Shown: in pieces, positions 1 to 51,644 of the stretch
Layout: each line of letters opens with the position of its first letter
Position numbering within the stretch: position 1 is the first letter of the stretch
Virus record (IMG/VR): IMGVR_UViG_3300025000_000141
Span: 1 to 51,644 of that record
Reading direction: 5' to 3' (one strand)
Length of the DNA stretch: 51,644 nt
Source: a virus
The notes under the pieces: model-generated
What the model saw: the letters and a program-made list of their open reading frames with translations, nothing else
Database searches by the model: none
What the model was told of the DNA's origin: nothing
Made by a program: the position numbers and the translations under genes

Positions 1-218
1 CTACGCTCAATGAAATGGTCTAGAGGGCCTTCCGTCTCCTCGTCATAGGGAGAGTCTATCCCGTCAGATACTAAATCTATAACCCCCTTGTACGTGGCAC
101 AAGAGAACCTACTAATACCGTCACCAAAAGCAGCACCTATATTAGTTTGCTCCAGCACTGTAACATAGGCCAGGTTTTTGTCATCAGACAGCCTAGCCCT
201 AACCTTTAAATGCTTCAT
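1..218 (-). CDS. EQTH-family protein, partial (runs off the window edge)
   Basis: My translation starts at ATG 218 and stays open to base 1 (about 72 codons). It opens MKHLKVRARLSDDK and carries VTVLEQTNIGAAFG, the N-terminal half of the paralog family seen 12 more times here (H-[IL]-K near the start, E-Q-[TS]-[HN] near residue 25). The C-terminal half is outside the window. ATGA overlap with the stop of the upstream 45-aa gene indicates translational coupling; AGAGGTG precedes the start. Function unknown. Confidence 0.8.
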   Translation of the reverse strand, partial: MKHLKVRARLSDDKNLAYVTVLEQTNIGAAFGDGISRFSCATYKGVIDLVSDGIDSPYDEETEGPLDHFIER

Positions 219-352
219 CTTTCACCTCTTGTACCGTAATTAGGATTGATGATTGTGGCTACGCATTTAGGGCAATGCAGTACCCGACATACGGTGCAGT
301 CATCTTTATTGAAGCTAGTTTCCTTACCGCAGCAAGGGCATTTAATAGTCAC
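215..352 (-). CDS. small zinc-finger-like protein (45 aa)
   Basis: A GTG-started frame beginning VTIKCPCCGKETSFN and ending NYGTRGER. It has C-P-C-C, C-x2-C and C-P-K-C clusters, i.e. two treble-clef or ribbon-type zinc sites in 45 residues. Its GTG overlaps the TGA of the upstream 98-aa gene (GTGA) and its TGA overlaps the next ATG (ATGA), so three genes form a coupled chain. No specific function is recognisable; it is one of many tiny zinc-ribbon proteins in this window. Confidence 0.7.
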   Translation of the reverse strand: MTIKCPCCGKETSFNKDDCTVCRVLHCPKCVATIINPNYGTRGER

Positions 353-645
353 TTTACACCTCCCCAGTCAATAAGCCTCTCAAGCCACCTGTCGTTGTAG
401 TCGCAAAAACCTATAGGCCACCTTCTAAGCCTACCGTTGCGGTCTATTTCCAGCAATGTGTCTTCAAAGTAAAGATCAATAACAACACTACTGATCTTAC
501 CTTCATTAACTAGGACTCTAGCAGCGGTAATAACATTTTCTGTTGATACTACCATGTCTTTATTTTCGGCATAATGTGTTAATACGTACTCCTCTGCTAA
601 ACAATCAGAAACAGGAGAACCTGATTTTGAGTAAACGAGCTTCAT
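349..645 (-). CDS. hypothetical protein (98 aa)
   Basis: 98 residues from ATG with AGGAGG well placed upstream. Acidic, with a helical middle (ENVITAARVLVNEGK) and a Trp-rich C-terminal half (RRWPIGF, DRWLERLIDWGG). No family recognised, no signal peptide or membrane segment. First gene of a three-gene coupled set ending in the partial EQTH gene. Its ATG lies about 20 bp from the inverted repeat at 664-679. Confidence 0.75.
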   Translation of the reverse strand: MKLVYSKSGSPVSDCLAEEYVLTHYAENKDMVVSTENVITAARVLVNEGKISSVVIDLYFEDTLLEIDRNGRLRRWPIGFCDYNDRWLERLIDWGGVK

Positions 646-663
646 GGTAGTTACCTCCTAAAT

Positions 664-679
664 GTAGAATATGTTCTAC
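664..679. repeat. intercistronic inverted repeat GTAGAA-TATG-TTCTAC (site 1)
   Basis: Perfect 6-bp arms around a 4-base centre. It supplies the TAG stop of the ThyX-like gene and lies just upstream of the ribosome site of the next gene. First of 21 such sites in the window. Confidence 0.85.
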
Positions 680-1683
680 TTCTTAAATAAATTTCCACAG
701 CATTTAAGCTCTGGGCATATACCATTCCTGAACTCGCACTCACGTACCATGTACTTAGGTAGGTAAGGGTCTACTAAAGCAACAGCTTCCTTAATAGCTT
801 GCATTACTTCTTGTGTTTCTTTGGATGCTTGGCCGCATAGACGTTTTTTTGACATGTTTATAAGGGCTTCGGCGTTAACTATCATAGTATGGTCTACTCC
901 ATCATACCTGAACCCAGTTTCAAAGTTAGTTTGGGCAAACCTCCCAAAATACTTAATAGCTGCTTTATCATACACCGTGGCAGCCTCTTTAGCGGTCTCA
1001 TAATCTCCTAGGTACACAGTAGTATAACTAACGCGGATTCTTGCACTATATTTTTTTGAATCTTTTCTAAAAATAACCCCTTTAAACCCAGACGAATTGT
1101 TTGCTCTTTTTTTAACGTTTGCAGCGTTAAGGCTCTGGTTTGCAGCTCGTAAATTTTCTATCCTATCATCACCAGCAATACCATTAATATGATCTACTAT
1201 CTTCGGGCATTTGCCAGTTATCATAGTAAAAATAATCTTATGCCTCAGTATAAGACCGCTCCCTTTTAAAACAACTCCAAAGTACCCGGTAGCCAACCTG
1301 TACCCCGCCTTATCGCCTACTTTTATTCTGTTAGACCTAGATACTTTCCAAAATAGTTCTCCATCCTTATATTCAAAAAGTTCATTCAGAGCTTCCTTAG
1401 TGTACCCATAGCAGGTATTGTAGATTATTATCCCATCCATAATCCTATCCTCCCGCTTGCTAGAAACAAAGTGATCTATCCCTACATGGTGTCTAGCAAA
1501 ATGTGTAGATACGAACGCTGGTATGTTTTCCATTTTAATTTTAAAAATTTGTGTACGCATAGGAGAATGCTGCGCCCTATACATCTTGTCTAGTGTTATT
1601 TTACTTATAGGTATACCAGCAGTAGTAGCACAAACTTCCTGCATTAATTTTTCATCTGTTAGTTTTTTAGCAATTACTTCCAC
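676..1683 (-). CDS. ThyX-superfamily-like protein with in-frame HNH/AP2 endonuclease insert
   Basis: 335 aa from a GTG start (GAGGAGG upstream), overlapping the previous gene by 10 bp. Residues about 1-80 (SPMRTQIFKIK, STHFARHHVGIDHFVSSKR) and about 258-335 (DHTMIVNAEALINMSKKRL, then a Cys-rich end) look like the two halves of a phage FAD-dependent thymidylate synthase-like protein. Between them, about residues 92-254, lies a complete HNH homing endonuclease: typical opening (LNELFEYKDGELFWK), HNH core (IVDHINGIAGDDRIENLR) and AP2-type DNA-binding domain (GFKGVIFRKDSKKYSARI to YFGRFAQTNF). I see no intein splice motifs and no stop between the parts. It may be read through as one fusion, or the insert may be removed as RNA. 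The insert looks more A/T-rich than the flanks. The ThyX assignment is moderate; the HNH/AP2 assignment is strong. Confidence 0.7.
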   Translation of the reverse strand: MEVIAKKLTDEKLMQEVCATTAGIPISKITLDKMYRAQHSPMRTQIFKIKMENIPAFVSTHFARHHVGIDHFVSSKREDRIMDGIIIYNTCYGYTKEALNELFEYKDGELFWKVSRSNRIKVGDKAGYRLATGYFGVVLKGSGLILRHKIIFTMITGKCPKIVDHINGIAGDDRIENLRAANQSLNAANVKKRANNSSGFKGVIFRKDSKKYSARIRVSYTTVYLGDYETAKEAATVYDKAAIKYFGRFAQTNFETGFRYDGVDHTMIVNAEALINMSKKRLCGQASKETQEVMQAIKEAVALVDPYLPKYMVRECEFRNGICPELKCCGNLFKK

Positions 1684-2000
1684 GCAACAGCCTCCTCATT
1701 TTCTATAGAGGCTCCGCCGTCTTCAAGTTCCCCGGACCAATCTATCTGATTTCTAACCCATGCTCTAAAGTCCTTAGCTGCGAGTTCACCATATCTGTGG
1801 GCAAGAATCGCCTTACATATGATGTCATTACTGAACTTCCTCAACACAACAGGCAACTCTTCAACCATTTCGTCGAACATAAAATCTCTACTGTTTACGT
1901 AGCCGGTTTGTCGTTTGTAGTCAACGTAATCCAACACGCTGAAAGACGGAGGTGACGGGAATCCTACGTGTATTAGTGCTTTGACTTCAACTTCTTTCAT
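1674..2000 (-). CDS. hypothetical protein (108 aa)
   Basis: 108 residues, ATG preceded by AAGGAGG. Opens MKEVEVKALIHVGFPSPPSF and has a central helix-rich part (DEMVEELPVVLRKFSNDIICKAIL). Overlaps the RHH gene by 14 bp and the ThyX-like gene by 10 bp, so it belongs to the unit started by the promoter at 2204-2232. No domain recognised. Confidence 0.7.
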   Translation of the reverse strand: MKEVEVKALIHVGFPSPPSFSVLDYVDYKRQTGYVNSRDFMFDEMVEELPVVLRKFSNDIICKAILAHRYGELAAKDFRAWVRNQIDWSGELEDGGASIENEEAVAWK

Positions 2001-2178
2001 GGGCTACCTCCTTGGCTTTTTGGTTATCTCTAGCTAAGGAAAGTAGCAAGTCTCTGATAACGGTTGATCGGTTGACCTTCTGTGGGGTGAAAGATTTCTT
2101 TTTAGCTTCTTCCACCAGTTCGTCAAGCAGAGTGATTTCAGGTGGATAAAGAGACAGGCTTATTAGTTTGTGGGCCAT
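1987..2178 (-). CDS. ribbon-helix-helix (CopG/Arc-type) DNA-binding protein
   Basis: 63 aa from ATG 2178, chosen because AAGGAGG lies directly upstream; a longer in-frame start at 2232 would lie within the promoter. Residues 3-10 (HKLISLSL) form the beta strand, ITLLDELVEEAKK helix 1 and NRSTVIRDLLLSLA helix 2, the classic RHH pattern with Asn-Arg-Ser before helix 2. RHH dimers bind short palindromic operators, so this is the best visible candidate regulator here, but nothing ties it to a particular site. It is the first gene after the strong leftward promoter. Confidence 0.75.
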   Translation of the reverse strand: MAHKLISLSLYPPEITLLDELVEEAKKKSFTPQKVNRSTVIRDLLLSLARDNQKAKEVAHERS

Positions 2179-2203
2179 TGGCACCTCCTTGGTTAATTTT
2201 TGT

Positions 2204-2232
2204 ATTATATCACAAAATATCAACCAAGTCAA
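2204..2232 (-). promoter_or_regulatory. sigma70-type promoter, leftward
   Basis: Minus strand reads TTGACT - 17 bp - TATAAT (-35 at 2232-2227, -10 at 2209-2204), 26 bp upstream of the RHH start codon. The -35 overlaps the stop of the EQTH gene at 2229. The spacer ends TTTTGTGA, close to the TGTG seen before the -10 of other promoters here. Confidence 0.8.
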
Positions 2233-2585
2233 GCATAAAATGCGTTATATGCTAAAATGGCGTCCTTTATTTGTGGCCAGGCTTTTACGGGTATTCTTAA
2301 AACGAAGGTGTCACGTTCTAGGTCATCATGTCCTTTTAGAAAAACAAGGTAACGAGCCGGTGAGGCGAACTTTACCCCTCTAGAGTAGGTTTCAAGTTTG
2401 CCTAAATCTACAAACTCCATAAAACTCCATGATAGTAGCACTACTTCGCCATACTGGAAGTACGATGCATACGTGGCGCCTTTTGTAGCAAAATCTGCCC
2501 CTATGTGACTCTGCTCTACTATTCTTAACTCAGCTACATTAGTGTTTTTTTCAAGAATAGAAGCAACAACCTTTATATGTTTCAT
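2229..2585 (-). CDS. EQTH-family protein (118 aa)
   Basis: Starts MKHIKVVASILEKNT; family signature RIVEQSHIGADFATKG (Ser for Thr), then a V-x-L-K-G strand (YLVFLKGHDD) and the C-terminal helix PVKAWPQIKDAILAYNAFY. AAGGAGTGA upstream overlaps the stop of the adjacent paralog 2589-2885, so the two are tandem and probably coupled. No signal peptide or known catalytic motif. Function unknown. Confidence 0.8.
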   Translation of the reverse strand: MKHIKVVASILEKNTNVAELRIVEQSHIGADFATKGATYASYFQYGEVVLLSWSFMEFVDLGKLETYSRGVKFASPARYLVFLKGHDDLERDTFVLRIPVKAWPQIKDAILAYNAFYA

Positions 2586-2588
2586 AAG

Positions 2589-2885
2589 TCACTCCTTGAA
2601 GTGTTCGTTGTATGCCAGTACGGCTTCTTTAAATCTAGCGTACTCGCCAATAGGAAGTAGTATGGGGTTTAGGTCACTTGCTCTTTGCCTTCCGCGCACC
2701 CATACCTGGTTGTCACGGCCTTTACAAGGAAGCACAGAACTGCTTAGCACACACCCATTGTGGATAAAGTCCCTGTTTTCTGTGCCAAACTCCTCCTCAA
2801 TGTGAGTCTGTTCAGTTATTACTACACTAACCTCTTTGTACGAGGGCGGAATTAATTCCGCCCTATACTTGATATGCTTGTACAT
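2589..2885 (-). CDS. EQTH-family protein (98 aa)
   Basis: Starts MYKHIKYRAELIPPSYK, then VVITEQTHIEEEFGTENRDF, an H-N-G-x-x-L-S-S segment, QVWVRGRQRAS and the closing helix RFKEAVLAYNEHFKE. This is close to a minimal single-domain version: no linker and no tail. Immediately upstream of the paralog at 2229-2585. Confidence 0.8.
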   Translation of the reverse strand: MYKHIKYRAELIPPSYKEVSVVITEQTHIEEEFGTENRDFIHNGCVLSSSVLPCKGRDNQVWVRGRQRASDLNPILLPIGEYARFKEAVLAYNEHFKE

Positions 2886-2887
2886 AC

Positions 2888-3622
2888 CTATACTCCTTTT
2901 AGAAGCTTCAATGATTTTCCAAGGTTCCTGTTGCCTATATACGGGCGAACATACTGGCTAAAGAACTTGCTGTGCTTGGCCTGTTCTTTTATTTCAGGCG
3001 GCATTTTCAAGAACTCCAGTTTGATGGCCCTACGTATGCACTTGGCTCTATCCAAACTGGTTGTGCCACTGAATATAGCCCATTTGTGCAATAGCACTGG
3101 AGGGTCTATGTTTGGAGGACGCCGCTCACATGTACCGTCAGTTTTAACATATACAGAATCAAGCAGCCTCGGCTCCATTTCGGTATAGAGTTCACGGGTC
3201 TTAATGAACTCAACAGACTGGTCCTTCGTATTGTATTTAACTATTGGGTAGTCGTACAAATACGGAGTTATCCTTTTAACTATGGTTTCTGCCTTGTTCA
3301 TTATGTCCCTCGGCACAACCTTGTATGCCTCCAGCCAGAACACATAAACACTATCCCCTTCTACGTACCCTACATTAGCAGGTTTGTAAATGAGTTTTTC
3401 CTTCATTTCCTCAAATATCTGCCGCTTCTCCAGACATAAATCTCTATGCCACATGTAGTTTACTGCTGTTGCCAGCTCTCGCTTTACGGCCATATCGTAT
3501 GCCAGCTGGTAGAAATTTATAGCACCGGCAAAATTAAGCTCCTTCTCCGCTTCTTTCCCTTTAAGGAAATATACGCGAGATGGGCTTATTCTAAATAGTT
3601 TATCTTCTTCTGCTTTTGTCAT
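2888..3622 (-). CDS. hypothetical protein with TPR-like N-terminus (244 aa)
   Basis: ATG with AAGGAGA upstream. Residues 15-55 (RVYFLKGKEAEKELNFAGAINFYQLAYDMAVKREL, split here for length: helix-turn-helix with A-x-x-x-Y and A-x-x-x spacing) resemble one or two TPR-like helical repeats. The remainder is mixed alpha/beta with a Cys pair (CERRPPN, RAKCIRRA). No enzyme motif seen. Two bases separate it from the downstream EQTH gene. Confidence 0.65.
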   Translation of the reverse strand: MTKAEEDKLFRISPSRVYFLKGKEAEKELNFAGAINFYQLAYDMAVKRELATAVNYMWHRDLCLEKRQIFEEMKEKLIYKPANVGYVEGDSVYVFWLEAYKVVPRDIMNKAETIVKRITPYLYDYPIVKYNTKDQSVEFIKTRELYTEMEPRLLDSVYVKTDGTCERRPPNIDPPVLLHKWAIFSGTTSLDRAKCIRRAIKLEFLKMPPEIKEQAKHSKFFSQYVRPYIGNRNLGKSLKLLKGV

Positions 3623-3657
3623 TGTATCTCCTTCACCTATAGTAGGCTTCTTAGAAT

Positions 3658-4203
3658 TTACATACTATCTTTGTACAGATCACCTTTGTAAGCAATGTCC
3701 AGCATGATAGTAACAAGCATCCTCTCGTCAGGATACTCCTTTACCAGACGTTCTTCTAGGGTTCCTTCGGACAAACGTTTCGGCCTGTGCCTAGTCATAG
3801 ATGCGTCTATGTAGTCAGCTATAGCCACTAGTATAGATATATCAAATAGTTTCTTAATCGTAGGAAAAGAAAACTCTCTGGGTATATCTCTAACATCTAT
3901 TCCATACCCTCCACCGGATATCATCCTGTGATGCATACCTGAGCATAGCCCTGTAAATAGCATTCGCTTCTTTAGCTCTAAGTACCCACCTATAGCATGA
4001 CCTTTAATTAACTCGTACTCTTCCTTAGTTATTTCCCTGTCAGAAAACAGTTCGTCAGGAAGTTTAAATTTGCCGGTGTCATGGAACAGCCCAGCTAGGA
4101 AAGCTGCGTGATGATCTTTTCCAGTCTCTCTCGCAGCTTCCCTAGCAAGTCTAGCTACACGTACTTCATGTGCAATTATACCGTCAGCACAGGCCTTGTC
4201 CAA
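3658..4203 (-). CDS. HD-domain phosphohydrolase, HD-GYP-like
   Basis: 181 aa from a TTG start (AAGGAGG upstream). Metal-site motifs occur in order: HEVRVARLA (residue 12), GLFHDTGKFKLP (HD pair near residue 41), GHAIGGYLEL, GMHHRMISGGGYG (HH plus a G-x-G-Y-G in place of the usual D-G-x-G-Y-P) and ADYIDASM. Order and spacing match HD-GYP enzymes, which hydrolyse cyclic di-nucleotides. The altered GYP segment means substrate cannot be assumed. A phage version could degrade a host signalling nucleotide (inference). Confidence 0.75.
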   Translation of the reverse strand: MDKACADGIIAHEVRVARLAREAARETGKDHHAAFLAGLFHDTGKFKLPDELFSDREITKEEYELIKGHAIGGYLELKKRMLFTGLCSGMHHRMISGGGYGIDVRDIPREFSFPTIKKLFDISILVAIADYIDASMTRHRPKRLSEGTLEERLVKEYPDERMLVTIMLDIAYKGDLYKDSM

Positions 4204-4217
4204 AATAAGCCTCCTTG

Positions 4218-4757
4218 TTAGAAAAAATCGTCTAATACGTACATGTCGTACTGCGGTGCTGCTTTTTTCTTTTTGACCTTTTCTGCAGCCGGAGGCTTAC
4301 TAACAGAAGCCTCAACCTTTTCCTTCTTCTCAGGTTTAGGTTGCACCGCAGATTCTTTTTTTGCTCTATCAGGGTCCACATGTTCCACGCCTATAACTAT
4401 AATAGGCGCATCTTTATCTGGAATCTTAACCCAAGGAAGCTCCTTTAAGCTACGACCTATTACGTCAGACCTAGCTCCAGCTAGCAGCCTACCAGCCTCA
4501 CTCAACGCCTCGGTCTTTGTGGCGGCTGGTAGATATGTCTCCACTACGCCACAGCCAAGCGCAGATATTACTGTTCTGTAGGCATTCTGTATGTTGCGGT
4601 AGTAGTCTTCATTAAGCCCCAGATATCCTCCGTCAACGTCGCACATAACCCGGCCCCCGTGGCCAGATATACGCCCTACAATGTAGTCGCGGTATTCTTT
4701 ACCCCCGCGGTGGAAACCAACAGGCTTCGTAGTTATAACCAAATCGCCGTTTGCCAT
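4218..4757 (-). CDS. hypothetical protein with Lys/Pro linker and acidic aromatic tail (179 aa)
   Basis: Folded N-terminal part about 1-125 (GDLVITTKPVGFHRGGKEYR, IIVIGVEHVDPD), then a low-complexity Lys/Glu/Pro/Ala stretch and a short end DMYVLDDFF. The tail resembles acidic, aromatic-ending tails of phage single-stranded-DNA-binding proteins, but the fold is not recognisable as an OB domain, so this is only a hint. Start shared with the upstream stop (TAATG). Confidence 0.65.
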   Translation of the reverse strand: MANGDLVITTKPVGFHRGGKEYRDYIVGRISGHGGRVMCDVDGGYLGLNEDYYRNIQNAYRTVISALGCGVVETYLPAATKTEALSEAGRLLAGARSDVIGRSLKELPWVKIPDKDAPIIVIGVEHVDPDRAKKESAVQPKPEKKEKVEASVSKPPAAEKVKKKKAAPQYDMYVLDDFF

Positions 4758-5977
4758 TACTTATCGTCCTCCTTGGTTGATTTTGTTTCTTCCGTTACAG
4801 TAACAGGATCGCCCTCTTTGCCGACATGGAAGGGGTCTTTTGTATCTGTAGTTTTGGTCTCACCTATAAGTTTGAAATACACTTCGATCTGCTTGTGTAT
4901 CTCATCGTCAGCGTCAAGGTAAACGTCACGAAGATATTTTAAATCTTCGTCGGTTAGTAGCTCCATAAGTCCGTTCATTATCTCGCCGCAAGTGTCATCG
5001 CAGTCACTCCACTGGTAGCCGCAAGACATACAGAACCCTCCCTGCGTAACGAACTTAAGCGCAAGATCTATGGTTGACCGTCCTACGGAGTCAATCCATA
5101 AAGTATCCGAACTCTGCGTAGTAGTCGTAGTCGTAGGGAGGTTGTTCTTTTTTCCGTTGTCAGTCCCTTTATACTCATACGGCTTGTAGTTGTTGACATA
5201 CTTCACCTTAGCAGTAGCCGGGTATAGCTTGTCGATAGGAGCCTTAAGCATGCCCATCACCCTGCCTATGGTCATGTACATTTCGTCAATGTGCATGTAC
5301 TCATTTGCTGAATGCTGCTGGTAGTATCCGATTGACAAGTTTACCGCAGGAATCAAATACTCTTCCTGCAGATCAGCAATGTCAGAGTACGAGCCGTGGC
5401 TGCTCCTGAACCCGAAACTTTCAACGTAATTTATAACTTCGGTTGGTAACTTAGTTCCGTAAGTAACCCAATCATTACAGCCTTGGCGGTCCATTTCAAC
5501 AAACAATCTGGTGTTCCTGTTGTCGTACTTCTTGAACACTTCAGTTGCAACGAACACCCGCACGCCTTTGCCTCCGCTTTCTTCGCCGTTTGTAAGAATG
5601 ACGCTAGGCATCGGGAGCTTTTCTTTTCGGCATCTTCGCACAAGGTCGATGCAAGCAAAAACACCAGCGCGATCATCTCCACCAAGAACGCCTGTGGAAT
5701 TTCGAAGAACGTTCCTGTTCTGCACAAGATTGTAGACCTTTCCTGCATGGAATTCATGACGAGGTTTTTCACCCACTTGGAGTTGCGGGTCGCGAACGGT
5801 GTCCATGTGAGCAACTATGCATATCGGGCTGTCGCCAACTGCGTACACGAAGTTATCGCTGTGTATGTATACGTTTTTATATTCACTGCCTAAGAATTTT
5901 GTAGCAGCGGTTACTACTTCAAGTGTTGTCATGCTCAGAACTTCCTGAACGGTACTCATCAGCTTTGTAGGCTTCAT
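4757..5977 (-). CDS. M20/M42-like metallopeptidase with C-terminal Cys cluster
   Basis: 406 aa, AGGAGG upstream. Zinc-peptidase motifs in order: CIVAHMDTVRD (about 55), GVLGGDDRAGVFA (about 99), LTNGEESGGKG (about 128), RLFVEMDRQGCND and HSANEYMHIDEM. This is the co-catalytic zinc exopeptidase pattern (PepT/M42 type), probably cytoplasmic since no signal peptide is seen. After residue about 285 there is a Thr-rich linker, then CMSCGYQWSDCDDTCG, a Cys cluster not typical of the family. Role for a phage unclear: peptide recycling, or processing a specific substrate. Confidence 0.8.
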   Translation of the reverse strand: MKPTKLMSTVQEVLSMTTLEVVTAATKFLGSEYKNVYIHSDNFVYAVGDSPICIVAHMDTVRDPQLQVGEKPRHEFHAGKVYNLVQNRNVLRNSTGVLGGDDRAGVFACIDLVRRCRKEKLPMPSVILTNGEESGGKGVRVFVATEVFKKYDNRNTRLFVEMDRQGCNDWVTYGTKLPTEVINYVESFGFRSSHGSYSDIADLQEEYLIPAVNLSIGYYQQHSANEYMHIDEMYMTIGRVMGMLKAPIDKLYPATAKVKYVNNYKPYEYKGTDNGKKNNLPTTTTTTQSSDTLWIDSVGRSTIDLALKFVTQGGFCMSCGYQWSDCDDTCGEIMNGLMELLTDEDLKYLRDVYLDADDEIHKQIEVYFKLIGETKTTDTKDPFHVGKEGDPVTVTEETKSTKEDDK

Positions 5978-6011
5978 ATGAAATATCCTCCTTGTGTATT
6001 GCTAGGTTGAA

Positions 6012-6027
6012 GTAGAACTTGTTCTAC
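6012..6027. repeat. intercistronic inverted repeat GTAGAA-CTTG-TTCTAC (site 2)
   Basis: Lies a few bases after the stop of the zinc-ribbon gene at 6033 and about 35 bp before the peptidase start. Confidence 0.85.
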
Positions 6028-6032
6028 CCTTG

Positions 6033-7613
6033 TTACCCTACCTCTTCCGTGAAGTCCTCCCACCCAGCCGGAAGATCGGCGTAGCGAGGCTTGACCTTAG
6101 CGCCTACCTCTTTACCTTTGCGCTTGGCGTCGCATGCCGTACAAAGTTCTTCCCCATCAGCTCTGTACTTATTGTGGTACATTTCTCCACAATCTTGGCA
6201 CTTGAACGCAACACCCCCAAGACAGTTATTGCAAACCCTGCCGACGTATTTGTGGTAAGTTACGTTATCCGTTAGATGGTACAGGCCACACACAGAACAA
6301 TGCATAAACTTAGGTACGCATTCACCGCACACTTTACCGACACCGGCAAGCTCTTTTAGTTTACGTGTGTCTTCTTTAAGGCCACAATGTGAGCACAAAG
6401 TAAAGTGTTTTTTGTCGCATGCTGTACAAACGTTTCTGCCTTTAATAACAGTAACATTTCCTTTTTCGTGCCACTCACCACAATACGAGCAGTTACTGTA
6501 CTTAGCATCAGTGCAGCGCTTGCATATAAGCTGGTTATGTACAGTGTTCATGGTGTCCATGTTATGGCGCTCTCCGCACACTTCACACGTTCCCCTAGCC
6601 TTACCGTAGTGGCCTCGGCAGGTTCCGCCTTGTTTGTATGTGGTTGTAATTCCACACTCAAGGCACATAGCTGGGGCAAACTGTAAAACTGGCATTTCGT
6701 ACGCCACCTTAGCCGGGTAAGAAAGATCTATCCCATAGTTGTCAAAATAGAGTGCTGCGGTGTAGTGGTGATCTTCTGCCGTTGCGTACTTAATTTTACC
6801 AGGCGTAAAAGTAATACCGTGCTTAGTAAGGAATTCATTTTCAATCCCAAATTTTGCCGATACCTTTTCTTCAAGGAATGCTCTGGCGGCATCACGCTCA
6901 AACCCGAAATATGCACCATAAGATTTTGGCTGCACGATGTACCCTTTGTCCGTAATAGCCATCCAGGTTCTTCCGAGCTTGTATATCTCGGCGTCTGTCA
7001 TTTTAGCCGTCTCCTTAGCTATAAATGAGATCAGCGATATGCCGTCAGAGGCGTAGGCAATGTTTCCGTTGTAGTTTTCATGCCCAAAACTGTGGCACGA
7101 GCTAAAGGCGGCGTTGTCGGAAGCTGTAAGAAAATCTAGCAGATTGGTAGAAACTACGAGCTTCCTGCCAGATTTTATAACGTCTCCTAGCCTCGGCAGA
7201 AACTGCTTGCGGTTACTGAGCTTAAGTTCAGGGGCGCAATATTCGATTATCTCGTCATTGTCCTCAAGCTGCTTGGCAAGAATTTTAGATATCTTACCCG
7301 GCTGGCCTTTCATAATAATCTCATTTTTAACCAGAGATATAGTAGAAAGGTCAATCTGATTACCCTTTTGCACAGCCTGATGCAGTAGATGCGCAACAAC
7401 AGAGTAAGCAACAGGGTAATCCTTCCGCAGCATCTGTTCAGATTTGACCATAGGGATCTCAACGCGAAACATGTTGTCTTCGTTAAGCCCAACCATAGCG
7501 TCGATTTCAGCCTTAGCCTTGCGCATTGTGGCATACACTTTGTCAAGCGCGCCTGTAGGAATCCTGCGCTTTCGCAAAACCAATTCAATAGTTTTCAGCA
7601 TTTCTTTGTTCAT
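6033..7613 (-). CDS. multi-zinc-ribbon protein (526 aa)
   Basis: Residues about 1-320 form an unrecognised domain containing SSCHSFGHENYNGNIAYASD followed by GISLISFIAKETA. Residues about 330-500 are a string of at least seven C-x2-C pairs (CLEC, CEVC, CKRC, CSYC, CTAC, CSHC, CGEC, CSVC, CNNC, CQDC, CTAC), i.e. five or more zinc ribbons. The Cys-containing motif in the first half has a likely counterpart in the protein at 11508 (GSCMG then YLMVDGKPVARWMIY), suggesting a shared domain. Probably nucleic-acid or protein binding; no enzyme assigned. GGAGGG upstream. Confidence 0.75.
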   Translation of the reverse strand: MNKEMLKTIELVLRKRRIPTGALDKVYATMRKAKAEIDAMVGLNEDNMFRVEIPMVKSEQMLRKDYPVAYSVVAHLLHQAVQKGNQIDLSTISLVKNEIIMKGQPGKISKILAKQLEDNDEIIEYCAPELKLSNRKQFLPRLGDVIKSGRKLVVSTNLLDFLTASDNAAFSSCHSFGHENYNGNIAYASDGISLISFIAKETAKMTDAEIYKLGRTWMAITDKGYIVQPKSYGAYFGFERDAARAFLEEKVSAKFGIENEFLTKHGITFTPGKIKYATAEDHHYTAALYFDNYGIDLSYPAKVAYEMPVLQFAPAMCLECGITTTYKQGGTCRGHYGKARGTCEVCGERHNMDTMNTVHNQLICKRCTDAKYSNCSYCGEWHEKGNVTVIKGRNVCTACDKKHFTLCSHCGLKEDTRKLKELAGVGKVCGECVPKFMHCSVCGLYHLTDNVTYHKYVGRVCNNCLGGVAFKCQDCGEMYHNKYRADGEELCTACDAKRKGKEVGAKVKPRYADLPAGWEDFTEEVG

Positions 7614-7634
7614 TAAGGCCCTCCTTGCCGTTTT

Positions 7635-7823
7635 TTATTTCTTCTGAGCTGCCTCGATAAGCTTGGTAAGCTTTGCTCTCTCCTTCTTTGCACCTACACC
7701 TGCACCCAACCGCTTATCCAGCCGGTCGATTTGCTGCTGCGGCGTAAGAAGGCCCCTCTGTTCGGCCCTAACCTGGGCGTCTTTACGTCTCTGGTCTTTT
7801 CTTTCAGGTGAATTAACAATCAT
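7635..7823 (-). CDS. small basic coiled-coil protein (62 aa)
   Basis: ATG with AAGGAGG upstream. Highly charged (ERKDQRRKDAQVRAEQRG) with a Gly-x-Gly hinge and a Lys-rich helical end (KKERAKLTKLIEAAQKK). No domain recognised. Candidate nucleic-acid binder on composition only. Confidence 0.65.
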   Translation of the reverse strand: MIVNSPERKDQRRKDAQVRAEQRGLLTPQQQIDRLDKRLGAGVGAKKERAKLTKLIEAAQKK

Positions 7824-7859
7824 GGTAGACCTCCTTGTGCTTGGTAGTGTTTCGTTTGG

Positions 7860-8285
7860 TTACTTCCACCCCTTCTCTTCAAGTAGCCGTCTGAAGCGCG
7901 CTGCTTGTTCTTTTGCTTCAATAACTAGCTTGGCTTCTTCTACTTCCCGCGCAGCAATCGCTTCGTCGGTAAAGTAGGTGTTGTACTTTTTTACTGCTAT
8001 TTTTAGCTTCTTCCAGCCATCTGCGTGAATAACACAGGACCTAGACGGATGCCCTACTGGTGCGTTTAGTAAGTCTCTAGACAGCACCCTAAACTCAGCA
8101 CCAGTAGTTGGGCCTGGTCGGCCATACGAAGAGCTGGCAAGTCTGAACTTTGTAGTAGATATAAATCTTCGACTTTTATCTCCGAAATCTACGTAAGCGT
8201 GCGTCTGCTCCAGTATAGTTACTCTACAAAGTTCGAAATTATGCTCCGGGAGTAATTCTCCTTTAATCTTAATGTGCTTTGCCAT
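7860..8285 (-). CDS. EQTH-family protein with C-terminal helical extension (141 aa)
   Basis: Opens MAKHIKIKGELLPEHNFE, then VTILEQTHAYVDFGDKSRRF, a diverged middle (ASSSYGRPGPTTGAEFRVL) and the closing WKKLKIAVKKYNTYF. It continues for about 35 residues of charged helix (EAIAAREVEEAKLVIEAKEQ...). First of a run of five paralogs from 7.9 to 10.3 kb. Confidence 0.8.
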   Translation of the reverse strand: MAKHIKIKGELLPEHNFELCRVTILEQTHAYVDFGDKSRRFISTTKFRLASSSYGRPGPTTGAEFRVLSRDLLNAPVGHPSRSCVIHADGWKKLKIAVKKYNTYFTDEAIAAREVEEAKLVIEAKEQAARFRRLLEEKGWK

Positions 8286-8305
8286 GAACCTCCCTTCTTA
8301 GAATA

Positions 8306-8328
8306 GGCTGCGCTTAATAAGCGCAGCC
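8306..8328. terminator. hairpin between two EQTH genes
   Basis: GGCTGCGCTT-AAT-AAGCGCAGCC, a perfect 10-bp stem in the 60-bp gap between the paralogs at 7860 and 8346. The flanking T-run is weak on both strands (TTTACT on plus, TATTCT on minus), so termination is likely but not certain. Confidence 0.7.
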
Positions 8329-8345
8329 TTTACTCATCCGTAGTA

Positions 8346-8690
8346 TTACCCGATAATTACCGTGCATACATCCGCTTTTTTCGGAGCCGGTGCAGGCACA
8401 CATGCGAAGTACTTGTTATAGGCTTCGACAGCGGCTTTGAATTTGGCGTAGGTGGTTATGGGCATGGTGAGGGTGTAGTTGTTGCGGTAGGCGTTGTGGC
8501 CGCGAACAAAAACTTTATTGGCACCATCTACCTCAGGGTAAGCTGCGCTAGCAATGGTAAACCCACAGTGGGTAAACCTATCACTGCAGTCCCCGAAGTT
8601 GCTGTTAATATGAGTTTGCGAAAGGATCTGAACTTTTACAGTCTGGAAATCAGGAGCCACCGGGGTTACTTTACACGTAATTTTTTTCAT
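8346..8690 (-). CDS. EQTH-family protein with C-terminal Cys tail (114 aa)
   Basis: Opens MKKITCKVTPVAPDFQ, then VQILSQTHINSNFGDCSDRF (Ser for Glu in the motif), GFTIASAAYP, KVFVRGHNAYRNN and KFKAAVEAYNKYF. After the core come an Ala/Pro/Lys linker and the terminal residues DVCTVIIG, almost identical to the ends of three other paralogs (8749, 9220, 21262). AAGGAGG upstream. Confidence 0.8.
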   Translation of the reverse strand: MKKITCKVTPVAPDFQTVKVQILSQTHINSNFGDCSDRFTHCGFTIASAAYPEVDGANKVFVRGHNAYRNNYTLTMPITTYAKFKAAVEAYNKYFACVPAPAPKKADVCTVIIG

Positions 8691-8714
8691 TAATTTTCCT
8701 CCTTGGAATGTTGT

Positions 8715-8734
8715 GGGGCCGCTTAGGCGGCCCC
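8715..8734. terminator. GC-rich hairpin between two EQTH genes
   Basis: GGGGCCGC-TTAG-GCGGCCCC, perfect 8-bp stem in the gap between 8690 and 8749. There is no clear T-run, so it may attenuate or protect RNA rather than terminate. Confidence 0.6.
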
Positions 8735-8748
8735 TGTGTGAAATAGAA

Positions 8749-9099
8749 TTAGCCGACGATTACAGCACACGCATCAGCTTTGGGAGCCGGTGGAGCACAG
8801 ACAGCGTTTACACGGTTGTACTCTTTGACCGCCTCAACAACTTTCGCCCACAGCTTTTTGCCAACAACGACGGTGTTTCCGTTTTTGGCAGCGTCGGACC
8901 CACGGAGCCAGATGGTGTTATTGTCATCTTTGTCACGGGCGGGGTGCTTGTTGGAACCGAGGACGATTCCGTTGGAAGCGCGGAACTTGTTGCTGTAGCC
9001 CTTACCGAAGGCGTATCCGGTGTGGGTCTGCTCGGTAACATTAAACATGACCTTATTGTAGTTCGGGTTCACCACGGCCTGAAGTATAACTTTTTTCAT
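8749..9099 (-). CDS. EQTH-family protein with C-terminal Cys tail (116 aa)
   Basis: Opens MKKVILQAVVNPNYNK, then FNVTEQTHTGYAFGKGYSNK, SNGIVLGSNKHPARDKDDNN, TIWLRGSDAAK and KVVEAVKEYNRVN. Ends with an Ala/Pro linker and DACAVIVG. Very close to the neighbour at 9220-9621 (both have SNGIVL, NKHPARD or NSHPARD and WLRGS), so a recent tandem duplication is likely. AAAGGAGG upstream. Confidence 0.85.
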   Translation of the reverse strand: MKKVILQAVVNPNYNKVMFNVTEQTHTGYAFGKGYSNKFRASNGIVLGSNKHPARDKDDNNTIWLRGSDAAKNGNTVVVGKKLWAKVVEAVKEYNRVNAVCAPPAPKADACAVIVG

Positions 9100-9147
9100 G
9101 AGAATTCCTCCTTTGTCTTTCGGGCATAGCCCTACAGTTAACTTGGT

Positions 9148-9179
9148 AGGAGGCTAACCGACTCCGCCGGAAGCCTCCT
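9148..9179. terminator. hairpin with ribosome-site-like arms between EQTH genes
   Basis: AGGAGGCT and AGCCTCCT pair across 16 bases in the 120-bp gap between 9099 and 9220, with A/T-rich sequence on the plus-strand side. One arm is itself AGGAGG-like, but no start codon follows it usefully. Confidence 0.5.
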
Positions 9180-9219
9180 TGTATATAAATTTATTCAGTT
9201 GTTCGCTACTGTGTTAATA

Positions 9220-9621
9220 TTAGCCGATGATTACAGCGCAGAAATCAGCAGGCTGTGCCGCAGGCTTACGCGGTGCCGGAGCCTTGGGAGCTGCATAGCA
9301 GCGAGGATCTGCGAAATCGAAGGCATTGTACTCTTTAACAGCAGCGACGATTTTTTCCCACTCAGCTTTGGTACATTCAACTGCGGAATCGTTGCTTTTC
9401 GCCTTGGAGCCACGCAGCCAGATAACGTTCTTCTCATCTGTGTCGCGTGCCGGGTGGCTGTTGGAAGCAAGAACGATGCCGTTGCTGGCAACGAACTTAC
9501 GGGGGTCAAGGCTCCGCACGTCACCGAAGTCGCGTCCTTTGTGTGTCTGCTCCAGCACTTTAAAGAGCACCTTCGTAAAGTTGGGAACGACTTGTGCGGT
9601 AATCTTGATGTGTTTTCTCAT
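9220..9621 (-). CDS. EQTH-family protein with C-terminal Cys tail (133 aa)
   Basis: Start set at ATG 9621 (AAAGGAGGA upstream). An in-frame TTG at 9663 falls inside the inverted repeat and is rejected. Opens MRKHIKITAQVVPNFTK, then FKVLEQTHKGRDFGDVRS, SNGIVLASNSHPARD, VIWLRGSKAKSN and KIVAAVKEYNAFDF. The C-terminal linker is longer (PKAPAPRKPAAQ) and ends DFCAVIIG. Confidence 0.85.
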   Translation of the reverse strand: MRKHIKITAQVVPNFTKVLFKVLEQTHKGRDFGDVRSLDPRKFVASNGIVLASNSHPARDTDEKNVIWLRGSKAKSNDSAVECTKAEWEKIVAAVKEYNAFDFADPRCYAAPKAPAPRKPAAQPADFCAVIIG

Positions 9622-9654
9622 GGTAAATCCTCCTTTTGTTTGTATGCTGTTTAG

Positions 9655-9670
9655 GTAGAACAAGTTCTAC
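9655..9670. repeat. intercistronic inverted repeat GTAGAA-CAAG-TTCTAC (site 3)
   Basis: Extended to AGGTAGAACAAGTTCTACCT, a 20-bp inverted repeat. Lies between the stop of the 9685 gene and the start of the 9220 gene. Confidence 0.85.
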
Positions 9671-9684
9671 CTTCCCAACAGTGG

Positions 9685-10254
9685 TTAATGTTTATTCCTG
9701 TTTCCTCCGAAGTAGACCTTTTGATAGGCACGCTCCGCGCGCCAAGGCTCTACTTTTTCTTTAGCCGGTCTTTCCTTAACAGGAACACCAACCTTTTTGA
9801 CTGCTGCGCTTATGGAACTCTTTTCTTTTTCTGGTTCTTTTACATCATGAAACTCGTTGTACGCTTTTACCGCCTGCTTGAACCGATCATAGGTTTCTTT
9901 GCCAAGCTCGAACGATACTTTTCCTACATCGCTAGGACGAAACAAAAGAACTACACAGGTTCGATAGTGCAGACCTGGCTCATATTCACTAATTCTACCA
10001 AGCTCCAGAGAATACAAGTTAAGAGCATCTTCACCCTCAACTTTGTGGTTGAACACCTTAGACTTGTCGTTAAAATTTTCACCAAAATGAGTCTGTTCGG
10101 TTATAGTCACCTTAACGGTTTCAAATAACGGAGGTGTTATTTCCGCCTTATATTTTATGTGTCTTCTAACTTTTTTAGTAACAAAAGCACCTGTAACCCA
10201 TTCGTACCGTTCAGGGTAAGTCTCTCCCTCATGGTAGGTGTAGTATTTATACAT
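9685..10254 (-). CDS. EQTH-family protein with N- and C-terminal extensions (189 aa)
   Basis: An N-terminal extension of about 30 residues rich in Tyr/Glu/Lys precedes the core, which opens RRHIKYKAEITPPLFE, then VTITEQTHFGENFNDKS. The middle is divergent, and the core ends RFKQAVKAYNEFHDV. About 50 further charged residues follow (PVKERPAKEKVEPWRAERAY...). No Cys tail. GGGAGGG upstream of ATG. Confidence 0.8.
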   Translation of the reverse strand: MYKYYTYHEGETYPERYEWVTGAFVTKKVRRHIKYKAEITPPLFETVKVTITEQTHFGENFNDKSKVFNHKVEGEDALNLYSLELGRISEYEPGLHYRTCVVLLFRPSDVGKVSFELGKETYDRFKQAVKAYNEFHDVKEPEKEKSSISAAVKKVGVPVKERPAKEKVEPWRAERAYQKVYFGGNRNKH

Positions 10255-10265
10255 TTTAGCCCTCC

Positions 10266-10529
10266 CTATGTAAAGATGTAGCCACTAATTTTCAACAGCG
10301 CCCTACAGGATTTACATAGGTCCGAAAAAGAAGATACCTCTTCTCCATTTTCGTCTGCGTCGCCGACAGTGGCTCCATCGTCTGAATAGTAACTTCCTTT
10401 ACAGCACCAACATCCTTTCTTGTCGGAGTGCTCTCTGCCATTAACCCTTTCAACGAATGGGTCTTCTGATGTTTCTCCTACTTCTAGGATTGGGTTTTCC
10501 TTGTTAAATTTATTAAGATCAAAGTCCAT
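10266..10529 (-). CDS. small zinc-ribbon protein (87 aa)
   Basis: Acidic protein with two Cys pairs, GCWCCKGSYYSDD and LCKSCRALL, about 45 residues apart, consistent with one zinc ribbon or treble clef. GGGGG lies upstream of the ATG. Function unknown; sits between an EQTH gene and another Cys-rich gene. Confidence 0.7.
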   Translation of the reverse strand: MDFDLNKFNKENPILEVGETSEDPFVERVNGREHSDKKGCWCCKGSYYSDDGATVGDADENGEEVSSFSDLCKSCRALLKISGYIFT

Positions 10530-10569
10530 TTTACCCCCGTAGAAACGTTTTAAGTTAGTTAAGGCTACC

Positions 10570-11163
10570 TTACCCTTTATCTGAAAATAAGTCCAGTTGT
10601 AGCTCAGATTTGGGCTCCTCAGCTATGGTTTCTTTTTCTATGACAGGGGCAATATAGTCCTCTATCTTAAATTTCTTAGCTGCGGTCTTTAGAGGAGGCG
10701 AATATCCCCAACTTAACGGTTTTTCCTGCGCCAGAAATTTGGACAATTTGAGCTTAGGCATGCGGGGCACGGTCAAATCTTTTTTGTCGTACATGTAAAT
10801 TTTACATGCGTTAGCTATGCTGTCCTCCATAGAGCCTCTAGTAACCAGGAGATTTAGCCTCTCTGCTTCTATGAAAATGGCCCACATATCACGCTTGAAA
10901 TCAGCGCGTATTGCTTCAGGCACGTAATCGTAACTGCATACCCACAATTTACACTGCAGTGCCTTTACAGTGCATCCCCCAATCCCAAGGTATTTACAGT
11001 TAACGCAGCAGAAGTTTTCTCCTTCCCTTCTACGATGACGCTCGCAAGCTCCGCCGCTAATATGGCATGGATCGTAGTCAACCAGAAGTTGCAAAGTTCT
11101 ATCATACAGATTGTTGAAAATAGGGATGAGCTTTTTAGCGTAGTCGTATTCTCCTACTGGCAT
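10570..11163 (-). CDS. Cys-rich hypothetical protein with clamp-binding-like C-terminus (197 aa)
   Basis: Residues 30-75 carry eight Cys and one His (DPCHISGGACERH, FCCVNCKYLGIGGCTVK, LQCKLWVC), probably one or two metal sites (zinc or Fe-S). The last residues read ELQLDLFSDKG. Q-L-D-L-F matches the consensus pentapeptide by which bacterial proteins bind the replicative sliding clamp, with the accessible C-terminal placement usual for that motif. Clamp binding is inference. AAAGGAGG upstream. Confidence 0.7.
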   Translation of the reverse strand: MPVGEYDYAKKLIPIFNNLYDRTLQLLVDYDPCHISGGACERHRRREGENFCCVNCKYLGIGGCTVKALQCKLWVCSYDYVPEAIRADFKRDMWAIFIEAERLNLLVTRGSMEDSIANACKIYMYDKKDLTVPRMPKLKLSKFLAQEKPLSWGYSPPLKTAAKKFKIEDYIAPVIEKETIAEEPKSELQLDLFSDKG

Positions 11164-11175
11164 GTAACACCTCCT

Positions 11176-11497
11176 TTAATCTTTGAAATACTCGTTGTAT
11201 TCGTTAACCGCAGCTACTACCTCAGGCCAACGCGCAAATGGAATTGACAGTTCGAAGTTATCTTCGTTTTTGTTATCTCCTTTGAGGAAAACATAATAGT
11301 GCTCACCTTCAAGAAAAGCCTCCGGCCTTCCCAAATCACTCATTAATATGACTAGATTCGATGCCTTAAATTGATCTTCATATGCTCGGTCTTCGTAGGC
11401 ACACCCGAACTCTTTATACACATGGGTCTGCTCTATTATTCTGACGCGCATTCTATCACCTTCGTCAGGCTTAGCTATCAGGCTTAATGTGCTTCAT
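11176..11497 (-). pseudogene. EQTH-family gene with frameshift after the start
   Basis: A standard family start with AGGAGG upstream (ATG 11497, M-K-H-I-K-P) reads only eight codons before a stop. The rest of the family domain continues in another frame (AKPDEGDRMRVRIIEQTHVY, VFLKGDNKNEDNF, PEVVAAVNEYNEYFKD). A single-base change around 11475-11490 would restore one reading frame. The downstream part could still be made as a 91-aa protein from ATG 11451, which has GAAGGTG at a usable distance. So: a recently damaged copy, internal initiation, a programmed shift or a sequencing error. Confidence 0.65.
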
Positions 11498-11507
11498 TCA
11501 TGACCTC

Positions 11508-12884
11508 CTACTCGATGGTTATAAGGTACGTTCCAGTATCCTTTGCATTATCTTTTTTGGTTGTCTTTGCCGGCGTGTTCTCGTAAGTTACAGCAGACAC
11601 TTTTTCTTCGACTTTTCGCACAAGATCAACCTCGACCACACCTTTAGGCTTCACTCCCCTTCTAGCCTTCGGTTTAACCTCAGCCACTACTGCCGCTTCT
11701 TCTACCTTCTTTTTAGCTGCTGGCTTCTTAGTCACAACAGGCGGAGGTAGAACTTCTTCTACCTTTGGAGGCTCTACTACAGGTGCTTCAATTTTGTTTA
11801 TATGTACAATCTTATTTCCAGGTATGTACCCCTTGTAGTTGTACGTGCTTCCTACACGGGTCCAATCTGCATGCTTACTGGCCAGCCCAAACACGAAGTC
11901 TCCAGCAGTTTCGTCGTAGCAAACAGAAAAGTCTTTACGTTGATTATCACAATTAGGTAACGGGCACCAAGGAACTTTAACGTCACCAAGGGCTTCATGA
12001 TAAACCGCAGGAACTCTGTAGTCGCAGAGAGTATCCATAGAGTATAATTCAGTCTTTCCCTGTTTCTTCATGGCTTCGATTACCTGGGTTCTATATGCAG
12101 CCGATACGCATTTAACATCCCCATAATACGGGTATTCATCTTTGGCCATATTTTTACGGTATATCATCCACCTTGCGACTGGCTTTCCATCTACCATGAG
12201 ATAGCAACCTTTAGCGTAGGGCTGGTAGTGATACCACGCAGAAGGGTAAACCCCAGTATCATCAGCCACTTTAGGCCAAACCTTTCGGCTAATGTCTCCC
12301 CAATAGTCGTTTCCGACTCCCATGCAAGAGCCAGGAACTTTGGTCTTGTACATTGTGTAGTAGTCTCTGACGGAGTTACATACCACTATCGCAGAAGGTA
12401 AGAAGCTGTCGGACACCATTTTGGCTAAATCTCTCACTTGTGCGTCTCCATAACCAAGCTCCTTTAAATTTGTGTAGTCAGCCACAAGTTTGGCGAATGT
12501 GGTAATCTCCCACTTTAACGCTAGCTTAACTGCTCGCTCTGGAGTTGCAAACCTAACCTCCGTCTTTGGGTCTTTCAGAATTTTGGTTATATATTCAAGC
12601 ACGTCTTCTGCTTTGAAGTTAGCTTTAATGTTAGGGTATACCCTAACCTTGTCGGGATCGGATTTTACAGGGAGGGCAAGGGGCATTTCCGGCTTTACTT
12701 TGTAGCCGTAGCCTGCTCCTTCAATAACACCTTTTATCTTCTTGGTGACATTTGCCTTTATCTTCGGCAATGTTATTGCAAGCCGGAGGAACTTTTCAGC
12801 AGGCTTACCCACAACTTCTTTTGACTTCTCTGCTGTCTCAGGTTTGAGTTTGCCGAGTGCGTCCTTGTAAAATTTAAGTGCCAC
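11508..12884 (-). CDS. hypothetical protein with Lys/Pro/Ala-rich tail (458 aa)
   Basis: GTG start with AAGGAGG upstream. Residues about 1-60 are Lys-rich. About 90-360 is a folded domain containing VPGSCMGVGNDYWGDISRKV, then KGCYLMVDGKPVARWMIYRK, and the Cys positions YSMDTLCDYR and WCPLPNCDNQR. From about 365 there is a low-complexity Pro/Val/Lys/Ala tail. The S-C-M-G segment followed by a V-D-G-x-x-x-A/I-R/S strand resembles S-C-H-S then A-S-D-G-I-S-L in the protein at 6033. This pattern occurs in some phage and plasmid proteins of unknown role. No catalytic assignment. Confidence 0.7.
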   Translation of the reverse strand: MALKFYKDALGKLKPETAEKSKEVVGKPAEKFLRLAITLPKIKANVTKKIKGVIEGAGYGYKVKPEMPLALPVKSDPDKVRVYPNIKANFKAEDVLEYITKILKDPKTEVRFATPERAVKLALKWEITTFAKLVADYTNLKELGYGDAQVRDLAKMVSDSFLPSAIVVCNSVRDYYTMYKTKVPGSCMGVGNDYWGDISRKVWPKVADDTGVYPSAWYHYQPYAKGCYLMVDGKPVARWMIYRKNMAKDEYPYYGDVKCVSAAYRTQVIEAMKKQGKTELYSMDTLCDYRVPAVYHEALGDVKVPWCPLPNCDNQRKDFSVCYDETAGDFVFGLASKHADWTRVGSTYNYKGYIPGNKIVHINKIEAPVVEPPKVEEVLPPPVVTKKPAAKKKVEEAAVVAEVKPKARRGVKPKGVVEVDLVRKVEEKVSAVTYENTPAKTTKKDNAKDTGTYLITIE

Positions 12885-12927
12885 TGTTGTAATCCTCCTT
12901 AAAAGTAAAAAGTATACTTCTAGTTCT

Positions 12928-13116
12928 TTAGATAACCCATACTATAAGCGCTTCAATTCTAGCCAAGCATACTTCTAACGTAGGGGCAAACCTTATGTCT
13001 GCGTTGTCAATGTTGAACGCCATACAGAAGGCGGTTCCGAAATTCCACAAGGGGTAAGGGTCGCTGAGGTATTTATTCTTGAATTCCGCGAAATCACGGT
13101 AGCTCAGTTCGATCAT
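12928..13116 (-). CDS. hypothetical protein (62 aa)
   Basis: ATG with GAAGGAG upstream. Opens MIELSYRDFAEFKNKYLSDP and has an aromatic middle (YPLWNFGTAFCMAF). No domain recognised. Just left of the rightward promoter module at 13131-13228. Confidence 0.65.
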   Translation of the reverse strand: MIELSYRDFAEFKNKYLSDPYPLWNFGTAFCMAFNIDNADIRFAPTLEVCLARIEALIVWVI

Positions 13117-13130
13117 GTGTTTTCTCCTTC

Positions 13131-13228
13131 ATTAAAAAATTATAATGTTTGACATGCATTTTTTACTTGACAAAATCAACTTTTTGTGGTATAATGCATT
13201 CATCGAGCCGTTAGGCGAAGATGAATGC
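13131..13228 (+). promoter_or_regulatory. rightward promoter module with UP-like element and inverted repeat (copy 1)
   Basis: A 19-bp A/T element (ATTAAAAAATTATAATGTT, 13131-13149) lies 17 bp before TTGACA (13167-13172). A 17-bp spacer ending TTTGTGG precedes TATAAT (13190-13195). Directly after the -10 is the inverted repeat GCATTCATC (13196-13204) / GATGAATGC (13220-13228). The -10 to repeat block recurs nearly identically at 51542-51582. The first arm overlaps the predicted start site (about 13202), so the repeat may work as a DNA operator rather than an RNA hairpin. Confidence 0.85.
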
Positions 13229-13330
13229 TATAGGGTTTTAAGGTTATGCCTTGCTGTATGCCTTGCTGTATGCTTTGCTTATGACCTTAACCCTGTGTCT
13301 ACCCCGCCCGAAGGGCGGGAGGCGTTTTAA
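13202..13330 (+). ncRNA. predicted small RNA with repeat-containing loop and terminator
   Basis: Begins at the start site set by the promoter. A long stem is formed by AGGGTTTTAAGGTTAT (13232-13247) and ATGACCTTAACCCT (13281-13294). The loop holds two exact copies of ATGCCTTGCTGT plus a third degenerate copy. It ends in hairpin CCCGCCC-GAA-GGGCGGG (13303-13319) with TTTT at 13325-13328. A 12-codon frame M-P-C-C-M-P-C-C-M-L-C-L (13246-13284) lies in the loop, with AAGG two bases before its ATG, so a leader peptide is an alternative reading. Confidence 0.6.
13303..13328 (+). terminator. rho-independent terminator of the small RNA
   Basis: Perfect 7-bp G/C stem with GAA loop, then AGGCGTTTT. 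Ends the rightward transcript 10 bp before inverted-repeat site 4. Confidence 0.7.
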
Positions 13331-13337
13331 TGAGAAT

Positions 13338-13353
13338 GTAGAACATGTTCTAC
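13338..13353. repeat. intercistronic inverted repeat GTAGAA-CATG-TTCTAC (site 4)
   Basis: Fully symmetric 16 bp. It supplies the TAG stop of the NAMPT-like gene and separates the converging rightward RNA from it. Confidence 0.85.
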
Positions 13354-14885
13354 CGGCCAAGTAACCTTGCACGTATATCTGATAGGTTACCGTCAACCAA
13401 CAGCACCCCGTCCTTAAATATTGGACGCAGTAGGTCAGTGCCAGCTGCCGCTATCATGTTTTGGTTGGCTATTGACAATCCATCAATAGCCTCAATACCT
13501 TCAGCAGTCTGGACTACAACAACCCTACCGGTCAATGACTTTTTGATCTTGTCTGTATCAGTGGCAGGATCTTTGAAGATATTAACTTCCTTTCCTTTAA
13601 TTACGCAGTGCGTTGACTTCATAGCGAAACCAAAGGTATCCCTAGTATTGTATTGGTAGGTGTACGAACCTATACCAAATACAATATTTGTGGAAGCGAA
13701 TCCTTTGCGCTTTAGGCGCTCGCAGATGTCTTTAGCCCTCTCAATGGTTATAGAGTCGCCGTAGATAGCGCCTATGTGGGGGTCAAGCTGCTTGTATCCT
13801 TTGCTGTTGATAGTGCCTCCGAAGGTATCCCACAGGATTTCTATGAGTCCTTTATAGGCGCTTTCACTACACTCCGGGTCAAACCTCTCAACATATACCT
13901 CGTAAGTGGAATAGTCAATCGTAGTGTTTAGCCCACAAATAATATCAGCAGGATCTCCAGAATCAGGACGGATTACAACTTTACCATCCCTAGCCATGAT
14001 AATATCTTTGAGCTTAGGAAGAATATTGCTGGTAACATGCCACAAATCCCAAGTATCAGATACGAGAGATACAATTCCCGTAGGATATACGTCTTGGATT
14101 AATCTACGAAATGTTTCATACTCATCTACTTTTCCTCCAGCGCAGACTACGCTGTGCTCAGTCGCCGGAACGCTACAGCCCACCAATTCTTTTTCGATAT
14201 TGGCGTTGTATTTATCCTCAAGATAAAGTATAGCCGGAATAGTGTCTGTTCCTACAAACGATAGCAAGTGCCCTGCCCCACTTACACAAGCTGCTTCTAC
14301 GGCCCCCATACCCCGCATTGAGAAATCGTGCCCCTGGAACTGCACGAAGTCTGGCATATCAGAAGTTTCCTCAGCGTATCTAGAAAGAATTTTGTGATAT
14401 TCATACGCGATAGTGGCACTTGTGGAACCCTGCCACATCTCACACGAGGCCAAGGTTTCAATGTAGTTGGTAAGCCAGCCGAATCGTGGGTCGGTATTCT
14501 CAACAGTAAGCATAGGAACCCTTAGTGGAACAAGCGTTCCCTCCGGGACCGCTTTTATCAACAAAGGAAGATGCCCAAGTTCATGTAGCGCTCTTATATG
14601 TGTAGTATCAGGTTCCGCCACGCCTAACGTGAATTTAATCACCCTGCCGTACTCTCCAGCAACTTCATCAACAGGACGGCTGAAGAAGTTTTCGTTAAAG
14701 AAGTCGATAAGCCAGTCTTTAACGAACCCCTGGAAGGAAAACGCCACCACTTTGTCAACGAACTTAATCCTTGACGTGCGAGGAATCCATGTGCTGTACA
14801 CAATCTCAGTTCCGTCAGGATACTGGTCCTTGTGTCCGATTTTGTAGAAATCACACAGTAACGTTGCAATTAGTCCTTTACGCAT
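13350..14885 (-). CDS. nadV: nicotinamide phosphoribosyltransferase family protein (NAMPT/NadV or NARP1 Namat type)
   Basis: 511 aa, the usual NAMPT length. Family landmarks: start CDFYKIGHKDQYPDGTEIVY, then TWIPRTSR, FQGHDFSMRGMGAVEAACVS (residues about 184-203), HSVVCAGG, SDTWDLWHV, VIRPDSGDP and FGIGSYTYQYNTRDTFGFAM. The family joins nicotinamide to PRPP to give NMN. The gene overlaps the upstream PRPP-synthetase gene by 8 bp. The same two annotations are given to the Adps and Namat enzymes of the phage NARP1 pathway, which rebuilds NAD+ from ADP-ribose and counters NAD-depleting defences. Sequence alone does not separate the alternatives. GGAGG upstream. Confidence 0.9.
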   Translation of the reverse strand: MRKGLIATLLCDFYKIGHKDQYPDGTEIVYSTWIPRTSRIKFVDKVVAFSFQGFVKDWLIDFFNENFFSRPVDEVAGEYGRVIKFTLGVAEPDTTHIRALHELGHLPLLIKAVPEGTLVPLRVPMLTVENTDPRFGWLTNYIETLASCEMWQGSTSATIAYEYHKILSRYAEETSDMPDFVQFQGHDFSMRGMGAVEAACVSGAGHLLSFVGTDTIPAILYLEDKYNANIEKELVGCSVPATEHSVVCAGGKVDEYETFRRLIQDVYPTGIVSLVSDTWDLWHVTSNILPKLKDIIMARDGKVVIRPDSGDPADIICGLNTTIDYSTYEVYVERFDPECSESAYKGLIEILWDTFGGTINSKGYKQLDPHIGAIYGDSITIERAKDICERLKRKGFASTNIVFGIGSYTYQYNTRDTFGFAMKSTHCVIKGKEVNIFKDPATDTDKIKKSLTGRVVVVQTAEGIEAIDGLSIANQNMIAAAGTDLLRPIFKDGVLLVDGNLSDIRARLLGR

Positions 14886-15696
14886 CTCTTTTTACCTCCG
14901 TATAAAGTTGGTGTATGATAAGATTTTCTAGAGCAGTTGAATTACACATTATGCTGTTTGTAGTATATACTTCGTCTATTAACTTTGATGTAAATATTTT
15001 CCCTGAGAATATAGTGTGCTCACAATGAGCAACCATAAGGTAAATATTCGCAGCGCCATGGGATTTAAGCGCCTCGGCTGCCGCAATAAAAGTTCCGCCT
15101 TTGGAGCATAGATCGTCTACTATCAGAACTTTTTTACCTTTTACACCTGTGCCTGACACAGAGTATTTTATGATATCACCAGTCTTGAAATCCCTTTCCT
15201 TGCTACCTACAGCGGAAGGATACCTTGCAACGTGACTATATCTCTTCTCAGCTCCTGCATCTGGGTAGAAAAGTATGGTGTTGTCCATTCCGTGCTTATC
15301 AACAAAGAGGGCCATGAGGGCTGGTATAATACTAATGTTTGTACACCGGTTTAGAAGAGCAGTAGAAACGTCGGAATGTGCGTCAACTACTTTAACTCTC
15401 GCAAAGTGCATTGCGTTAATCATATCGCATATGTACTTTAAGTTGAAAGTGTATGTGTTGTTGGCTCTGTCCATTCTGCTGTACGGCATGTACAGAATCT
15501 TCAACGTCATTATGTTGTTCGGAATAACGTCATTCATGTAACTGCGAAGTATGTACAAGTCCATAAGGTCTTGATCGGTTTCGAACTTTAGTACAACAAC
15601 TGAGCTGTTGTGAAAAGTTATCTTATTGTAGTTCAGGTATCTTTCGTTGTTAGGAAAAACACCGAACTCAACTTTTACATTGTCAATTAAAATCAC
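14878..15696 (-). CDS. prs: ribose-phosphate pyrophosphokinase family protein (Prs or NARP1 Adps type)
   Basis: 272 aa from a GTG start (AAAGGAGG upstream), shorter than cellular Prs (about 310). Motifs: LKILYMPYSRMDRANN (residues 66-80), VVDAHSDVSTALLN (103-116), LFYPDAGAEKRY and the PRPP loop VLIVDDLCSKGGTF (190-203). It would make PRPP from ribose-5-phosphate and ATP for the partner transferase. In NARP1 the homologous enzyme adds pyrophosphate to ADP-ribose. Translational overlap with the partner supports one pathway. Confidence 0.88.
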   Translation of the reverse strand: MILIDNVKVEFGVFPNNERYLNYNKITFHNSSVVVLKFETDQDLMDLYILRSYMNDVIPNNIMTLKILYMPYSRMDRANNTYTFNLKYICDMINAMHFARVKVVDAHSDVSTALLNRCTNISIIPALMALFVDKHGMDNTILFYPDAGAEKRYSHVARYPSAVGSKERDFKTGDIIKYSVSGTGVKGKKVLIVDDLCSKGGTFIAAAEALKSHGAANIYLMVAHCEHTIFSGKIFTSKLIDEVYTTNSIMCNSTALENLIIHQLYTEVKRDA

Positions 15697-15719
15697 TGGA
15701 TGTTACCTCCTTTATTTAG

Positions 15720-15735
15720 GTAGAACATGTTCTAC
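15720..15735. repeat. intercistronic inverted repeat GTAGAA-CATG-TTCTAC (site 5)
   Basis: Supplies the TAG stop of the membrane-protein gene at 15732 and precedes the prs-like ribosome site by a few bases, i.e. it leads the prs/nadV pair. Confidence 0.85.
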
Positions 15736-16025
15736 TTATGCATTTCTTCGTAGTATCCTATGATTGGAGTGGTTATCGCAACGAACACTAGCCCAAAGAT
15801 AGCTGAGCAGAACCCTAGAGACACGACTTCCTTTACGGTAGATATATCCATTACGAAGTAGGCCACTAGCAGGCCTATCCAGAAACACTGGCAGAACGCG
15901 CAGTTATTTAGGAACCTTGTAGGAGTGGTTTTACTCATTAGTTTAGTCAGCCAACGCATGTGCTTGTGCTGAAACAGGAAGAACTGAACCCCTAATACGG
16001 TTAGTAGGAAAATACAGAATAACAT
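15732..16025 (-). CDS. small membrane protein (97 aa)
   Basis: Three hydrophobic segments: residues 2-17 (LFCIFLLTVLGVQFFLF), about 47-60 (CFWIGLLVAYFVMDI) and about 68-90 (VSLGFCSAIFGLVFVAITTP). N-C-A-F-C-Q-C-F-W sits at the start of the second segment, like the C-x-x-C-x-x-F-W of small DUF1360-like membrane proteins. Inner membrane location predicted. AAGGAGG upstream. Confidence 0.75.
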   Translation of the reverse strand: MLFCIFLLTVLGVQFFLFQHKHMRWLTKLMSKTTPTRFLNNCAFCQCFWIGLLVAYFVMDISTVKEVVSLGFCSAIFGLVFVAITTPIIGYYEEMHK

Positions 16026-16034
16026 TTTGCCTCC

Positions 16035-17123
16035 TTATTCTTTCGCTTTTATATTTAGCACAGGTTTTATGAAATCAACTACATCAATAGTAATACCCTC
16101 CTGCGCCTTCATGACGTAGTTAATGTCTTTGTATGCCTCTGGAGCCTCATCTAGTATGCTCCTATCTGTGGAACAAACAACGCCTTCCATCTGGCCTACG
16201 AATTTATCGTAGTCAAGATTCTTCTTGGCGGCGTTTCTGCCCATAGTTCGTCCACACCCGTGAGACGCCGATGAAAGAAACTTTTCATTACCAAGTCCTT
16301 TGGTGATGTACACACCATCCCTCATATTAGCAGGAATTATGCCAAGTTGATGTGCGTCGGCTGGCGTAGCACCTTTTCGGTGCAGCACTCCTTCTTTTGT
16401 AATAATTGCGTGGTTATGGTTTTCGTTAATTAGAAGATTGCTCTTGTATGTGACACCGAGAATCTTACATATTTTGTTTATCATTTTTAACCTGTTATAT
16501 AACGCCCACTCTAACGCAAAATTCATATCCCCTAAGTAGGACAACCCAAGGTCTGATAATAAAGGAAACATTCTTCCTTGTTTCATGTACCACCCGCCTA
16601 TTGTATGCCCAACGTTACGACTTCCTGAATGAATAGTCACACAATACGTGCCAGTATTTTGGCTTATCCCTATCTCTATGAAGTGATTGCCCCCTCCTAG
16701 AGTACCTAGCTGCATAACAGATTTTTCTTTTACTCTCTGTTTCACTTCTTTAGGCATGTGAGAGTGGATAACATATTCAAAATGATAGTCTGACTTATCA
16801 AGAGATGAAAATCCAGTAGGGATGGTTTTAACTATATCATCGTATAACTGTTTAAGGTTATCCTTTGATAGCTCATACTGAGGTATGTTTGTGTCAACCG
16901 AGCACATACCACATCCCACGTCGAAGCCTACGAAGCTAGGAGAGATCATGCCGTCAAGCAAGGCCACTCCGCCGATTGGAAGATCATAACCAGCGTGAAC
17001 GTCAGGCATAATAGCCAATTTTTTAAGACATTCCAATGAAAGAACGTCATAAATCTGCTGCTGCGCTGACTGCTCTATTTCTTCCATCGGCACCATAGAC
17101 TGTAGTTTGTCAAGCTTGCTCAT
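16035..17123 (-). CDS. rtcB: RtcB-family RNA ligase
   Basis: 362 aa, at the short end for RtcB but with all landmarks: MPDVHAGYDLPIGGVAL (near 40), FVGFDVGCGMCSVDT (near 65, metal Cys), GTLGGGNHFIEI, VTIHSGSRNVGH, ENHNHAII, HRKGATPADAHQLGIIPANM and SSASHGCGRTMGRNAA (guanylylated His region). RtcB joins 2',3'-cyclic phosphate to 5'-OH ends using GTP and Mn2+, the ends left by anticodon nucleases and many toxins. With GluRS, tRNAs and a CCA-adding enzyme nearby, a tRNA-repair role is plausible. AAAGGAG upstream. Confidence 0.92.
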   Translation of the reverse strand: MSKLDKLQSMVPMEEIEQSAQQQIYDVLSLECLKKLAIMPDVHAGYDLPIGGVALLDGMISPSFVGFDVGCGMCSVDTNIPQYELSKDNLKQLYDDIVKTIPTGFSSLDKSDYHFEYVIHSHMPKEVKQRVKEKSVMQLGTLGGGNHFIEIGISQNTGTYCVTIHSGSRNVGHTIGGWYMKQGRMFPLLSDLGLSYLGDMNFALEWALYNRLKMINKICKILGVTYKSNLLINENHNHAIITKEGVLHRKGATPADAHQLGIIPANMRDGVYITKGLGNEKFLSSASHGCGRTMGRNAAKKNLDYDKFVGQMEGVVCSTDRSILDEAPEAYKDINYVMKAQEGITIDVVDFIKPVLNIKAKE

Positions 17124-17133
17124 ATAATCTCCT

Positions 17134-17484
17134 TTACTCCTTGAAATATTCGTTGTATGCTTCTACTGCGGCTTTGATTCTGGGCCAGTCTTCCGAATAA
17201 ATATCGAAAGTATGATAGTTTTGTATTGCAGACCCTCGCAGGTAGCATGTTAAAGTTGTTCGCCTAGCATGACTTACTACTTTTTGGGTGTGCGGAATAT
17301 TCCCAGCGTGTGATACTAGGCGCACTCCGTTATGACAGAAGTCTACCGCTTGTTGTATTTGTACTACCTTTGGCAACTTTAAATCCCCAAAATCAGTATG
17401 AAAATGAGTTTGCTCAAGTATAGTTACAGCAGCCGCAGTCCTATCCTCAGACAAAACACATTTAAGTTTTATATGTTTAGGCAT
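17134..17484 (-). CDS. EQTH-family protein (116 aa)
   Basis: Opens MPKHIKLKCVLSEDRTA, then AVTILEQTHFHTDFGDLKLP, FCHNGVRLVSHAGN, LTCYLRGSAIQN and RIKAAVEAYNEYFKE. Tandem with the paralog at 17487-17816; its AAGGAGTAA overlaps the stop of that gene. Confidence 0.85.
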   Translation of the reverse strand: MPKHIKLKCVLSEDRTAAAVTILEQTHFHTDFGDLKLPKVVQIQQAVDFCHNGVRLVSHAGNIPHTQKVVSHARRTTLTCYLRGSAIQNYHTFDIYSEDWPRIKAAVEAYNEYFKE

Positions 17485-17486
17485 AG

Positions 17487-17816
17487 TTACTCCTTGAAAT
17501 ATTCGTTGTAGGCTTTAACGGCCTCCTTAATTAAAGGCCACATGTCGGCAGGTACGTCGAACGCTACGTTTTTTCTACTACTGGATATTAACCTAACATC
17601 AACTTGCCCGTCAGTCTTGTTTCGTCCGTCAAAGTTAGGATAATTATGCGTAGCAGAGAACAGGTCAATAACTCCGTGTCTGAATACTCTGCTATGCATT
17701 CTACCGGAAATATTTCCTCCAAACTCATCATCAAAATGTGTCTGTTCAAGTATAGTCACGGATGCGGTTTGTTTGTTTTTAGATAGTATGGCGGATAATT
17801 TAAGGTGTTTATGCAT
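17487..17816 (-). CDS. EQTH-family protein (109 aa)
   Basis: Opens MHKHLKLSAILSKNKQTA, then SVTILEQTHFDDEFGGNISG, DVRLISSSRKN and LIKEAVKAYNEYFKE. ATG 17816 is preferred because GAAGGGG lies seven bases upstream. A GTG at 17822 overlapping the previous TGA (GTGA) is an alternative that adds two residues. Closest visible relative is the neighbour at 17134. Confidence 0.82.
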   Translation of the reverse strand: MHKHLKLSAILSKNKQTASVTILEQTHFDDEFGGNISGRMHSRVFRHGVIDLFSATHNYPNFDGRNKTDGQVDVRLISSSRKNVAFDVPADMWPLIKEAVKAYNEYFKE

Positions 17817-17818
17817 AT

Positions 17819-17998
17819 TCACCCCTTCAACACATCTTTGTCATCAACCCACACGTAGCCGGTAGCCAACTTGACTAAAGTTTTTCTGGCTACCCGCTCA
17901 TAGACCGCGCCTTTAACCCCAAGCGTAGGAATGAACACCTCTTCGCGTTGCTTGATTATATTGGCAGATTTCCTATATCTTTTGGTTTCGGATTTCAT
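17819..17998 (-). CDS. small hypothetical protein (59 aa)
   Basis: Opens MKSETKRYRKSANIIKQREE and ends YVWVDDKDVLKG. Basic. Its ATG overlaps the TGA of the upstream 47-aa gene (ATGA) and its TGA overlaps the possible GTG of the EQTH gene, giving a coupled chain. No domain recognised. Confidence 0.65.
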   Translation of the reverse strand: MKSETKRYRKSANIIKQREEVFIPTLGVKGAVYERVARKTLVKLATGYVWVDDKDVLKG

Positions 17999-18138
17999 TT
18001 ATCGTACCTCCCGAATCCCTTGCCTTTACGGGCCTGTTTCCGGTCTATCTTAAAGCCCTTGTCTTTTTCAACCTTCACGCCCTTTGTAGGAATCTTGCCG
18101 GACTTGATCTTCTCGAAGTTATTAGCGGATTGAGCCAT
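17995..18138 (-). CDS. small basic protein (47 aa)
   Basis: Opens MAQSANNFEKIKSGKIPTKG and ends KGKGFGRYDK; 15 Lys/Arg in 47 residues. AAAGGAG lies upstream. Likely binds nucleic acid on charge alone; no family recognised. Confidence 0.65.
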   Translation of the reverse strand: MAQSANNFEKIKSGKIPTKGVKVEKDKGFKIDRKQARKGKGFGRYDK

Positions 18139-18150
18139 TCGTAGTCTCCT

Positions 18151-18339
18151 TTACTTGGTAGCTTTCAGTAAGGTGTTGGTGTGGAGTCTTCTGCAGTAGC
18201 CGTAAGTCTCTCTGCGGCTGTATGAAACCCAAGCTAAACAAAACTTGGTCGCACAAAGGTTTCTATTTCCGTCTTCGTTTGATATTCCTACTCCGAAAGG
18301 ACAGCGTAGTTTTACAGCTTCTTCTTCCAGAATTCGCAT
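18151..18339 (-). CDS. small Cys-containing hypothetical protein (62 aa)
   Basis: ATG with AAAGGAG upstream. Opens MRILEEEAVKLRCPFGVG and has four Cys (C-P-F-G, L-C-A-T-K-F-C, Y-C-R-R) that could hold one metal. Function unknown. The 99 bases between it and gltX hold no gene I can support. Confidence 0.6.
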   Translation of the reverse strand: MRILEEEAVKLRCPFGVGISNEDGNRNLCATKFCLAWVSYSRRETYGYCRRLHTNTLLKATK

Positions 18340-18438
18340 TATTAATGTCTCCTTTGAATGCGGTTGATATTACTTTGGCGTAGTATAAAGCATTTTTAAA
18401 TGAGTCACCTAGCAGCCAATATTTTATAGTCAGTAGTA

Positions 18439-19785
18439 TCACTTTAACGCCGCCTTCATTCTTGCGACGGCCTCTTTCTTTCCAAGGACGTGCATTACAT
18501 TTACTACAGGAGGCGAAGCTGTTTTACCTGTGAGAGCCATGCGTATTTGCGGTCCGAGTTCTTTTAGCGTTACGTTATGTTTTTTACAGCCGTGGCTAAT
18601 GGCCTCTTCTATATCTTCTATAGAATAGGTCTTTTTCTTCTCAAGTATTTCCACTATGGAACCTACTGAATGATCGGCCCTTACCGCTTTAGGCTTTTTG
18701 TAATACACCTCAGCCATTTCTGCAATCTCAATTAAAGTCTTTGCCCTCGGCTGCAACAACTTCACAACCTCAATAATATCAGGGCCTTTGTCAGTTTTGT
18801 AGTGCATGAACGGCTTGGCTTGTTCCGCTATTCTCTTGGGATCGCCGTTCTTAATCCAATGCGCGTTAATGTGCAGCATTTTGTTCGGATCAAGACACCC
18901 TGGCGCTCTACCTACCGAATTAAGCGAGAACTTTTGTATCAGGTCGTCCATTGAGAATATTTCTTCATTCTTGTAGCTCCAGCCTACACGGGCAAGCCCA
19001 TTGACAACAGCCTCCGGAAGAAAACCTTTATCCCTGTAGTCAAGGACAGAAGCATCACCGTTTCTCTTACTGAGTTTTTCGCCTTTATCATTAAGGATGA
19101 ACGGGGTGTGGGCATATTCAGGAACCGGAAAGCCAAGCGCCTGATACAGCATAGTCTGGGCTGGCACGTTGCCTACTCCGTCAACGCCTCGGACAATATG
19201 TGTAACACCCTGTAGGGCATCATCAACCATATTTGCAAGGAGGTATCCTACGCTTCCGTCCTGCCGTTGGATTACGAAGTCGCTGATCTCGCTGTTCTTC
19301 ACGCTGATCTTTCCGAGAACATGATCTTTCCATTCTACGCGGCCCTGGTCTTGGGTCTTAAACCGTATGACGAATGGCTTTCCTTCTTGCTCTGGCTTTT
19401 CATAGCAGGTTCTATCGTAGAGGGGCTTTTGCTTGTTCCTCAGCATTTCATCCCTTTTTGCTGTGAGTTCTTCTGCCGTGCAGTAACACTTGTAGGCTTT
19501 TTTCTCTTTCAGGAGTTTATCTACGTATTCCTTGTAGATGTGACCTCGTTCGCTTTGGTAGATTATTTCTACGTCACTTTTGATGCCAAGCCAGTTGAGC
19601 CCTTCTAAAATGTTGTCTGCGAACTCTTGGGTAGATCTTGAAAAATCGGTATTCTCAATACGCACGATAAAAGTTCCTTTATGTTGCCTAGCAAAAATAT
19701 AATTATGCAAACTCTGGCGGGCCATCCCACAGTGCCCTGGGCCGGTGTTAGATGGTGCTACGCGGCATACAATAGGTTTAGTCAT
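18439..19785 (-). CDS. gltX: glutamyl-tRNA synthetase
   Basis: 448 aa from ATG 19785 (AAAGGAGA upstream); an upstream ATG inside the inverted repeat at 19816 is rejected. Class I synthetase: NTGPGHCGMARQSLHNY (HIGH-type signature, residues 13-27), VRIENTDFSRSTQEF, Cys pair KCYC at 99-102, GVTHIVRGVDGVGN, and KLSKRNGDASVLDY (KMSKS-type, 237-250), followed by an anticodon-binding domain rather shorter than usual (bacterial GluRS are about 470-490 aa). It charges tRNA-Glu with glutamate in the cytoplasm. An aminoacyl-tRNA synthetase in a phage is uncommon; a tRNA-Glu(UUC) gene lies at 33544-33618. Confidence 0.92.
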   Translation of the reverse strand: MTKPIVCRVAPSNTGPGHCGMARQSLHNYIFARQHKGTFIVRIENTDFSRSTQEFADNILEGLNWLGIKSDVEIIYQSERGHIYKEYVDKLLKEKKAYKCYCTAEELTAKRDEMLRNKQKPLYDRTCYEKPEQEGKPFVIRFKTQDQGRVEWKDHVLGKISVKNSEISDFVIQRQDGSVGYLLANMVDDALQGVTHIVRGVDGVGNVPAQTMLYQALGFPVPEYAHTPFILNDKGEKLSKRNGDASVLDYRDKGFLPEAVVNGLARVGWSYKNEEIFSMDDLIQKFSLNSVGRAPGCLDPNKMLHINAHWIKNGDPKRIAEQAKPFMHYKTDKGPDIIEVVKLLQPRAKTLIEIAEMAEVYYKKPKAVRADHSVGSIVEILEKKKTYSIEDIEEAISHGCKKHNVTLKELGPQIRMALTGKTASPPVVNVMHVLGKKEAVARMKAALK

Positions 19786-19815
19786 AATTAAATTCTCCTT
19801 TGTGTTAGTTTGTAA

Positions 19816-19831
19816 GTAGAACATTTTCTAC
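19816..19831. repeat. inverted repeat GTAGAA-CATT-TTCTAC (site 6)
   Basis: Arms intact with asymmetric centre. Lies about 30 bp upstream of the gltX start, with no minus-strand gene on its other side, so it is not simply a by-product of stop codons. Confidence 0.8.
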
Positions 19832-19920
19832 TTTTTAGTTAATAAAAAATGCTTATATTCGGTATATAATACATATAGGAGCAGTTGGATTCGGCTCAAA
19901 TAACTTATACTGGAGACGCG

Positions 19921-21177
19921 ATGAACCATTTTTACGTTTACTGCTACACAAACCCAACAAAACCTGGAAGGTTCACTTTCCCTAATACAAATCTTTCTTT
20001 TCTATATGAACCTTTTTACATCGGTAAAGGTGCTTTAGATAGGATGTATAATCATGTTAATGAGTCAATTAAAAAGAAAAATAAAACATGGAAAAATAAA
20101 ACAATTTTATCTATATTAGAATCTGGGTACAATCCTAAAGACTTTGCATTTAAGCTGGCTGTACAATTAACAGAGGAGGAGGCATACTCAGTAGAGGAAA
20201 CGTTAATAGCCACTATCGGCAGGCTGTCTACTAGAAAAGGCCCACTACTTAATATACGAACTGGCGGGTTAGGGAGTAGTAATAAAAGTTATTGGAAAAC
20301 AACTAATAAACTAACCCCAATACAAGAATACGAATGTGTATCTTTATACTTAAATGGTGAATCTATTAGTACATTATCAGCTAGGTTTGGGTTATTTAAA
20401 ACCGCCATCCGAGGTATATTACTACGGCACGATGTAACAATAGTACGTAAACCCACAGAAAAAAGAAGCAAGACTTTAAGTCTCATCCCAAATATTCTAG
20501 AAGACTACGAAAACGGTATGTCATCTATAAAAATAGGACAAAAATACTGTATATCAAAACGCACTGTATTATCAGAGCTTAGGAAAGCAGGAGTAACTAT
20601 GAAAGAGCCTGCTTTCTATAAGACTATAAAAGATGAAGATGTACCTAATATAAGAGCCGCCTTTTTACGTGGAGAACGTGTAGAAGCTTTGGCCAAAAAA
20701 TATAAAGTATCCACTAATACTATAAATAGGGCTATTCGTTATAATGAAGTAGTAACAGCAACTGGAAAATTAAAAATTAAAACTAACATTACCAGGCATA
20801 ACCTGCTTAAAAAACTAACCGAAGACCAAGAATATCAACTAGGTCAAGACTACATAGCTGGTATGTCATCTAGTGAATTAGCAGCAAAGTATAACGTTTT
20901 CTACACAACAGCCCTAGCAATTTTGAAACGACTCAACATACAAACTAGGCCTAGTTCAACACCAGACAAAACAACAATTGACCTAACACCAGAAGTTATA
21001 GAAATGTACCAGTCAGGACTAAGCTCTCTCGATATATTCAGAAAGTTGCCAGTAAGTCGCAACACAATTTTACGCATTCTTCACAGAAATAATGTACCAC
21101 TTAGGCAAAGTGGAAAGCAGCCTACTAAGGTTATAGGTAGTAGTGATGCAGAAGAACTTGATGCTATGATGCAATAG
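19921..21177 (+). CDS. GIY-YIG endonuclease with tandem helix-turn-helix repeats (418 aa)
   Basis: The only large rightward gene. ATG 19921 follows GGAGACGCG; an in-frame TTG at 19885 is less likely. Residues 1-90 form a GIY-YIG nuclease (FYVYCYTNP, EPFYIGKGALDRMYNHV, then a conserved Glu in VEETLIATIGR). After it come about five HTH units, each closing like STLSARFGLFKTAIRGILLR, IGQKYCISKRTVLSELRKAG, LAKKYKVSTNTINRAIRYN, LAAKYNVFYTTALAILKRLN and IFRKLPVSRNTILRILHRNN. This is the build of a free-standing homing endonuclease. It is more A/T-rich than its neighbours and in the opposite orientation, consistent with recent insertion between gltX and the double-domain EQTH gene. Confidence 0.85.
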   Translation: MNHFYVYCYTNPTKPGRFTFPNTNLSFLYEPFYIGKGALDRMYNHVNESIKKKNKTWKNKTILSILESGYNPKDFAFKLAVQLTEEEAYSVEETLIATIGRLSTRKGPLLNIRTGGLGSSNKSYWKTTNKLTPIQEYECVSLYLNGESISTLSARFGLFKTAIRGILLRHDVTIVRKPTEKRSKTLSLIPNILEDYENGMSSIKIGQKYCISKRTVLSELRKAGVTMKEPAFYKTIKDEDVPNIRAAFLRGERVEALAKKYKVSTNTINRAIRYNEVVTATGKLKIKTNITRHNLLKKLTEDQEYQLGQDYIAGMSSSELAAKYNVFYTTALAILKRLNIQTRPSSTPDKTTIDLTPEVIEMYQSGLSSLDIFRKLPVSRNTILRILHRNNVPLRQSGKQPTKVIGSSDAEELDAMMQ

Positions 21178-21197
21178 TAATAGCCTGTATTGAAACA

Positions 21198-21234
21198 GGG
21201 AAGGCTAGCCATAAACACAAGCCTTCCCTTCTTC
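21198..21234 (+). terminator. terminator of the GIY-YIG gene
   Basis: GGGAAGGCT and AGCCTTCCC form a 9-bp stem (21198-21206 / 21220-21228) followed by TTCTTC, 21 bp after the stop codon. Confidence 0.75.
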
Positions 21235-21261
21235 TAACAGTCTACAACGGTAGTTACATTT

Positions 21262-21927
21262 TTATCCGATCACAACAGCACAGGCGTCCACCGGTACTTC
21301 TATTGCTTTTGCAGGCGCAGCACATTTCTTCGATGCAGCGTAAACTTCGTTGTATTCTTTGACTGCATCTGCGAGCTTCTTGAAAGTGGCCGCAGGAACA
21401 CGCATGACGTTGTTGTCCGAGCGGTTATCGGTTCCTCGCAGATATAGTTCGTTATGACCTATGCTGTAAAACGCTGGAGATGTATCGCTCAAAAGCTTGA
21501 ACCCATTCGAGGCCACAAAATAGTTTGCATTTTCAGAAAAATCTTTTCGAATGTGCGTCTGCTCAAGAACCTGAACATCCACAAACTGAAAGTCGGGGCC
21601 AACCGGAGTGCCGGAGATCTTGATGTGGCGCGGGTCGAAGGAGAAGAAGGCGTTGTAGGCTTCGACGGCAGCTTTGATCTTGACGTATGTAGCAACTGGT
21701 ACGGCTATGGTTCGGTGGTCCAGATCGCGCCGAGTTCCACGTACATACAGAAGACCCCCATAGAGAGCCAAAGCCCCTTGACTACTAAGAGTGAACCCAT
21801 CGTGCTTGAATTCCTCACCACAAGTACCGAATTCAGCTCCCCTGTGGCTCTGCTCAACAATTCCTATCTCTACTGTCTGAAAATCCGGCCCGATAGGTTT
21901 CACACTCAGTTTGATACTTTTCTTCAT
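21262..21927 (-). CDS. double-domain EQTH-family protein with Cys tail (221 aa)
   Basis: Two complete family domains in one chain. First: MKKSIKLSVKPIGPDFQ, IVEQSHRGAEFGTCGEEF, LYVRGTRRDLDH, KIKAAVEAYNAFF. Second: HIKISGTPVGPDFQ, VQVLEQTHIRKDFSENANYF, LYLRGTDNRSDNN, KLADAVKEYNEVY. It then ends with a linker (CAAPAKAIEV) and DACAVVIG. Both halves share P-[VI]-G-P-D-F-Q, found also in the 8346 gene, so they duplicated from that branch. AAAGGAGG upstream. Confidence 0.85.
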   Translation of the reverse strand: MKKSIKLSVKPIGPDFQTVEIGIVEQSHRGAEFGTCGEEFKHDGFTLSSQGALALYGGLLYVRGTRRDLDHRTIAVPVATYVKIKAAVEAYNAFFSFDPRHIKISGTPVGPDFQFVDVQVLEQTHIRKDFSENANYFVASNGFKLLSDTSPAFYSIGHNELYLRGTDNRSDNNVMRVPAATFKKLADAVKEYNEVYAASKKCAAPAKAIEVPVDACAVVIG

Positions 21928-21967
21928 TTGTTACCTCCTTTGTTGTGGTTGTGTTGCAAATTGAGAA

Positions 21968-21983
21968 GTAGAACTTGTTCTAC
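21968..21983. repeat. intercistronic inverted repeat GTAGAA-CTTG-TTCTAC (site 7)
   Basis: Two bases after the stop of the gene at 21986 and about 40 bp before the start of the double-domain EQTH gene. Confidence 0.85.
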
Positions 21984-21985
21984 TT

Positions 21986-22261
21986 TCACAGACTTATCAG
22001 TATACTCTTGCCGCGTTTGCGAATAGAAACCTCATAATTATCTTCTTTTTCTTGGGCGGAAATAAGAGAATCTCCATACCATACACAATATTTTTCATCA
22101 CATTTAGCATCGTCTGGGAGCAGCCATATGGCCAAACGCTCTTCTGAGGTCTGCAGTTCGCGTAGGGCTTTTTCCAAGTCGGCGCGTACTAATTCCACCC
22201 TTTTCTTTGCGGCCAGCCACGTCTTTACAAGTTCTTCACCTTTACTTGTTAGATCAGACAT
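21986..22261 (-). CDS. coiled-coil hypothetical protein (91 aa)
   Basis: ATG with GGAGG upstream. Residues 1-45 are one long charged helix (SKGEELVKTWLAAKKRVELV, LEKALRELQTSEERLA). The rest is beta-rich with Cys-D-E-K-Y-C. No domain recognised. Confidence 0.65.
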   Translation of the reverse strand: MSDLTSKGEELVKTWLAAKKRVELVRADLEKALRELQTSEERLAIWLLPDDAKCDEKYCVWYGDSLISAQEKEDNYEVSIRKRGKSILISL

Positions 22262-22336
22262 TTATTCCTCCAAGCTTGAATTAAGTAGCAACCTCTATTG
22301 AAAGCATAAGCCAACGCCGGTGCTTCTAAGAACCTA

Positions 22337-22864
22337 TCACCAGTCGCCTCCGCCTCCGCCACCTCCGAAATCTCCACCGCCTCCGCCGAAGTCGCTACCG
22401 CTGCTACTTCCACTGTCTCCTCCACCGCCGAACATCGAGCCTAGCGCAAATCCTGCTGCAGCAGCAAGGATAGAGTCGCCTGTTTCGCTGTGGCTGCGTT
22501 TGTGTTTACGTGCTTCCTCTTCCTCGCGCTCTTTTCGACGCTGTGTAGGCGACTTTGTTTCAGCCGGAGTAGGCCTTGGTGTAGGTGGTTGTTTATACAT
22601 AGGAGTTGGGTTGGAAAAATTACCAGCAACATACCCGGCTGTAGCAACTCCTAACGGAGCGTAGTTAGCTCCATTACGCTCGTTGTAGCTCTTTACTTCA
22701 CTTCGGTAAGCAGCCACCTCAGCTAAGCGCCTTTCTTCGTCCTTCCGGCTCTGTTCGGCTTTTCTGCGTCTTCGGTTTCGTATAGCCAGAGCTATGGAAA
22801 GCCCGACGAAGAACACAAAAGCTACTACGAAAACAAGAATACAAACTCTTGCAAGTGCATCCAT
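22337..22864 (-). CDS. membrane protein with Gly-rich tail, C-terminal half of a split TPM/YgcG system (175 aa)
   Basis: One membrane segment at residues 5-27 (ARVCILVFVVAFVFFVGLSI), then an Arg/Lys stop-transfer run, a soluble charged region, and a tail of Gly/Ser/Asp ending in an extended Gly run, then Asp-Trp. TPM-domain proteins such as YgcG normally end with exactly this membrane-plus-Gly-rich (Ser/Gly)-W tail on the same chain. Here it is separate, 15 bp after the TPM gene, so the two products probably act together. Confidence 0.75.
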   Translation of the reverse strand: MDALARVCILVFVVAFVFFVGLSIALAIRNRRRRKAEQSRKDEERRLAEVAAYRSEVKSYNERNGANYAPLGVATAGYVAGNFSNPTPMYKQPPTPRPTPAETKSPTQRRKEREEEEARKHKRSHSETGDSILAAAAGFALGSMFGGGGDSGSSSGSDFGGGGGDFGGGGGGGDW

Positions 22865-22879
22865 TTCGCCTTCTCCTTT

Positions 22880-23467
22880 CTATTTAATAGTGTTTAGTAC
22901 TGCGTCAACGGCATCAACGAACCCTTTGTCGAAGTTGCCTTCCTTAAACGCAATGCGCATTTTGTCTCTGACTATCTTACCGGCGGCAATATCGGTTAGC
23001 TTCTCTTCCAATCCACGGCCAACCTCAATCCTCATTTTACGATCACCGCGAGATGCAAAGATAAGCACACCATCGTCTTTGCCTGACTTGCCCAACTTCC
23101 ACGTTTCGCATACCGTCATTGTGTACGACTCAATATCAGAGTCGTTCAGGGACGGTATCGTAAGAATGGCTATTTGTGGGCCTCCACTTTTTAAGGTAGA
23201 GATGAGCAGTCTGTTCAACTGGTTTTTAGCCGAGTCAGAAATCATCCCGGCATAGTCATTGACCGGAGCTTTTAGCTCAGGTATTACCGCCTTGTTGACG
23301 GGAGTTGTGTCACTGCACCCGGCTGCCATTCCTAAGGCAAAGATAACTAACGCCAATGCTATTGGGGCTAATGCTTCCTTTAACCTGTACAAGCGATAAC
23401 TGCAGGAGTACCCTGGCTGCCACACTTCTCGCAACCCACCTAGCCAGTATTGCAGGCGTTCTTTCAT
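22880..23467 (-). CDS. TPM-domain protein (195 aa)
   Basis: ATG 23467 chosen over ATG 23473 because AAAGGAG needs the extra spacing. The N-terminus is about 30 charged residues, then a hydrophobic segment ending in LGMAAGCSD, a possible lipobox or a plain membrane anchor. The TPM domain follows: VNDYAGMISDSAKNQLNRLL, PQIAILTIPSL, WKLGKSGKDDGVLIFASR, MRIEVGRGLEEKLTDIAAGK and FDKGFVDAVDAV. TPM proteins act in envelope or photosystem quality control, and lemA-TPM pairs are common in bacteria. It lies between the Gly-rich membrane gene and lemA. Confidence 0.85.
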   Translation of the reverse strand: MKERLQYWLGGLREVWQPGYSCSYRLYRLKEALAPIALALVIFALGMAAGCSDTTPVNKAVIPELKAPVNDYAGMISDSAKNQLNRLLISTLKSGGPQIAILTIPSLNDSDIESYTMTVCETWKLGKSGKDDGVLIFASRGDRKMRIEVGRGLEEKLTDIAAGKIVRDKMRIAFKEGNFDKGFVDAVDAVLNTIK

Positions 23468-23478
23468 GCACATCTCCT

Positions 23479-24102
23479 TTACGGTTTATTGTTTGATGGA
23501 GCTGCGCCACTGAAGCTGACTTTGGGCGCAATCTTCGCTCCCTCGTCAGACTTGAACGGTGTCTTCTTTTCCAGGTTAAGCAGGAGCGAGTTTGTAATTG
23601 AATTTGGGAACGTTCGTATCATGGTGTTGAATTCAGCCACTACTTTGTTGTAGCGCACACGTTCCGTGTTTATCCGGTTCTCGGTTCCCTCCAATTGGCT
23701 TTGCAGATTCATAAAACTTTCATTGGCCTTGAGGTCGGGGTATTTTTCAGTTACCATCATAAGCCGAGACAAGGCGGAGCCGATTGTTTGTTGCTGCGCC
23801 TGGAACTTGGCCATTTGCGCTGCATCCTGAAGACCTTTAGGATCAAGTTTGATTTGACCTACCGAGGCGCGTGCTTGAGCAACCTGTGTAAAGGTTTCTT
23901 TTTCGTGGGCAGCGTAGCCCTTTACGACCTCTACGAGGCTGGGGATGAGATCTGCACGCCGTTGATAAGCAGCCTCAACATCGGCCCACTTGGCAAACAC
24001 TTGCTCTTCCTTCGCTTGGATGGAGTTGTAGCCGCACCCGCTGTTAATCAACATGAACGCCGCCATTGCCAACATCAGCCCTACTCTTACGAAACTCTTC
24101 AT
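23479..24102 (-). CDS. lemA: LemA-family lipoprotein
   Basis: 207 aa. Signal peptide MKSFVRVGLMLAMAAFMLIN with lipobox N-S-G-C-G-Y. Mature part is a LemA helical bundle: AKWADVEAAYQRRADLIPSL, AHEKETFTQVAQARASVG, VTEKYPDLKANESFMNLQSQ, LEGTENRINTERVRYNK and NTMIRTFPNS. Normal length for LemA, which is usually N-out and membrane-bound. First gene of a lemA-TPM-Gly-rich unit. Unusual cargo for a phage. Confidence 0.9.
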   Translation of the reverse strand: MKSFVRVGLMLAMAAFMLINSGCGYNSIQAKEEQVFAKWADVEAAYQRRADLIPSLVEVVKGYAAHEKETFTQVAQARASVGQIKLDPKGLQDAAQMAKFQAQQQTIGSALSRLMMVTEKYPDLKANESFMNLQSQLEGTENRINTERVRYNKVVAEFNTMIRTFPNSITNSLLLNLEKKTPFKSDEGAKIAPKVSFSGAAPSNNKP

Positions 24103-24124
24103 TTGTTCCTCCTTTGGTGTGATA

Positions 24125-24140
24125 GTAGAACAAGTTCTAC
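24125..24140. repeat. intercistronic inverted repeat GTAGAA-CAAG-TTCTAC (site 8)
   Basis: Between the stop of the prepilin-like gene (24151) and the start of lemA (24102), 23 bp upstream of the lemA start. Confidence 0.85.
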
Positions 24141-24150
24141 TTGGTTAAGG

Positions 24151-24477
24151 TTAACGCATGCGATGCATCTCATCAAGGTCAACGTACAGTACGTCGCCTT
24201 CGTTACCAAAAAGTCCAAAAATGTTTATTCGTTCTTCTGTTGACACCACCTCAAGCATGGCCCAGTCATTGCTGTAGGTCGCAGACGCTCCTTGTTCTCT
24301 GCTTCTGTTTTTCTCGTCCCTACCCCCGTAATACTGCTTGACTATTACTACTTCGTCAAGCCCTACATGTGGGTTGTTTTGGTACTTAACGAACTGTGGC
24401 ACAACAATCGCTAGTATCATACCAACAATTGCTACCACAATAAGCAACTCTATCAACGTAAATCCACGCGATTTCAT
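24151..24477 (-). CDS. type IV prepilin / pseudopilin-like protein (108 aa)
   Basis: Short leader MKSRG then the class III signal G-F-T-L-I-E-L-L-I-V-V-A-I-V-G, with Glu at +5 and an uninterrupted hydrophobic helix to residue about 28, as required for prepilin peptidase and N-methylation. The remaining 80 residues are hydrophilic and resemble no pilin I know. It could enter host type IV pilus or type II secretion fibres, or be anchored by the same helix. AAAGGAGG upstream. Confidence 0.8.
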   Translation of the reverse strand: MKSRGFTLIELLIVVAIVGMILAIVVPQFVKYQNNPHVGLDEVVIVKQYYGGRDEKNRSREQGASATYSNDWAMLEVVSTEERINIFGLFGNEGDVLYVDLDEMHRMR

Positions 24478-24487
24478 TTTACCTCCT

Positions 24488-24643
24488 TTAACTCATTATT
24501 TTGTATCTTCCACCAAAGTTTATGTGCATAGCTGTTATGGGCGGATTAGGCAAAGGCTTTCCACAAACCACACACTTAGGAATTTTGTAAAGGTTCAATA
24601 CTTCCGCCGGAATGTACTTGCATATATGCTTAGCAAAAGTCAT
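24488..24643 (-). CDS. small zinc-knuckle-like protein (51 aa)
   Basis: Opens MTFAKHICKYIPAEVLNLYK, then KCVVCGKPLPNPP and ends GRYKIMS. Its stop TAA overlaps the ribosome site of the prepilin-like gene. I see no strong ribosome site of its own. Function unknown. Confidence 0.55.
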   Translation of the reverse strand: MTFAKHICKYIPAEVLNLYKIPKCVVCGKPLPNPPITAMHINFGGRYKIMS

Positions 24644-24646
24644 ACG

Positions 24647-24841
24647 TCACCAGAACTTATGCAAGAAGTGAAACACTACGTAGGGAATGTAGCCTGCCCA
24701 TAACACACACCCTAACCCAGTGACAGCAGCCGCTATTACTAAGAGTAGTATAACAATGTTCCTGTGAGGAAGCACACAAGAGGCTGTTATGACAAGACCA
24801 AACGCTATGAACATGTAAAGTATACAAGGATCAACAGACAT
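24647..24841 (-). CDS. small membrane protein, two predicted helices (64 aa)
   Basis: Hydrophobic segments at residues 6-24 (CILYMFIAFGLVITASCVL) and 29-55 (VILLLVIAAAVTGLGCVLW). AAGGAGA upstream. Could be a holin-like or accessory membrane protein, but no lysis genes are nearby, so it stays unassigned. Confidence 0.7.
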   Translation of the reverse strand: MSVDPCILYMFIAFGLVITASCVLPHRNIVILLLVIAAAVTGLGCVLWAGYIPYVVFHFLHKFW

Positions 24842-24853
24842 ATTGGTTTCTCC

Positions 24854-25429
24854 TTAATCTTCGAGATGTGCCCCGTAGTTCCTGCCGTCTGGAAGAGGTC
24901 TAATGGCTGCCTTGTACTTTTGGTATAGAGGGTTTCTCATTAAAAGGTTCTTACCGTACATGTCATAAATCTTATCAAATATACCACAACCTACATCATG
25001 GGTAGGCCCGGTTCCAGAAACACCACCAGTAAGCATGGCAATGAATATAAGCTCTTCCTCTGAAAAATATATCTGTGGCTTTGGCTCTTCCTTTGGTTTA
25101 TCTGAGAAGTGTTCATTGTAGGCTTCGATTGCTGCTTTTACGCGGGGCCAATACCCAAGGGGTATACTAACCTCCATATTATCCCCCCCTTTGTTAGCCC
25201 CTCTGGTGTAAAGAGCTATATCAGCTTTACCGTCCATGAACCTTGGAAGCCCGTCTTTCGTATAGAACTGTGGGTGAGCAGAAGATACAATAGCGCACCC
25301 TCCAGAGAAGAATACCCCTACTCCTTGTGTAATAGTATCTCCAAGATCAACTCCTCGATGAGTCTGTTCCACTATTACGATTTTCATAGTATTTCCTGCC
25401 AATTTGCCTACTACTCTTATGTGTTTCAT
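24854..25429 (-). CDS. EQTH-family protein with C-terminal extension (191 aa)
   Basis: Start set at ATG 25429 (family start MKHIRVVGKLAGNTM, GAGGAGG-like site upstream); a longer frame from 25570 would overlap the upstream gene by over 100 bp. Core: IVIVEQTHRGVDLGDTIT, ALYTRGANKGGDNMEVSIP, RVKAAIEAYNEHF. A 75-residue extension of unrelated sequence follows (FSEEELIFIAMLTGGVSGTG, GCGIFDKIYDMYGKNLLM). No Cys tail. Confidence 0.8.
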   Translation of the reverse strand: MKHIRVVGKLAGNTMKIVIVEQTHRGVDLGDTITQGVGVFFSGGCAIVSSAHPQFYTKDGLPRFMDGKADIALYTRGANKGGDNMEVSIPLGYWPRVKAAIEAYNEHFSDKPKEEPKPQIYFSEEELIFIAMLTGGVSGTGPTHDVGCGIFDKIYDMYGKNLLMRNPLYQKYKAAIRPLPDGRNYGAHLED

Positions 25430-25446
25430 ACCGGTAAATTCCTCCT

Positions 25447-25869
25447 CTATTGTGCTTCGTTTTTGTCGTAGATAGCGGCATACAAGGGTATATTGGCCGT
25501 GCAGCACTGTGAGTTGTAGGCTGCCAAATCGTAGCCTACAACTGCGAACGCCTTGTACATCATTATCCATAGCTTGAGTTCGGCTATCCTTTTGCGGACT
25601 GCCTTGCCGAACACGTAGAAGCGGATGGTGCGTATGATTGGGAGGCGCAGAATAGCATATTCTGCTACTGTTGGTAGTCCTTCGTATCTATTACATCTAT
25701 GCCCTTTTATACTTATCCACGGGCAGGAGTCGCACTTAAGATTACTTACTTTGCACAAAGAACAACCCGTATAGGTCGTCTTGTGCGTGTATTTACGATA
25801 CTCCACTATAAGCTGTTCCATAGCCTTGATATTCTCTTTGACGTTTACCGGGGCCTTAAGCAGTCGCAT
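25447..25869 (-). CDS. Cys-rich hypothetical protein (140 aa)
   Basis: Opens with a helix (NVKENIKAMEQLIVEYRKY), then CSLCKVSNLKCDSCPWISI and HRCNRYEG, a five-Cys cluster that could bind zinc or an Fe-S group. A hydrophobic helical half with QCCTANIP follows. It overlaps the CCA-adding enzyme gene by 14 bp. Function unknown. Confidence 0.7.
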   Translation of the reverse strand: MRLLKAPVNVKENIKAMEQLIVEYRKYTHKTTYTGCSLCKVSNLKCDSCPWISIKGHRCNRYEGLPTVAEYAILRLPIIRTIRFYVFGKAVRKRIAELKLWIMMYKAFAVVGYDLAAYNSQCCTANIPLYAAIYDKNEAQ

Positions 25870-27232
25870 TTTTGATTTCTCCTTTTTCTATGAGGGTTTT
25901 AGTGTATAACAGCCCGTCTTCCCTTGTCAAGAACTTTTCTTCCATTTGGTCTTCATACAGCCGTTGGAGGATAGCGCCGAAATGTTTTCCAGGCTCCATG
26001 CCCATATCAATAAGGTCTCGGCCAAGAATAATCGGGGTGACTTGTGATTTTATTTCCTCGAACACGCGCATGACCTCAGAAATCCTAGCTGAGTTTTCAG
26101 GCTCATATTCAGCGGCTACAACACCACCACGTCCAAGCCTATCCGCCTTGTGCAATTTTACTAGCTTATACATGTCAACCGAGGCGGCCAACTTGCGCAC
26201 AGCCTTACGGCTCACCCCTGCTTTCTTAAAATCGTAAGGCCTCATGTGATGCTTAATGAGATTTATAGCGGATTCAGTAAGTCCTATCTCATTTGTTAGC
26301 CGAGCGATAGCCTTTTCAGCCAAAGAAGTCTCTTCCGCGTGACCTTTGAAATGAATCTTACCGCTGTCTTCTGTGTTGACCTCATTAGGAACAAGCCCCT
26401 TCCCTAAATCATGAAATAAGAGGGCCAGCATAATATCCAATTCCCTGTCAATAACAGGAATGGCATCTATTGCCATAAGGGTGTGATTATACACGGAACC
26501 TTCTGGATGATACGTGCTTCCTTGTTCAATTTTCTTGGTAGCGACCAGCTCAGGAAACAGTACATCGAGAATGTCCATAGCCTCAAGCGTCTTGAAGAAA
26601 ACGGATGGAAGAGGAGCGTTCATTAGAACTCGCACCACTTCATTAAACACTCGTTCCTGAGGCAGAGCTTTAACTTTAATTGGGCCGTGTACTTTGCATA
26701 GCGCCATTGTTTGAGCTTCTATGTTCATGAACGGGTAAATAGCCTTGAACCTCGCTACTCTCAATATACGCAAAGGGTCTTCCATGAATGTGCCAACATT
26801 CACGTGCTTTATGCGCAAGATACGAAGGTCAGGTATCCCATTAAACGGGTCTTCGAACTTACCCGTCAACGGATCGAGGTAAATAGCGTTCATCGTCAAG
26901 TCCCTACGAACCGCTGCCAAGCTCAACGGCAGCTCTTCGCGTATCCTAGCGGTTAGATCACGGTGTCCTTCGCCAGTTTGCTCATCAAGCCTCGGCAGGC
27001 TAACGTCAATATCTTTGACTTTGTAAACTCCGTATTGCTTGCCTACGTAGTTGACCTCACCGAAAGTTTCGAGAACTGCTTCGAGCTTCTCGGCTGAGAG
27101 GTTGAAAACTTCAATGTCTATGTCGGTGGAAGGTATGCCTAGGAGTAAATTTCTTACGTGGCCTCCTGTATAAAAAACTGAACCTCCCGCCTTGTGAATT
27201 GCCAACGATAGTTCAAGCGCAAACTTTTGCAT
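25856..27232 (-). CDS. cca: tRNA nucleotidyltransferase (CCA-adding) / poly(A) polymerase family, with HD domain
   Basis: 458 aa. Nucleotidyltransferase head: FYTGGHVRNLLLG (residues about 20-32), STDIDIEVFN catalytic Asp pair, VRRDLTMNAIYLDPLTG, EDPFNGIPDL and FMEDPLRILRVARFKA. HD half: DIMLALLFHDLGKGL, HFKGHAEETS and IKHHMRPYD. The architecture matches bacterial CCA enzymes with an HD domain. It would repair or add 3' CCA on tRNA. Relevant because one tRNA-like gene here lacks an encoded CCA. TAAGGAGA upstream. Confidence 0.9.
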   Translation of the reverse strand: MQKFALELSLAIHKAGGSVFYTGGHVRNLLLGIPSTDIDIEVFNLSAEKLEAVLETFGEVNYVGKQYGVYKVKDIDVSLPRLDEQTGEGHRDLTARIREELPLSLAAVRRDLTMNAIYLDPLTGKFEDPFNGIPDLRILRIKHVNVGTFMEDPLRILRVARFKAIYPFMNIEAQTMALCKVHGPIKVKALPQERVFNEVVRVLMNAPLPSVFFKTLEAMDILDVLFPELVATKKIEQGSTYHPEGSVYNHTLMAIDAIPVIDRELDIMLALLFHDLGKGLVPNEVNTEDSGKIHFKGHAEETSLAEKAIARLTNEIGLTESAINLIKHHMRPYDFKKAGVSRKAVRKLAASVDMYKLVKLHKADRLGRGGVVAAEYEPENSARISEVMRVFEEIKSQVTPIILGRDLIDMGMEPGKHFGAILQRLYEDQMEEKFLTREDGLLYTKTLIEKGEIKNATA

Positions 27233-27248
27233 CTTCTTTCTCCTTATG

Positions 27249-27264
27249 GTAGAATATGTTCTAC
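27249..27264. repeat. inverted repeat GTAGAA-TATG-TTCTAC (site 9)
   Basis: 17 bp upstream of the cca start codon, at the left edge of a structured intergenic region. Confidence 0.85.
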
Positions 27265-27284
27265 TTGTGCTTCTGTCCTTAGTA

Positions 27285-27417
27285 TCACATGCAAGATTAC
27301 GTGTGCAATGTTATAAGTAAACTAAAGACCCTGCCTCTAATTTGCCAGTAAACTGGCGTTTCGAGTTCTCGACTAAGTTTAATTTATCCTTAGAACACCT
27401 TTATCTCTTGCATGTGA
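27285..27417. other. predicted structured RNA region
   Basis: A perfect 12-bp inverted repeat, TCACATGCAAGA (27285-27296) with TCTTGCATGTGA (27406-27417), encloses about 110 bases containing GCCAGT-AA-ACTGGC, CGAG-TT-CTCG and an A/T helix. The arrangement is a closed multi-branch structure. It lies in the leader of the cca transcript if transcription comes from the right. No coding frame seen. Strand undetermined. Confidence 0.5.
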
Positions 27418-27418
27418 G

Positions 27419-27449
27419 ACTAAAAACAGAAGCTAGTTCTGTTTTTAGT
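27419..27449. terminator. strong hairpin after the lipoprotein gene
   Basis: ACTAAAAACAGAA-GCTAG-TTCTGTTTTTAGT, perfect 13-bp stem with T-run within the 3' arm, 30 bp beyond the stop of the 27481 gene. Could act on either strand. Confidence 0.7.
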
Positions 27450-27480
27450 TTTACGGATCAAATCAAGCCGCTATCTGGTA

Positions 27481-27741
27481 TCAGTCGAATCGCACCGTTG
27501 CGCCTTTGAAAAGAATACCTGAGCAAACAGTACCGTTAACGCTTGATCCGTTGGGTGATTTTGCGGAAAATCCCGTATGATAAAAATCATCATCTGAGCA
27601 GGCAAAGAAGTTGTAGCCAGTAATTTGAATTTCTTTGTAGCCTTGCGCAGTCAGAACAGATGTTGCCTTCGATGCATCAGTGCAACCAGATAACAAACAG
27701 ATGCAGCCCACCAACGTCATTGCCTTCATAGACTTTTTCAT
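27481..27741 (-). CDS. small lipoprotein (86 aa)
   Basis: Signal peptide MKKSMKAMTLVGCICLL with lipobox L-L-S-G-C-T-D. The mature part has YKEIQITGYNFFACSDDDFY and VNGTVCSGILFKGATVRF, a pattern I associate with short bacterial and phage lipoproteins of unknown role. Two Cys could pair. Membrane-anchored in the envelope. Confidence 0.8.
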   Translation of the reverse strand: MKKSMKAMTLVGCICLLSGCTDASKATSVLTAQGYKEIQITGYNFFACSDDDFYHTGFSAKSPNGSSVNGTVCSGILFKGATVRFD

Positions 27742-28039
27742 GTGTTTTCTCCTTTTATTGTTTATTGCCTAGCTACCCAGCCTAGAGGAATCAGATGGCC
27801 AATCTACTAATGCCAAAGACCTTTACCTAGGATTTGAAAGACCTTTAAACTTTTCCACCTGAACTCTAAGGGTAAGACGCCTGAATATTGAGAGTTGAAG
27901 CCTGATCTTTAAGCTTTGAGCTTTGAAGACGGACGACTTTATAGGTCGTGTTAGCTTTTATATTCTCGCAATAAGAACGCTCTAACCCTTGCGTTAGGGG
28001 AGTAGAGTTTACTGATTTCGGGCAACTAGGCAGTGTTGA
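27742..28039. other. 298-bp gene-free region, predicted structured RNA
   Basis: Bounded by imperfect inverted repeats TGCCTAGCTACCC (27766-27778) and GGGCAACTAGGCA (28020-28032, 11 of 13 pairing). Inside are two copies of AAAGACCTTTA, two of GCCTGA, AACTCT/AGAGTT around GGGTAAGACGCC, ACGAC/GTCGT and CTAAC/GTTAG hairpins. No frame with a ribosome site. The conserved core of a group I intron is not recognisable. Confidence 0.5.
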
Positions 28040-28663
28040 TTATTCCGGTACTTCTACCTCAGTGATAGCGTTGCTTGTTGAAAGCGCCAGGTCAACTTCT
28101 CCCTCGAACTCGAAAATGTACTTCTGTAGCTTTTCGATCTCTTCACGAATAGTGATCTGGTCGATTATGGAGTAGAGGTTGTTTTCCTTGAAGTTCTCTT
28201 CAAACTTCTTGTCGGCTTCGTGGTCAACCTTTCCTTCTTTACCACGCGCCACTTTGAGCATTTCGTCAAGCCGCGCGTTGGCGTCTTTGTTACCTGTTTC
28301 GATTGCCTTCGATATCTTGCCGAACTGGTTACGCAACTCATTGAGCAACTGCTTCTGGTACTCAATACTGGACTTTCGCTCAATAGCGTCGGCGACGGTG
28401 TAAGTAGTGCCAGCAATATCAACTGTCGTTGTAGCGTTGCTGACGACTATGATGGCCTTGATCTTGTTGCGCCTATCAACAAGAGCGGTAACTGAATCGT
28501 AGCAGCCTTTGATCGTTTCCTTTACCTTTGCCTCATCAGTGAACCCTGCCGGTAGCGTCTTACCAACTTTCAGCGAGACGAATATACCGCCTGCAATTCC
28601 ATGCTCGATGCGCTTGCCGAGCGTCTTCAACTCTACCAACAGTGCTGCGATTGACTTCTTCAT
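28040..28663 (-). CDS. coiled-coil hypothetical protein (207 aa)
   Basis: Helical N-terminus (ALLVELKTLGKRIEHG), then VTALVDRRNKIKAIIVVSNA, TTTVDIAGTTYTVADAIERK and a long helical C-terminal half with conserved charges. The R-R-N-K-I-K / T-V-A-D-A-I-E-R-K pairing weakly resembles DIP1984-type proteins. Cytoplasmic, no metal motif. AGGAGG upstream. Confidence 0.7.
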   Translation of the reverse strand: MKKSIAALLVELKTLGKRIEHGIAGGIFVSLKVGKTLPAGFTDEAKVKETIKGCYDSVTALVDRRNKIKAIIVVSNATTTVDIAGTTYTVADAIERKSSIEYQKQLLNELRNQFGKISKAIETGNKDANARLDEMLKVARGKEGKVDHEADKKFEENFKENNLYSIIDQITIREEIEKLQKYIFEFEGEVDLALSTSNAITEVEVPE

Positions 28664-28689
28664 TGATTGTTACCTCCTGAGGTTTGATT

Positions 28690-28705
28690 GTAGAACAAGT
28701 TCTAC
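28690..28705. repeat. intercistronic inverted repeat GTAGAA-CAAG-TTCTAC (site 10)
   Basis: Supplies the TAG stop of the lipoprotein gene at 28702 and lies 27 bp before the next start codon. Confidence 0.85.
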
Positions 28706-29037
28706 CTGTTAACTATAGTGTTGTAAAGTTCATCCGGCGTCAGTTCTCTGTACCTTCCAGTAGGGTTAGCGCTATGTATATTCTCATATTCAAACATACG
28801 AGGCTGCGCACATATTTCAACAGCTGATACTTTAGCAGCCTCAATTGTGTCCTCCAAATCCTGATCGTCGCCGGACAGTGTGGTAATGTACTTACCGATC
28901 ATGTCCTTTTGCATCTTAACAGCGCAGTCACGTTCGTACTGCGTAACTAGGTGGCTCTCCATGCGCCAGATAGGAGTATCATTTGAGCACCCTTGCACCA
29001 TAACTGATACTGCTAAGATTAAAATAAATAGTTTCAT
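28702..29037 (-). CDS. lipoprotein (111 aa)
   Basis: Signal peptide MKLFILILAVSVM with lipobox V-Q-G-C-S-N. The mature part is acidic and helical (QYERDCAVKMQKDMIGKY, LEDTIEAAKVSAVEIC). Its ATG overlaps the upstream TGA (ATGA). Function unknown; second of three lipoproteins in the window besides LemA. Confidence 0.8.
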   Translation of the reverse strand: MKLFILILAVSVMVQGCSNDTPIWRMESHLVTQYERDCAVKMQKDMIGKYITTLSGDDQDLEDTIEAAKVSAVEICAQPRMFEYENIHSANPTGRYRELTPDELYNTIVNR

Positions 29038-29378
29038 ATCCTCCCCTTCGCTATCGCCTTAGATAATTCAAGGGTTGACAAATTCCTACTAGCAACCCTA
29101 CGCCGCATGGAATTGGCTACAATTTGGGCACGGAAATTGGACGGCTCGGTATGGTCGTAGTTATTATTCACGTAAATCTCGCAGCCTCTTACTGTTACAG
29201 TTACATACTGCCCAGCCAGTGCATGAGACACATGACTCGGTTTATGAACAGGAGGATTGCAAATATCACAGATTGATTTCTTTGAAGGTGTTCCACATCT
29301 TTGGCACGTCATGGCCCCGCTCAAATTCTTGATGATAACATCATCTCTCACTGAATAGTCAAGCGCAATTGTTTCCAT
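29034..29378 (-). CDS. zinc-ribbon hypothetical protein (114 aa)
   Basis: CQRCGTPSKKSICDICN is a compact C-x2-C...C-x2-C ribbon at residues 25-41. A beta segment (YVTVTVRGCEIYVNNNY) and a basic helix (RRRVASRNLSTLELSKAI) follow. AGGAGGG upstream. Possible nucleic-acid binder. Confidence 0.7.
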   Translation of the reverse strand: METIALDYSVRDDVIIKNLSGAMTCQRCGTPSKKSICDICNPPVHKPSHVSHALAGQYVTVTVRGCEIYVNNNYDHTEPSNFRAQIVANSMRRRVASRNLSTLELSKAIAKGRI

Positions 29379-29407
29379 TACGATGCCCTCCTAAGGCGTC
29401 TGTTGAG

Positions 29408-29423
29408 GTAGAACAAGTTCTAC
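29408..29423. repeat. inverted repeat GTAGAA-CAAG-TTCTAC (site 11)
   Basis: 29 bp upstream of the 29378 start codon; no minus-strand gene ends here. Confidence 0.85.
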
Positions 29424-29629
29424 CATGTGCTGTAAAGCCCTCATAATTAGTGGTAACATTTTTAAAGCTGAGTGAGGATACACTTCGACGCTAAATTAGC
29501 GCTGGGTATACGTCTGCGCTAAATTGGACGTAACTATGCCCAATTATTTAGATAGTACAGTACAAACGTTGCGGTTGATTGGTTTAGCAGGAGGTTAAAT
29601 ATTTATCTACATGATGGGAGTTATACGGT
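29424..29629. other. gene-free stretch with short repeats
   Basis: Holds direct repeats CGCTAAATT (29489-29497, 29517-29525) and a small inverted repeat TACGTC/GACGTA (29509-29532). No promoter I would defend and no coding frame. Confidence 0.4.
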
Positions 29630-29917
29630 GTGAAGAATTCTACGGTGGGGGATACTATGATGGAGAATCGCCGGAAGAATGAAGAAGATTTTAGACGCTT
29701 CATTAGGGAGAGTTTGGTGGCACGGGCTATGAATTTCTTATTGCAAAGCTGGATGAATTGGTTTTTGAGGACTTTTGTGGACTGGTACATGGGTGAGGCC
29801 TCCTTGGCTTTCGCCGGTCAGTGCCTGGTTGTACAATTACAACCAAGGCTATACTACACCGCTTTTGTTATCTCAGAGCGGCAACTGAGGTTCCCGCAAC
29901 GGATTGTGGCAACATAA
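29630..29917 (+). CDS. possible rightward small protein (95 aa), strand uncertain
   Basis: GTG start with GGGAG eight bases upstream. The product has a natural-looking charged and aromatic helix (NRRKNEEDFRRFIRESLVAR, NFLLQSWMNWFLRTFVDWYM), then a less convincing end. The opposite strand carries a 68-codon frame (29584-29790) with a perfect AAGGAGG site, but its Ser/Phe/Lys-rich product looks like antisense translation. I favour the plus strand weakly; only one should be real. Confidence 0.4.
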   Translation: MKNSTVGDTMMENRRKNEEDFRRFIRESLVARAMNFLLQSWMNWFLRTFVDWYMGEASLAFAGQCLVVQLQPRLYYTAFVISERQLRFPQRIVAT

Positions 29918-29955
29918 GTTACCCACGCTCCCTGCGGTCAATCGTTATACTTTAA

Positions 29956-30411
29956 TTAGAAAGGAAATACCATGGAAACTACTATTGGGCGTCTTCTGTT
30001 GTCTGCAAGCTCGCTTCCCAATCCTCCTTTGCTGTTTAGATAAACAACTGTGGCTTGGAGAACAGCTACACTTCCCCAGATTGTGCGTCGTATTGTTTTG
30101 GATTCTACGTAACTTGCGGCAGCAGTGGTTATAGCACACCCAGCAAAGTAAAAGTATATTCTGTCGTCGCTAGGGTGCTCTCCTAATGCTGCGTTGGATT
30201 CATACTTATTTCGCCAGTTCTTAATGTCTAAGGTTTGCCCTAAATCATCGGCAAGCAGTTTAATAGCATTGCCTAACATAACCTTATCCACCAATTCAAG
30301 CTGGTTTGATTGCAATTTTAGTGTAATCTCATCCTCAGAAAATGAATGGGTAACTGAGGATAATAGAAGCGCTGTTGTCACTACTGCATACTTCCAGATA
30401 GTCTGAAACAT
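29956..30411 (-). CDS. secreted or membrane-anchored hypothetical protein (151 aa)
   Basis: ATG 30411 chosen because AAGGAGG lies directly upstream; an ATG at 30435 has none. Signal sequence MFQTIWKYAVVTTALLLSS, then an acidic region (LKLQSNQLELVDKVMLGNAI) and a second hydrophobic segment (YFAGCAITTAAASYV ... GSVAVLQATVVYL). Probably envelope-located. No family recognised. Confidence 0.65.
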   Translation of the reverse strand: MFQTIWKYAVVTTALLLSSVTHSFSEDEITLKLQSNQLELVDKVMLGNAIKLLADDLGQTLDIKNWRNKYESNAALGEHPSDDRIYFYFAGCAITTAAASYVESKTIRRTIWGSVAVLQATVVYLNSKGGLGSELADNRRRPIVVSMVFPF

Positions 30412-30434
30412 TATACACCTCCTTACACATTTCA

Positions 30435-30893
30435 TTAAAGGTTAAGCATTTTGCGCATGCTCGCAAAAATTTCTTCGGCGGTTCCTGTGAAGGTAACAAC
30501 CATTTGTGCGCCCTTTTGCTTCTTATCTACGTGCGGTTCTTTAGATGACTCCTTCTTTTCCTTTATATGCTTTTCTATAGACTGCTTTAAAGGAGTCCCA
30601 GCAGCCCTAGCAACCCACCCGTGTGACTTATTTACCCAAATGTTCCTTATTCCGTCTGACTCTATTTCTTTCCTGAGTACAGCTGGACTATTAAACGATA
30701 CGGCTGCCTTGCCCATTTTCTCGGAAGACGGATATCGCCAGTAGCGTTCACGATCATCTCCTGTGTTATGCTTGTAGGCTACGATAAGCATATCACCGTT
30801 ATCAAGCCTAGCACATATCTCTTTAAGAGTCATGTCCTGCTCAACATTAATTGCTATAGACATTTTACCCATGTTTACAATCATCTTTTTCAT
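30435..30893 (-). CDS. hypothetical protein (152 aa)
   Basis: Opens MKKMIVNMGKMSIAINVEQD with a beta-rich half (NGDMLIVAYKHN, RYWRYPSSEKMGKA), then a Lys/Glu/Ser linker and a short closing domain (AQMVVTFTGTAEEIFASM). No motif recognised. AAAGGAG upstream. Confidence 0.65.
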   Translation of the reverse strand: MKKMIVNMGKMSIAINVEQDMTLKEICARLDNGDMLIVAYKHNTGDDRERYWRYPSSEKMGKAAVSFNSPAVLRKEIESDGIRNIWVNKSHGWVARAAGTPLKQSIEKHIKEKKESSKEPHVDKKQKGAQMVVTFTGTAEEIFASMRKMLNL

Positions 30894-30934
30894 TGGCTAC
30901 TCCTTTGCTGTAGTCATGCTGTTGATGTGGCCAT

Positions 30935-31204
30935 CTACCCCTTTACAAGTTTTAGCTTAGGCTTCCTTATCCACCATATACGGTGTGCGGTACGCCTAGC
31001 CTTTGCCTCGTCCTTCTTATTCTCAGTTAGCCACTTAACGCCCAAACACTTCTTATGGATTATTATGTCCTTGTAGTCAGGCTGCTTGACATACACCATA
31101 TCAGAGCAGTTCCCAACCTGGCCACACCCGTTACACCTAACCTGCTTCTTATCATCTTCTATTTCAAACCATGTCGTAACTTCAACTTTGTCTTTGGCTT
31201 TCAT
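30935..31204 (-). CDS. zinc-ribbon protein with basic tail (89 aa)
   Basis: VRCNGCGQVGNCSDM, with a later HKKC completing a C2HC-type site, then a strongly basic end (EAKARRTAHRIWWIRKPKLK). GAGGTG upstream. Possible nucleic-acid binder. Confidence 0.65.
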   Translation of the reverse strand: MKAKDKVEVTTWFEIEDDKKQVRCNGCGQVGNCSDMVYVKQPDYKDIIIHKKCLGVKWLTENKKDEAKARRTAHRIWWIRKPKLKLVKG

Positions 31205-31221
31205 AAGTCACCTCGTAAGAT

Positions 31222-31237
31222 GTAGAAGATGTTCTAC
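31222..31237. repeat. intercistronic inverted repeat GTAGAA-GATG-TTCTAC (site 12)
   Basis: Arms intact, centre GATG. Supplies the TAG stop of the 43-aa gene at 31234. Confidence 0.8.
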
Positions 31238-31365
31238 CTATCGTAAAGCTTGTCTGATATTGATTCAACAAAATTCTCGTCTTCGGCGTAGTACTCCCCG
31301 AACTCGTGAAGGAAGTGCTTAAGGAATTCTATTTCATCGTCTGTAAAGAATATTTTTCTGCCCAC
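31234..31365 (-). CDS. small acidic protein (43 aa)
   Basis: GTG start with GAGAGG seven bases upstream; product begins VGRKIFFTDDEIEFLKHFLH and ends SISDKLYDR. Largely one amphipathic acidic helix. It ends in the TAG of the inverted repeat, like six other genes here, which supports it being real. Confidence 0.55.
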   Translation of the reverse strand: MGRKIFFTDDEIEFLKHFLHEFGEYYAEDENFVESISDKLYDR

Positions 31366-31369
31366 GTAG

Positions 31370-32035
31370 TTACCTCTCTTCTGGTGGTCTATATCCAATC
31401 TGCAAAGCGCGGAATATAGATTCCTCTGTTGGAGTTATAAGTTTGCCATTAGGCGTAAATATACCTTTCTCCGATAACTTCCACCCTCTGCGCTTAGCTT
31501 CTTCGCGCATAAGTATGTTTAACCTAGCGGAGCCAGTCCTGTATAGCAACTGCGGCGCCCAATCTTCTTCATCGACTCTGTTGATATCGAGAGGGACTTC
31601 TTCCCAGGTTCCTCTTAATGTAACTGGGCCGTTAATCTTAACTTTAAACTCATTCTGACCTACCATGAACTGTTTGAACCGTTCAAATGTATCAGCGTCA
31701 GTCTGGAGTATAATATCTACGTCCTTGGAGTCAGGAAGGAGCCTCCTATAGGAGCCTACAACTTCCCACTTGCCACCTGTCCATTCCAGCATCGGTACTA
31801 TTTCTGATAATACTTCATCTATTCTAGCGCGAGTTATACGCAGCTCTTTTACAGCCTGTAAAGTAGGCTTAGCAGGTAGTAATTGCAGATGTTTGCAAGT
31901 ACCACGAAACCGAAACCCTTCGCAACTACAGTGCCAGTGTACCTTTTTCTTTGTGAGAGCATACACTTTCCCATCCCACCTCTCCACTTTATATTCCGTG
32001 TCAGACACGGGTATGAGTCGGTATCCGTATAGCAT
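31370..32035 (-). CDS. SWIM zinc finger fused to a PolX-type nucleotidyltransferase (221 aa)
   Basis: SWIM motif HCSCEGFRFRGTCKHLQLL at residues 35-53. After a helical linker comes a family X polymerase palm: VVGSYRRLLPDSKDVDIIL (G-S at 94-95, catalytic D-x-D at 105-107), third Asp in VPLDINRV (150), then the thumb-like LLYRTGSARLNILMREEA. The helix-hairpin-helix domains of full PolX enzymes are absent. Either a minimal gap-filling or terminal-transferase enzyme, or a nucleotidyltransferase acting on protein or RNA. AAGAGG upstream. Confidence 0.8.
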   Translation of the reverse strand: MLYGYRLIPVSDTEYKVERWDGKVYALTKKKVHWHCSCEGFRFRGTCKHLQLLPAKPTLQAVKELRITRARIDEVLSEIVPMLEWTGGKWEVVGSYRRLLPDSKDVDIILQTDADTFERFKQFMVGQNEFKVKINGPVTLRGTWEEVPLDINRVDEEDWAPQLLYRTGSARLNILMREEAKRRGWKLSEKGIFTPNGKLITPTEESIFRALQIGYRPPEER

Positions 32036-32047
32036 TGGAAGCCTCTT

Positions 32048-32500
32048 TTACCACTTTAGGATAGGAGTATACCCGAGCGACTTTATCTCAGACATTTCTT
32101 CCTCAGTGGGAATGCCTACGTACAAGTTAGTGTTATACGAACACAACTCACGCATTCTCTTCGCTATAGCAGCATCATACTTCCACACTGTATAGATTCC
32201 ATCGGCGAGCATCACAAGCACATAGCTTGCTCTTGTTAACTCAAGCACCGGATCTACGTTGTGGGCTATTACTTTCAGAATGTTAAGGTGTGCCTCAGCA
32301 ACCTCAGTAGTCTCTGCCAAACCCCCGTGAAAGTTGGCTGAAAGAACTACTGTAAAGTCTGGGATGTGCAACAAGGCGTCTGCCTGCCACATCCTACCCT
32401 TAGCCTTAGGCGCTCCAGGAACCATCTTGAGATGAGAAGCAACCCTCGCCCCTCTAAGTAGTAGCGACTGGTAGTAATTTGGATGCTTTTGGACGTTCAT
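32048..32500 (-). CDS. hypothetical protein (150 aa)
   Basis: Mixed alpha/beta with NYYQSLLLRGARVASHLKM, FTVVLSANFHGGLAETTEVA, a helix LNILKVIAHNVD and SYVLVMLADGIYTVW. No catalytic pattern. AAAGGAG upstream. Confidence 0.65.
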   Translation of the reverse strand: MNVQKHPNYYQSLLLRGARVASHLKMVPGAPKAKGRMWQADALLHIPDFTVVLSANFHGGLAETTEVAEAHLNILKVIAHNVDPVLELTRASYVLVMLADGIYTVWKYDAAIAKRMRELCSYNTNLYVGIPTEEEMSEIKSLGYTPILKW

Positions 32501-32518
32501 TGTGAACTCCTTTGTAGG

Positions 32519-32534
32519 GTAGAATATGTTCTAC
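32519..32534. repeat. intercistronic inverted repeat GTAGAA-TATG-TTCTAC (site 13)
   Basis: Supplies the TAG stop of the alanine-repeat gene at 32531, 19 bp before the next start. Confidence 0.85.
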
Positions 32535-33223
32535 TTCGCTATAATTAAACTAACAGCGTTGTCCGCTATAGCAGTAAAATCTATAGTGCATTCCGCCGCC
32601 GCCCTCGCCGCCGCGCTCGCCGCGCTCGCCGCCCTCGCCGCCGCCTCCGCCGCGCTCGCCGCCCATCCCGCCTCCGCCGCCCTCGCCGCCGCCTCCGCCG
32701 CCCTCGCCGCCCATCCCGCCTCCGCCGCCCTCGCCGCCCATCCCGCCCCCGCCGCCTCCGCCGCCGCCCCCGCCGCCTCCTTGGAAGGGGTTATAGCGTA
32801 TTGTTTAGCAGCGTTTATTGCTTCTCTAACGCGCGTATCTGAAGGGCGTGTGTCTTCGAATACACTAAGTACTGACTCAGCGCAAAGCGCCGCAAACATA
32901 GTTCTTACTTGTGCATCAATAGCGCTACCTACCCACGTAGGAGAACTTAGTTCACGTAAGGTGGTAAGTTTAAAGCACCCGACTTTACCAAAATCACTAC
33001 ACACTACTTTACCGGAAGCTTCCCATAGTCTAGGACTGTGTATGTTAGCGTGTATAGGATTGAGAAGGAATGCTAAGGTTGCGTTACTATAAGCGTGTAA
33101 CACATCTGATGAGCAAAGACTGGGGTTGTCTTTTTTATTTTTCTTATGGGTGACATTTTCGCCCCAGACTGTTGTTTTGTGGTAAGTTGTGTTGTCCTGT
33201 TCAGTTAGTTTGAAAAGTTTCAT
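32531..33223 (-). CDS. phage protein with Ala-rich repeat domain (DUF7666-like N-terminus, 230 aa)
   Basis: N-terminal domain MKLFKLTEQDNTTYHKTTVW, LCSSDVLHAYSNATLAFLLN, PIHANIHSPRLWEASGKVVC, VGCFKLTTLRELSSPTWVG resembles a widespread phage family (DUF7666). From about residue 155 it becomes a helix of Ala with regular Arg, Glu and Trp (units such as AGWAARAAE and AAARAAEAGW), encoded by very GC-rich microsatellite-like DNA at 32590-32780. Related phage proteins carry similar Ala/Glu/Arg repeats of varying number. It ends in a normal 25-residue tail. TAAGGAGA upstream. Confidence 0.8.
   Translation of the reverse strand: MKLFKLTEQDNTTYHKTTVWGENVTHKKNKKDNPSLCSSDVLHAYSNATLAFLLNPIHANIHSPRLWEASGKVVCSDFGKVGCFKLTTLRELSSPTWVGSAIDAQVRTMFAALCAESVLSVFEDTRPSDTRVREAINAAKQYAITPSKEAAGAAAEAAGAGWAARAAEAGWAARAAEAAARAAEAGWAASAAEAAARAASAASAAARAAAECTIDFTAIADNAVSLIIAK
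32590..32780. repeat. GC-rich in-frame repeat within the alanine-repeat gene
   Basis: About 190 bp made mainly of GCC, CTC and CCG triplets in a genome of moderate GC. Units such as GCCGCCCTCGCC and CATCCCGCCTCCGCCGCC recur. Length is always a multiple of three in the coding frame, so copy-number change would leave the protein intact. Confidence 0.8.
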
Positions 33224-33237
33224 TTTATCTCCTTACG

Positions 33238-33253
33238 GTAGAATATGTTCTAC
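33238..33253. repeat. inverted repeat GTAGAA-TATG-TTCTAC (site 14)
   Basis: 15 bp upstream of the 33223 start and 15 bp beyond the stop of the 33268 gene. Confidence 0.85.
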
Positions 33254-33267
33254 TTCATGACACTTAA

Positions 33268-33522
33268 TTATACTTGAATATCTAACAAGCCTTTACGCGC
33301 TTCCTCCATACTAATTGAGTGCCTATGTGCCCCTCTTTCAAGATTAGCTCTTATCATTACCCGTCTGATAGACGCACCACGTAATACTTTTGTGTTTCTA
33401 TATCCAAGTAACTTATAGAGGTAGAACCTTATAAATGATACCTTGAATGGAGTCCCTATGCCGCCGAAATAGTCAAACGCAACGCCTCCACTTCGATGTA
33501 AATAATAGTCGTATCTCTTCAT
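33268..33522 (-). CDS. hypothetical protein (84 aa)
   Basis: Basic, aromatic: MKRYDYYLHRSGGVAFDYFG, FIRFYLYKLLGYRNTKVLRG, ANLERGAHRHSISMEEA. GAGGG upstream. No domain recognised. Immediately downstream of tRNA-Glu. Confidence 0.65.
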   Translation of the reverse strand: MKRYDYYLHRSGGVAFDYFGGIGTPFKVSFIRFYLYKLLGYRNTKVLRGASIRRVMIRANLERGAHRHSISMEEARKGLLDIQV

Positions 33523-33543
33523 TTAAGCCCTCGCTAATTAGCT

Positions 33544-33618
33544 TGGCGTCCCTTACAGGATTTGAACCTGTGTCTCTCGCGTGAAAGGCGAGTGTCCTGT
33601 CCACTAGACTAAAGGGAC
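33544..33618 (-). tRNA. tRNA-Glu (anticodon UUC), CCA encoded
   Basis: Minus strand folds as a full cloverleaf: acceptor GTCCCTT/AAGGGAC, anticodon arm CTCGC-CTTTCAC-GCGAG with TTC at 34-36, T-arm ACAGG-TTCAAAT-CCTGT, discriminator G and encoded CCA. All canonical positions present, unlike several other tRNAs here. Its cognate synthetase is encoded at 18439-19785. Confidence 0.95.
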
Positions 33619-33622
33619 GTAT

Positions 33623-34012
33623 CTACGCTGCATCGTCTGGCTCTTCATCCCAGTACTTTGATATATCGGCTTTCTCTTTTTCGGTGGCGTCAGTAACAGA
33701 AAGCAACTTCCTAAGAATTCCGTAGAATTCGTCTGCTTCCTCTGCTACAACTCCGCCATCTACGTTGTCCAGCCAATAATCTATTGTCTTAAACTCTGCT
33801 AGTGTTAGCAGAGGTTTTTGCGCGCCTGTAGAAGATATAGCTTTAAGCGCTCTATTGTAAGAATCTACCTCTTGCTGAAGTTCCTCTAGGTGTATTGATA
33901 ACTCTCCAAACCTAACAAACATAGAGTCTCCGTCTTTATCCTTGTGGGACTTAACTAAGTGCTTGCGTATAAGATCGCGAGACTCTGTAATCCTGGACTC
34001 AGACAACTTCAT
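33623..34012 (-). CDS. coiled-coil hypothetical prot. (129 aa)
   Basis: Acidic, mostly helical: ITESRDLIRKHLVKSHKDKD, FGELSIHLEELQQEVDSYNR, EADEFYGILRKLLSVTDATE. CAGGAGG upstream. Four bases from the tRNA-Glu 5' end, so probably cotranscribed with it. Confidence 0.65.
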   Translation of the reverse strand: MKLSESRITESRDLIRKHLVKSHKDKDGDSMFVRFGELSIHLEELQQEVDSYNRALKAISSTGAQKPLLTLAEFKTIDYWLDNVDGGVVAEEADEFYGILRKLLSVTDATEKEKADISKYWDEEPDDAA

Positions 34013-34106
34013 TTTACCTCCTGATAGAAAAGAGTTAGTAACCGCTACTTAGCTTACGAGGGCCTCGGATTTCGCACCCAACCATTAGAAATGGCCTTGT
34101 AGTTTG

Positions 34107-34126
34107 GCGGGCCGGAGCAGGCCCGC
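34107..34126. terminator. GC-rich hairpin
   Basis: GCGGGCC-GGAGCA-GGCCCGC then ATTTATT on the plus strand. It sits in the 200-bp gap 34013-34213, which otherwise holds only an AAGGAGG followed by a two-codon frame (ATG CTC TAA). Confidence 0.6.
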
Positions 34127-34213
34127 ATTTATTCAGTTGTATGTTGGTGTATGTTAGAGCATTGTTATACACCTCCTTTCTCTATGCCGGAAAGGAGTCC
34201 AGCAACTCAAGTG

Positions 34214-34229
34214 GTAGAACATGTTCTAC
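34214..34229. repeat. intercistronic inverted repeat GTAGAA-CATG-TTCTAC (site 15)
   Basis: Fully symmetric. Supplies the TAG stop of the 34226 gene. The next gene to the left is about 200 bp away, unlike most sites. Confidence 0.85.
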
Positions 34230-34438
34230 TTACTACAAAACTGCCTAACTGCATTAACTACTTTGACGTAGGCGTAGCCTGTGAAGTAATTGTTGGCCAC
34301 TTCTTTCAGAAACTTCTTGGACGGAGCTGTGGTAACGTCCATCTTTAGGTGCGCAGACAACGCACTCTTGAATTCTTCATCCGTCATTTTACCATCAACG
34401 AACTCTCTCATTATCTGCTTGGTCATTGGTTGACTCAT
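34226..34438 (-). CDS. hypothetical protein (70 aa)
   Basis: MSQPMTKQIMREFVDGKMTD, then EEFKSALSAHLKMD and AYVKVVNAVRQFCSK. ATG 34438 chosen because GGGGATAAGG precedes it; ATG 34465 (adds MFYEHGDKA) has no ribosome site. No domain recognised. Confidence 0.55.
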   Translation of the reverse strand: MSQPMTKQIMREFVDGKMTDEEFKSALSAHLKMDVTTAPSKKFLKEVANNYFTGYAYVKVVNAVRQFCSK

Positions 34439-34518
34439 GGCCTTATCCCCATGCTCATAAAACATGTTTTTATAGGGGTTACAAAACAGCCCCTAAGCAG
34501 CTGACTAACTTTTAATAC

Positions 34519-34689
34519 TCAGCATACGCAGTTTGCAATAGGGTGTCGGCATTCAGCACAACAAATTCCCCTGGTTTCATCGACCTTAATCTTTATTGCA
34601 ACTGGCTTAGGCATATTAACTATAGCCTTAGCAAATTCTTTAATCGACTCCTTTTTTCTCTTTCGACGTTTCTTTTCTTGCTGGGACAT
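34519..34689 (-). CDS. small basic protein with C-terminal Cys cluster (56 aa)
   Basis: Opens MSQQEKKRRKRKKESIKEFA and ends RGICCAECRHPIANCVC. Basic N-terminus plus a compact C-C-x2-C...C-x-C metal site. GGAGGG upstream. Possible nucleic-acid binder. Confidence 0.6.
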   Translation of the reverse strand: MSQQEKKRRKRKKESIKEFAKAIVNMPKPVAIKIKVDETRGICCAECRHPIANCVC

Positions 34690-34728
34690 TACGCCCTCCT
34701 TTGGGCAATAGGCTACCGCGAAGTATCC

Positions 34729-34860
34729 TTATTTCGAGTTAACCCTTACCGAGAAGGTAGCACCGGAGCGAACAACCACAGACGTTGATTTCTTCTTTCC
34801 TTTTTCCGCCAGTTGGCAACCTAGCGCCTTTTCCAGCATAGCAACCACTGATGTAGCCAT
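34729..34860 (-). CDS. small hypothetical protein (43 aa)
   Basis: Product MATSVVAMLEKALGCQLAEK, GKKKSTSVVVRSGATFSVRV, NSK. CAAGGAGG lies upstream. Folds plausibly as helix plus beta hairpin; unrecognised. Confidence 0.55.
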   Translation of the reverse strand: MATSVVAMLEKALGCQLAEKGKKKSTSVVVRSGATFSVRVNSK

Positions 34861-34891
34861 GACATTTCCCTCCTTGGATTAATTAAATTAG

Positions 34892-35296
34892 CTACCTCTT
34901 AGAGGCAACTTGAATAGTCTTCTTGTCTACTTCTTTACCATCTTCGTCTCTGATAACTACGGTTATGTACGTGGAACCGCGTTCCTTGACAGCTACGGTA
35001 TGCGTCATAGGGACATATTGCTTAATGTGCTTTACAACATCTCCTAGAAGGAAGAAAGACATTCCATCCATGAAGTAGCTACGACTCGGAACACGCTCAA
35101 CATCTTCGTGGCCGACGTTTATGATATGATTCCAGTTGCCAGCGGGAATGCTGTGTACAGGATCATACATATACACTCTTAGATGCTCTTTGGCAACCTC
35201 AAGAACCAGGCCAGTACCTCCTATGAGGCTGGTGGAGTAATCGCCATGGTACTTTAGGATTCTAACTGCTGATCCTTTCTTAATGTCTGGGTTCAT
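34892..35296 (-). CDS. hypothetical protein with SH3-like N-terminus (134 aa)
   Basis: Residues 6-40 (KGSAVRILKYHGDYSTSLIG, GTGLVLEVAKEHLRVYM) have the turn-rich beta pattern of KOW/SH3-like barrels. The second half is beta-rich with Lys/Glu (HTVAVKERGSTYITVVIRDE). AAGGAG upstream. Function unknown. Confidence 0.65.
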   Translation of the reverse strand: MNPDIKKGSAVRILKYHGDYSTSLIGGTGLVLEVAKEHLRVYMYDPVHSIPAGNWNHIINVGHEDVERVPSRSYFMDGMSFFLLGDVVKHIKQYVPMTHTVAVKERGSTYITVVIRDEDGKEVDKKTIQVASKR

Positions 35297-35319
35297 GATG
35301 TGCTCCTTGCTATTTATTT

Positions 35320-35388
35320 TTAAGCACCAAAGAACTTTCTTTCCGCTTCTTTCTGCTTTCTGGCTGACTTACGATCTACCTTGCTCAT
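35320..35388 (-). CDS. very small basic protein (22 aa)
   Basis: MSKVDRKSARKQKEAERKFF then GA. Consensus AAGGAGG eight bases upstream of ATG. Single basic helix; real translation likely from the ribosome site, function unknown. Confidence 0.45.
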   Translation of the reverse strand: MSKVDRKSARKQKEAERKFFGA

Positions 35389-35439
35389 AACGCCTCCTTA
35401 GTCATTGAATGTGTGCCATGATAACCGACCATGCAGAAG

Positions 35440-35455
35440 GTAGAACATGTTCTAC
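35440..35455. repeat. inverted repeat GTAGAA-CATG-TTCTAC (site 16)
   Basis: Extended to AGGTAGAACATGTTCTACCT. About 50 bp upstream of the 22-aa gene start. Confidence 0.85.
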
Positions 35456-35464
35456 CTAACTTAT

Positions 35465-35606
35465 GTTGTTTGATTTCATTTTCAAAGCTTCTTGTAGGGA
35501 CTAAGGTAGCCTTGAAAATAACATCAAAGGTATTTTGGAGGCAGACTATTAGCGGTCTGCCAGCGCACCAGCGACAACTGGAAACAGTTTTAAGTCATGC
35601 TTAGGA
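35465..35606. ncRNA. predicted structured RNA region
   Basis: A 21-bp stem (35469-35489 with 35508-35528, 18 of 21 matched) encloses 18 bases. It is followed by GGCAGAC-N8-GTCTGCC (35540-35561) and AACTG-GAAA-CAGTT. The hairpins occupy the gap downstream of the 20-codon frame at 35607-35669. No coding frame. Strand not determined. Confidence 0.5.
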
Positions 35607-35669
35607 CTATAGCATTGCGCCGGAGCAGCAGGGGGCTACAGCGGGAAGCATCCATTTGATCGTTTTCAT
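35607..35669 (-). CDS. possible 20-aa leader or toxin-like peptide
   Basis: Peptide MKTIKWMLPAVAPCCSGAML starting at ATG 35669 with consensus AAAGGAGG at ideal distance. Short basic start, hydrophobic middle, Cys pair. Directly followed on its strand by the hairpin-rich region, so either a leader peptide for that RNA or a tiny membrane peptide. Confidence 0.4.
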   Translation of the reverse strand: MKTIKWMLPAVAPCCSGAML

Positions 35670-35696
35670 GGTGATTCCTCCTTTCTTTTGGGTTAA

Positions 35697-35921
35697 TTAA
35701 CAGTATTTACCATCCAAAGGGATGAATGTGACTATGTTTCTAGCGCCGTCTGGGATATGTTGAAAGTAATCTTGAAGACAGCACACCCAGGCCTCTTCTG
35801 TGGTTTTGCTAATACCATGTCCTGGCGTTCTCCAATATCCTTTATCAGTAATGTATATGTGCCCTTTAGTTTCTAAGGGAAGGGCTTTAATTTCTTCTTG
35901 GGTTAGTGTTTGAGGTGGCAT
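35697..35921 (-). CDS. hypothetical protein (74 aa)
   Basis: MPPQTLTQEEIKALPLETKG, HIYITDKGYWRTPGHGISKT, then AWVCCLQDYFQHIPDG. TAGGAGA upstream. Unrecognised. It is the last ordinary gene before the iteron-like array. Confidence 0.65.
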   Translation of the reverse strand: MPPQTLTQEEIKALPLETKGHIYITDKGYWRTPGHGISKTTEEAWVCCLQDYFQHIPDGARNIVTFIPLDGKYC

Positions 35922-35950
35922 TTAACGTCTCCTAAGATGTAAGAAAGCGA

Positions 35951-35966
35951 GTAGAACATGTTCTAC
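35951..35966. repeat. inverted repeat GTAGAA-CATG-TTCTAC (site 17)
   Basis: 30 bp upstream of the 35921 start codon and 2 bp left of the AGGGTAAC repeats. Confidence 0.85.
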
Positions 35967-35967
35967 C

Positions 35968-36214
35968 TTTAGGGTAACATGTAAGGTAAGGTAACTTACC
36001 GTTAATATATCTGTTAACCTTTGAGGTAACATGCAAGGTAACATGCAAGGTAATATATCTGTTAACCTTTGAGGTAACATGCAAGGTAACATGCAAGGTA
36101 ACATGCAAGGTAACATGCAAGGTAACATGCAAGGTAACATGCAAGGTAACATGCAAGGTAACGCACTAACTAACCTATCCGTTAACCTTTAAGGTGATGA
36201 TTAAGGTAATAACC
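35968..36214. repeat. 12-bp iteron-like array with 48-bp higher-order repeat
   Basis: Exact tandem copies of AACATGCAAGGT: two at 36028-36051 and seven at 36076-36159. Each block is preceded by an identical 25-mer beginning TAATATATCTGTTAACC (36003-36027 and 36051-36075, exactly 48 bp apart). A degenerate copy follows at 36173-36200. There are no spacers, so it is not CRISPR. GTTAAC palindromes recur. The build resembles iterons of replication origins or partition sites. Confidence 0.8.
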
Positions 36215-36518
36215 CCAAATCCTACCGACCCTCGGTTTCCCCAAACATTATATAGAATATCAATAATAACAAAGTTTATGGGGGTTATGAAACACTACCT
36301 TCACCCAAAACAACCAAAACATAAATCCAATTCTCCCCATACCGCCTTGCCATATGTGATTTCAACTACTTAGCAACTACTCTCAAGGTCATTTTCAAGG
36401 CCACATTCCAGCAATTTTAGGTGCCTCTATTGCCACCTGGGAGTTGAAACCCAACCGTCCGGAATGTGACCTTGAAAGTGACCTTGAAGGTTATCTTTTA
36501 AAAACCTTCAAGGTCAAG
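36215..36518. other. gene-free region with a 27-bp inverted repeat
   Basis: Left part is A/T-rich with no gene. The right part contains arms beginning TCAAGGTCATTTTC (36383-36409) and ending GTGACCTTGA (36461-36487), matching in 25 of 27 positions, both differences being wobble-compatible. The 51-base loop has its own short stems. Nested at its end is a second perfect 12-bp inverted repeat ACCTTGAAGGTT (36481-36492) / AACCTTCAAGGT (36503-36514). The two stems share bases, so they are mutually exclusive RNA folds. Confidence 0.65.
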
Positions 36519-36534
36519 GTAGAACATGTTCTAC
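36519..36534. repeat. inverted repeat GTAGAA-CATG-TTCTAC (site 18)
   Basis: Directly abuts the AAGGTCAAGG repeats; 26 bp beyond the stop of the 49-aa gene. Confidence 0.85.
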
Positions 36535-36559
36535 CCACCGAAAATCAACTCCACCTCCG

Positions 36560-36709
36560 CTAGCGCACAATTAGCCTTTTATCAGGAACTACGATAACCG
36601 GCACGATAAGGCCCCGAGCTATAACCCCGTCCTTGAACAGGTTGAATTCATTTCTGGTATTGGACATAATGCGGTGGATTTTCTCTTTGCCTCTTAGCAG
36701 GTCTTTCAT
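36560..36709 (-). CDS. small hypothetical protein (49 aa)
   Basis: MKDLLRGKEKIHRIMSNTRN, then EFNLFKDGVIARGLIVPVIV. ATG 36709 has AGGAGGG upstream; a longer frame from 36742 starts inside the inverted repeat and is rejected. Basic helix plus a short beta segment. Confidence 0.6.
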   Translation of the reverse strand: MKDLLRGKEKIHRIMSNTRNEFNLFKDGVIARGLIVPVIVVPDKRLIVR

Positions 36710-36733
36710 TTGCTTCCCTCCTAGGTTTGTGAG

Positions 36734-36749
36734 GTAGAACATGTTCTAC
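36734..36749. repeat. intercistronic inverted repeat GTAGAA-CATG-TTCTAC (site 19)
   Basis: Supplies the TAG stop of the 36-aa gene at 36746; extended to AGGTAGAACATGTTCTACCT. Confidence 0.85.
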
Positions 36750-36856
36750 CTTTTAGTTGTTGGTTTGTTTCTGAAGTAGAGAGTCGATGCGATGCACACA
36801 ACGGTACACCACGCTAAGAACAATAGCGTTTCTTCTAGGGATGTGAGATGTGGCAT
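36746..36856 (-). CDS. very small single-pass membrane protein (36 aa)
   Basis: Product MPHLTSLEETLLFLAWCTVV, then CIASTLYFRNKPTTKR. One hydrophobic helix (about residues 9-27) with a basic C-terminal end, so probably N-out. AAGGAGG upstream, and it ends in the inverted-repeat TAG. Function unknown. Confidence 0.6.
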   Translation of the reverse strand: MPHLTSLEETLLFLAWCTVVCIASTLYFRNKPTTKR

Positions 36857-36900
36857 TTGGTAATCCTCCTTATTTTTTAATTAAAGCCGAAGGCGGCTAA

Positions 36901-36998
36901 ATTAAAAAATTATAATGTTCAAATCAAAAATAAAGCTTGACAAAATCGCAAAAGTGTGGTATAATAGAGGCATATCTTGAGTGAAACGAAAGATATGC
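36901..36998 (+). promoter_or_regulatory. rightward promoter module with UP-like element and inverted repeat (copy 2)
   Basis: The same 19-mer ATTAAAAAATTATAATGTT (36901-36919) lies 17 bp before TTGACA (36937-36942). The 17-bp spacer ends AAGTGTGG before TATAAT (36960-36965). Inverted repeat GCATATCTT (36970-36978) / AAGATATGC (36990-36998) follows. The repeat sequence differs from copies 1 and 3 but its placement and length match. Confidence 0.85.
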
Positions 36999-37140
36999 GG
37001 TTATAGGTTTATAAGCCTTTAGGTATGCCTTACCCTAAACCTTAACCTATCTATATTTTCGTGCCGATTCCTGAATGATTCCGAAGGGTTACACAATACA
37101 CTAATGATTACGGGTATTTATGTGTAGCCTTTATCAGCTT
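36972..37140 (+). ncRNA. predicted small RNA downstream of promoter copy 2
   Basis: After the start-site repeat, GGTTATAGGTTTA (36999-37011) pairs with TAAACCTTAACC (37036-37047), leaving a loop containing GGTATGCCTTACCC. This is the same plan as the 13.2-kb RNA. A six-codon frame M-P-Y-P-K-P (37025-37045) begins at that ATG. A further stem GGTTACACA/TGTGTAGCC then CTTT near 37085-37135 may end it. End not firmly placed. Confidence 0.5.
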
Positions 37141-37156
37141 TATTAACCTTCCAGGC

Positions 37157-37222
37157 ACCTTCAATGTTACCTTGCAATTTATTCAGGCGTAGCCAAGTAA
37201 TGTGCAAGGTAATGTTGAAGGT
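37157..37222. repeat. 20-bp inverted repeat
   Basis: ACCTTCAATGTTACCTTGCA (37157-37176) with TGCAAGGTAATGTTGAAGGT (37203-37222), 18 of 20 matched, 26-base loop. Shares the AAGGTAA/ACCTTGCA words with the array at 36.0 kb. Confidence 0.7.
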
Positions 37223-37232
37223 AGAAATCAAG

Positions 37233-37385
37233 TTACTTTCCTTTCAAAGGTAGAACATGTTCTACCTTCATAGCTTCTGTTTTAAGGCGCAAAAAAGCCG
37301 ATCTAACGCAATTATAGGTCAGTACCTGGGCATGGATACCCAAGATATGGCTATAGTGGTTAGAATCGGCTTGTGGCTTTTTCAT
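37233..37385 (-). CDS. possible small protein (50 aa) over a strong inverted repeat
   Basis: Opens MKKPQADSNHYSHILGIHAQ and ends VEHVLPLKGK. AAGGAA lies eight bases upstream of ATG. Unusually, inverted-repeat site 20 lies inside it, and it spans the 13-bp stem at 37295-37372. Either a real short gene or chance over a structured RNA; I lean slightly to the latter. Confidence 0.3.
   Translation of the reverse strand: MKKPQADSNHYSHILGIHAQVLTYNCVRSAFLRLKTEAMKVEHVLPLKGK
37250..37265. repeat. inverted repeat GTAGAA-CATG-TTCTAC (site 20)
   Basis: Extended AGGTAGAACATGTTCTACCT. No start codon of a confident gene lies close on its left. Confidence 0.85.
37291..37382. other. predicted branched RNA structure
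   Basis: AAGCCGATCTAAC (37295-37307) pairs with GTTAGAATCGGCTT (37359-37372). Inside are ATTATAG/CTATAGT, GGT-CAGT-ACC and TGGG-CATGGAT-ACCCA. A competing outer pair AAAAAGCC/GGCTTTTT (to 37382) would make a terminator-like form, so two alternative folds exist. Not a tRNA by sequence, and no known self-cleaving ribozyme core was recognised. Confidence 0.5.
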
Positions 37386-37566
37386 AGTTAATTTCCTTAT
37401 AGCCCTTGTTTCGGCTATTTAGTGTATGTGGTTTATGCTTCAAATTTGACTTGTAAGGTAATTTGATTAATCACCTTAGCATGAGCTAGAGTAACTAATC
37501 AAGTGACCTTACAGGCATGGTTAAGGTGCCTGTAAGGTGCCTGTAAGGTGCCTGTAAGGTGCATAT
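37386..37566. other. gene-free stretch with inverted and tandem repeats
   Basis: CTTGTAAGGTAATTTGATTA (37450-37469) pairs imperfectly with TAATCAAGTGACCTTACAGG (37496-37515; 16 of 20). It is followed by 3.5 tandem copies of the 11-mer AAGGTGCCTGT at about 37522-37562. A weak ATAGCC/GGCTAT stem is at 37399-37418. No gene seen. Confidence 0.6.
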
Positions 37567-37761
37567 TTAGGTGGTCAGGTCGATGTATTGACCACAGTTA
37601 GTCAGGCAAAAGTCAAGGTTAACGTGGTCAGGATTAACACCTGCTTTCAATTCAAAGACTTCATGTGCATAGAGGCACTGGCACTGCATATGCTCATAGT
37701 GCGTACATAGCGTACAAACTTTACGTGTACGCGCATTTTCATCGGCGATAATTCTAGCCAT
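37567..37761 (-). CDS. small Cys-rich protein (64 aa)
   Basis: MARIIADENARTRKVCTLCT, HYEHMQCQCLYAHEVF, and later FCLTNCGQYIDLT: six Cys and two His in 64 residues, one or two zinc sites. ATG 37761 has AAGGAG upstream; the longer frame from 37806 lies partly in the long inverted repeat. Confidence 0.65.
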   Translation of the reverse strand: MARIIADENARTRKVCTLCTHYEHMQCQCLYAHEVFELKAGVNPDHVNLDFCLTNCGQYIDLTT

Positions 37762-37815
37762 GGTTAATGCTCCTTTGCTACGTTCTTTTCTACGTAGCAC
37801 GCTCAAATTTAGCTT

Positions 37816-37875
37816 CTAAAGGCTTTTCTAAAGGTCACTGGTATAGATACTAGTAACCTTTAGAAAAGCCTTTAG
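37816..37875. repeat. perfect 20-bp inverted repeat
   Basis: CTAAAGGCTTTTCTAAAGGT (37816-37835) with ACCTTTAGAAAAGCCTTTAG (37856-37875), 20-base loop. It is 34 bp beyond the stop of the 237-aa gene and may be its terminator, though no T-run follows. Confidence 0.75.
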
Positions 37876-37908
37876 ACTGCCATATCGACAGCCTAAAGGC
37901 CCTTGTTG

Positions 37909-38622
37909 TTAGCCGTTAACCGCTTCTGCCTCCGGCTTTTCTTCTGCAGGAATAGCGCCTTCTTTAGCTTTCAGCTCCCTCTGCTTTTTCTCTTTTTCGG
38001 CCTTTTCAGCGTCAAGATCTGGACGCAACGCGTCTGCTATGGCGGTCAATGCCGGTTTGATTTCTTCCTTCAGCTCCGGTGACAGAAGCGCCGATTCTTC
38101 AAGCACTTTCAATGCAGCAAAGACCTTTGCAAGGTTCTTTTCGTGTTCCGTAGCGATAGGAGCAAAGGCGGGTTTTTTAGCCTTTACTACTTCGCCGGTA
38201 GTTTCATCCTTTACCGGCTCGCCGTCTTTCATTAGCACTTCTTCCGTAAAGTAAAGGTCGGTTATATTCCGGTCGATGTATTGCTGTAAAGCTTTCAGGC
38301 CGGAAGCGCGCTTGTTACCGTGCTTTATTGCTGCGGTAGTCCAGCTGTAAAACTTTGCCGGATTGTTGGGGTTAACGGTGCGGTGTTCTTCCGGAAAGGT
38401 ATCATAGATGCGCTGTACGAAAAGCACTGTGTTTGCTTTTCCCGTCGAATAATCGGTAGTCATCGGGAAAATCGGTTTAAACATTTCAAACAATTCCTTG
38501 CTTCCCTCGTTAATTGCGTCAATCCCCTTGGAGAGGTTAAGCGCCTTTTCTGACGCGATTTTCCCCATTTCAATGAGGTTGACTGCCGCTGAACCTACAA
38601 GAATTTCCGCTGTGTTTGCCAT
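37909..38622 (-). CDS. hypothetical protein with Lys/Glu tail (237 aa)
   Basis: Folded helical part 1-130 (MANTAEILVGSAAVNLIEMG, TGKANTVLFVQRIYDTFPEE, KFYSWTTAAIKHGNKRASGL), a second helical part with KNLAKVFAALKVLEE, and a Lys/Glu/Ala tail. More GC-rich with NNC/NNG codons than nearby genes, suggesting higher expression. AAAAGGAG upstream. Unrecognised. Confidence 0.7.
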   Translation of the reverse strand: MANTAEILVGSAAVNLIEMGKIASEKALNLSKGIDAINEGSKELFEMFKPIFPMTTDYSTGKANTVLFVQRIYDTFPEEHRTVNPNNPAKFYSWTTAAIKHGNKRASGLKALQQYIDRNITDLYFTEEVLMKDGEPVKDETTGEVVKAKKPAFAPIATEHEKNLAKVFAALKVLEESALLSPELKEEIKPALTAIADALRPDLDAEKAEKEKKQRELKAKEGAIPAEEKPEAEAVNG

Positions 38623-38679
38623 GGTGATAACTCCTTTTCTGTTGTCTGCTTTTGGCAGGGTATTCGCTTCCCGTTATGA

Positions 38680-38695
38680 GTAGAACATGTTCTAC
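38680..38695. repeat. inverted repeat GTAGAA-CATG-TTCTAC (site 21, last intact copy)
   Basis: 58 bp upstream of the 38622 start codon. To the right only a degenerate copy (GTAGAACATTTGAGAC, about 39119) is seen. Confidence 0.85.
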
Positions 38696-38699
38696 TTGT

Positions 38700-38908
38700 G
38701 GAAAGCTACGTTGTTTTAATGAGGATGCACTAATCCCTTGGTCTTACGTTGGCATGGTTCTTGCATACCAGGGCCTTCATCTGCAAAGGCAGGAATTAGA
38801 ACAATCTAATGAGAGAGACCGGGCCTAATGCCTTGCGGCATCACGCTATACATCACTCATATTGCAGAAGGAGTGCCAGTCTTGTTATGCCTGGCATTTT
38901 ATTTTTAT
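38700..38908 (+). ncRNA. predicted small RNA with terminator
   Basis: A chain of short stems, GGAT-N6-ATCC, GGTCTT/GAGACC, ATTAGA-ACA-A-TCTAAT and ATGCC-TTGC-GGCAT, ends in terminator TGCCAG-N11-CTGGCA (38874-38896) plus TTTTATTTTTATT. No coding frame with a ribosome site. A rightward transcript is implied by the terminator; its promoter is not identified, so the 5' end is approximate. Confidence 0.5.
38874..38908 (+). terminator. rho-independent terminator, rightward
   Basis: 6-bp stem TGCCAG/CTGGCA followed by a long T-rich run (TTTTATTTTTATT), the best U-tract in the window. Confidence 0.7.
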
Positions 38909-39730
38909 TACTTAGCAATATAGCATAGTTACAAGGTTACTATAATGTTGTTATGCCTGTTATAACATTGGCTATGGGCCTTACTTGCTTAGATAGTAGG
39001 CACTATTTTCTGATAATTGTGTAAGTACGTGTAATTGTTACATAATGTGCTGCCTAATAAATAGACAGCGTTGATTAAATAATAGGCAATATGCAATGAG
39101 CGTGCCAATATGTAATGAGTAGAACATTTGAGACTTATGTTGATTGTATGGCATGATATATGCATAGTAGCTATAATTGTAATAGTGGTTGGTATGGTAT
39201 ATGCATTAGCATATAGTGTGCCAACGTATAGTCTACTTAATCTATCGACTAAGTATATTAGCTTATCTTCATTAATACGGTCAGTCCTCATGCCTGTATT
39301 ATACACTAGAACAGTGTTATAAAGCCAGCGGAGTATCATTATCCTGGCTTAATGAGTATACGTGGGGGCGGTGCGCTCATTAGAGCCGTTTTAATGAGAG
39401 CTATTTCCCATCCGTTCCACCTGAATAGTTATTTTAAACGTTACATAATTGTAACAACCAAACATAACCATAAACATTATTTAAGTCACTTTCAATACCA
39501 CCTTCAAGACTACCTTAAACATCACCATAAAGGTTACCTTTAAGGTTACCTTAACATCACCTTAACCCGCACCTACCCAGTATTTTACTTAAGGCACCCC
39601 AAAGATTACCTTAAATGTTACTTTCAATATCACCACAAACATTACATTAAACATCACCATAAAAGTAACCTTCAAGATCAATTCCTAAAATTTAAAAATA
39701 AATACCAAATACTATATAGCCATATAAGAA
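38909..39730. other. gene-free A/T-rich region with degenerate repeats
   Basis: More than 800 bp without a supportable gene. The left part has many short inverted words (TATGC/GCATA, GTTAT-N7-ATAAC) and hairpins AAGCCAG-N15-CTGGCTT near 39323-39351 and CTCATTA/TTAATGAG near 39377-39399. From 39430 to 39700 degenerate ACCTTNAA / CATCACC words repeat, complementary to the AAGGT words at 36.0-37.5 kb. Long open frames exist on both strands but lack ribosome sites and have repetitive products. Confidence 0.6.
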
Positions 39731-39757
39731 AAGCCTCTCTATAAAATAGAGAGGCTT
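39731..39757 (-). terminator. terminator of the 40-41 kb leftward genes
   Basis: AAGCCTCTCTAT-AAA-ATAGAGAGGCTT, perfect 12-bp stem; the minus strand continues TTCTTAT after the stem (arm end contributes TTTTC). 70 bp beyond the stop of the 57-aa gene. Confidence 0.75.
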
Positions 39758-39827
39758 CCTTCTTCCATAAAAAATTTGGTCAAACGCTATATAACCCTAC
39801 CATCCATATAGAGTATCGCGTCTAAAA

Positions 39828-40001
39828 CTACAACACCTCTCCCTCAAGCTTCTTAATCGACTCGTCAAACCTCATAACGTCATCAATCAAGCAATCTACT
39901 ATGCCATCCAATTCTCCAACCTCATCGTCAAGCTCTTCAAACATCTGCTCAAGCTTTTCCAACCTACTCAATATGTTTTTAATATTATCATCTGTCAGCA
40001 T
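39828..40001 (-). CDS. small coiled-coil protein (57 aa)
   Basis: Opens MLTDDNIKNILSRLEKLEQM and is one acidic heptad-patterned helix to the end (SIKKLEGEVL). It overlaps the upstream gene by 14 bp; AAAGGAG lies within that gene. Probably oligomerises. Confidence 0.65.
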   Translation of the reverse strand: MLTDDNIKNILSRLEKLEQMFEELDDEVGELDGIVDCLIDDVMRFDESIKKLEGEVL

Positions 40002-40287
40002 CTATAATCTCCTTTACTTGTTTATACCTGCGTTTAGCCAGCTCATCCAATTCAGCCTTCTCAACCTCATTAGTCCTAACTTCTTCTTCATATTCAGCAA
40101 TCTCGTCTTTTATAGTAGGGCACAATAAGCATACCTTCCTATATAGCTTAGCCCCGCTTTGCACAGACACAGTGCCAAACCCAAACGACTTAGAGTTTCT
40201 AACCTTGTCCTTAATTCTAGACTGCCAATCATAGTCAACCACAATCCACTTATGAAAACCTAACCTGCATCTTAGGGGCATGTCCAT
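39988..40287 (-). CDS. hypothetical protein (99 aa)
   Basis: MDMPLRCRLGFHKWIVVDYD, then KLYRKVCLLCPTI and a long charged helix (EIAEYEEEVRTNEVEKAELD). C-R-L-G-F-H near the start with C-L-L-C later resembles small proteins with a C...H...C-x2-C metal site. Weak ribosome site, probably coupled to the upstream gene. Confidence 0.65.
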   Translation of the reverse strand: MDMPLRCRLGFHKWIVVDYDWQSRIKDKVRNSKSFGFGTVSVQSGAKLYRKVCLLCPTIKDEIAEYEEEVRTNEVEKAELDELAKRRYKQVKEIIDADR

Positions 40288-40289
40288 AA

Positions 40290-40757
40290 TTACTCTACCT
40301 TAAACCTAAAAGGTTCCTTTCCTTGTCTAAACAACCATATTGCCTCAGCCTGGCAGCAATGACCTTCCTGCCCGAAGAAGTCAGAGAAGCCATTATACTG
40401 TTCTATGACTTTTATAAGTTCAGGGTTTCCTTTTAGGTACACCCACCATAGCATGTAATAGAATTCTTTCAATAAACTTACCGGCCATTTTTTACCATTA
40501 AACATAAAAGCAACTGTGGTCTTTCCTTTAGCTTCCTTCCAATGTAACCCAGTCTCTAAATTGCCCCAGGCATCTTCAATTACTTTGGCACGCTGGAACC
40601 TAGACTCTATTGACTCGCTTAGGATTCCGCTGCCTATGTAGGCGTTAAAAGCACTAAATCTCTTATCGCCTCTATTACTACATTCAAGGAATGGCGGTTC
40701 TCCAAAGAACTGCATATTATCTATCCCTACTAATATCAGATAGACTTGTTCTGTCAT
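40290..40757 (-). CDS. hypothetical protein (155 aa)
   Basis: MTEQVYLILVGIDNMQFFGE, PPFLECSNRGDKRFSAFNAY and a C-terminal half rich in Trp/Phe/Tyr (LLKEFYYMLWWVYLKGNPEL, HCCQAEAIWLFRQGKEPF). Looks like a compact enzyme fold but no signature recognised. Overlaps the upstream zinc-ribbon gene by 41 bp. Confidence 0.65.
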   Translation of the reverse strand: MTEQVYLILVGIDNMQFFGEPPFLECSNRGDKRFSAFNAYIGSGILSESIESRFQRAKVIEDAWGNLETGLHWKEAKGKTTVAFMFNGKKWPVSLLKEFYYMLWWVYLKGNPELIKVIEQYNGFSDFFGQEGHCCQAEAIWLFRQGKEPFRFKVE

Positions 40758-41067
40758 TTAGACCACACAGCATATTACCTAAGGAATTAATTAATAGCCT
40801 ATCTGTTTCTTTAAAAAAGGTATGAACATCCTCTATACCCTGTGCATAGTCATATATGTCCGGTACGGGCTCCGCCTTAACTTCCTCAGCTTCATACGTA
40901 GGAAATATCTCTATGGCCTCTTTAAGGTCACTTTTAACTTCAGTCAAGCAGTTCTCGCATCTAACAAGATAGTAGAAATCGTACCACCCTGTCTTTGCGT
41001 TTATCTTAGCCAACTTGTTTACGTGTGCTCTGCCGTAGCATACAGGGCAAACTCTTCGTTTGTTCAT
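40717..41067 (-). CDS. zinc-ribbon protein (116 aa)
   Basis: VCPVCYGRAHVNKL and YYLVRCENCLTEVK form a rubredoxin-like C-x2-C/C-x2-C ribbon, followed by an acidic helical half. GGAGG upstream. This Lar/restriction-alleviation-like layout is common in phages, but the similarity is too weak to name. Confidence 0.7.
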   Translation of the reverse strand: MNKRRVCPVCYGRAHVNKLAKINAKTGWYDFYYLVRCENCLTEVKSDLKEAIEIFPTYEAEEVKAEPVPDIYDYAQGIEDVHTFFKETDRLLINSLGNMLCGLNDRTSLSDISRDR

Positions 41068-41109
41068 TGTTCCTCCAATGGTGTATTTAAAGCCTTTTTA
41101 GCAGTTTTA

Positions 41110-41153
41110 CACAAAAAATGACGAAAATCGTTTAAAATTCGTCATTTTTTGTG
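41110..41153. terminator. strong bidirectional hairpin
   Basis: CACAAAAAATGACGAA (41110-41125) and TTCGTCATTTTTTGTG (41138-41153), perfect 16-bp stem with A and T runs in the arms. A second small hairpin AAACC-TTC-GGTTT follows. Ends the leftward unit after the 73-aa membrane protein. Confidence 0.75.
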
Positions 41154-41171
41154 CGAAACCTTCGGTTTTCT

Positions 41172-41393
41172 TTAATTTTCTTCTGTTTCCTCAGCTTTTT
41201 CTTCTTTTTTGCTGTGTTCTTGCGTCTTTTTTATAAGCCATTTGCTCAATATATTCTCTGAAATGCAGTCTATACTCCATTTCAATGCCCTTGTAGATGC
41301 CTCTGAAACTCCGTAAGCTATGAATATAGGCAGGCTAAGCAGTAGAATTATACAAGCTGTTACATTGGTTAGGACTTTAAACAGCTTGTACAT
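41172..41393 (-). CDS. small membrane protein (73 aa)
   Basis: One membrane helix at residues 8-30 (LTNVTACIILLLSLPIFIAY), then a cytoplasm-like charged tail ending KKEEKAEETEEN. AGAGGT upstream. Function unknown. Confidence 0.7.
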   Translation of the reverse strand: MYKLFKVLTNVTACIILLLSLPIFIAYGVSEASTRALKWSIDCISENILSKWLIKKTQEHSKKEEKAEETEEN

Positions 41394-41394
41394 G

Positions 41395-41709
41395 TTAGCA
41401 TACCTCTACAATGTAGCAGGTGCTTTCTGGTTTTGTTGGGATGAACAGCTTGTAGCCTTTAAAGTACCTAAGGCACCTTTCAGCAAACTCTACTGCATCT
41501 TCCCATATAGATGCTGGGCATTCATCAGCTTCTGGGCTAAGCGCTCTAACCGCTGCTAGAGCCAACGCGTAGTCTGGGTCGAATGTGTCCGTTTTGCTAC
41601 AAAGGGAATATCCAACCCTAATCTGTCCGTCAATTACAGTCCCTAGGAACATGCCTACCTTCTGCTCTCTTCCCTGTCTTCGTTTATAAATGTATTGCGT
41701 AATGAACAT
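41395..41709 (-). CDS. hypothetical protein (104 aa)
   Basis: MFITQYIYKRRQGREQKVGM, then GQIRVGYSLCSKTDTFDPDY, ALALAAVRALSPEADE, FAERCLRYFKGYKLF. ATG 41709 has AAGGAGG upstream; an upstream in-frame ATG at 41772 lies in the previous gene. Resembles no family I can name. Confidence 0.65.
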   Translation of the reverse strand: MFITQYIYKRRQGREQKVGMFLGTVIDGQIRVGYSLCSKTDTFDPDYALALAAVRALSPEADECPASIWEDAVEFAERCLRYFKGYKLFIPTKPESTCYIVEVC

Positions 41710-41722
41710 GTGCTTCCTCCTT

Positions 41723-42031
41723 TTAGTTACTGATATATCTAATAATACTTCCGTCATATGTGTAATACCCACTACCGTCCCACCGGTTAATAGTTACCCC
41801 GGTAGCCAAATCTTCATTCCTATTTAGCATACTCCAAGTTTTCTTTTCTAGTTGGCCGCATGGGTATACTCGGTAAACAATATCGTTCCTAGTCTTAACT
41901 TCGATATAGTCTTTTCCTTCTACAGTGTCTACCGTAATCTTCCCGTCTTTGGTAACAAACTCCTGTGCCAATACAATCATAGGCGATGTTACGAGTACCG
42001 CAATCATTGATATAGCTAGTACTAATTTCAT
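41723..42031 (-). CDS. secreted hypothetical protein (102 aa)
   Basis: Signal peptide MKLVLAISMIAVLVTSPMIV with probable cleavage after L-A-Q. Mature part beta-rich (GKITVDTVEGKDYIEVKTRN). AAAGGAG upstream. Periplasmic location predicted. Confidence 0.7.
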   Translation of the reverse strand: MKLVLAISMIAVLVTSPMIVLAQEFVTKDGKITVDTVEGKDYIEVKTRNDIVYRVYPCGQLEKKTWSMLNRNEDLATGVTINRWDGSGYYTYDGSIIRYISN

Positions 42032-42046
42032 TTATATTTCTCCTTT

Positions 42047-42244
42047 TTATTTTGTGCATGCTTTAACTGCTGCTTCTAGTACACCATCAGCGTCTTTTAT
42101 TACTGATTGGAATGTAAACTTATAAACTATGTCTTTGCTCCATTTAGGAATTAACTCTACTAGTTCTTCTACAGGAGACACCCTGATTAGAGTTCCTGTT
42201 GGTAGCGCTTTATTTAGTCTTTCTACAAAATCTGCTTCTCTCAT
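42047..42244 (-). CDS. small hypothetical protein (65 aa)
   Basis: MREADFVERLNKALPTGTLI, RVSPVEELVELIPKW, FQSVIKDADGVLEAAVKACT. AGAGGA upstream. No domain recognised. Confidence 0.6.
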   Translation of the reverse strand: MREADFVERLNKALPTGTLIRVSPVEELVELIPKWSKDIVYKFTFQSVIKDADGVLEAAVKACTK

Positions 42245-42254
42245 GTTATCCTCT

Positions 42255-42428
42255 TTAGGAGAAACTGCAAGCTCCTAGGGTTTGAATATCTAAACCTTTA
42301 ACTCTATTAGGCCAAGGTTTTGTTGCTACTATCTCTTTTAGACTGTCTATTTCTTTTAGAAGTTCTACCTCAATTTTAAGGTGCTCGATCTCTTTTTCTA
42401 GTTGTTTGATTCTTTCTTGGTTAGTCAC
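42255..42428 (-). CDS. small coiled-coil protein (57 aa)
   Basis: GTG start (AGGAG six bases before) immediately after the upstream TAG; product VTNQERIKQLEKEIEHLKIE, then VELLKEIDSLKEIV with clear leucine heptads, and a short non-helical end LGACSFS. Function unknown. Confidence 0.6.
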   Translation of the reverse strand: MTNQERIKQLEKEIEHLKIEVELLKEIDSLKEIVATKPWPNRVKGLDIQTLGACSFS

Positions 42429-42694
42429 TATACGCTCCTATAATAAATATGCCCATATTGCTCAAACTCTTTATCTGTTATACTAATATGGTAGTCAGAG
42501 TCTAGCTGAGATTTCACGTTAGCCATAATTCCACCTATATTGCAAGGTATTAATTTCCACAAAGTTTTGGTTATGATCGAATTTTTAGAGTAGTGCTCTT
42601 GGCATCTAAAGAAGGCTGAAGTTAAGTGTTTTGAAGCCATAGCCAAGTCATGTGCAGTGGCAAGGTGGTCTTCTAGGGTCATGGGTAGTTTCAT
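42428..42694 (-). CDS. hypothetical protein (88 aa)
   Basis: MKLPMTLEDHLATAHDLAMA, SKHLTSAFFRCQEHYSKNSI, then a C-terminal ISITDKEFEQYGHIYY. Helical with several His. First gene after the promoter at 42730-42758; GGAGG upstream. Confidence 0.65.
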   Translation of the reverse strand: MKLPMTLEDHLATAHDLAMASKHLTSAFFRCQEHYSKNSIITKTLWKLIPCNIGGIMANVKSQLDSDYHISITDKEFEQYGHIYYRSV

Positions 42695-42729
42695 CGTAAA
42701 TGTTACCTCCGTTTATTATTTATGCTTGC

Positions 42730-42758
42730 ATTATACCACACTTTAGGTGATTTGTCAA
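42730..42758 (-). promoter_or_regulatory. strong sigma70-type promoter, leftward
   Basis: Minus strand: A/T-rich AAAAATAAAGC, TTGACA (42758-42753), 17-bp spacer ending AAGTGTGG, TATAAT (42735-42730). Drives the 41.1-42.7 kb genes. Confidence 0.88.
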
Positions 42759-42782
42759 GCTTTATTTTTAATTTTAATGTTA

Positions 42783-42816
42783 CAAACAAAGAGGGCGAGA
42801 ACTTAATCTCGCCCTC
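42783..42816 (-). terminator. terminator of the tRNA-Ser transcript
   Basis: GAGGGCGAGA and TCTCGCCCTC form a 10-bp stem (42791-42816); the minus strand then reads TTTGTTTG. It abuts the tRNA-like gene and ends the unit started at 43010. Confidence 0.85.
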
Positions 42817-42819
42817 CCG

Positions 42820-42895
42820 GTACTGCCTAGCATTCGAACTCACAAAAAGTGAAAGGAGGAGAACACCTTTCGCAACCGACTAGCTTAAGCAGTAC
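42820..42895 (-). tRNA. tRNA-like gene, degenerate, no encoded CCA
   Basis: Perfect 7-bp acceptor GTACTGC/GCAGTAC and a near-canonical T-loop (TTCGAAT). However, the T-stem sides GTGAG and GCTAG do not pair, the D-stem is poor and the anticodon arm (GAAAGG/CCTTTC) leaves a 9-base loop TGTTCTCCT. CACTTTTTGTG could be a variable arm. Either a decaying tRNA or a tRNA mimic. Anticodon not assignable (UCU or CUC would be guesses). Confidence 0.5.
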
Positions 42896-42899
42896 AATT

Positions 42900-42991
42900 T
42901 GGAGGAAGAGCAGGGATTCCAACCCTGAGAGCCTTTCAGCCCAACGCTTTTCAAGAGCGCGCCCCGCAAAGCCACTGGGGTCAACTCTTCC
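42900..42991 (-). tRNA. tRNA-Ser (anticodon UGA), CCA encoded
   Basis: Class II tRNA: acceptor GGAAGAG/CTCTTCC, anticodon arm GCGCT-CTTGAAA-AGCGT with TGA, long variable arm, T-arm CAGGG-TTGGAAT-CCCTG and encoded CCA. 18 bp downstream of the -10 of its own promoter. Confidence 0.9.
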
Positions 42992-43009
42992 TTAATTTTA
43001 ATTGAACAC

Positions 43010-43038
43010 ATTATACCATACTTTTGTTGATTTGTCAA
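43010..43038 (-). promoter_or_regulatory. strong sigma70-type promoter, leftward
   Basis: TTGACA (43038-43033), 17-bp spacer ending AAGTATGG, TATAAT (43015-43010), preceded by AAAAATAAAGC. Serves tRNA-Ser and the tRNA-like gene. Confidence 0.88.
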
Positions 43039-43055
43039 GCTTTATTTTTAGTTAT

Positions 43056-44447
43056 TTAAAGAATATTTGCTGCTATCTCTGCCAGCTTGCTTCTTTCAGA
43101 TTTTGTTAGGGTGATGTGCCCAGCTATTGTTTCGTTTTTAAATTTGTCTACTACATACGACAGGCCGTTGCTTGAAGCGTCTAGATACGGTACATCTATT
43201 TGTTCGAGGTCGCCCATAATCAAAATTTTAGTCCCTTCTCCTGCCCTAGTTATAATAGTTTTAATGGCATGTGGTGTTAACGACTGGGCTTCGTCAATAA
43301 TTATGTACTGGTTTGGCAGACTTCTTCCTCGAATATGCTCTAGAGAGCCAAGCTCCAGTATGTTCTGGTCTATGAACTCATGCGCCCAACTTACTTTAGC
43401 CCTGTCTTTATTGTCTAGGCTACTAGTGACACTGAACTTCTCGCTCTTACCCTTTGTCTTAACTTTAGGCACATCATCAGCCTTCTTAGCTTCACCCATA
43501 ATGAAGTCTATGTTGTCGTAGTAAGATGCCATCCAAGGTGCAAGCTTTTCTTCCATACTTCCAGGTAGAAATCCTAGTTGGTGTTTGTTGTCCATAGAAA
43601 TTACAGGCTTTAGTAGTAACACCTTCTTGTACATCTTTTCTACCATCACACTATGAAGGCCTGCTGCTAGAGCTACGAGAGTTTTTCCTACCCCGGCCTT
43701 TCCTATAATAGTAACCAAACTAATATCTGGGTTCAACAGCAAATCCAAAGCAAACTGTTGCTCTGAGTTTCTTGGCATCAATCCTAGGGTCTTTAAGTCC
43801 TGAGGTAGTAAGTCAAACCGCTTCATAATAGAGTTGTAGGTGACTAAAGCGGAATGTTTAGGATTGTCCATGCTATACAAAACAAAGCACTGGTTTGGGC
43901 TAGGAAAGTCCCCTGTTACAGTTACTAAGGCTTCGTCCAAAGCCCCTAGTGTATAAATTGCATCTAGGTTATCTTCTGTTACGTAGGCTTTACCTGTTCC
44001 TGTATAAAGGGTGTCTACGTTTACTTTAAGGTTATCGTATTCTTCTGCCTTGATTCCTACGCCCTCAGCTTTGATAGCTAGGTTGGAATCGTTTGTTATT
44101 AGGATGCCGTTGCATTGAATAGCTACGGCTAATATACGATTGTCTGCTAGGTCTTCATCTAGGTCAAGAGGCAGTCTGTCTAGAACTCTCCTAAGGGCTA
44201 CCTCTATTCTTAGAGTCCCTCCACTTTTAAGGTCAACTCCCTCGTTTAGCATTCCTAGCTTGCGGCATTCTTTTAGGTTTCTTGCTACCTGCCTAGAGTT
44301 TCTTCCTAAATCGCTTTGGTCCTTTTTGTGATTGTCAATCTCCTCTATGACTGTTATTGGTATGATTACATTATTGTCATCAAACTTAAACATTGCTTCT
44401 GGGTCATTCAACAGTACATTAGTGTCAAGGACGTAGGTTTTGGTCAT
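43056..44447 (-). CDS. phoH: PIN-PhoH fusion ATPase (PhoH2/YlaK type)
   Basis: 463 aa. Residues 1-140 are a PIN ribonuclease domain (YVLDTNVLLNDPEA with Asp 8, VIEEIDNHKKDQSDLG, LADNRILAVAI, ILITNDSNLAIKA: acidic residues conserved). Residues about 225-463 are a PhoH ATPase: PRNSEQQFALDLLL, Walker A GKAGVGKT (249-256), Walker B YIIIDEAQSLTPHA and a late Arg region (LTKSERSKLAEIA). PIN-PhoH proteins unwind and cut RNA in an ATP-dependent way. PhoH is common in phages, usually without the PIN half. Confidence 0.92.
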   Translation of the reverse strand: MTKTYVLDTNVLLNDPEAMFKFDDNNVIIPITVIEEIDNHKKDQSDLGRNSRQVARNLKECRKLGMLNEGVDLKSGGTLRIEVALRRVLDRLPLDLDEDLADNRILAVAIQCNGILITNDSNLAIKAEGVGIKAEEYDNLKVNVDTLYTGTGKAYVTEDNLDAIYTLGALDEALVTVTGDFPSPNQCFVLYSMDNPKHSALVTYNSIMKRFDLLPQDLKTLGLMPRNSEQQFALDLLLNPDISLVTIIGKAGVGKTLVALAAGLHSVMVEKMYKKVLLLKPVISMDNKHQLGFLPGSMEEKLAPWMASYYDNIDFIMGEAKKADDVPKVKTKGKSEKFSVTSSLDNKDRAKVSWAHEFIDQNILELGSLEHIRGRSLPNQYIIIDEAQSLTPHAIKTIITRAGEGTKILIMGDLEQIDVPYLDASSNGLSYVVDKFKNETIAGHITLTKSERSKLAEIAANIL

Positions 44448-44456
44448 GTTGGTTCC

Positions 44457-44552
44457 TTAGTTAGATTTAGGCTTCCTTGGTTTTCTAGGCTTCTTGGGTG
44501 GCTTCATAGGCATCGGAGCCATTCCCGGCATGGGCATTACTACTGGTGACAT
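44457..44552 (-). CDS. very small Pro/Met/Lys-rich protein (31 aa)
   Basis: Product MSPVVMPMPGMAPMPMKPPK, then KPRKPRKPKSN. Consensus AAGGAGG upstream of ATG. No fold expected. It may bind RNA or a membrane surface through its basic end. Confidence 0.5.
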   Translation of the reverse strand: MSPVVMPMPGMAPMPMKPPKKPRKPRKPKSN

Positions 44553-44570
44553 TCTTTACCTCCTTAGTAG

Positions 44571-44765
44571 TTACTTCCAAACGTATGAATTGTCGCTAAG
44601 TTTTACACACATTTTGTTTTCGTATACAACTCCTACAGCTTCTTTGTCGCATACAACTGTAGGTTCCTCTGGAAGTAATACCTCCATAACCTCTAGTGTA
44701 CTGTCTAGAAATGCACAGCTTGGTAGTACAAAGGCAATTAGTAAAATAGGTATGTATTTACGCAT
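44571..44765 (-). CDS. small lipoprotein (64 aa)
   Basis: Signal MRKYIPILLIAFVL with lipobox-like L-P-S-C-A-F (Pro at -2 is unusual). Short mature part (PEEPTVVCDKEAVGVVYENK). AAAGGAA upstream. Downstream of the tRNA cluster. Confidence 0.65.
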   Translation of the reverse strand: MRKYIPILLIAFVLPSCAFLDSTLEVMEVLLPEEPTVVCDKEAVGVVYENKMCVKLSDNSYVWK

Positions 44766-44781
44766 AGTCTTCCTTTAAAAT

Positions 44782-44857
44782 TGGAGCCTCCTCCCAGATT
44801 CAAACTGGGAACCTACTGATTACAAATCAGTTACTCTTTCAATTGAGTTAAGGAGGC
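44782..44857 (-). tRNA. tRNA-Thr (anticodon UGU), CCA encoded
   Basis: Acceptor GCCTCCT/AGGAGGC, D-arm ACTC-AATTGAAA-GAGT (loop lacks GG), anticodon arm ACTGA-TTTGTAA-TCAGT with TGT, T-arm CCCAG-TTTGAAT-CTGGG, discriminator T, CCA. Confidence 0.9.
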
Positions 44858-44861
44858 AATT

Positions 44862-44932
44862 TGGTCAGGTGTGCTGCGTCTAGCAACGGTCTTCCGCTCA
44901 CAAAGCGGTTGTTCTAGTTGAACTATCACCTG
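44862..44932 (-). tRNA. reduced tRNA-like gene (anticodon UGU by geometry; GUG if shifted)
   Basis: 71 nt. Acceptor CAGGTG/CACCTG, discriminator A, CCA. D-arm GTTC-AACTA-GAAC has a 5-base loop. The anticodon stem has only four sure pairs (CCGC/GCGG) around TTTGTGA. T-stem GTTGC/GCAGC encloses just TAGAC, with no TTC. It looks like a shortened, mitochondria-like tRNA. tRNA-His identity is doubtful since no G(-1) is present. Confidence 0.6.
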
Positions 44933-44938
44933 TTAGTT

Positions 44939-45009
44939 TGGTAGCGGAAAAGAGTACTGCCCTCTTCTACCTGAGCTTATGAAACTCTGGTGGTCACTTG
45001 ACCTTCCGC
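44939..45009 (-). tRNA. reduced tRNA-Met (anticodon CAU)
   Basis: Acceptor GCGGAAG/TTTCCGC, D-arm GGTC-AAGT-GACC with a 4-base loop, anticodon loop TTCATAA (CAT), T-arm AAGAG-GGCAGTA-CTCTT without the TTC motif. The 3' end reads TACCA, one base more than expected. CAU could also be modified to read Ile AUA, and the cca enzyme could trim or rebuild the end. Confidence 0.65.
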
Positions 45010-45020
45010 AACATTTTGTA

Positions 45021-45098
45021 TGGCACCAGCGGTTGAGAATCGGACTCACCACAGAAGGTTTTGGAGACCTTCTCGCCTACCTTGGAACATGCGCTGGC
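45021..45098 (-). tRNA. tRNA-Trp (anticodon CCA), 3' CCA encoded
   Basis: Acceptor GCCAGCG/CGCTGGT, anticodon arm AAGGT-CTCCAAA-ACCTT with CCA, T-arm TGAG-TCCGATT-CTCA, discriminator G, CCA. The D-stem is weak. Confidence 0.85.
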
Positions 45099-45104
45099 AT
45101 ATTT

Positions 45105-45245
45105 TTATTCATCCAACATTACCAACTCTTCACCCAAAAACGTCCAAACAGCACCACATAAGCCACACTCCCTAACATCTTGAGAAAACCCATCAGACGA
45201 GCTTAGTGCTACTTTTTTACGTTCTTTGCATCTAGGGCACTTCAT
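45105..45245 (-). CDS. small zinc-ribbon protein (46 aa)
   Basis: Opens MKCPRCKERKKVALSSSDGF, then VRECGLCGAVWTF and ends EELVMLDE: C-P-R-C and C-G-L-C at ribbon spacing. First gene of the transcript from the promoter at 45276-45304, just ahead of the tRNAs. AAGGAA upstream. Confidence 0.65.
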   Translation of the reverse strand: MKCPRCKERKKVALSSSDGFSQDVRECGLCGAVWTFLGEELVMLDE

Positions 45246-45275
45246 GTTATTTTCCTTTTCAATTTAATATGACGC

Positions 45276-45304
45276 ATTATACCACACTTTATGTAATTTG
45301 TCAA
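45276..45304 (-). promoter_or_regulatory. strong sigma70-type promoter, leftward
   Basis: TTGACA (45304-45299), 17-bp spacer ending AAGTGTGG, TATAAT (45281-45276). Its upstream A/T element overlaps the 3' end of the glycosyltransferase gene. Drives the zinc-ribbon gene and the four-tRNA cluster. Confidence 0.88.
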
Positions 45305-45307
45305 GCT

Positions 45308-46030
45308 TTATTTTTTGTTCCACAGTTCTTTTTTAAATTCGTATTTTTCTTTATTTAGCTTCCAATCTTTAAGTTTGATATTTTCATCATTAAACGGGAG
45401 TTTATATGTTTCGTTACCAGGAGGACCGCCCCACTTTTCTTGGAAATACATTCCGCACATATTAAACGTATCGTTGTTGGCATTAGTGTAAGCTTCTGAC
45501 TTACGTATTGTAGCTGACCCGTAGTGTGAAAATAACGTAGGATCGCCTATAAACTTCCAAGGCACTCCTGAAAGACTAACTCTTCGGTGATAGTCATTGT
45601 CGCTAAAATATATAAACATATTAGCGTCGAAACTGCCTACCTTTTCATAGCAATATTTAGTCATACACCAGCAGTTCCAAGAGAACTCGTTAGCTACCGC
45701 AAACTCTAATTTGTTATATTCAAATTCATTTATAAACCCCTCTAAAAAGCCTTCTTTCATTTCTGTATCAGAACCCACTACTATAACTGCGTCCATATCC
45801 GTGTTTATTTCAAAAGCAATTTTTAGAATAGTATTCCAAGCAGCGGATACTCCTAAATGCTCGGGACTTGCTGCGTAAGATATATCAGTGTACTTATTAA
45901 GTTGTTCTGCAAATAGGCCTGTATCTTTATCTATAAATACCAGTCTATGGCCTATACTAGGCCAACTAGAAATACACTTTTCCAGAAGGTCTGGGTTACT
46001 GAACGCGGATGTTGCAAGCAAATATTTCAT
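45308..46030 (-). CDS. glycosyltransferase family 2 protein (240 aa)
   Basis: GT-A fold features: MKYLLATSAFSNPDLLEKCI, YAASPEHLGVSAAWNTIL, AVIVVGSDTEMKEGFLEGF (D-x-D-like G-S-D-T-E), WCMTKYCYEKVGSFDANMFI and FSDNDYHRRVSLSG with an acidic pair for the acceptor base. Single domain, no membrane anchor. Start overlaps the upstream TGA (ATGA). Last gene of the glycan operon. Confidence 0.8.
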   Translation of the reverse strand: MKYLLATSAFSNPDLLEKCISSWPSIGHRLVFIDKDTGLFAEQLNKYTDISYAASPEHLGVSAAWNTILKIAFEINTDMDAVIVVGSDTEMKEGFLEGFINEFEYNKLEFAVANEFSWNCWCMTKYCYEKVGSFDANMFIYFSDNDYHRRVSLSGVPWKFIGDPTLFSHYGSATIRKSEAYTNANNDTFNMCGMYFQEKWGGPPGNETYKLPFNDENIKLKDWKLNKEKYEFKKELWNKK

Positions 46031-46653
46031 AGTATTGTAAGTACACTCCGTTTATATTCTTCTAGCTGTTCAAGTGTGTTGTTTAACTTTCCATATATTT
46101 TATGGAACTCCATGTGGATAGGTTTTAGCAGCACTACTCCTGCTCCTATAGCATAGTGTATATCTAAAATAGCCTCTTCTAGTTTTAATAGCTCCATATC
46201 ACTATACTTATTAAGCTCCTTATTAAATGCTATACTACAATTATAATGTACCTCTTTTACTAACTGTGCATATGGAATATGGTGATGAATATGAAATTCT
46301 CCTTTACAACTAGTAACATAACATTTATAATTATGGTAGCTTAAACTGTACTTTTGCCAAGGTTTTATAAATTTCCTAAGGTGGCTTGATATACCACTAA
46401 TGCCTCCTTGGTAATTCCAGTGATTTCCATTTCGTTGTTTTAATGATAATTGTTCTCTATGGCACTGCCTACACCCATGACCACCGCGCAAGTTACTATA
46501 GGTGATGCTTTGTACATATTCAAGGTGCTTATCACAGATATAGCGTAGCTTAGCGTGTGAGTGCATATATTCTGTGTCTATTAATGTGTATCCATACTTA
46601 CGGAATTCTTTGTACACAAAGTCATAAGTTAATTTATTAGAAGGATTCGGCAT
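46027..46653 (-). CDS. HNH-type homing endonuclease with zinc-ribbon N-terminus (208 aa)
   Basis: N-terminal module KLTYDFVYKEFRKYGYTLID, KLRYICDKHLEYVQSI, HGCRQCHREQLS is the Cys-containing DNA-binding type found in some phage HNH proteins. The catalytic part has YVTSCKGEFHIHHHIPYAQL (H-H-H) and a later PIHMEFHKIYG, an HNH-like layout. It sits between two glycosyltransferase genes without breaking either. Confidence 0.7.
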   Translation of the reverse strand: MPNPSNKLTYDFVYKEFRKYGYTLIDTEYMHSHAKLRYICDKHLEYVQSITYSNLRGGHGCRQCHREQLSLKQRNGNHWNYQGGISGISSHLRKFIKPWQKYSLSYHNYKCYVTSCKGEFHIHHHIPYAQLVKEVHYNCSIAFNKELNKYSDMELLKLEEAILDIHYAIGAGVVLLKPIHMEFHKIYGKLNNTLEQLEEYKRSVLTIL

Positions 46654-46656
46654 TAG

Positions 46657-47376
46657 TTAAAATACCCTCTCATCGTTTTCGTGTTCTTTTAGTTCTGTTC
46701 TAATCTGCTCTTCGGTTATATTATGATGGTGTGCAGTAAGTCCTTTTTCTAGGTTAGACCTAGACATACGTTCTTTCCTGTTTTTAACTCTGCGTTCTAC
46801 TACATATGAAGGGTCTGCCATCTGCCAGTGACTACCTATAAAATCTGGTTCATTACTATCCCACGAGCAGTAATGTTTCTCCCCTACCCAACACTCATGT
46901 ATACCTAGACCCCACCTAAAATTAGGCAATCCACCTTTAATGATATTCGGTTTTTTATACATTTTGTGAAAGACCCCGTGCCTACGCTGTTCTTTTATAG
47001 GTAGGGCAGGGTCAAGGTCGCGCTCAGTGTGGTGTCTAAAAACATCGTACAGTTTAGTAAAGTAAACATCCTTTTCTCCGTCTAAGAGTTGGTAGTCAAT
47101 GATAAATTCATCTGCATCGACGAGGACCACAAAATCTGCGGATGAATTTTGGTAGGCTTGGTTTAGAATATCTGTCTTTATAAGATCATCCATTCCAGAC
47201 GGAAATGAAAAGGAGCGAATTCTAGTATTAGGATAGCCCTCTACTATTCTTTTGGTATCGTCTGTAGTATCTGCGTCTAGGTATACAGTTATTAAATCTA
47301 TATCCTTGTAGTGATTTAGAAAGAACGGCATAAGGAACTGCTCATTGTAGGCCATAACTATTAATTCAGTGGTCAT
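46657..47376 (-). CDS. glycosyltransferase family 2 protein (239 aa)
   Basis: MTTELIVMAYNEQFLMPFFL, ITVYLDADTTDDTKRIV, SADFVVLVDADEFIIDYQLL (D-A-D metal motif near residue 94), HGVFHKMYKKPNII, and a C-terminal KGLTAHHHNIT. Close to the GT2 subfamily with D-x-D-E-F. Start shared with the upstream stop (TAATG). Confidence 0.82.
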   Translation of the reverse strand: MTTELIVMAYNEQFLMPFFLNHYKDIDLITVYLDADTTDDTKRIVEGYPNTRIRSFSFPSGMDDLIKTDILNQAYQNSSADFVVLVDADEFIIDYQLLDGEKDVYFTKLYDVFRHHTERDLDPALPIKEQRRHGVFHKMYKKPNIIKGGLPNFRWGLGIHECWVGEKHYCSWDSNEPDFIGSHWQMADPSYVVERRVKNRKERMSRSNLEKGLTAHHHNITEEQIRTELKEHENDERVF

Positions 47377-48110
47377 TATAGAAGCTCTCCTACAAATCCA
47401 GTAGGAGCGCCCTCTTCAATAAACAATTCTATAATTTTATCATAAAACTTAGGAATCCATGTTTTTAGTTCTGGCAGTGATAAGTTATTTTTAACAATAT
47501 TAGCCTTCTTACTACAGAAAACTATATTCCCAACGATATATCCTAACTCAGGGATTATTTTGTCTATAGAAAATGAGCTATTAGCGCGTGTGTTTCCCAT
47601 TCGGTAGTCTAGTTCCTCACCAAAGTAAAAACATTTACCGTTTTGTTTGCTCCATAAATACTTGAAGTATTCTACAGTAAGATCGCCCAACGGTATTCCT
47701 TCTTTAGTTGCTCGTCTCCTAAGTCTGGAAATCCTTTCATGCATGTTCGCTTCTATCGACCTATTACGCCTTTTAAGGACTTTAGCGCGGAAACATTCAT
47801 GGCAAATAGCGCGCCGTCTTCCTTCTGGGTACTTTTTCCTGTCTCTTCTGGTGTGACTTTTAACTATATCAAAACTGGATAGAGGTTTCCACGCCCCACA
47901 TTTTGTGCAAATAGCTTTATCGTCTTTTATAAAAGAGTACACTAGCCGCCCACCTGAGTAATTTGGGATAAGGCTATTGTCTTTAAAGTATCGTTTTAGG
48001 TAAAGCATAGATGTGTTTAGTATTTTTGCTATTTCTTCTCTTGTCTTTCCTTCATTATTTAGTTTTATAACATCGTCTAACGTAAAATTATAATTGTACA
48101 CAATAGGCAT
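47376..48110 (-). CDS. HNH endonuclease with HTH and zinc modules (244 aa)
   Basis: N-terminal HTH (TLDDVIKLNNEGKTREEIAK, ILNTSMLYLKRYFKDN), Cys pair AICTKCGAWKPLSSF with RAICHECFRAK, then NGKCFYFGEELDYR, SFSIDKIIPELGYIVGNIVF and CSKKANIVKNNLS, the D-K-I-x-P-x-x-G-Y-x-x-x-N-I pattern of phage HNH variants. Inserted between the radical SAM and GT2 genes with TAATG overlaps on both sides. Confidence 0.8.
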   Translation of the reverse strand: MPIVYNYNFTLDDVIKLNNEGKTREEIAKILNTSMLYLKRYFKDNSLIPNYSGGRLVYSFIKDDKAICTKCGAWKPLSSFDIVKSHTRRDRKKYPEGRRRAICHECFRAKVLKRRNRSIEANMHERISRLRRRATKEGIPLGDLTVEYFKYLWSKQNGKCFYFGEELDYRMGNTRANSSFSIDKIIPELGYIVGNIVFCSKKANIVKNNLSLPELKTWIPKFYDKIIELFIEEGAPTGFVGELL

Positions 48111-49000
48111 TATATCGTTTCCTTTGCTATCCCTAACCCTTCACCACAAGACGAATCATCCACTAGATCTCCCCTATAGTTACCGGGAAACCACTTTTCA
48201 GCATTTACTTTTATTTCTTCTTTGGATAATTTTATGTCAAATACTTCTACAAATTCCTCCCCAGTGCTTTTAAGATTGCGCTCCCTAAACATATCTAGAA
48301 GTTTTGGTGTAAATTTTTCTTTTGTGTTTTTAATGAGTTCCCTATCGACAGGGAGGGCCATACCACAAAACTTGCATAAAGCTTCTCTTTGTTCTTTATA
48401 CTGCTCAGGAGATTTGTCCCACCAGTGGCCCTCTGTGGGCCAAGCGTGCGCCCCATCAAACAATATTAAATCAATAGCAGCTGAAATTTCACAGAAATAG
48501 CTCCCGAATTTATTGGAGGTTCCGCACCAATTTTTCTGGGTCCAACAGTTATCTACCAACTTTTCCACCAGCAATTCATCTTCTACCACTTCCGAAATTG
48601 CGAGAGAGAGGGGCTGGTGTTTGCAAGTATTTTTTTGATGTTCTGAGTGCTCGTTAAAGGCCACAAACCCGAAAGTTTCATTTATAGTGGGAAGGTACTC
48701 TTGATATTTATGCCCTCCAGAAGTCCATAGTCCCATTTTTTCTTTTGGAAATATTTTCTGAATCTGCTTACATATATCTATAAATTGTGGGTGCAGTATA
48801 GGCTCCCCTCCAATTATACCTATTGTTTTAGGCCAGCCCACAAGGGAATTCAAAACTTTATCGACCTGCTCTAAAGGCATAAAATACTTCTGATCGTTCC
48901 TAATATGCCGATTGTACCTGCTACAGTATAAGCAGTCATGCCCTACGCAGACATTAGTGATATCTACTTGAATGCACCATTGATCAGTCATTTTAATCAT
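48110..49000 (-). CDS. radical SAM protein (296 aa)
   Basis: Residues 8-30 hold CIQVDITNVCVGHDCLYCSR. The cluster Cys are C18, C23 and C26, i.e. C-x4-C-x2-C instead of the usual C-x3-C-x2-C. IGIIGGEPILHP gives the G-G-E-P SAM motif, then KMGLWTSGGHKYQ. The C-terminal half has EALCKFCGMALPVDRE, a possible auxiliary cluster or zinc site, and CKHQPLS, NCWTQKNWCGTS. Lies between a methyltransferase and glycosyltransferases, so the substrate may be a sugar, lipid or peptide in that pathway. AAGGG upstream. Confidence 0.82.
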   Translation of the reverse strand: MIKMTDQWCIQVDITNVCVGHDCLYCSRYNRHIRNDQKYFMPLEQVDKVLNSLVGWPKTIGIIGGEPILHPQFIDICKQIQKIFPKEKMGLWTSGGHKYQEYLPTINETFGFVAFNEHSEHQKNTCKHQPLSLAISEVVEDELLVEKLVDNCWTQKNWCGTSNKFGSYFCEISAAIDLILFDGAHAWPTEGHWWDKSPEQYKEQREALCKFCGMALPVDRELIKNTKEKFTPKLLDMFRERNLKSTGEEFVEVFDIKLSKEEIKVNAEKWFPGNYRGDLVDDSSCGEGLGIAKETI

Positions 49001-49001
49001 T

Positions 49002-49589
49002 TTATGATCCCTTAGTAAAATTCTTAAATTCTTCTACAGATATTAACCTCAAGGCATCTACTCGATTCTCTACTAGCCACTCCCAAGTAAGCTCTTCGTC
49101 AACACTAGGGTTGTATATTTTGTGTTCCTTCGGGAAAAATACTCCAACCCCGTAGTCAGTGTCTACTACGAAAGATTCGTACCCATACCCGTAATTTATA
49201 TCTACAATGCTCTTCCATGTGTCGCCAGTCCATTCTGAACAAGTAGGAGGTATGGTCTGTAGATACTCTGAGTGTGGACTGCAATCATGCATAACTATTA
49301 CTCCACTTGAATTAAGAACTTCCAGTGAATTCTGAAAATCCTTAAAAGACTGCTCTCTAGTGTGAAGCCCATCTATAAAAACTATATCAAACTTAGCCTT
49401 GTTACTTGCGAAGAATTCATCAGAGGGCATTTCATGTGTGACCTCTTCGCATTGCTTTACAGGATCAACTCCTACCTTAATTTGTGCATTTACGTTTCTT
49501 ATAGAGTCTCCTACGTTGACACCTATTTCAAGATAGCTTTTGTAGCCATACTTAGCAATAAGACTATTAATTATATCTATTCTATTCAT
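49002..49589 (-). CDS. class I SAM-dependent methyltransferase (195 aa)
   Basis: KSYLEIGVNVGDSI (motif I, near residue 18), IKVGVDPVKQC, FDIVFIDGLHTREQSFKDF (acidic loop near 70) and GVIVMHDCSPHSEYLQTI: the Methyltransf_24 pattern, often O-methylation of glycans. The C-terminal part is specific (DINYGYGYESFVVD). Overlaps the GT4 gene by 8 bp. Confidence 0.82.
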   Translation of the reverse strand: MNRIDIINSLIAKYGYKSYLEIGVNVGDSIRNVNAQIKVGVDPVKQCEEVTHEMPSDEFFASNKAKFDIVFIDGLHTREQSFKDFQNSLEVLNSSGVIVMHDCSPHSEYLQTIPPTCSEWTGDTWKSIVDINYGYGYESFVVDTDYGVGVFFPKEHKIYNPSVDEELTWEWLVENRVDALRLISVEEFKNFTKGS

Positions 49590-50925
49590 GCATACCCTCT
49601 ATAGCTACAGATTCGTCTTTCATTACTTCCTCAATTACGCCTTCGAATTCTTTTGCAGCAAAGTCCCAACTGAACTCAGGTTTGTTGGCGAAGGCTATTG
49701 CCGACTTCGACCAAGCATCTCTCTTTTTATCATCCCTAATCATATTCTTCATAGCGTTGGCGAAATCTGTAGGCTTTACTAGAGGGCGCTCGAAAGGCCC
49801 GTGCATCCCGCCTAACCAGTATTTGTCTGCGTTAACTAAAAGGCCGTTTCCCTTAACCATGTCAGTTATACTACCAGCTCCATCAACTCCTATCTGTGGT
49901 AGCCCACAGGCTGCTGATTCTAAGTGGCAAAGTTCAAACCCTCCGCCTATACAAGTAGAAATAAAGCAATCGGACATTCTATATATGTCGGCTATCTCTT
50001 CGTTAGTAAGACCTTCCGTAGCTCTGTCTGAGCTATTGTTGGTTATGATTACCTTTCCATTAATTCCAAGCCTGTCTATAAGTTCTGTTAAGTTCCACCC
50101 AACATCAACATTTTTGCAACCCAATACTAATACTGAGTTTGGGTATTTCCTTACAACCTCTTTAAAAGCCTGTAGTGCTAGAGGCTGCTGTTTACGAACC
50201 GAGTTCCTTCCTACGTATGTAAAAACAAAAGCATCCTTGTTAATGTTGAATTTGCTTCTGATTTCAGCTTTGCGCTCAGGTGAACAGGGGTAGTACGTAG
50301 ATAGATCAACCCCATGATTGATTGTTTTCATACTTGCTAAAGCTCTACTATAGTTGCCTATGTGTAGTTTTATAAGCTCCAGTTGCTTATCTACCCAAGC
50401 AGTTTCAGTACTTCTAGATTCTATAAGCTGATGCCCTGCCGCTCTAAGTTTTGTTATCTGTCTGACAAACTCGTTTCGTATAGATACAAACCCAAATTCG
50501 TGGATAGGTACTATGTAGTTAAACCCAGCCAACATTTTAAGCCAGTTAATCGGAAGAGGCGCCCCGTCGATAGGAACGTGGGTAACAGCTTTAAATGTGT
50601 TGCGCAACTTTATAGGCACTATGGTATTATCGTTTATAAAAGAGTTCATGTGTACGTCCAACAGAGATATTACAACGTCAGGTTTGAACTCTTCTACGAT
50701 TGGTACGAATTTGTCTTCTGAATACTGGTCTTCGCCGCTAGTATATATTTTCCAGTTAGGCTCTTGCTTGTAGCCTTGACCTTCTGGATTCCCTAGCCCT
50801 AGTTCAGCTATTTCGTATTTATTAGTGGCGCTAAGTCTGTTCAGTAGCTCTAAGGATACTTTTCCAAATCCTGAGTTAGAGGATACTGAGCAATCAGAGT
50901 GCCATAGAATTTTAAGTTTGGACAT
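49582..50925 (-). CDS. glycosyltransferase family 4 (GT-B) protein (447 aa)
   Basis: N-terminal Rossmann half starting KILWHSDCSVSSNSGFGKVS, then VTHVPIDGAPLPINWLKM and IVPIHEFGFVSIRNEF. Linker NHGVDLSTYYPCSPERKAEI. Donor half: FVFTYVGRNSVRKQQPLALQ (near 222), VIITNNSSDRATEGLTNEEI, YRMSDCFISTCIGGGFELCH and LESAACGLPQIGVDGAGSIT (E-x7-E region). Uses a nucleotide sugar. First glycan gene of the operon. AAGGAAG upstream. Confidence 0.88.
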   Translation of the reverse strand: MSKLKILWHSDCSVSSNSGFGKVSLELLNRLSATNKYEIAELGLGNPEGQGYKQEPNWKIYTSGEDQYSEDKFVPIVEEFKPDVVISLLDVHMNSFINDNTIVPIKLRNTFKAVTHVPIDGAPLPINWLKMLAGFNYIVPIHEFGFVSIRNEFVRQITKLRAAGHQLIESRSTETAWVDKQLELIKLHIGNYSRALASMKTINHGVDLSTYYPCSPERKAEIRSKFNINKDAFVFTYVGRNSVRKQQPLALQAFKEVVRKYPNSVLVLGCKNVDVGWNLTELIDRLGINGKVIITNNSSDRATEGLTNEEIADIYRMSDCFISTCIGGGFELCHLESAACGLPQIGVDGAGSITDMVKGNGLLVNADKYWLGGMHGPFERPLVKPTDFANAMKNMIRDDKKRDAWSKSAIAFANKPEFSWDFAAKEFEGVIEEVMKDESVAIEGMHE

Positions 50926-50987
50926 TAAAAGCTTCCTTCATATAGTTTATATACATCAAAGTGGTGGTAAAATATTAAAGTTATTTT

Positions 50988-51176
50988 CTAATTACTGGGA
51001 GTATACCCATCTTTTGCCCAGCCTTTACCTTTAAGAATAACTGCTACAGGGCCTATAGTCGGCTCCATTTCACTACCACAGGTAGGGCATTCATAAGTCT
51101 TAGGGCTGTTAAATTTTTTGAACACATCAAATAAACGCTCTCCACATTTTTCACATTTAAAATCCAACAACGGCAT
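50988..51176 (-). CDS. FmdB-like zinc-ribbon protein (62 aa)
   Basis: MPLLDFKCEKCGERLFDVFK, then TYECPTCGSEMEPTIGP and a Gly-rich end. This is the FmdB/YgiT-like single ribbon with the characteristic M-P-x-x-[DE]-[FY] start. AGGGGG upstream. Role in phages unknown. Confidence 0.8.
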   Translation of the reverse strand: MPLLDFKCEKCGERLFDVFKKFNSPKTYECPTCGSEMEPTIGPVAVILKGKGWAKDGYTPSN

Positions 51177-51179
51177 TTT

Positions 51180-51401
51180 CTATGTCCCCCTGTTCTTACG
51201 CCTAGATTCCTTGGCTATCTTTCGCTTGACCTTGGATTTAGCTTTTTTATTCTGAACCTTCTTCTGTGTAATCTCAAGCTTCTTTAGTTGAGCTTTTTTG
51301 TAGGCCAGCAAATCAGCCACAACTTTATCGCGGCGGGATACTGCCTCTTCTATTCGAGCTACCTCGTCTACTGAAGTTGCTTCGCCGGGTGAACCTGTCA
51401 T
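51180..51401 (-). CDS. basic coiled-coil protein (73 aa)
   Basis: ATG 51401 has AAGGAGG upstream. Acidic start (MTGSPGEATSVDEVARIEEA), then a long Lys/Arg helix (KAQLKKLEITQKKVQNKKAK, KRKIAKESRRKNRGT). First gene of the leftward operon that ends at 45308. Confidence 0.7.
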   Translation of the reverse strand: MTGSPGEATSVDEVARIEEAVSRRDKVVADLLAYKKAQLKKLEITQKKVQNKKAKSKVKRKIAKESRRKNRGT

Positions 51402-51431
51402 TTTAAATCCTCCTTGATTTTTAAATAATGC

Positions 51432-51460
51432 ATTATACCATACTTTACCCAAAAAGTCAA
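51432..51460 (-). promoter_or_regulatory. strong sigma70-type promoter, leftward
   Basis: TTGACT (51460-51455), 17-bp spacer ending AAGTATGG, TATAAT (51437-51432), 31 bp upstream of the ATG at 51401. Drives the 51.4-45.3 kb glycan operon and is back-to-back with the rightward promoter at 51519. Confidence 0.85.
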
Positions 51461-51482
51461 GTAAAATATTTCAATTTGGAAA

Positions 51483-51582
51483 AATAAAAAATTATTTTCA
51501 CTTTCTGAAAGATTTTACTTGACAAATTTCAATTTCTGTGGTATAATGCATTCATCGAGCCGTTAGGCGAAGATGAATGCTA
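51483..51582 (+). promoter_or_regulatory. rightward promoter module (copy 3)
   Basis: A/T element AATAAAAAATTATTTTCAC (51483-51501), aligned at the same distance as the 19-mer of copies 1 and 2, then TTGACA (51519-51524), a 17-bp spacer ending TTCTGTGG and TATAAT (51542-51547). GCATTCATC (51548-51556) / GATGAATGC (51572-51580) follows with the same 15-base centre as copy 1. Confidence 0.85.
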
Positions 51583-51592
51583 AGAGGTTGTC

Positions 51593-51640
51593 ATGGTGTT
51601 GACTTTGACTTATGCCTTTATATGCCTCCCCTACCCCTAA
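51593..51640 (+). CDS. possible 15-aa leader peptide
   Basis: MVLTLTYAFICLPYP from ATG 51593 with AGAGG five bases upstream, on the transcript of promoter copy 3. The window ends just after, so the rest of this transcript cannot be judged. Compare the short frames in the other two rightward transcripts (13246, 37025). Confidence 0.35.
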   Translation: MVLTLTYAFICLPYP

Positions 51641-51644
51641 ACAT

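Follow-up and report, generated by a model that had tools for sequence, protein, structure and literature searches.

The systems closest to the locus described here are of the NARP1 type, in which an Adps and a Namat enzyme are encoded together. The pairs of SPbetaL1 and P. foliorum work both in vitro and in cells (PMC12774641), Adps and Namat of mycobacteriophage DyoEdafos produce NAD+ from ADPR in vitro (PMC13232231), and when Vibrio phage ICP1 infects a strain that has the NAD+-depleting Nezha, its NrsAB increases the NAD+ level (PMC11559045). The structures of SPbetaL1 Namat (9W5W/9W5X) have allowed its contacts with NAM, NAD+ and adenine to be mapped. The adenine selectivity clamp of this enzyme consists of R40, F392, Y396, T398 and D400 (consensus GSX-phi-X-phi-X-phi-TRD); in general terms it is defined as GS-X-phi-X-phi-X-phi-TRD with an aromatic X, together with R, K or Y in the SCL loop. 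The R40A/F392G double mutation abolishes the protection and most of the NAD+ production but spares PRPP chemistry, and the wild-type enzyme retains some PRPP-dependent NMN synthesis (PMC12774641).

The two genes analyzed below very probably constitute a NARP1 pair, which would rebuild NAD+ from the products of a defence NADase and let infection continue. The family membership and the active-site conservation are direct observations; both reactions and the anti-defence effect are assigned by analogy with characterised homologs, of which those of SPbetaL1 and DyoEdafos were studied in vitro and NrsAB of ICP1 in infected cells. A host defence NADase of the TIR, SIR2 or SEFIR type would split NAD+ into ADP-ribose and nicotinamide. 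With ATP as the pyrophosphate donor, Adps would then convert ADP-ribose into ADPR-PP, which Namat would join to nicotinamide to yield NAD+ in a single step. Such a route would have no need of an NMN adenylyltransferase, and infection could proceed despite the defence. The locus is a well-supported further example of a known phage counter-defence and not a new kind of system.

Source DNA and related contig

The stretch of DNA analyzed, hereafter the window, is the whole of IMG/VR record IMGVR_UViG_3300025000_000141 (51,644 bp). Both proteins of the pair are encoded at 100% identity in an independent IMG/VR contig of 113,294 bp, IMGVR_UViG_3300025010_000004 (G001), which shows 99.9% nucleotide identity to window positions 1674–44942 and ends in a 127-bp direct terminal repeat. 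This match and the repeat make G001 a probable complete genome of the virus from which the window comes. At either end of the window (1–1673 and 44943–51644) the match to G001 is piecemeal, with 87–96% identity in place of the 99.9% seen across the central 43 kb, and this is strain mosaicism. Separate searches were made for NMN adenylyltransferase, for RyR domains and for integrase, which would have indicated a temperate lifestyle; the last of these found none. A phage nucleotide search with the operon region gave no match.

Organization of the operon

The adps-like gene (14878–15696, minus strand; 272 aa, GTG start) specifies an Adps-clade homolog of PRPP synthetase, predicted to be an ADP-ribose pyrophosphokinase. 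The namat-like gene (13350–14885, minus strand; 511 aa, ATG start) specifies a predicted nicotinamide ADP-ribose transferase. The original prediction of an overlapping unit of PRPP-synthetase-like and NAMPT-like reading frames at 13350–15696 was thus exact in its coordinates. The genes are adjacent on one strand with adps upstream, the order also seen in SPbetaL1, Bas63 and Douge. The adps stop and the namat start overlap by 8 nt (ATGCGTAA; 14878–14885, minus strand), an arrangement consistent with translational coupling. Each start has a strong Shine-Dalgarno sequence ahead of it (AAAGGAGGTAACATCCAGTG and GGAGGTAAAAAGAGATG), AAGGAGG at 15706–15712 for adps and GGAGG at 14895–14899, within the 3' end of adps, for namat (both minus strand). 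Since the proteins are 100% identical in G001, and since neighbouring homologs of both genes are present in dozens of other virus contigs, this is not a chance pair of ORFs.

The Namat-like protein

The Namat-like protein contains the Pfam domains NAPRTase (2.8e-44) and NAMPT_N (1.7e-5). Its top match among PDB sequences is SPbetaL1 Namat (9W5W/9W5X; 60% identity, 660 bits, E-value 1.7e-198), and it scores about 228 bits against mammalian NAMPT. Alignment to SPbetaL1 at 22 catalytic, NAD+-contact and clamp positions revealed 20 that are kept and two conservative changes, F392Y and A362S in SPbetaL1 numbering (Y408 and S378 of the window protein). The NAMPT-like catalytic core (SPbetaL1 D13, Y15, F189, R192, D215, H245, R306 and D308) is present, and R40, Y394, Y396, T398, R399 and D400 are all retained.

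The adenine selectivity clamp is complete, comprising GSYTYQYNTRD and R39. The codons of this helix motif (residues 406–416) lie at 13638–13670, Y408 and Y412 occupying the adenine-stacking positions in an alignment based on PMC12774641, and that of the loop residue R39 (SPbetaL1 R40) is at 14769–14771. The alignment also places the codon of the catalytic, phosphorylated histidine H244 at 14154–14156 and that of R306 at 13968–13970, the equivalent SPbetaL1 R306 being essential for catalysis as judged from mutants (PMC12774641); all four features are on the minus strand. By comparison, KVP40 NadV, Ccr32, Klebsiella P-KP2, C. metallidurans NadV and mouse NAMPT possess the catalytic core but no aromatic clamp, having Gly or Ala at position 392 and Leu or Ala at 394.

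Phylogeny against Prs and NadV had been set beforehand as the test by which a NARP1 reading could be refuted, and the pair fell on the NARP1 side of both splits (100/100 and 100/99). In the Namat tree, where the separation from NAMPT/NadV is supported at 100/100, the window protein and SPbetaL1 are both on the Namat side, SPbetaL1 being the nearest characterised row. The window protein groups with those of loci L013–L015 (100/99), which is a local grouping only, and the deep placement of Ccr32 and Aeromonas 65.2 is unsure owing to long branches. As a separate observation, two loci that do possess Adps, L104 (Aeromonas phage 65.2; GSWGFLKNASRD) and L106 (Listeria phage LMTA-34; GAYMYSFSLSRD), have divergent Namat clamps, possibly functional variants.

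The Adps-like protein

The Adps-like protein contains Pribosyl_synth (1e-9) and Pribosyltran (5.5e-9) Pfam domains, matches Prs chains among PDB sequences (E-value 1.5e-15) and aligns with SPbetaL1 Adps along 95% of its length at 41% identity. In the Adps tree the split from Prs (seq­uences of seven Prs) is supported at 100/99, and the window protein and SPbetaL1 belong to a 15-row clade, likewise at 100/99. Its shortness had earlier been read as fitting a specialised enzyme, and 272 aa is indeed typical of Adps: the homologs range from 244 to 328 aa with a median of 284 (n=85), and SPbetaL1 Adps is itself 272 aa long.

Residues 193–203, VDDLCSKGGTF (codons at 15088–15120, minus strand; from the alignment), are the Adps-type form of the Prs loop VDDMIDTGGTL, with T225 and L229 of E. 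coli Prs replaced by K199 and F203. In Prs structures this is the loop that holds the 5'-phosphate group of ribose-5-phosphate. None of the 85 Adps has the threonine at position 225 (G, Y, R, F, K, A or N being found instead), and every one of them has Phe at position 229. In seven diverse Prs, position 225 is always T or S, and Phe does not occur at 229. A further set of 79 Prs, nearly all gammaproteobacterial, invariably has T at 225 with L at 229; the search pattern for this set contained VDDM[IV]D, and it is informative for these two positions only. Two loop subgroups could be discerned among the Adps of loci L013–L106, S-x-GGTF in Bacillus, Staphylococcus and Listeria phages and the window virus, and DICDGGxTF in most others; the Prs threonine is missing from both.

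The substrate selectivity of Adps has been termed obscure (PMC12774641). We tentatively suggest that the family-wide change in the loop might represent the switch from ribose-5-phosphate to ADP-ribose, the window protein having the Ser-x-Gly-Gly-Thr-Phe solution (with Lys) as against the commoner Asp-Gly-Gly. A causal role of this signature would supply the specificity rule that the pathway's first enzyme has so far lacked.

Genomic context

A total of 159 virus loci were compared, 79 recovered with the window Namat as query and 80 with a five-sequence alignment of NAMPT-type proteins; KVP40 NadV as a lone query had matched only itself and one near-copy. A scan of viral contigs with the single Adps sequence returned the same virus only, and it was the Namat query that yielded a useful set. 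The aromatic clamp is present in 79/79 of the Namat-query loci versus 0/80 of the NAMPT-type loci. An Adps neighbour accompanies 72 of the 79 clamp-type loci (in 47 of these 72 it directly precedes the Namat gene on the same strand) and none of the 80 NAMPT-type, while NadM-like neighbours show the reverse, with 0/79 and 64/80, respectively. These loci are related to one another and are not independent events; the separation is nonetheless complete.

It had been pointed out that no NMN adenylyltransferase was visible. This is true of the window and equally of the 113-kb G001, neither of which gave a match to PF01467 in a search that was positive in 14/14 control genomes, and the operon lacks the NMN adenylyltransferase neighbour of NARP2. 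The clamp, the Adps-type loop, the two trees and a context resembling NARP1 rather than NARP2 together support the original prediction of a NARP1-type pair.

Separately, locus L016 carries two small ORFs (4800–5350) between adps and namat. RyDEP is likewise inserted in the NARP1 operon of mycobacteriophage DyoEdafos, and such inserted genes may deserve attention.

Other possible roles of the pair

The pair could carry out NARP1 chemistry mainly to supply phage replication with a larger or better-protected NAD+ pool, and not to oppose a specific immune NADase. This is improbable, since the reuse of ADP-ribose pays mainly where NADases release large amounts of it. NARP1 homologs do occur on bacterial replicons as well, including Paenibacillus plasmids and the P. 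foliorum pair (PMC12774641), which would suit such a role, but functional NrsAB costs ICP1 fitness where the defence is absent (PMC11559045), which argues against a general benefit.

Less probable still is plain nicotinamide salvage, in which PRPP would be formed from ribose-5-phosphate and used to make NMN, a host NMN adenylyltransferase completing NAD+. The curated models do give the proteins generic family names that would fit it: TIGR01251, ribose-phosphate diphosphokinase, for the Adps-like protein (115 bits against a cut-off of 113, SPbetaL1 Adps falling slightly below) and PRK09198, nicotinate phosphoribosyltransferase, for the Namat-like protein and for SPbetaL1 Namat too. NadV of the H. 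ducreyi plasmid pNAD1 (L092), a known salvage enzyme, is 48.6% identical to the window Namat and is nested within the Namat clade. However, its motif is GAQTYQRNTRD, without the aromatics at 392 and 396, and it has no Adps neighbour, whereas the clamp of the window protein is complete. It serves as a useful negative control, as overall similarity alone would have misled. Nor does the Adps loop, with K199, retain the Prs threonine; both trees put the pair on the NARP1 side, and the neighbours of NAMPT-type phage loci are NadM-like, not Adps-like. Because SPbetaL1 Namat keeps PRPP-dependent activity (PMC12774641), salvage may be a secondary capability of the pair. With regard to the H. ducreyi protein itself, whose motif recurs in PDB 9KE8, a reversion from ADPR-PP to PRPP use is possible.

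It is scarcely credible that the two genes have decayed or no longer function, given intact frames, strong ribosome-binding sites, retention of every catalytic residue, 100% identity in the second contig and homologous pairs in relatives (52–53% identity for Adps, 61–68% for Namat).

Regulatory sequences and neighbouring genes

An exact copy of the palindrome TAGAACATGTTCTA is present at each end of the proposed NARP1 operon. The copy at 15721–15734 falls between adps and its upstream neighbour and closely precedes the adps ribosome-binding site; the copy at 13339–13352 is at the 3' end of namat and supplies the TAG stop codon of that gene. With up to two mismatches the window contains 22 copies versus 0.23 expected, 20 of them beyond the operon pair, between 665 and 38694. 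They take the form of a 14–16 bp (G)TAGAA-N4-TTCTA(C) sequence and mostly stand directly before ribosome-binding sites. G001 has 31 TAGAA-N4-TTCTA sites (0.24 expected), most of them 20–50 bp ahead of a gene start. The corresponding position in front of adps is taken in the relatives L014 and L015 by another palindrome, GGTAATTACC, which is also scattered through the contigs of both. These elements probably form a repressor/operator network whose specificity differs between relatives. The mycobacteriophage stoperators described in PMC9283540 are comparable but asymmetric, whereas the sites in the window are palindromic.

Convergent with namat on the plus strand, at 13167–13340, is a probable small RNA gene. 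It has a perfect extended sigma-70 promoter (TTGACA-17-TATAAT), and the predicted transcript is structured (z-score -6.3), with a 3' hairpin, CCCGCCC-GAA-GGGCGGG, followed by GGCGTTTT. Copies are found in G001 at 36248–36405 and at 92334–92403 (window 51513–51582), the pairing in the 5' hairpin being preserved through two-sided changes between copies. No Rfam family was assigned to the candidate, the best match being far below the gathering score and on the opposite strand.

Genes for RNA repair and translation are located near the operon (16035–19824, 25856–27232 and 33544–44857), among them those for an RtcB ligase (16035–17123), a glutamyl-tRNA synthetase (18439–19824), a CCA-adding-type nucleotidyltransferase (25856–27232) and tRNA-Glu, -Ser and -Thr. 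A phage GluRS beside RtcB and NARP1 is unusual. RtcB lies near NARP1 in the relative L014 too. A conserved NARP1-RtcB module was considered and dropped: apart from the window virus, only two loci show the association, L014 and more distantly L035, and GltX accompanies NARP1 in no other locus. Comparison of the neighbouring genes with PHROGs gave matches only to RtcB and the generic Prs family. A family of paralogous proteins of about 100 aa is encoded at 349–645, 11176–11451, 17134–17484 and 17487–17822, three of them ending in YNEYFK(E/D); the copies at 11176, 17134 and 17487 have no match in PHROGs. The family is present in several copies per genome and adjoins NARP1 in L014 and L015 as well.

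Comparison with known systems

The locus provides a well-supported example of NARP1 from an uncultivated environmental phage that is far in sequence from cultivated ones. It also yields a sharp computational rule, by which a clamp with Adps denotes NARP1, and the lack of a clamp with a NadM-like neighbour denotes NAD+ salvage; this separates genes that are given identical database names.

E. coli Prs has homologous sequence and the DD loop in common with the window Adps, but the two are in separate clades (100/99) and T225 and L229 contrast with K199 and F203. NARP2-type loci, comprising a NAMPT and an NMN adenylyltransferase (Caulobacter phage Ccr32; KVP40 NadV), share the NAMPT-fold catalytic core with the window; they have no aromatic clamp, and the neighbour, where seen, is NadM-like instead of Adps-like. 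The mycobacteriophage NARP1 operon with RyDEP (PMC13232231; the relative compared was phage Douge) has Adps and Namat as in the window. In the window, in contrast, no gene separates adps from namat; searches of it and of the 113-kb G001 gave no match to a RyR-domain companion. NrsAB of Vibrio phage ICP1 (PMC11559045) has the same Adps-Namat order and the clamp motif GSYTYQYVTRD; its Adps belongs to the DG-loop subgroup (VDDICDGAASF), that of the window to the S-x-G-G-T-F subgroup. NARP1 of SPbetaL1 (Adps WIT26982.1, Namat WIT26983.1; PDB 9W5W/9W5X) differs from the window in sequence (60% identity for Namat, 41% for Adps), in the length of the gene overlap (1 nt versus 8 nt, both short), in lacking an insertion of about 17 residues that follows residue 318 of the window Namat, and in its flanking genes, none of which are in common. 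It resembles the window in gene order, in its 272-aa Adps and in all of the Namat catalytic and clamp residues, with two conservative changes.

Follow-up and report, generated by a model that had tools for sequence, protein, structure and literature searches.

The window, which is the whole stretch of 51,644 nucleotides of viral DNA that was analysed, carries a tandem array of 17 uninterrupted 12-bp units; the array is real and bigger than the nine units described by an earlier, sequence-only reading. Two sister phages have arrays of the same position and orientation, the flank of the array is conserved on one side only, the duplex beside it is of low stability, and the array contains no credible gene. 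It most likely acts at the DNA level, offering a protein of the phage a series of repeated binding sites, with a replication origin as the leading candidate, a reading to which a probability of about 40% is given.

Structure of the 12-bp array

36004..36207, + strand: primary array of 17 uninterrupted 12-bp units in a single register, nine of them perfect AACATGCAAGGT (36028-36051 and 36076-36159) and the others degenerate
35968..36003, + strand: degenerate fringe of the array, out of register, with GTAACATGTAAGGTAAGGTAACTTACCG at 35974-36001

The nine perfect AACATGCAAGGT units are present as first described, two at 36028 and 36040 and seven at 36076-36159, and a window-wide search returned no further perfect copies. 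In 12-nt steps from 36004 the units are AATATATCTGTT, AACCTTTGAGGT, AACATGCAAGGT twice, AATATATCTGTT, AACCTTTGAGGT and AACATGCAAGGT seven times, and past this perfect block the register runs on for four more units, AACGCACTAACT, AACCTATCCGTT, AACCTTTAAGGT and GATGATTAAGGT. The 25-mer TAATATATCTGTTAACCTTTGAGGT, which had been thought to lead each block, does occur ahead of both (36003-36027 and 36051-36075), but it is not a separate leader, being made of two degenerate 12-mers in the same register. Because the 25-mer and the later units share one 12-bp register, the proposed 48-bp superrepeat is a mere by-product of it. The longest exact run at lag 12 is 79 bases, compared with at most 11 in 100 first-order Markov shuffles, which excludes a chance origin of the array.

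The array sequence is identical in G001, the sole other record of this phage that was found. Searches of viral contigs with the array unit or with a strict two-unit motif returned only the same phage or no match, and in a BLASTN comparison of the region with phages and plasmids the sole match was 40 nt of promoter sequence, in two Vibrio phages. The suggested check of copy number between isolates could thus draw on only two records of the phage, in which the primary array is the same, while a second array, described below, varies between two close relatives.

The phage and its relatives

Judging from its genes, the phage is a remote T5-like relative, a context that the sequence-only reading did not have. 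Its terminase, portal, prohead protease, capsid, polymerase A, primase, helicases, SbcCD-like protein and flap nuclease show ~21-34% identity to those of T5 and Vibrio phage phi3 and stand in a comparable order. The genome is ~113 kb as assembled, and the G001 record (113,294 bp) is 99.9% identical to the window over 43 kb. The two records diverge before 1.7 kb and again, sharply, beyond 44.9 kb, where a block of glycosyltransferase-like and methyltransferase-like genes is found (window 44942-51644, G001 87090-92465).

Two sister phages, G004 (113,142 bp) and G005 (105,687 bp), were recognised by polymerase profile, and their DNA polymerase is 61% identical. The replication set of these phages comprises polymerase A, a DnaB-like helicase and primase-like proteins. 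L124 is a near relative of G005, and L127, which has only one weak homologue in common, was left out. Since G004, G005 and L124 come under one IMG/VR metagenome number and G001 under another, the sampling is narrow.

Other genes of the window include a NADAR-family protein (40290-40757; DarT1-associated antitoxin family, Pfam PF22397), which is likely a counter-defence gene, and adjacent genes for nicotinamide phosphoribosyltransferase and ribose-phosphate pyrophosphokinase (13350-15696), with 44% and 33% identity to Vibrio phage phi3 genes. There are also ~10 small paralogous proteins with a HIK...ILEQTH...F core (2229-2885, 7860-11451, 17134-17822, 21262-21927 and 24854-25570).

Counterpart arrays and the second array

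G004 carries five copies of CATGACTTGGCA and G005 nine copies of ATATTACTTGGA, both arrays lying between the orthologues of G001 80057-80770 and 74196-74648. Rotated to the orientation of the window, the units of G001, G004 and G005 are CAAGGTAACATG, CAAGTCATGTGC and CAAGTAATATTC, which run in one direction and have a common CAAG core, and lag 12 gives the most clusters among lags 8-19 in each of the three genomes. The presence of arrays with different letters at the same position in such distant cousins suggests a working protein docking site, and the retention of place, pitch and direction while the letters change would be the expected look of a binding array that co-evolves with its protein.

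A functionless satellite, generated by replication slippage and homogenisation, would account for perfect copies that appear recently homogenised, for a unit sequence that varies between phages and for the varying length of the second array in two close relatives. Such an origin is nevertheless unlikely, as the place, the 12-bp pitch and the orientation are common to three phages whose polymerases are only 61% identical, and the flank is conserved on one side only.

39473..39676, - strand: second, degenerate 12-bp array (RTYACCTTNAAN), ~3.3 kb from the primary array and in the opposite orientation, with a counterpart at the same place in G005 and L124
39731..39757, unstranded: terminator-like hairpin bounding the second array, with a comparable hairpin there in the sister phages
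37909..38622, - strand: gene for a 237-aa protein between the arrays, its place kept in both sister phages at ~25% identity

The second, inverted array had escaped the sequence-only reading. Its counterparts in G005 and L124 retain the 12-bp register, one being ~138 bp long and the other ~250 bp, and in G004 it has apparently decayed. The 237-aa protein is a putative candidate for the array-binding protein, named as such only because of its place and its fast divergence. The core of its structure model is moderately confident; the protein gave no fold or family match, and the model contains no recognisable DNA-binding fold. A scan of genome contigs for a neighbouring protein came back empty.

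Gene content and non-coding surroundings

The description of the area as gene-free is nearly right. The 2.5 kb around the array hold no ORF of at least 80 aa, but small genes with ribosome-binding sites flank it on both sides (e.g. 35697-35921). This is the only 2.5-kb interval of G001 without such an ORF, and it has the lowest coding density in that genome. The array itself might be thought to encode a translated repeat protein (12 being a multiple of 3), and it is indeed crossed by open frames in several readings, one of which reads T[LFW][HKN][VIM] in G001, G004 and G005 alike. However, none of the three phages has a start codon with a ribosome-binding site in the array frames, those of G005 contain neither ATG nor GTG, and the lengths and ends of the frames vary among the three. 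With no credible gene in any frame of the three genomes, a protein-coding array is rejected as extremely improbable.

The long inverted repeats reported nearby are borne out (fold z -5.9 to -9.3). The claimed promoter is likewise present and is a perfect sigma70-type one, yet it lies 700 bp off and is directed away from the array.

36383..36515, unstranded: two strong hairpins with TTNAAGGTNAC-type 12-bp repeats in their arms, fold z -5.9
37157..37222, unstranded: hairpin with the 12-bp motif in its arms, fold z -6.8
37815..37876, unstranded: hairpin with 30-bp arms and AAAGG 12-bp repeats inside, fold z -9.3
36937..36965, + strand: perfect sigma70-type promoter ahead of a predicted small RNA whose 5' hairpin is at 36969-36998

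Degenerate 12-bp repeats of the TTNAAGGTNACN form are found both in the hairpin arms and in the second array at 39473-39676. A two-unit motif, matched at 15 or more of 18 positions, occurs in 25 places in G001 and in 5 in G004, where 0.1-0.5 are expected, and in none in T5 or phi3; as this motif was chosen by visual inspection of G001 and G004, its clustering alone counts as evidence.

The small RNA predicted at this promoter is one of a family, all on the strand that most genes do not use (window 13167 and 36937; G001 36249, 79085 and 92340), each having a perfect or near-perfect TTGACA-17-TATAAT promoter and a hairpin at its start. Similar promoter-plus-hairpin units are present in G004 and G005, and a predicted small RNA at 55.3 kb of G001 has 12-nt repeats inside (TATGCCTTGCTG). 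The 5' hairpin RNAs of the window matched no family in Rfam.

Start-associated palindromes

A further feature that the sequence-only reading lacked is a 20-bp palindrome, of which five copies lie inside 1.9 kb around the array.

35438..35457, unstranded: start-associated palindrome AGGTAGAACATGTTCTACCT
35949..35968, unstranded: start-associated palindrome adjoining the array and preceding the ribosome-binding site of the gene at 35697-35921
36517..36536, unstranded: start-associated palindrome copy
36732..36751, unstranded: start-associated palindrome copy
37248..37267, unstranded: start-associated palindrome copy

A different dispersed palindrome is present in each of the three phages, in 26-31 copies, namely GTAGAACATGTTCTAC in G001 (29 copies), ACTTCCGATNNATCGGAAGT in G004 (27) and TTGGTAATTACCNA in G005 (28-31), and none is common to the sister phages. 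The copies mostly stand just 5' of the ribosome-binding sites of genes, and some in G001 overlap the stop codon of the upstream gene. In cluster K mycobacteriophages, start-associated sequences are a dispersed, phage-specific motif just upstream of gene starts. The palindromes described here would resemble these in being dispersed, phage-specific and near gene starts, and differ from them in being palindromes of 16-20 bp whose sequence changes with each sister phage.

These palindromes, several copies of which lie near the array in each phage, could indicate a hub of expression control, in which array and palindromes together bind regulators of the small early genes nearby, as an operator array or a transcription-factor sponge. 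The small-RNA promoter close to the array is in line with such a function. It would, however, leave the one-sided conserved melting element and the strict 12-bp register unexplained, and no regulator was identified, so this explanation is considered improbable.

The one-sided element and the replication origin

36183..36339, + strand: conserved non-coding element (~155 bp by local alignment) on one side of the array only, overlapping its last two units
36247..36296, + strand: easily melted stretch within this element, a candidate unwinding element, its 50-bp stability ranking among the lowest 0.5% genome-wide

The 3' flank of the G001 array aligns locally with that of G004 at a score of 72 and, more weakly, with that of G005 at 50, while shuffles have a mean of 28 (sd 4.5) and none of 200 reaches these scores. 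Between G004 and G005 the score of 39 is matched by 4 of 200 shuffles and is not above chance, and the 5' flank gave no above-chance alignment in any pair of the three. The 3' side holds stretches of low duplex stability: at no more than 200 bp from the array, G001 and G005 have stretches that rank in the lowest 0.5% and G004 has one in the lowest 3.8%. The melted stretch of G004 is only moderate, and that of G005 overlaps the array's own fringe. Following the melted stretch, the + strand is poor in G (~36290-36370), with C minus G within the top 0.3% of windows. As a unique mark of the flank this G-poverty is weakened, since it ranks in the top 0.3-2% of windows and is not extreme.

In the origins of lambda and of iteron plasmids, iterons lie next to an A+T-rich region at which the duplex opens (PMC5043065). 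As in the origins of phage lambda and of plasmids P1, RK2 and R6K, the multiple direct short repeats seen here, 17 in register, adjoin a conserved, A+T-rich and easily melted region, and among the candidate functions an iteron-type origin would best fit the one-sided melting element. Unlike those origins, this one would have as many as 17 head-to-tail units at a pitch of 12.0 bp, which is out of helical phase, whereas the iterons of plasmids as a rule keep the phase of the helix (PMC5043065), as well as a second inverted array 3.3 kb off, no recognised initiator gene and no DnaA box. The DnaA box TTATNCACA is absent near the array in G001, G004 and G005, profile searches of the three did not find the T5 origin-binding protein, and no initiator gene or array-binding protein was identified. 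GC skew, a proposed check, showed no inflection at the array over all positions or at third codon positions and is uninformative.

If the array is an origin, molecules of a phage initiator would line up head to tail on its 17 units, and this loading would strain the conserved, easily melted element (36183-36339) until the strands open there. Loading of the DnaB-like helicase, primase and family A polymerase that the phage itself encodes would follow, while the opposite-facing second array (39473-39676) and the hairpins may bound or regulate the initiation complex. In this model, protein binding, strand opening and initiation are inferred steps.

Centromeres of the parC and tubC type are built from short repeats that follow one another head to tail at a steady spacing of about 10-12 bp. 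A partition centromere bound by an adaptor of the ParR or TubR type would accordingly resemble the array in its short tandem repeats and steady pitch. The three genomes differ from type II and III systems in having no tubulin, ParA or convincing ParB gene: the ParA and tubulin (TubZ) families were unmatched in G001, G004 and G005 while positive controls were detected, and the single ParB_N match sits within a long tail gene. This negative rests on the ParA, tubulin and ParB_N models, the ParM model being uninformative. As there is no ParA or TubZ, and it is not evident why a lytic T5-like phage should need partition, a centromere is very unlikely. Of the three functions put forward by the sequence-only reading, origin, centromere and sponge, the first is hence the best inference and the second is disfavoured; their common element, a protein-binding array, is supported by the sister phages and by the one-sided melting element.

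Comparison with the T5 injection-stop region

The closest rival to the origin reading is an injection-stop region of the T5 type, an alternative that the sequence-only reading did not consider. The array would then belong to a non-coding region of repeats and hairpins at which DNA entry pauses once an initial portion of the genome is inside, or which marks where a long terminal repeat ends. Descriptions of the T5 signal list repeats, inverted repeats, palindromes and DnaA boxes, and the second step of DNA transfer requires A1 and A2 (PMC13250531). Four Demerecviridae, namely T5, Vibrio phage phi3, My1 and Sugarland, have a non-coding gap of ~1.7-2.1 kb that spans the end of the terminal repeat and hosts short tandem arrays. 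T5 (L020, 9753-10478) and phi3 (L021, 7527-7749) have seven directional GTGCAAAWCCGA motifs around the long terminal repeat's inner end.

The region described here is similar to that of T5 in several respects. The gene order is remotely T5-like, the non-coding gap is gene-poor and contains directional short repeats, inverted repeats or hairpins, and palindromes, and the distance to the terminase gene, ~14 kb in this phage, ~10 kb in G004 and ~12 kb in G005, is comparable with the ~12-13 kb of the T5 gap. Unlike in T5, profile searches of G001, G004 and G005 gave no match to A1 and A2, the genes of two-step transfer, or to the pre-early gene dmp, DnaA boxes are absent near the array in all three, and motif and pitch are different, GTGCAAAWCCGA being absent. 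The would-be terminal repeat holds PhoH and tRNA genes, and no terminal repeat is visible in the assembly, although a metagenome assembly would collapse one. Without matches to A1, A2 or dmp, classing the array as an injection-stop signal is not justified; it could act like one, but this identity is considered doubtful.

Implications for T5-like phages

A broader and rather speculative interpretation joins the two opposed 12-bp arrays at fixed map positions with the phage-specific start palindromes into a private address code for replication or genome entry. The array letters would be swapped wholesale between species, with pitch, place and orientation unchanged, because a fast-evolving DNA-coating protein with a 12-bp footprint co-evolves with them.

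In T5-like phages the mapping of origins and of entry-control sites is poor, and arrays of this type are usually dismissed as low-complexity DNA. Arrays that are conserved in position while their sequence is turned over would offer a concrete site for locating the start of copying or the pause in entry, and likewise a handle on which protein recognises the 12-bp pitch.
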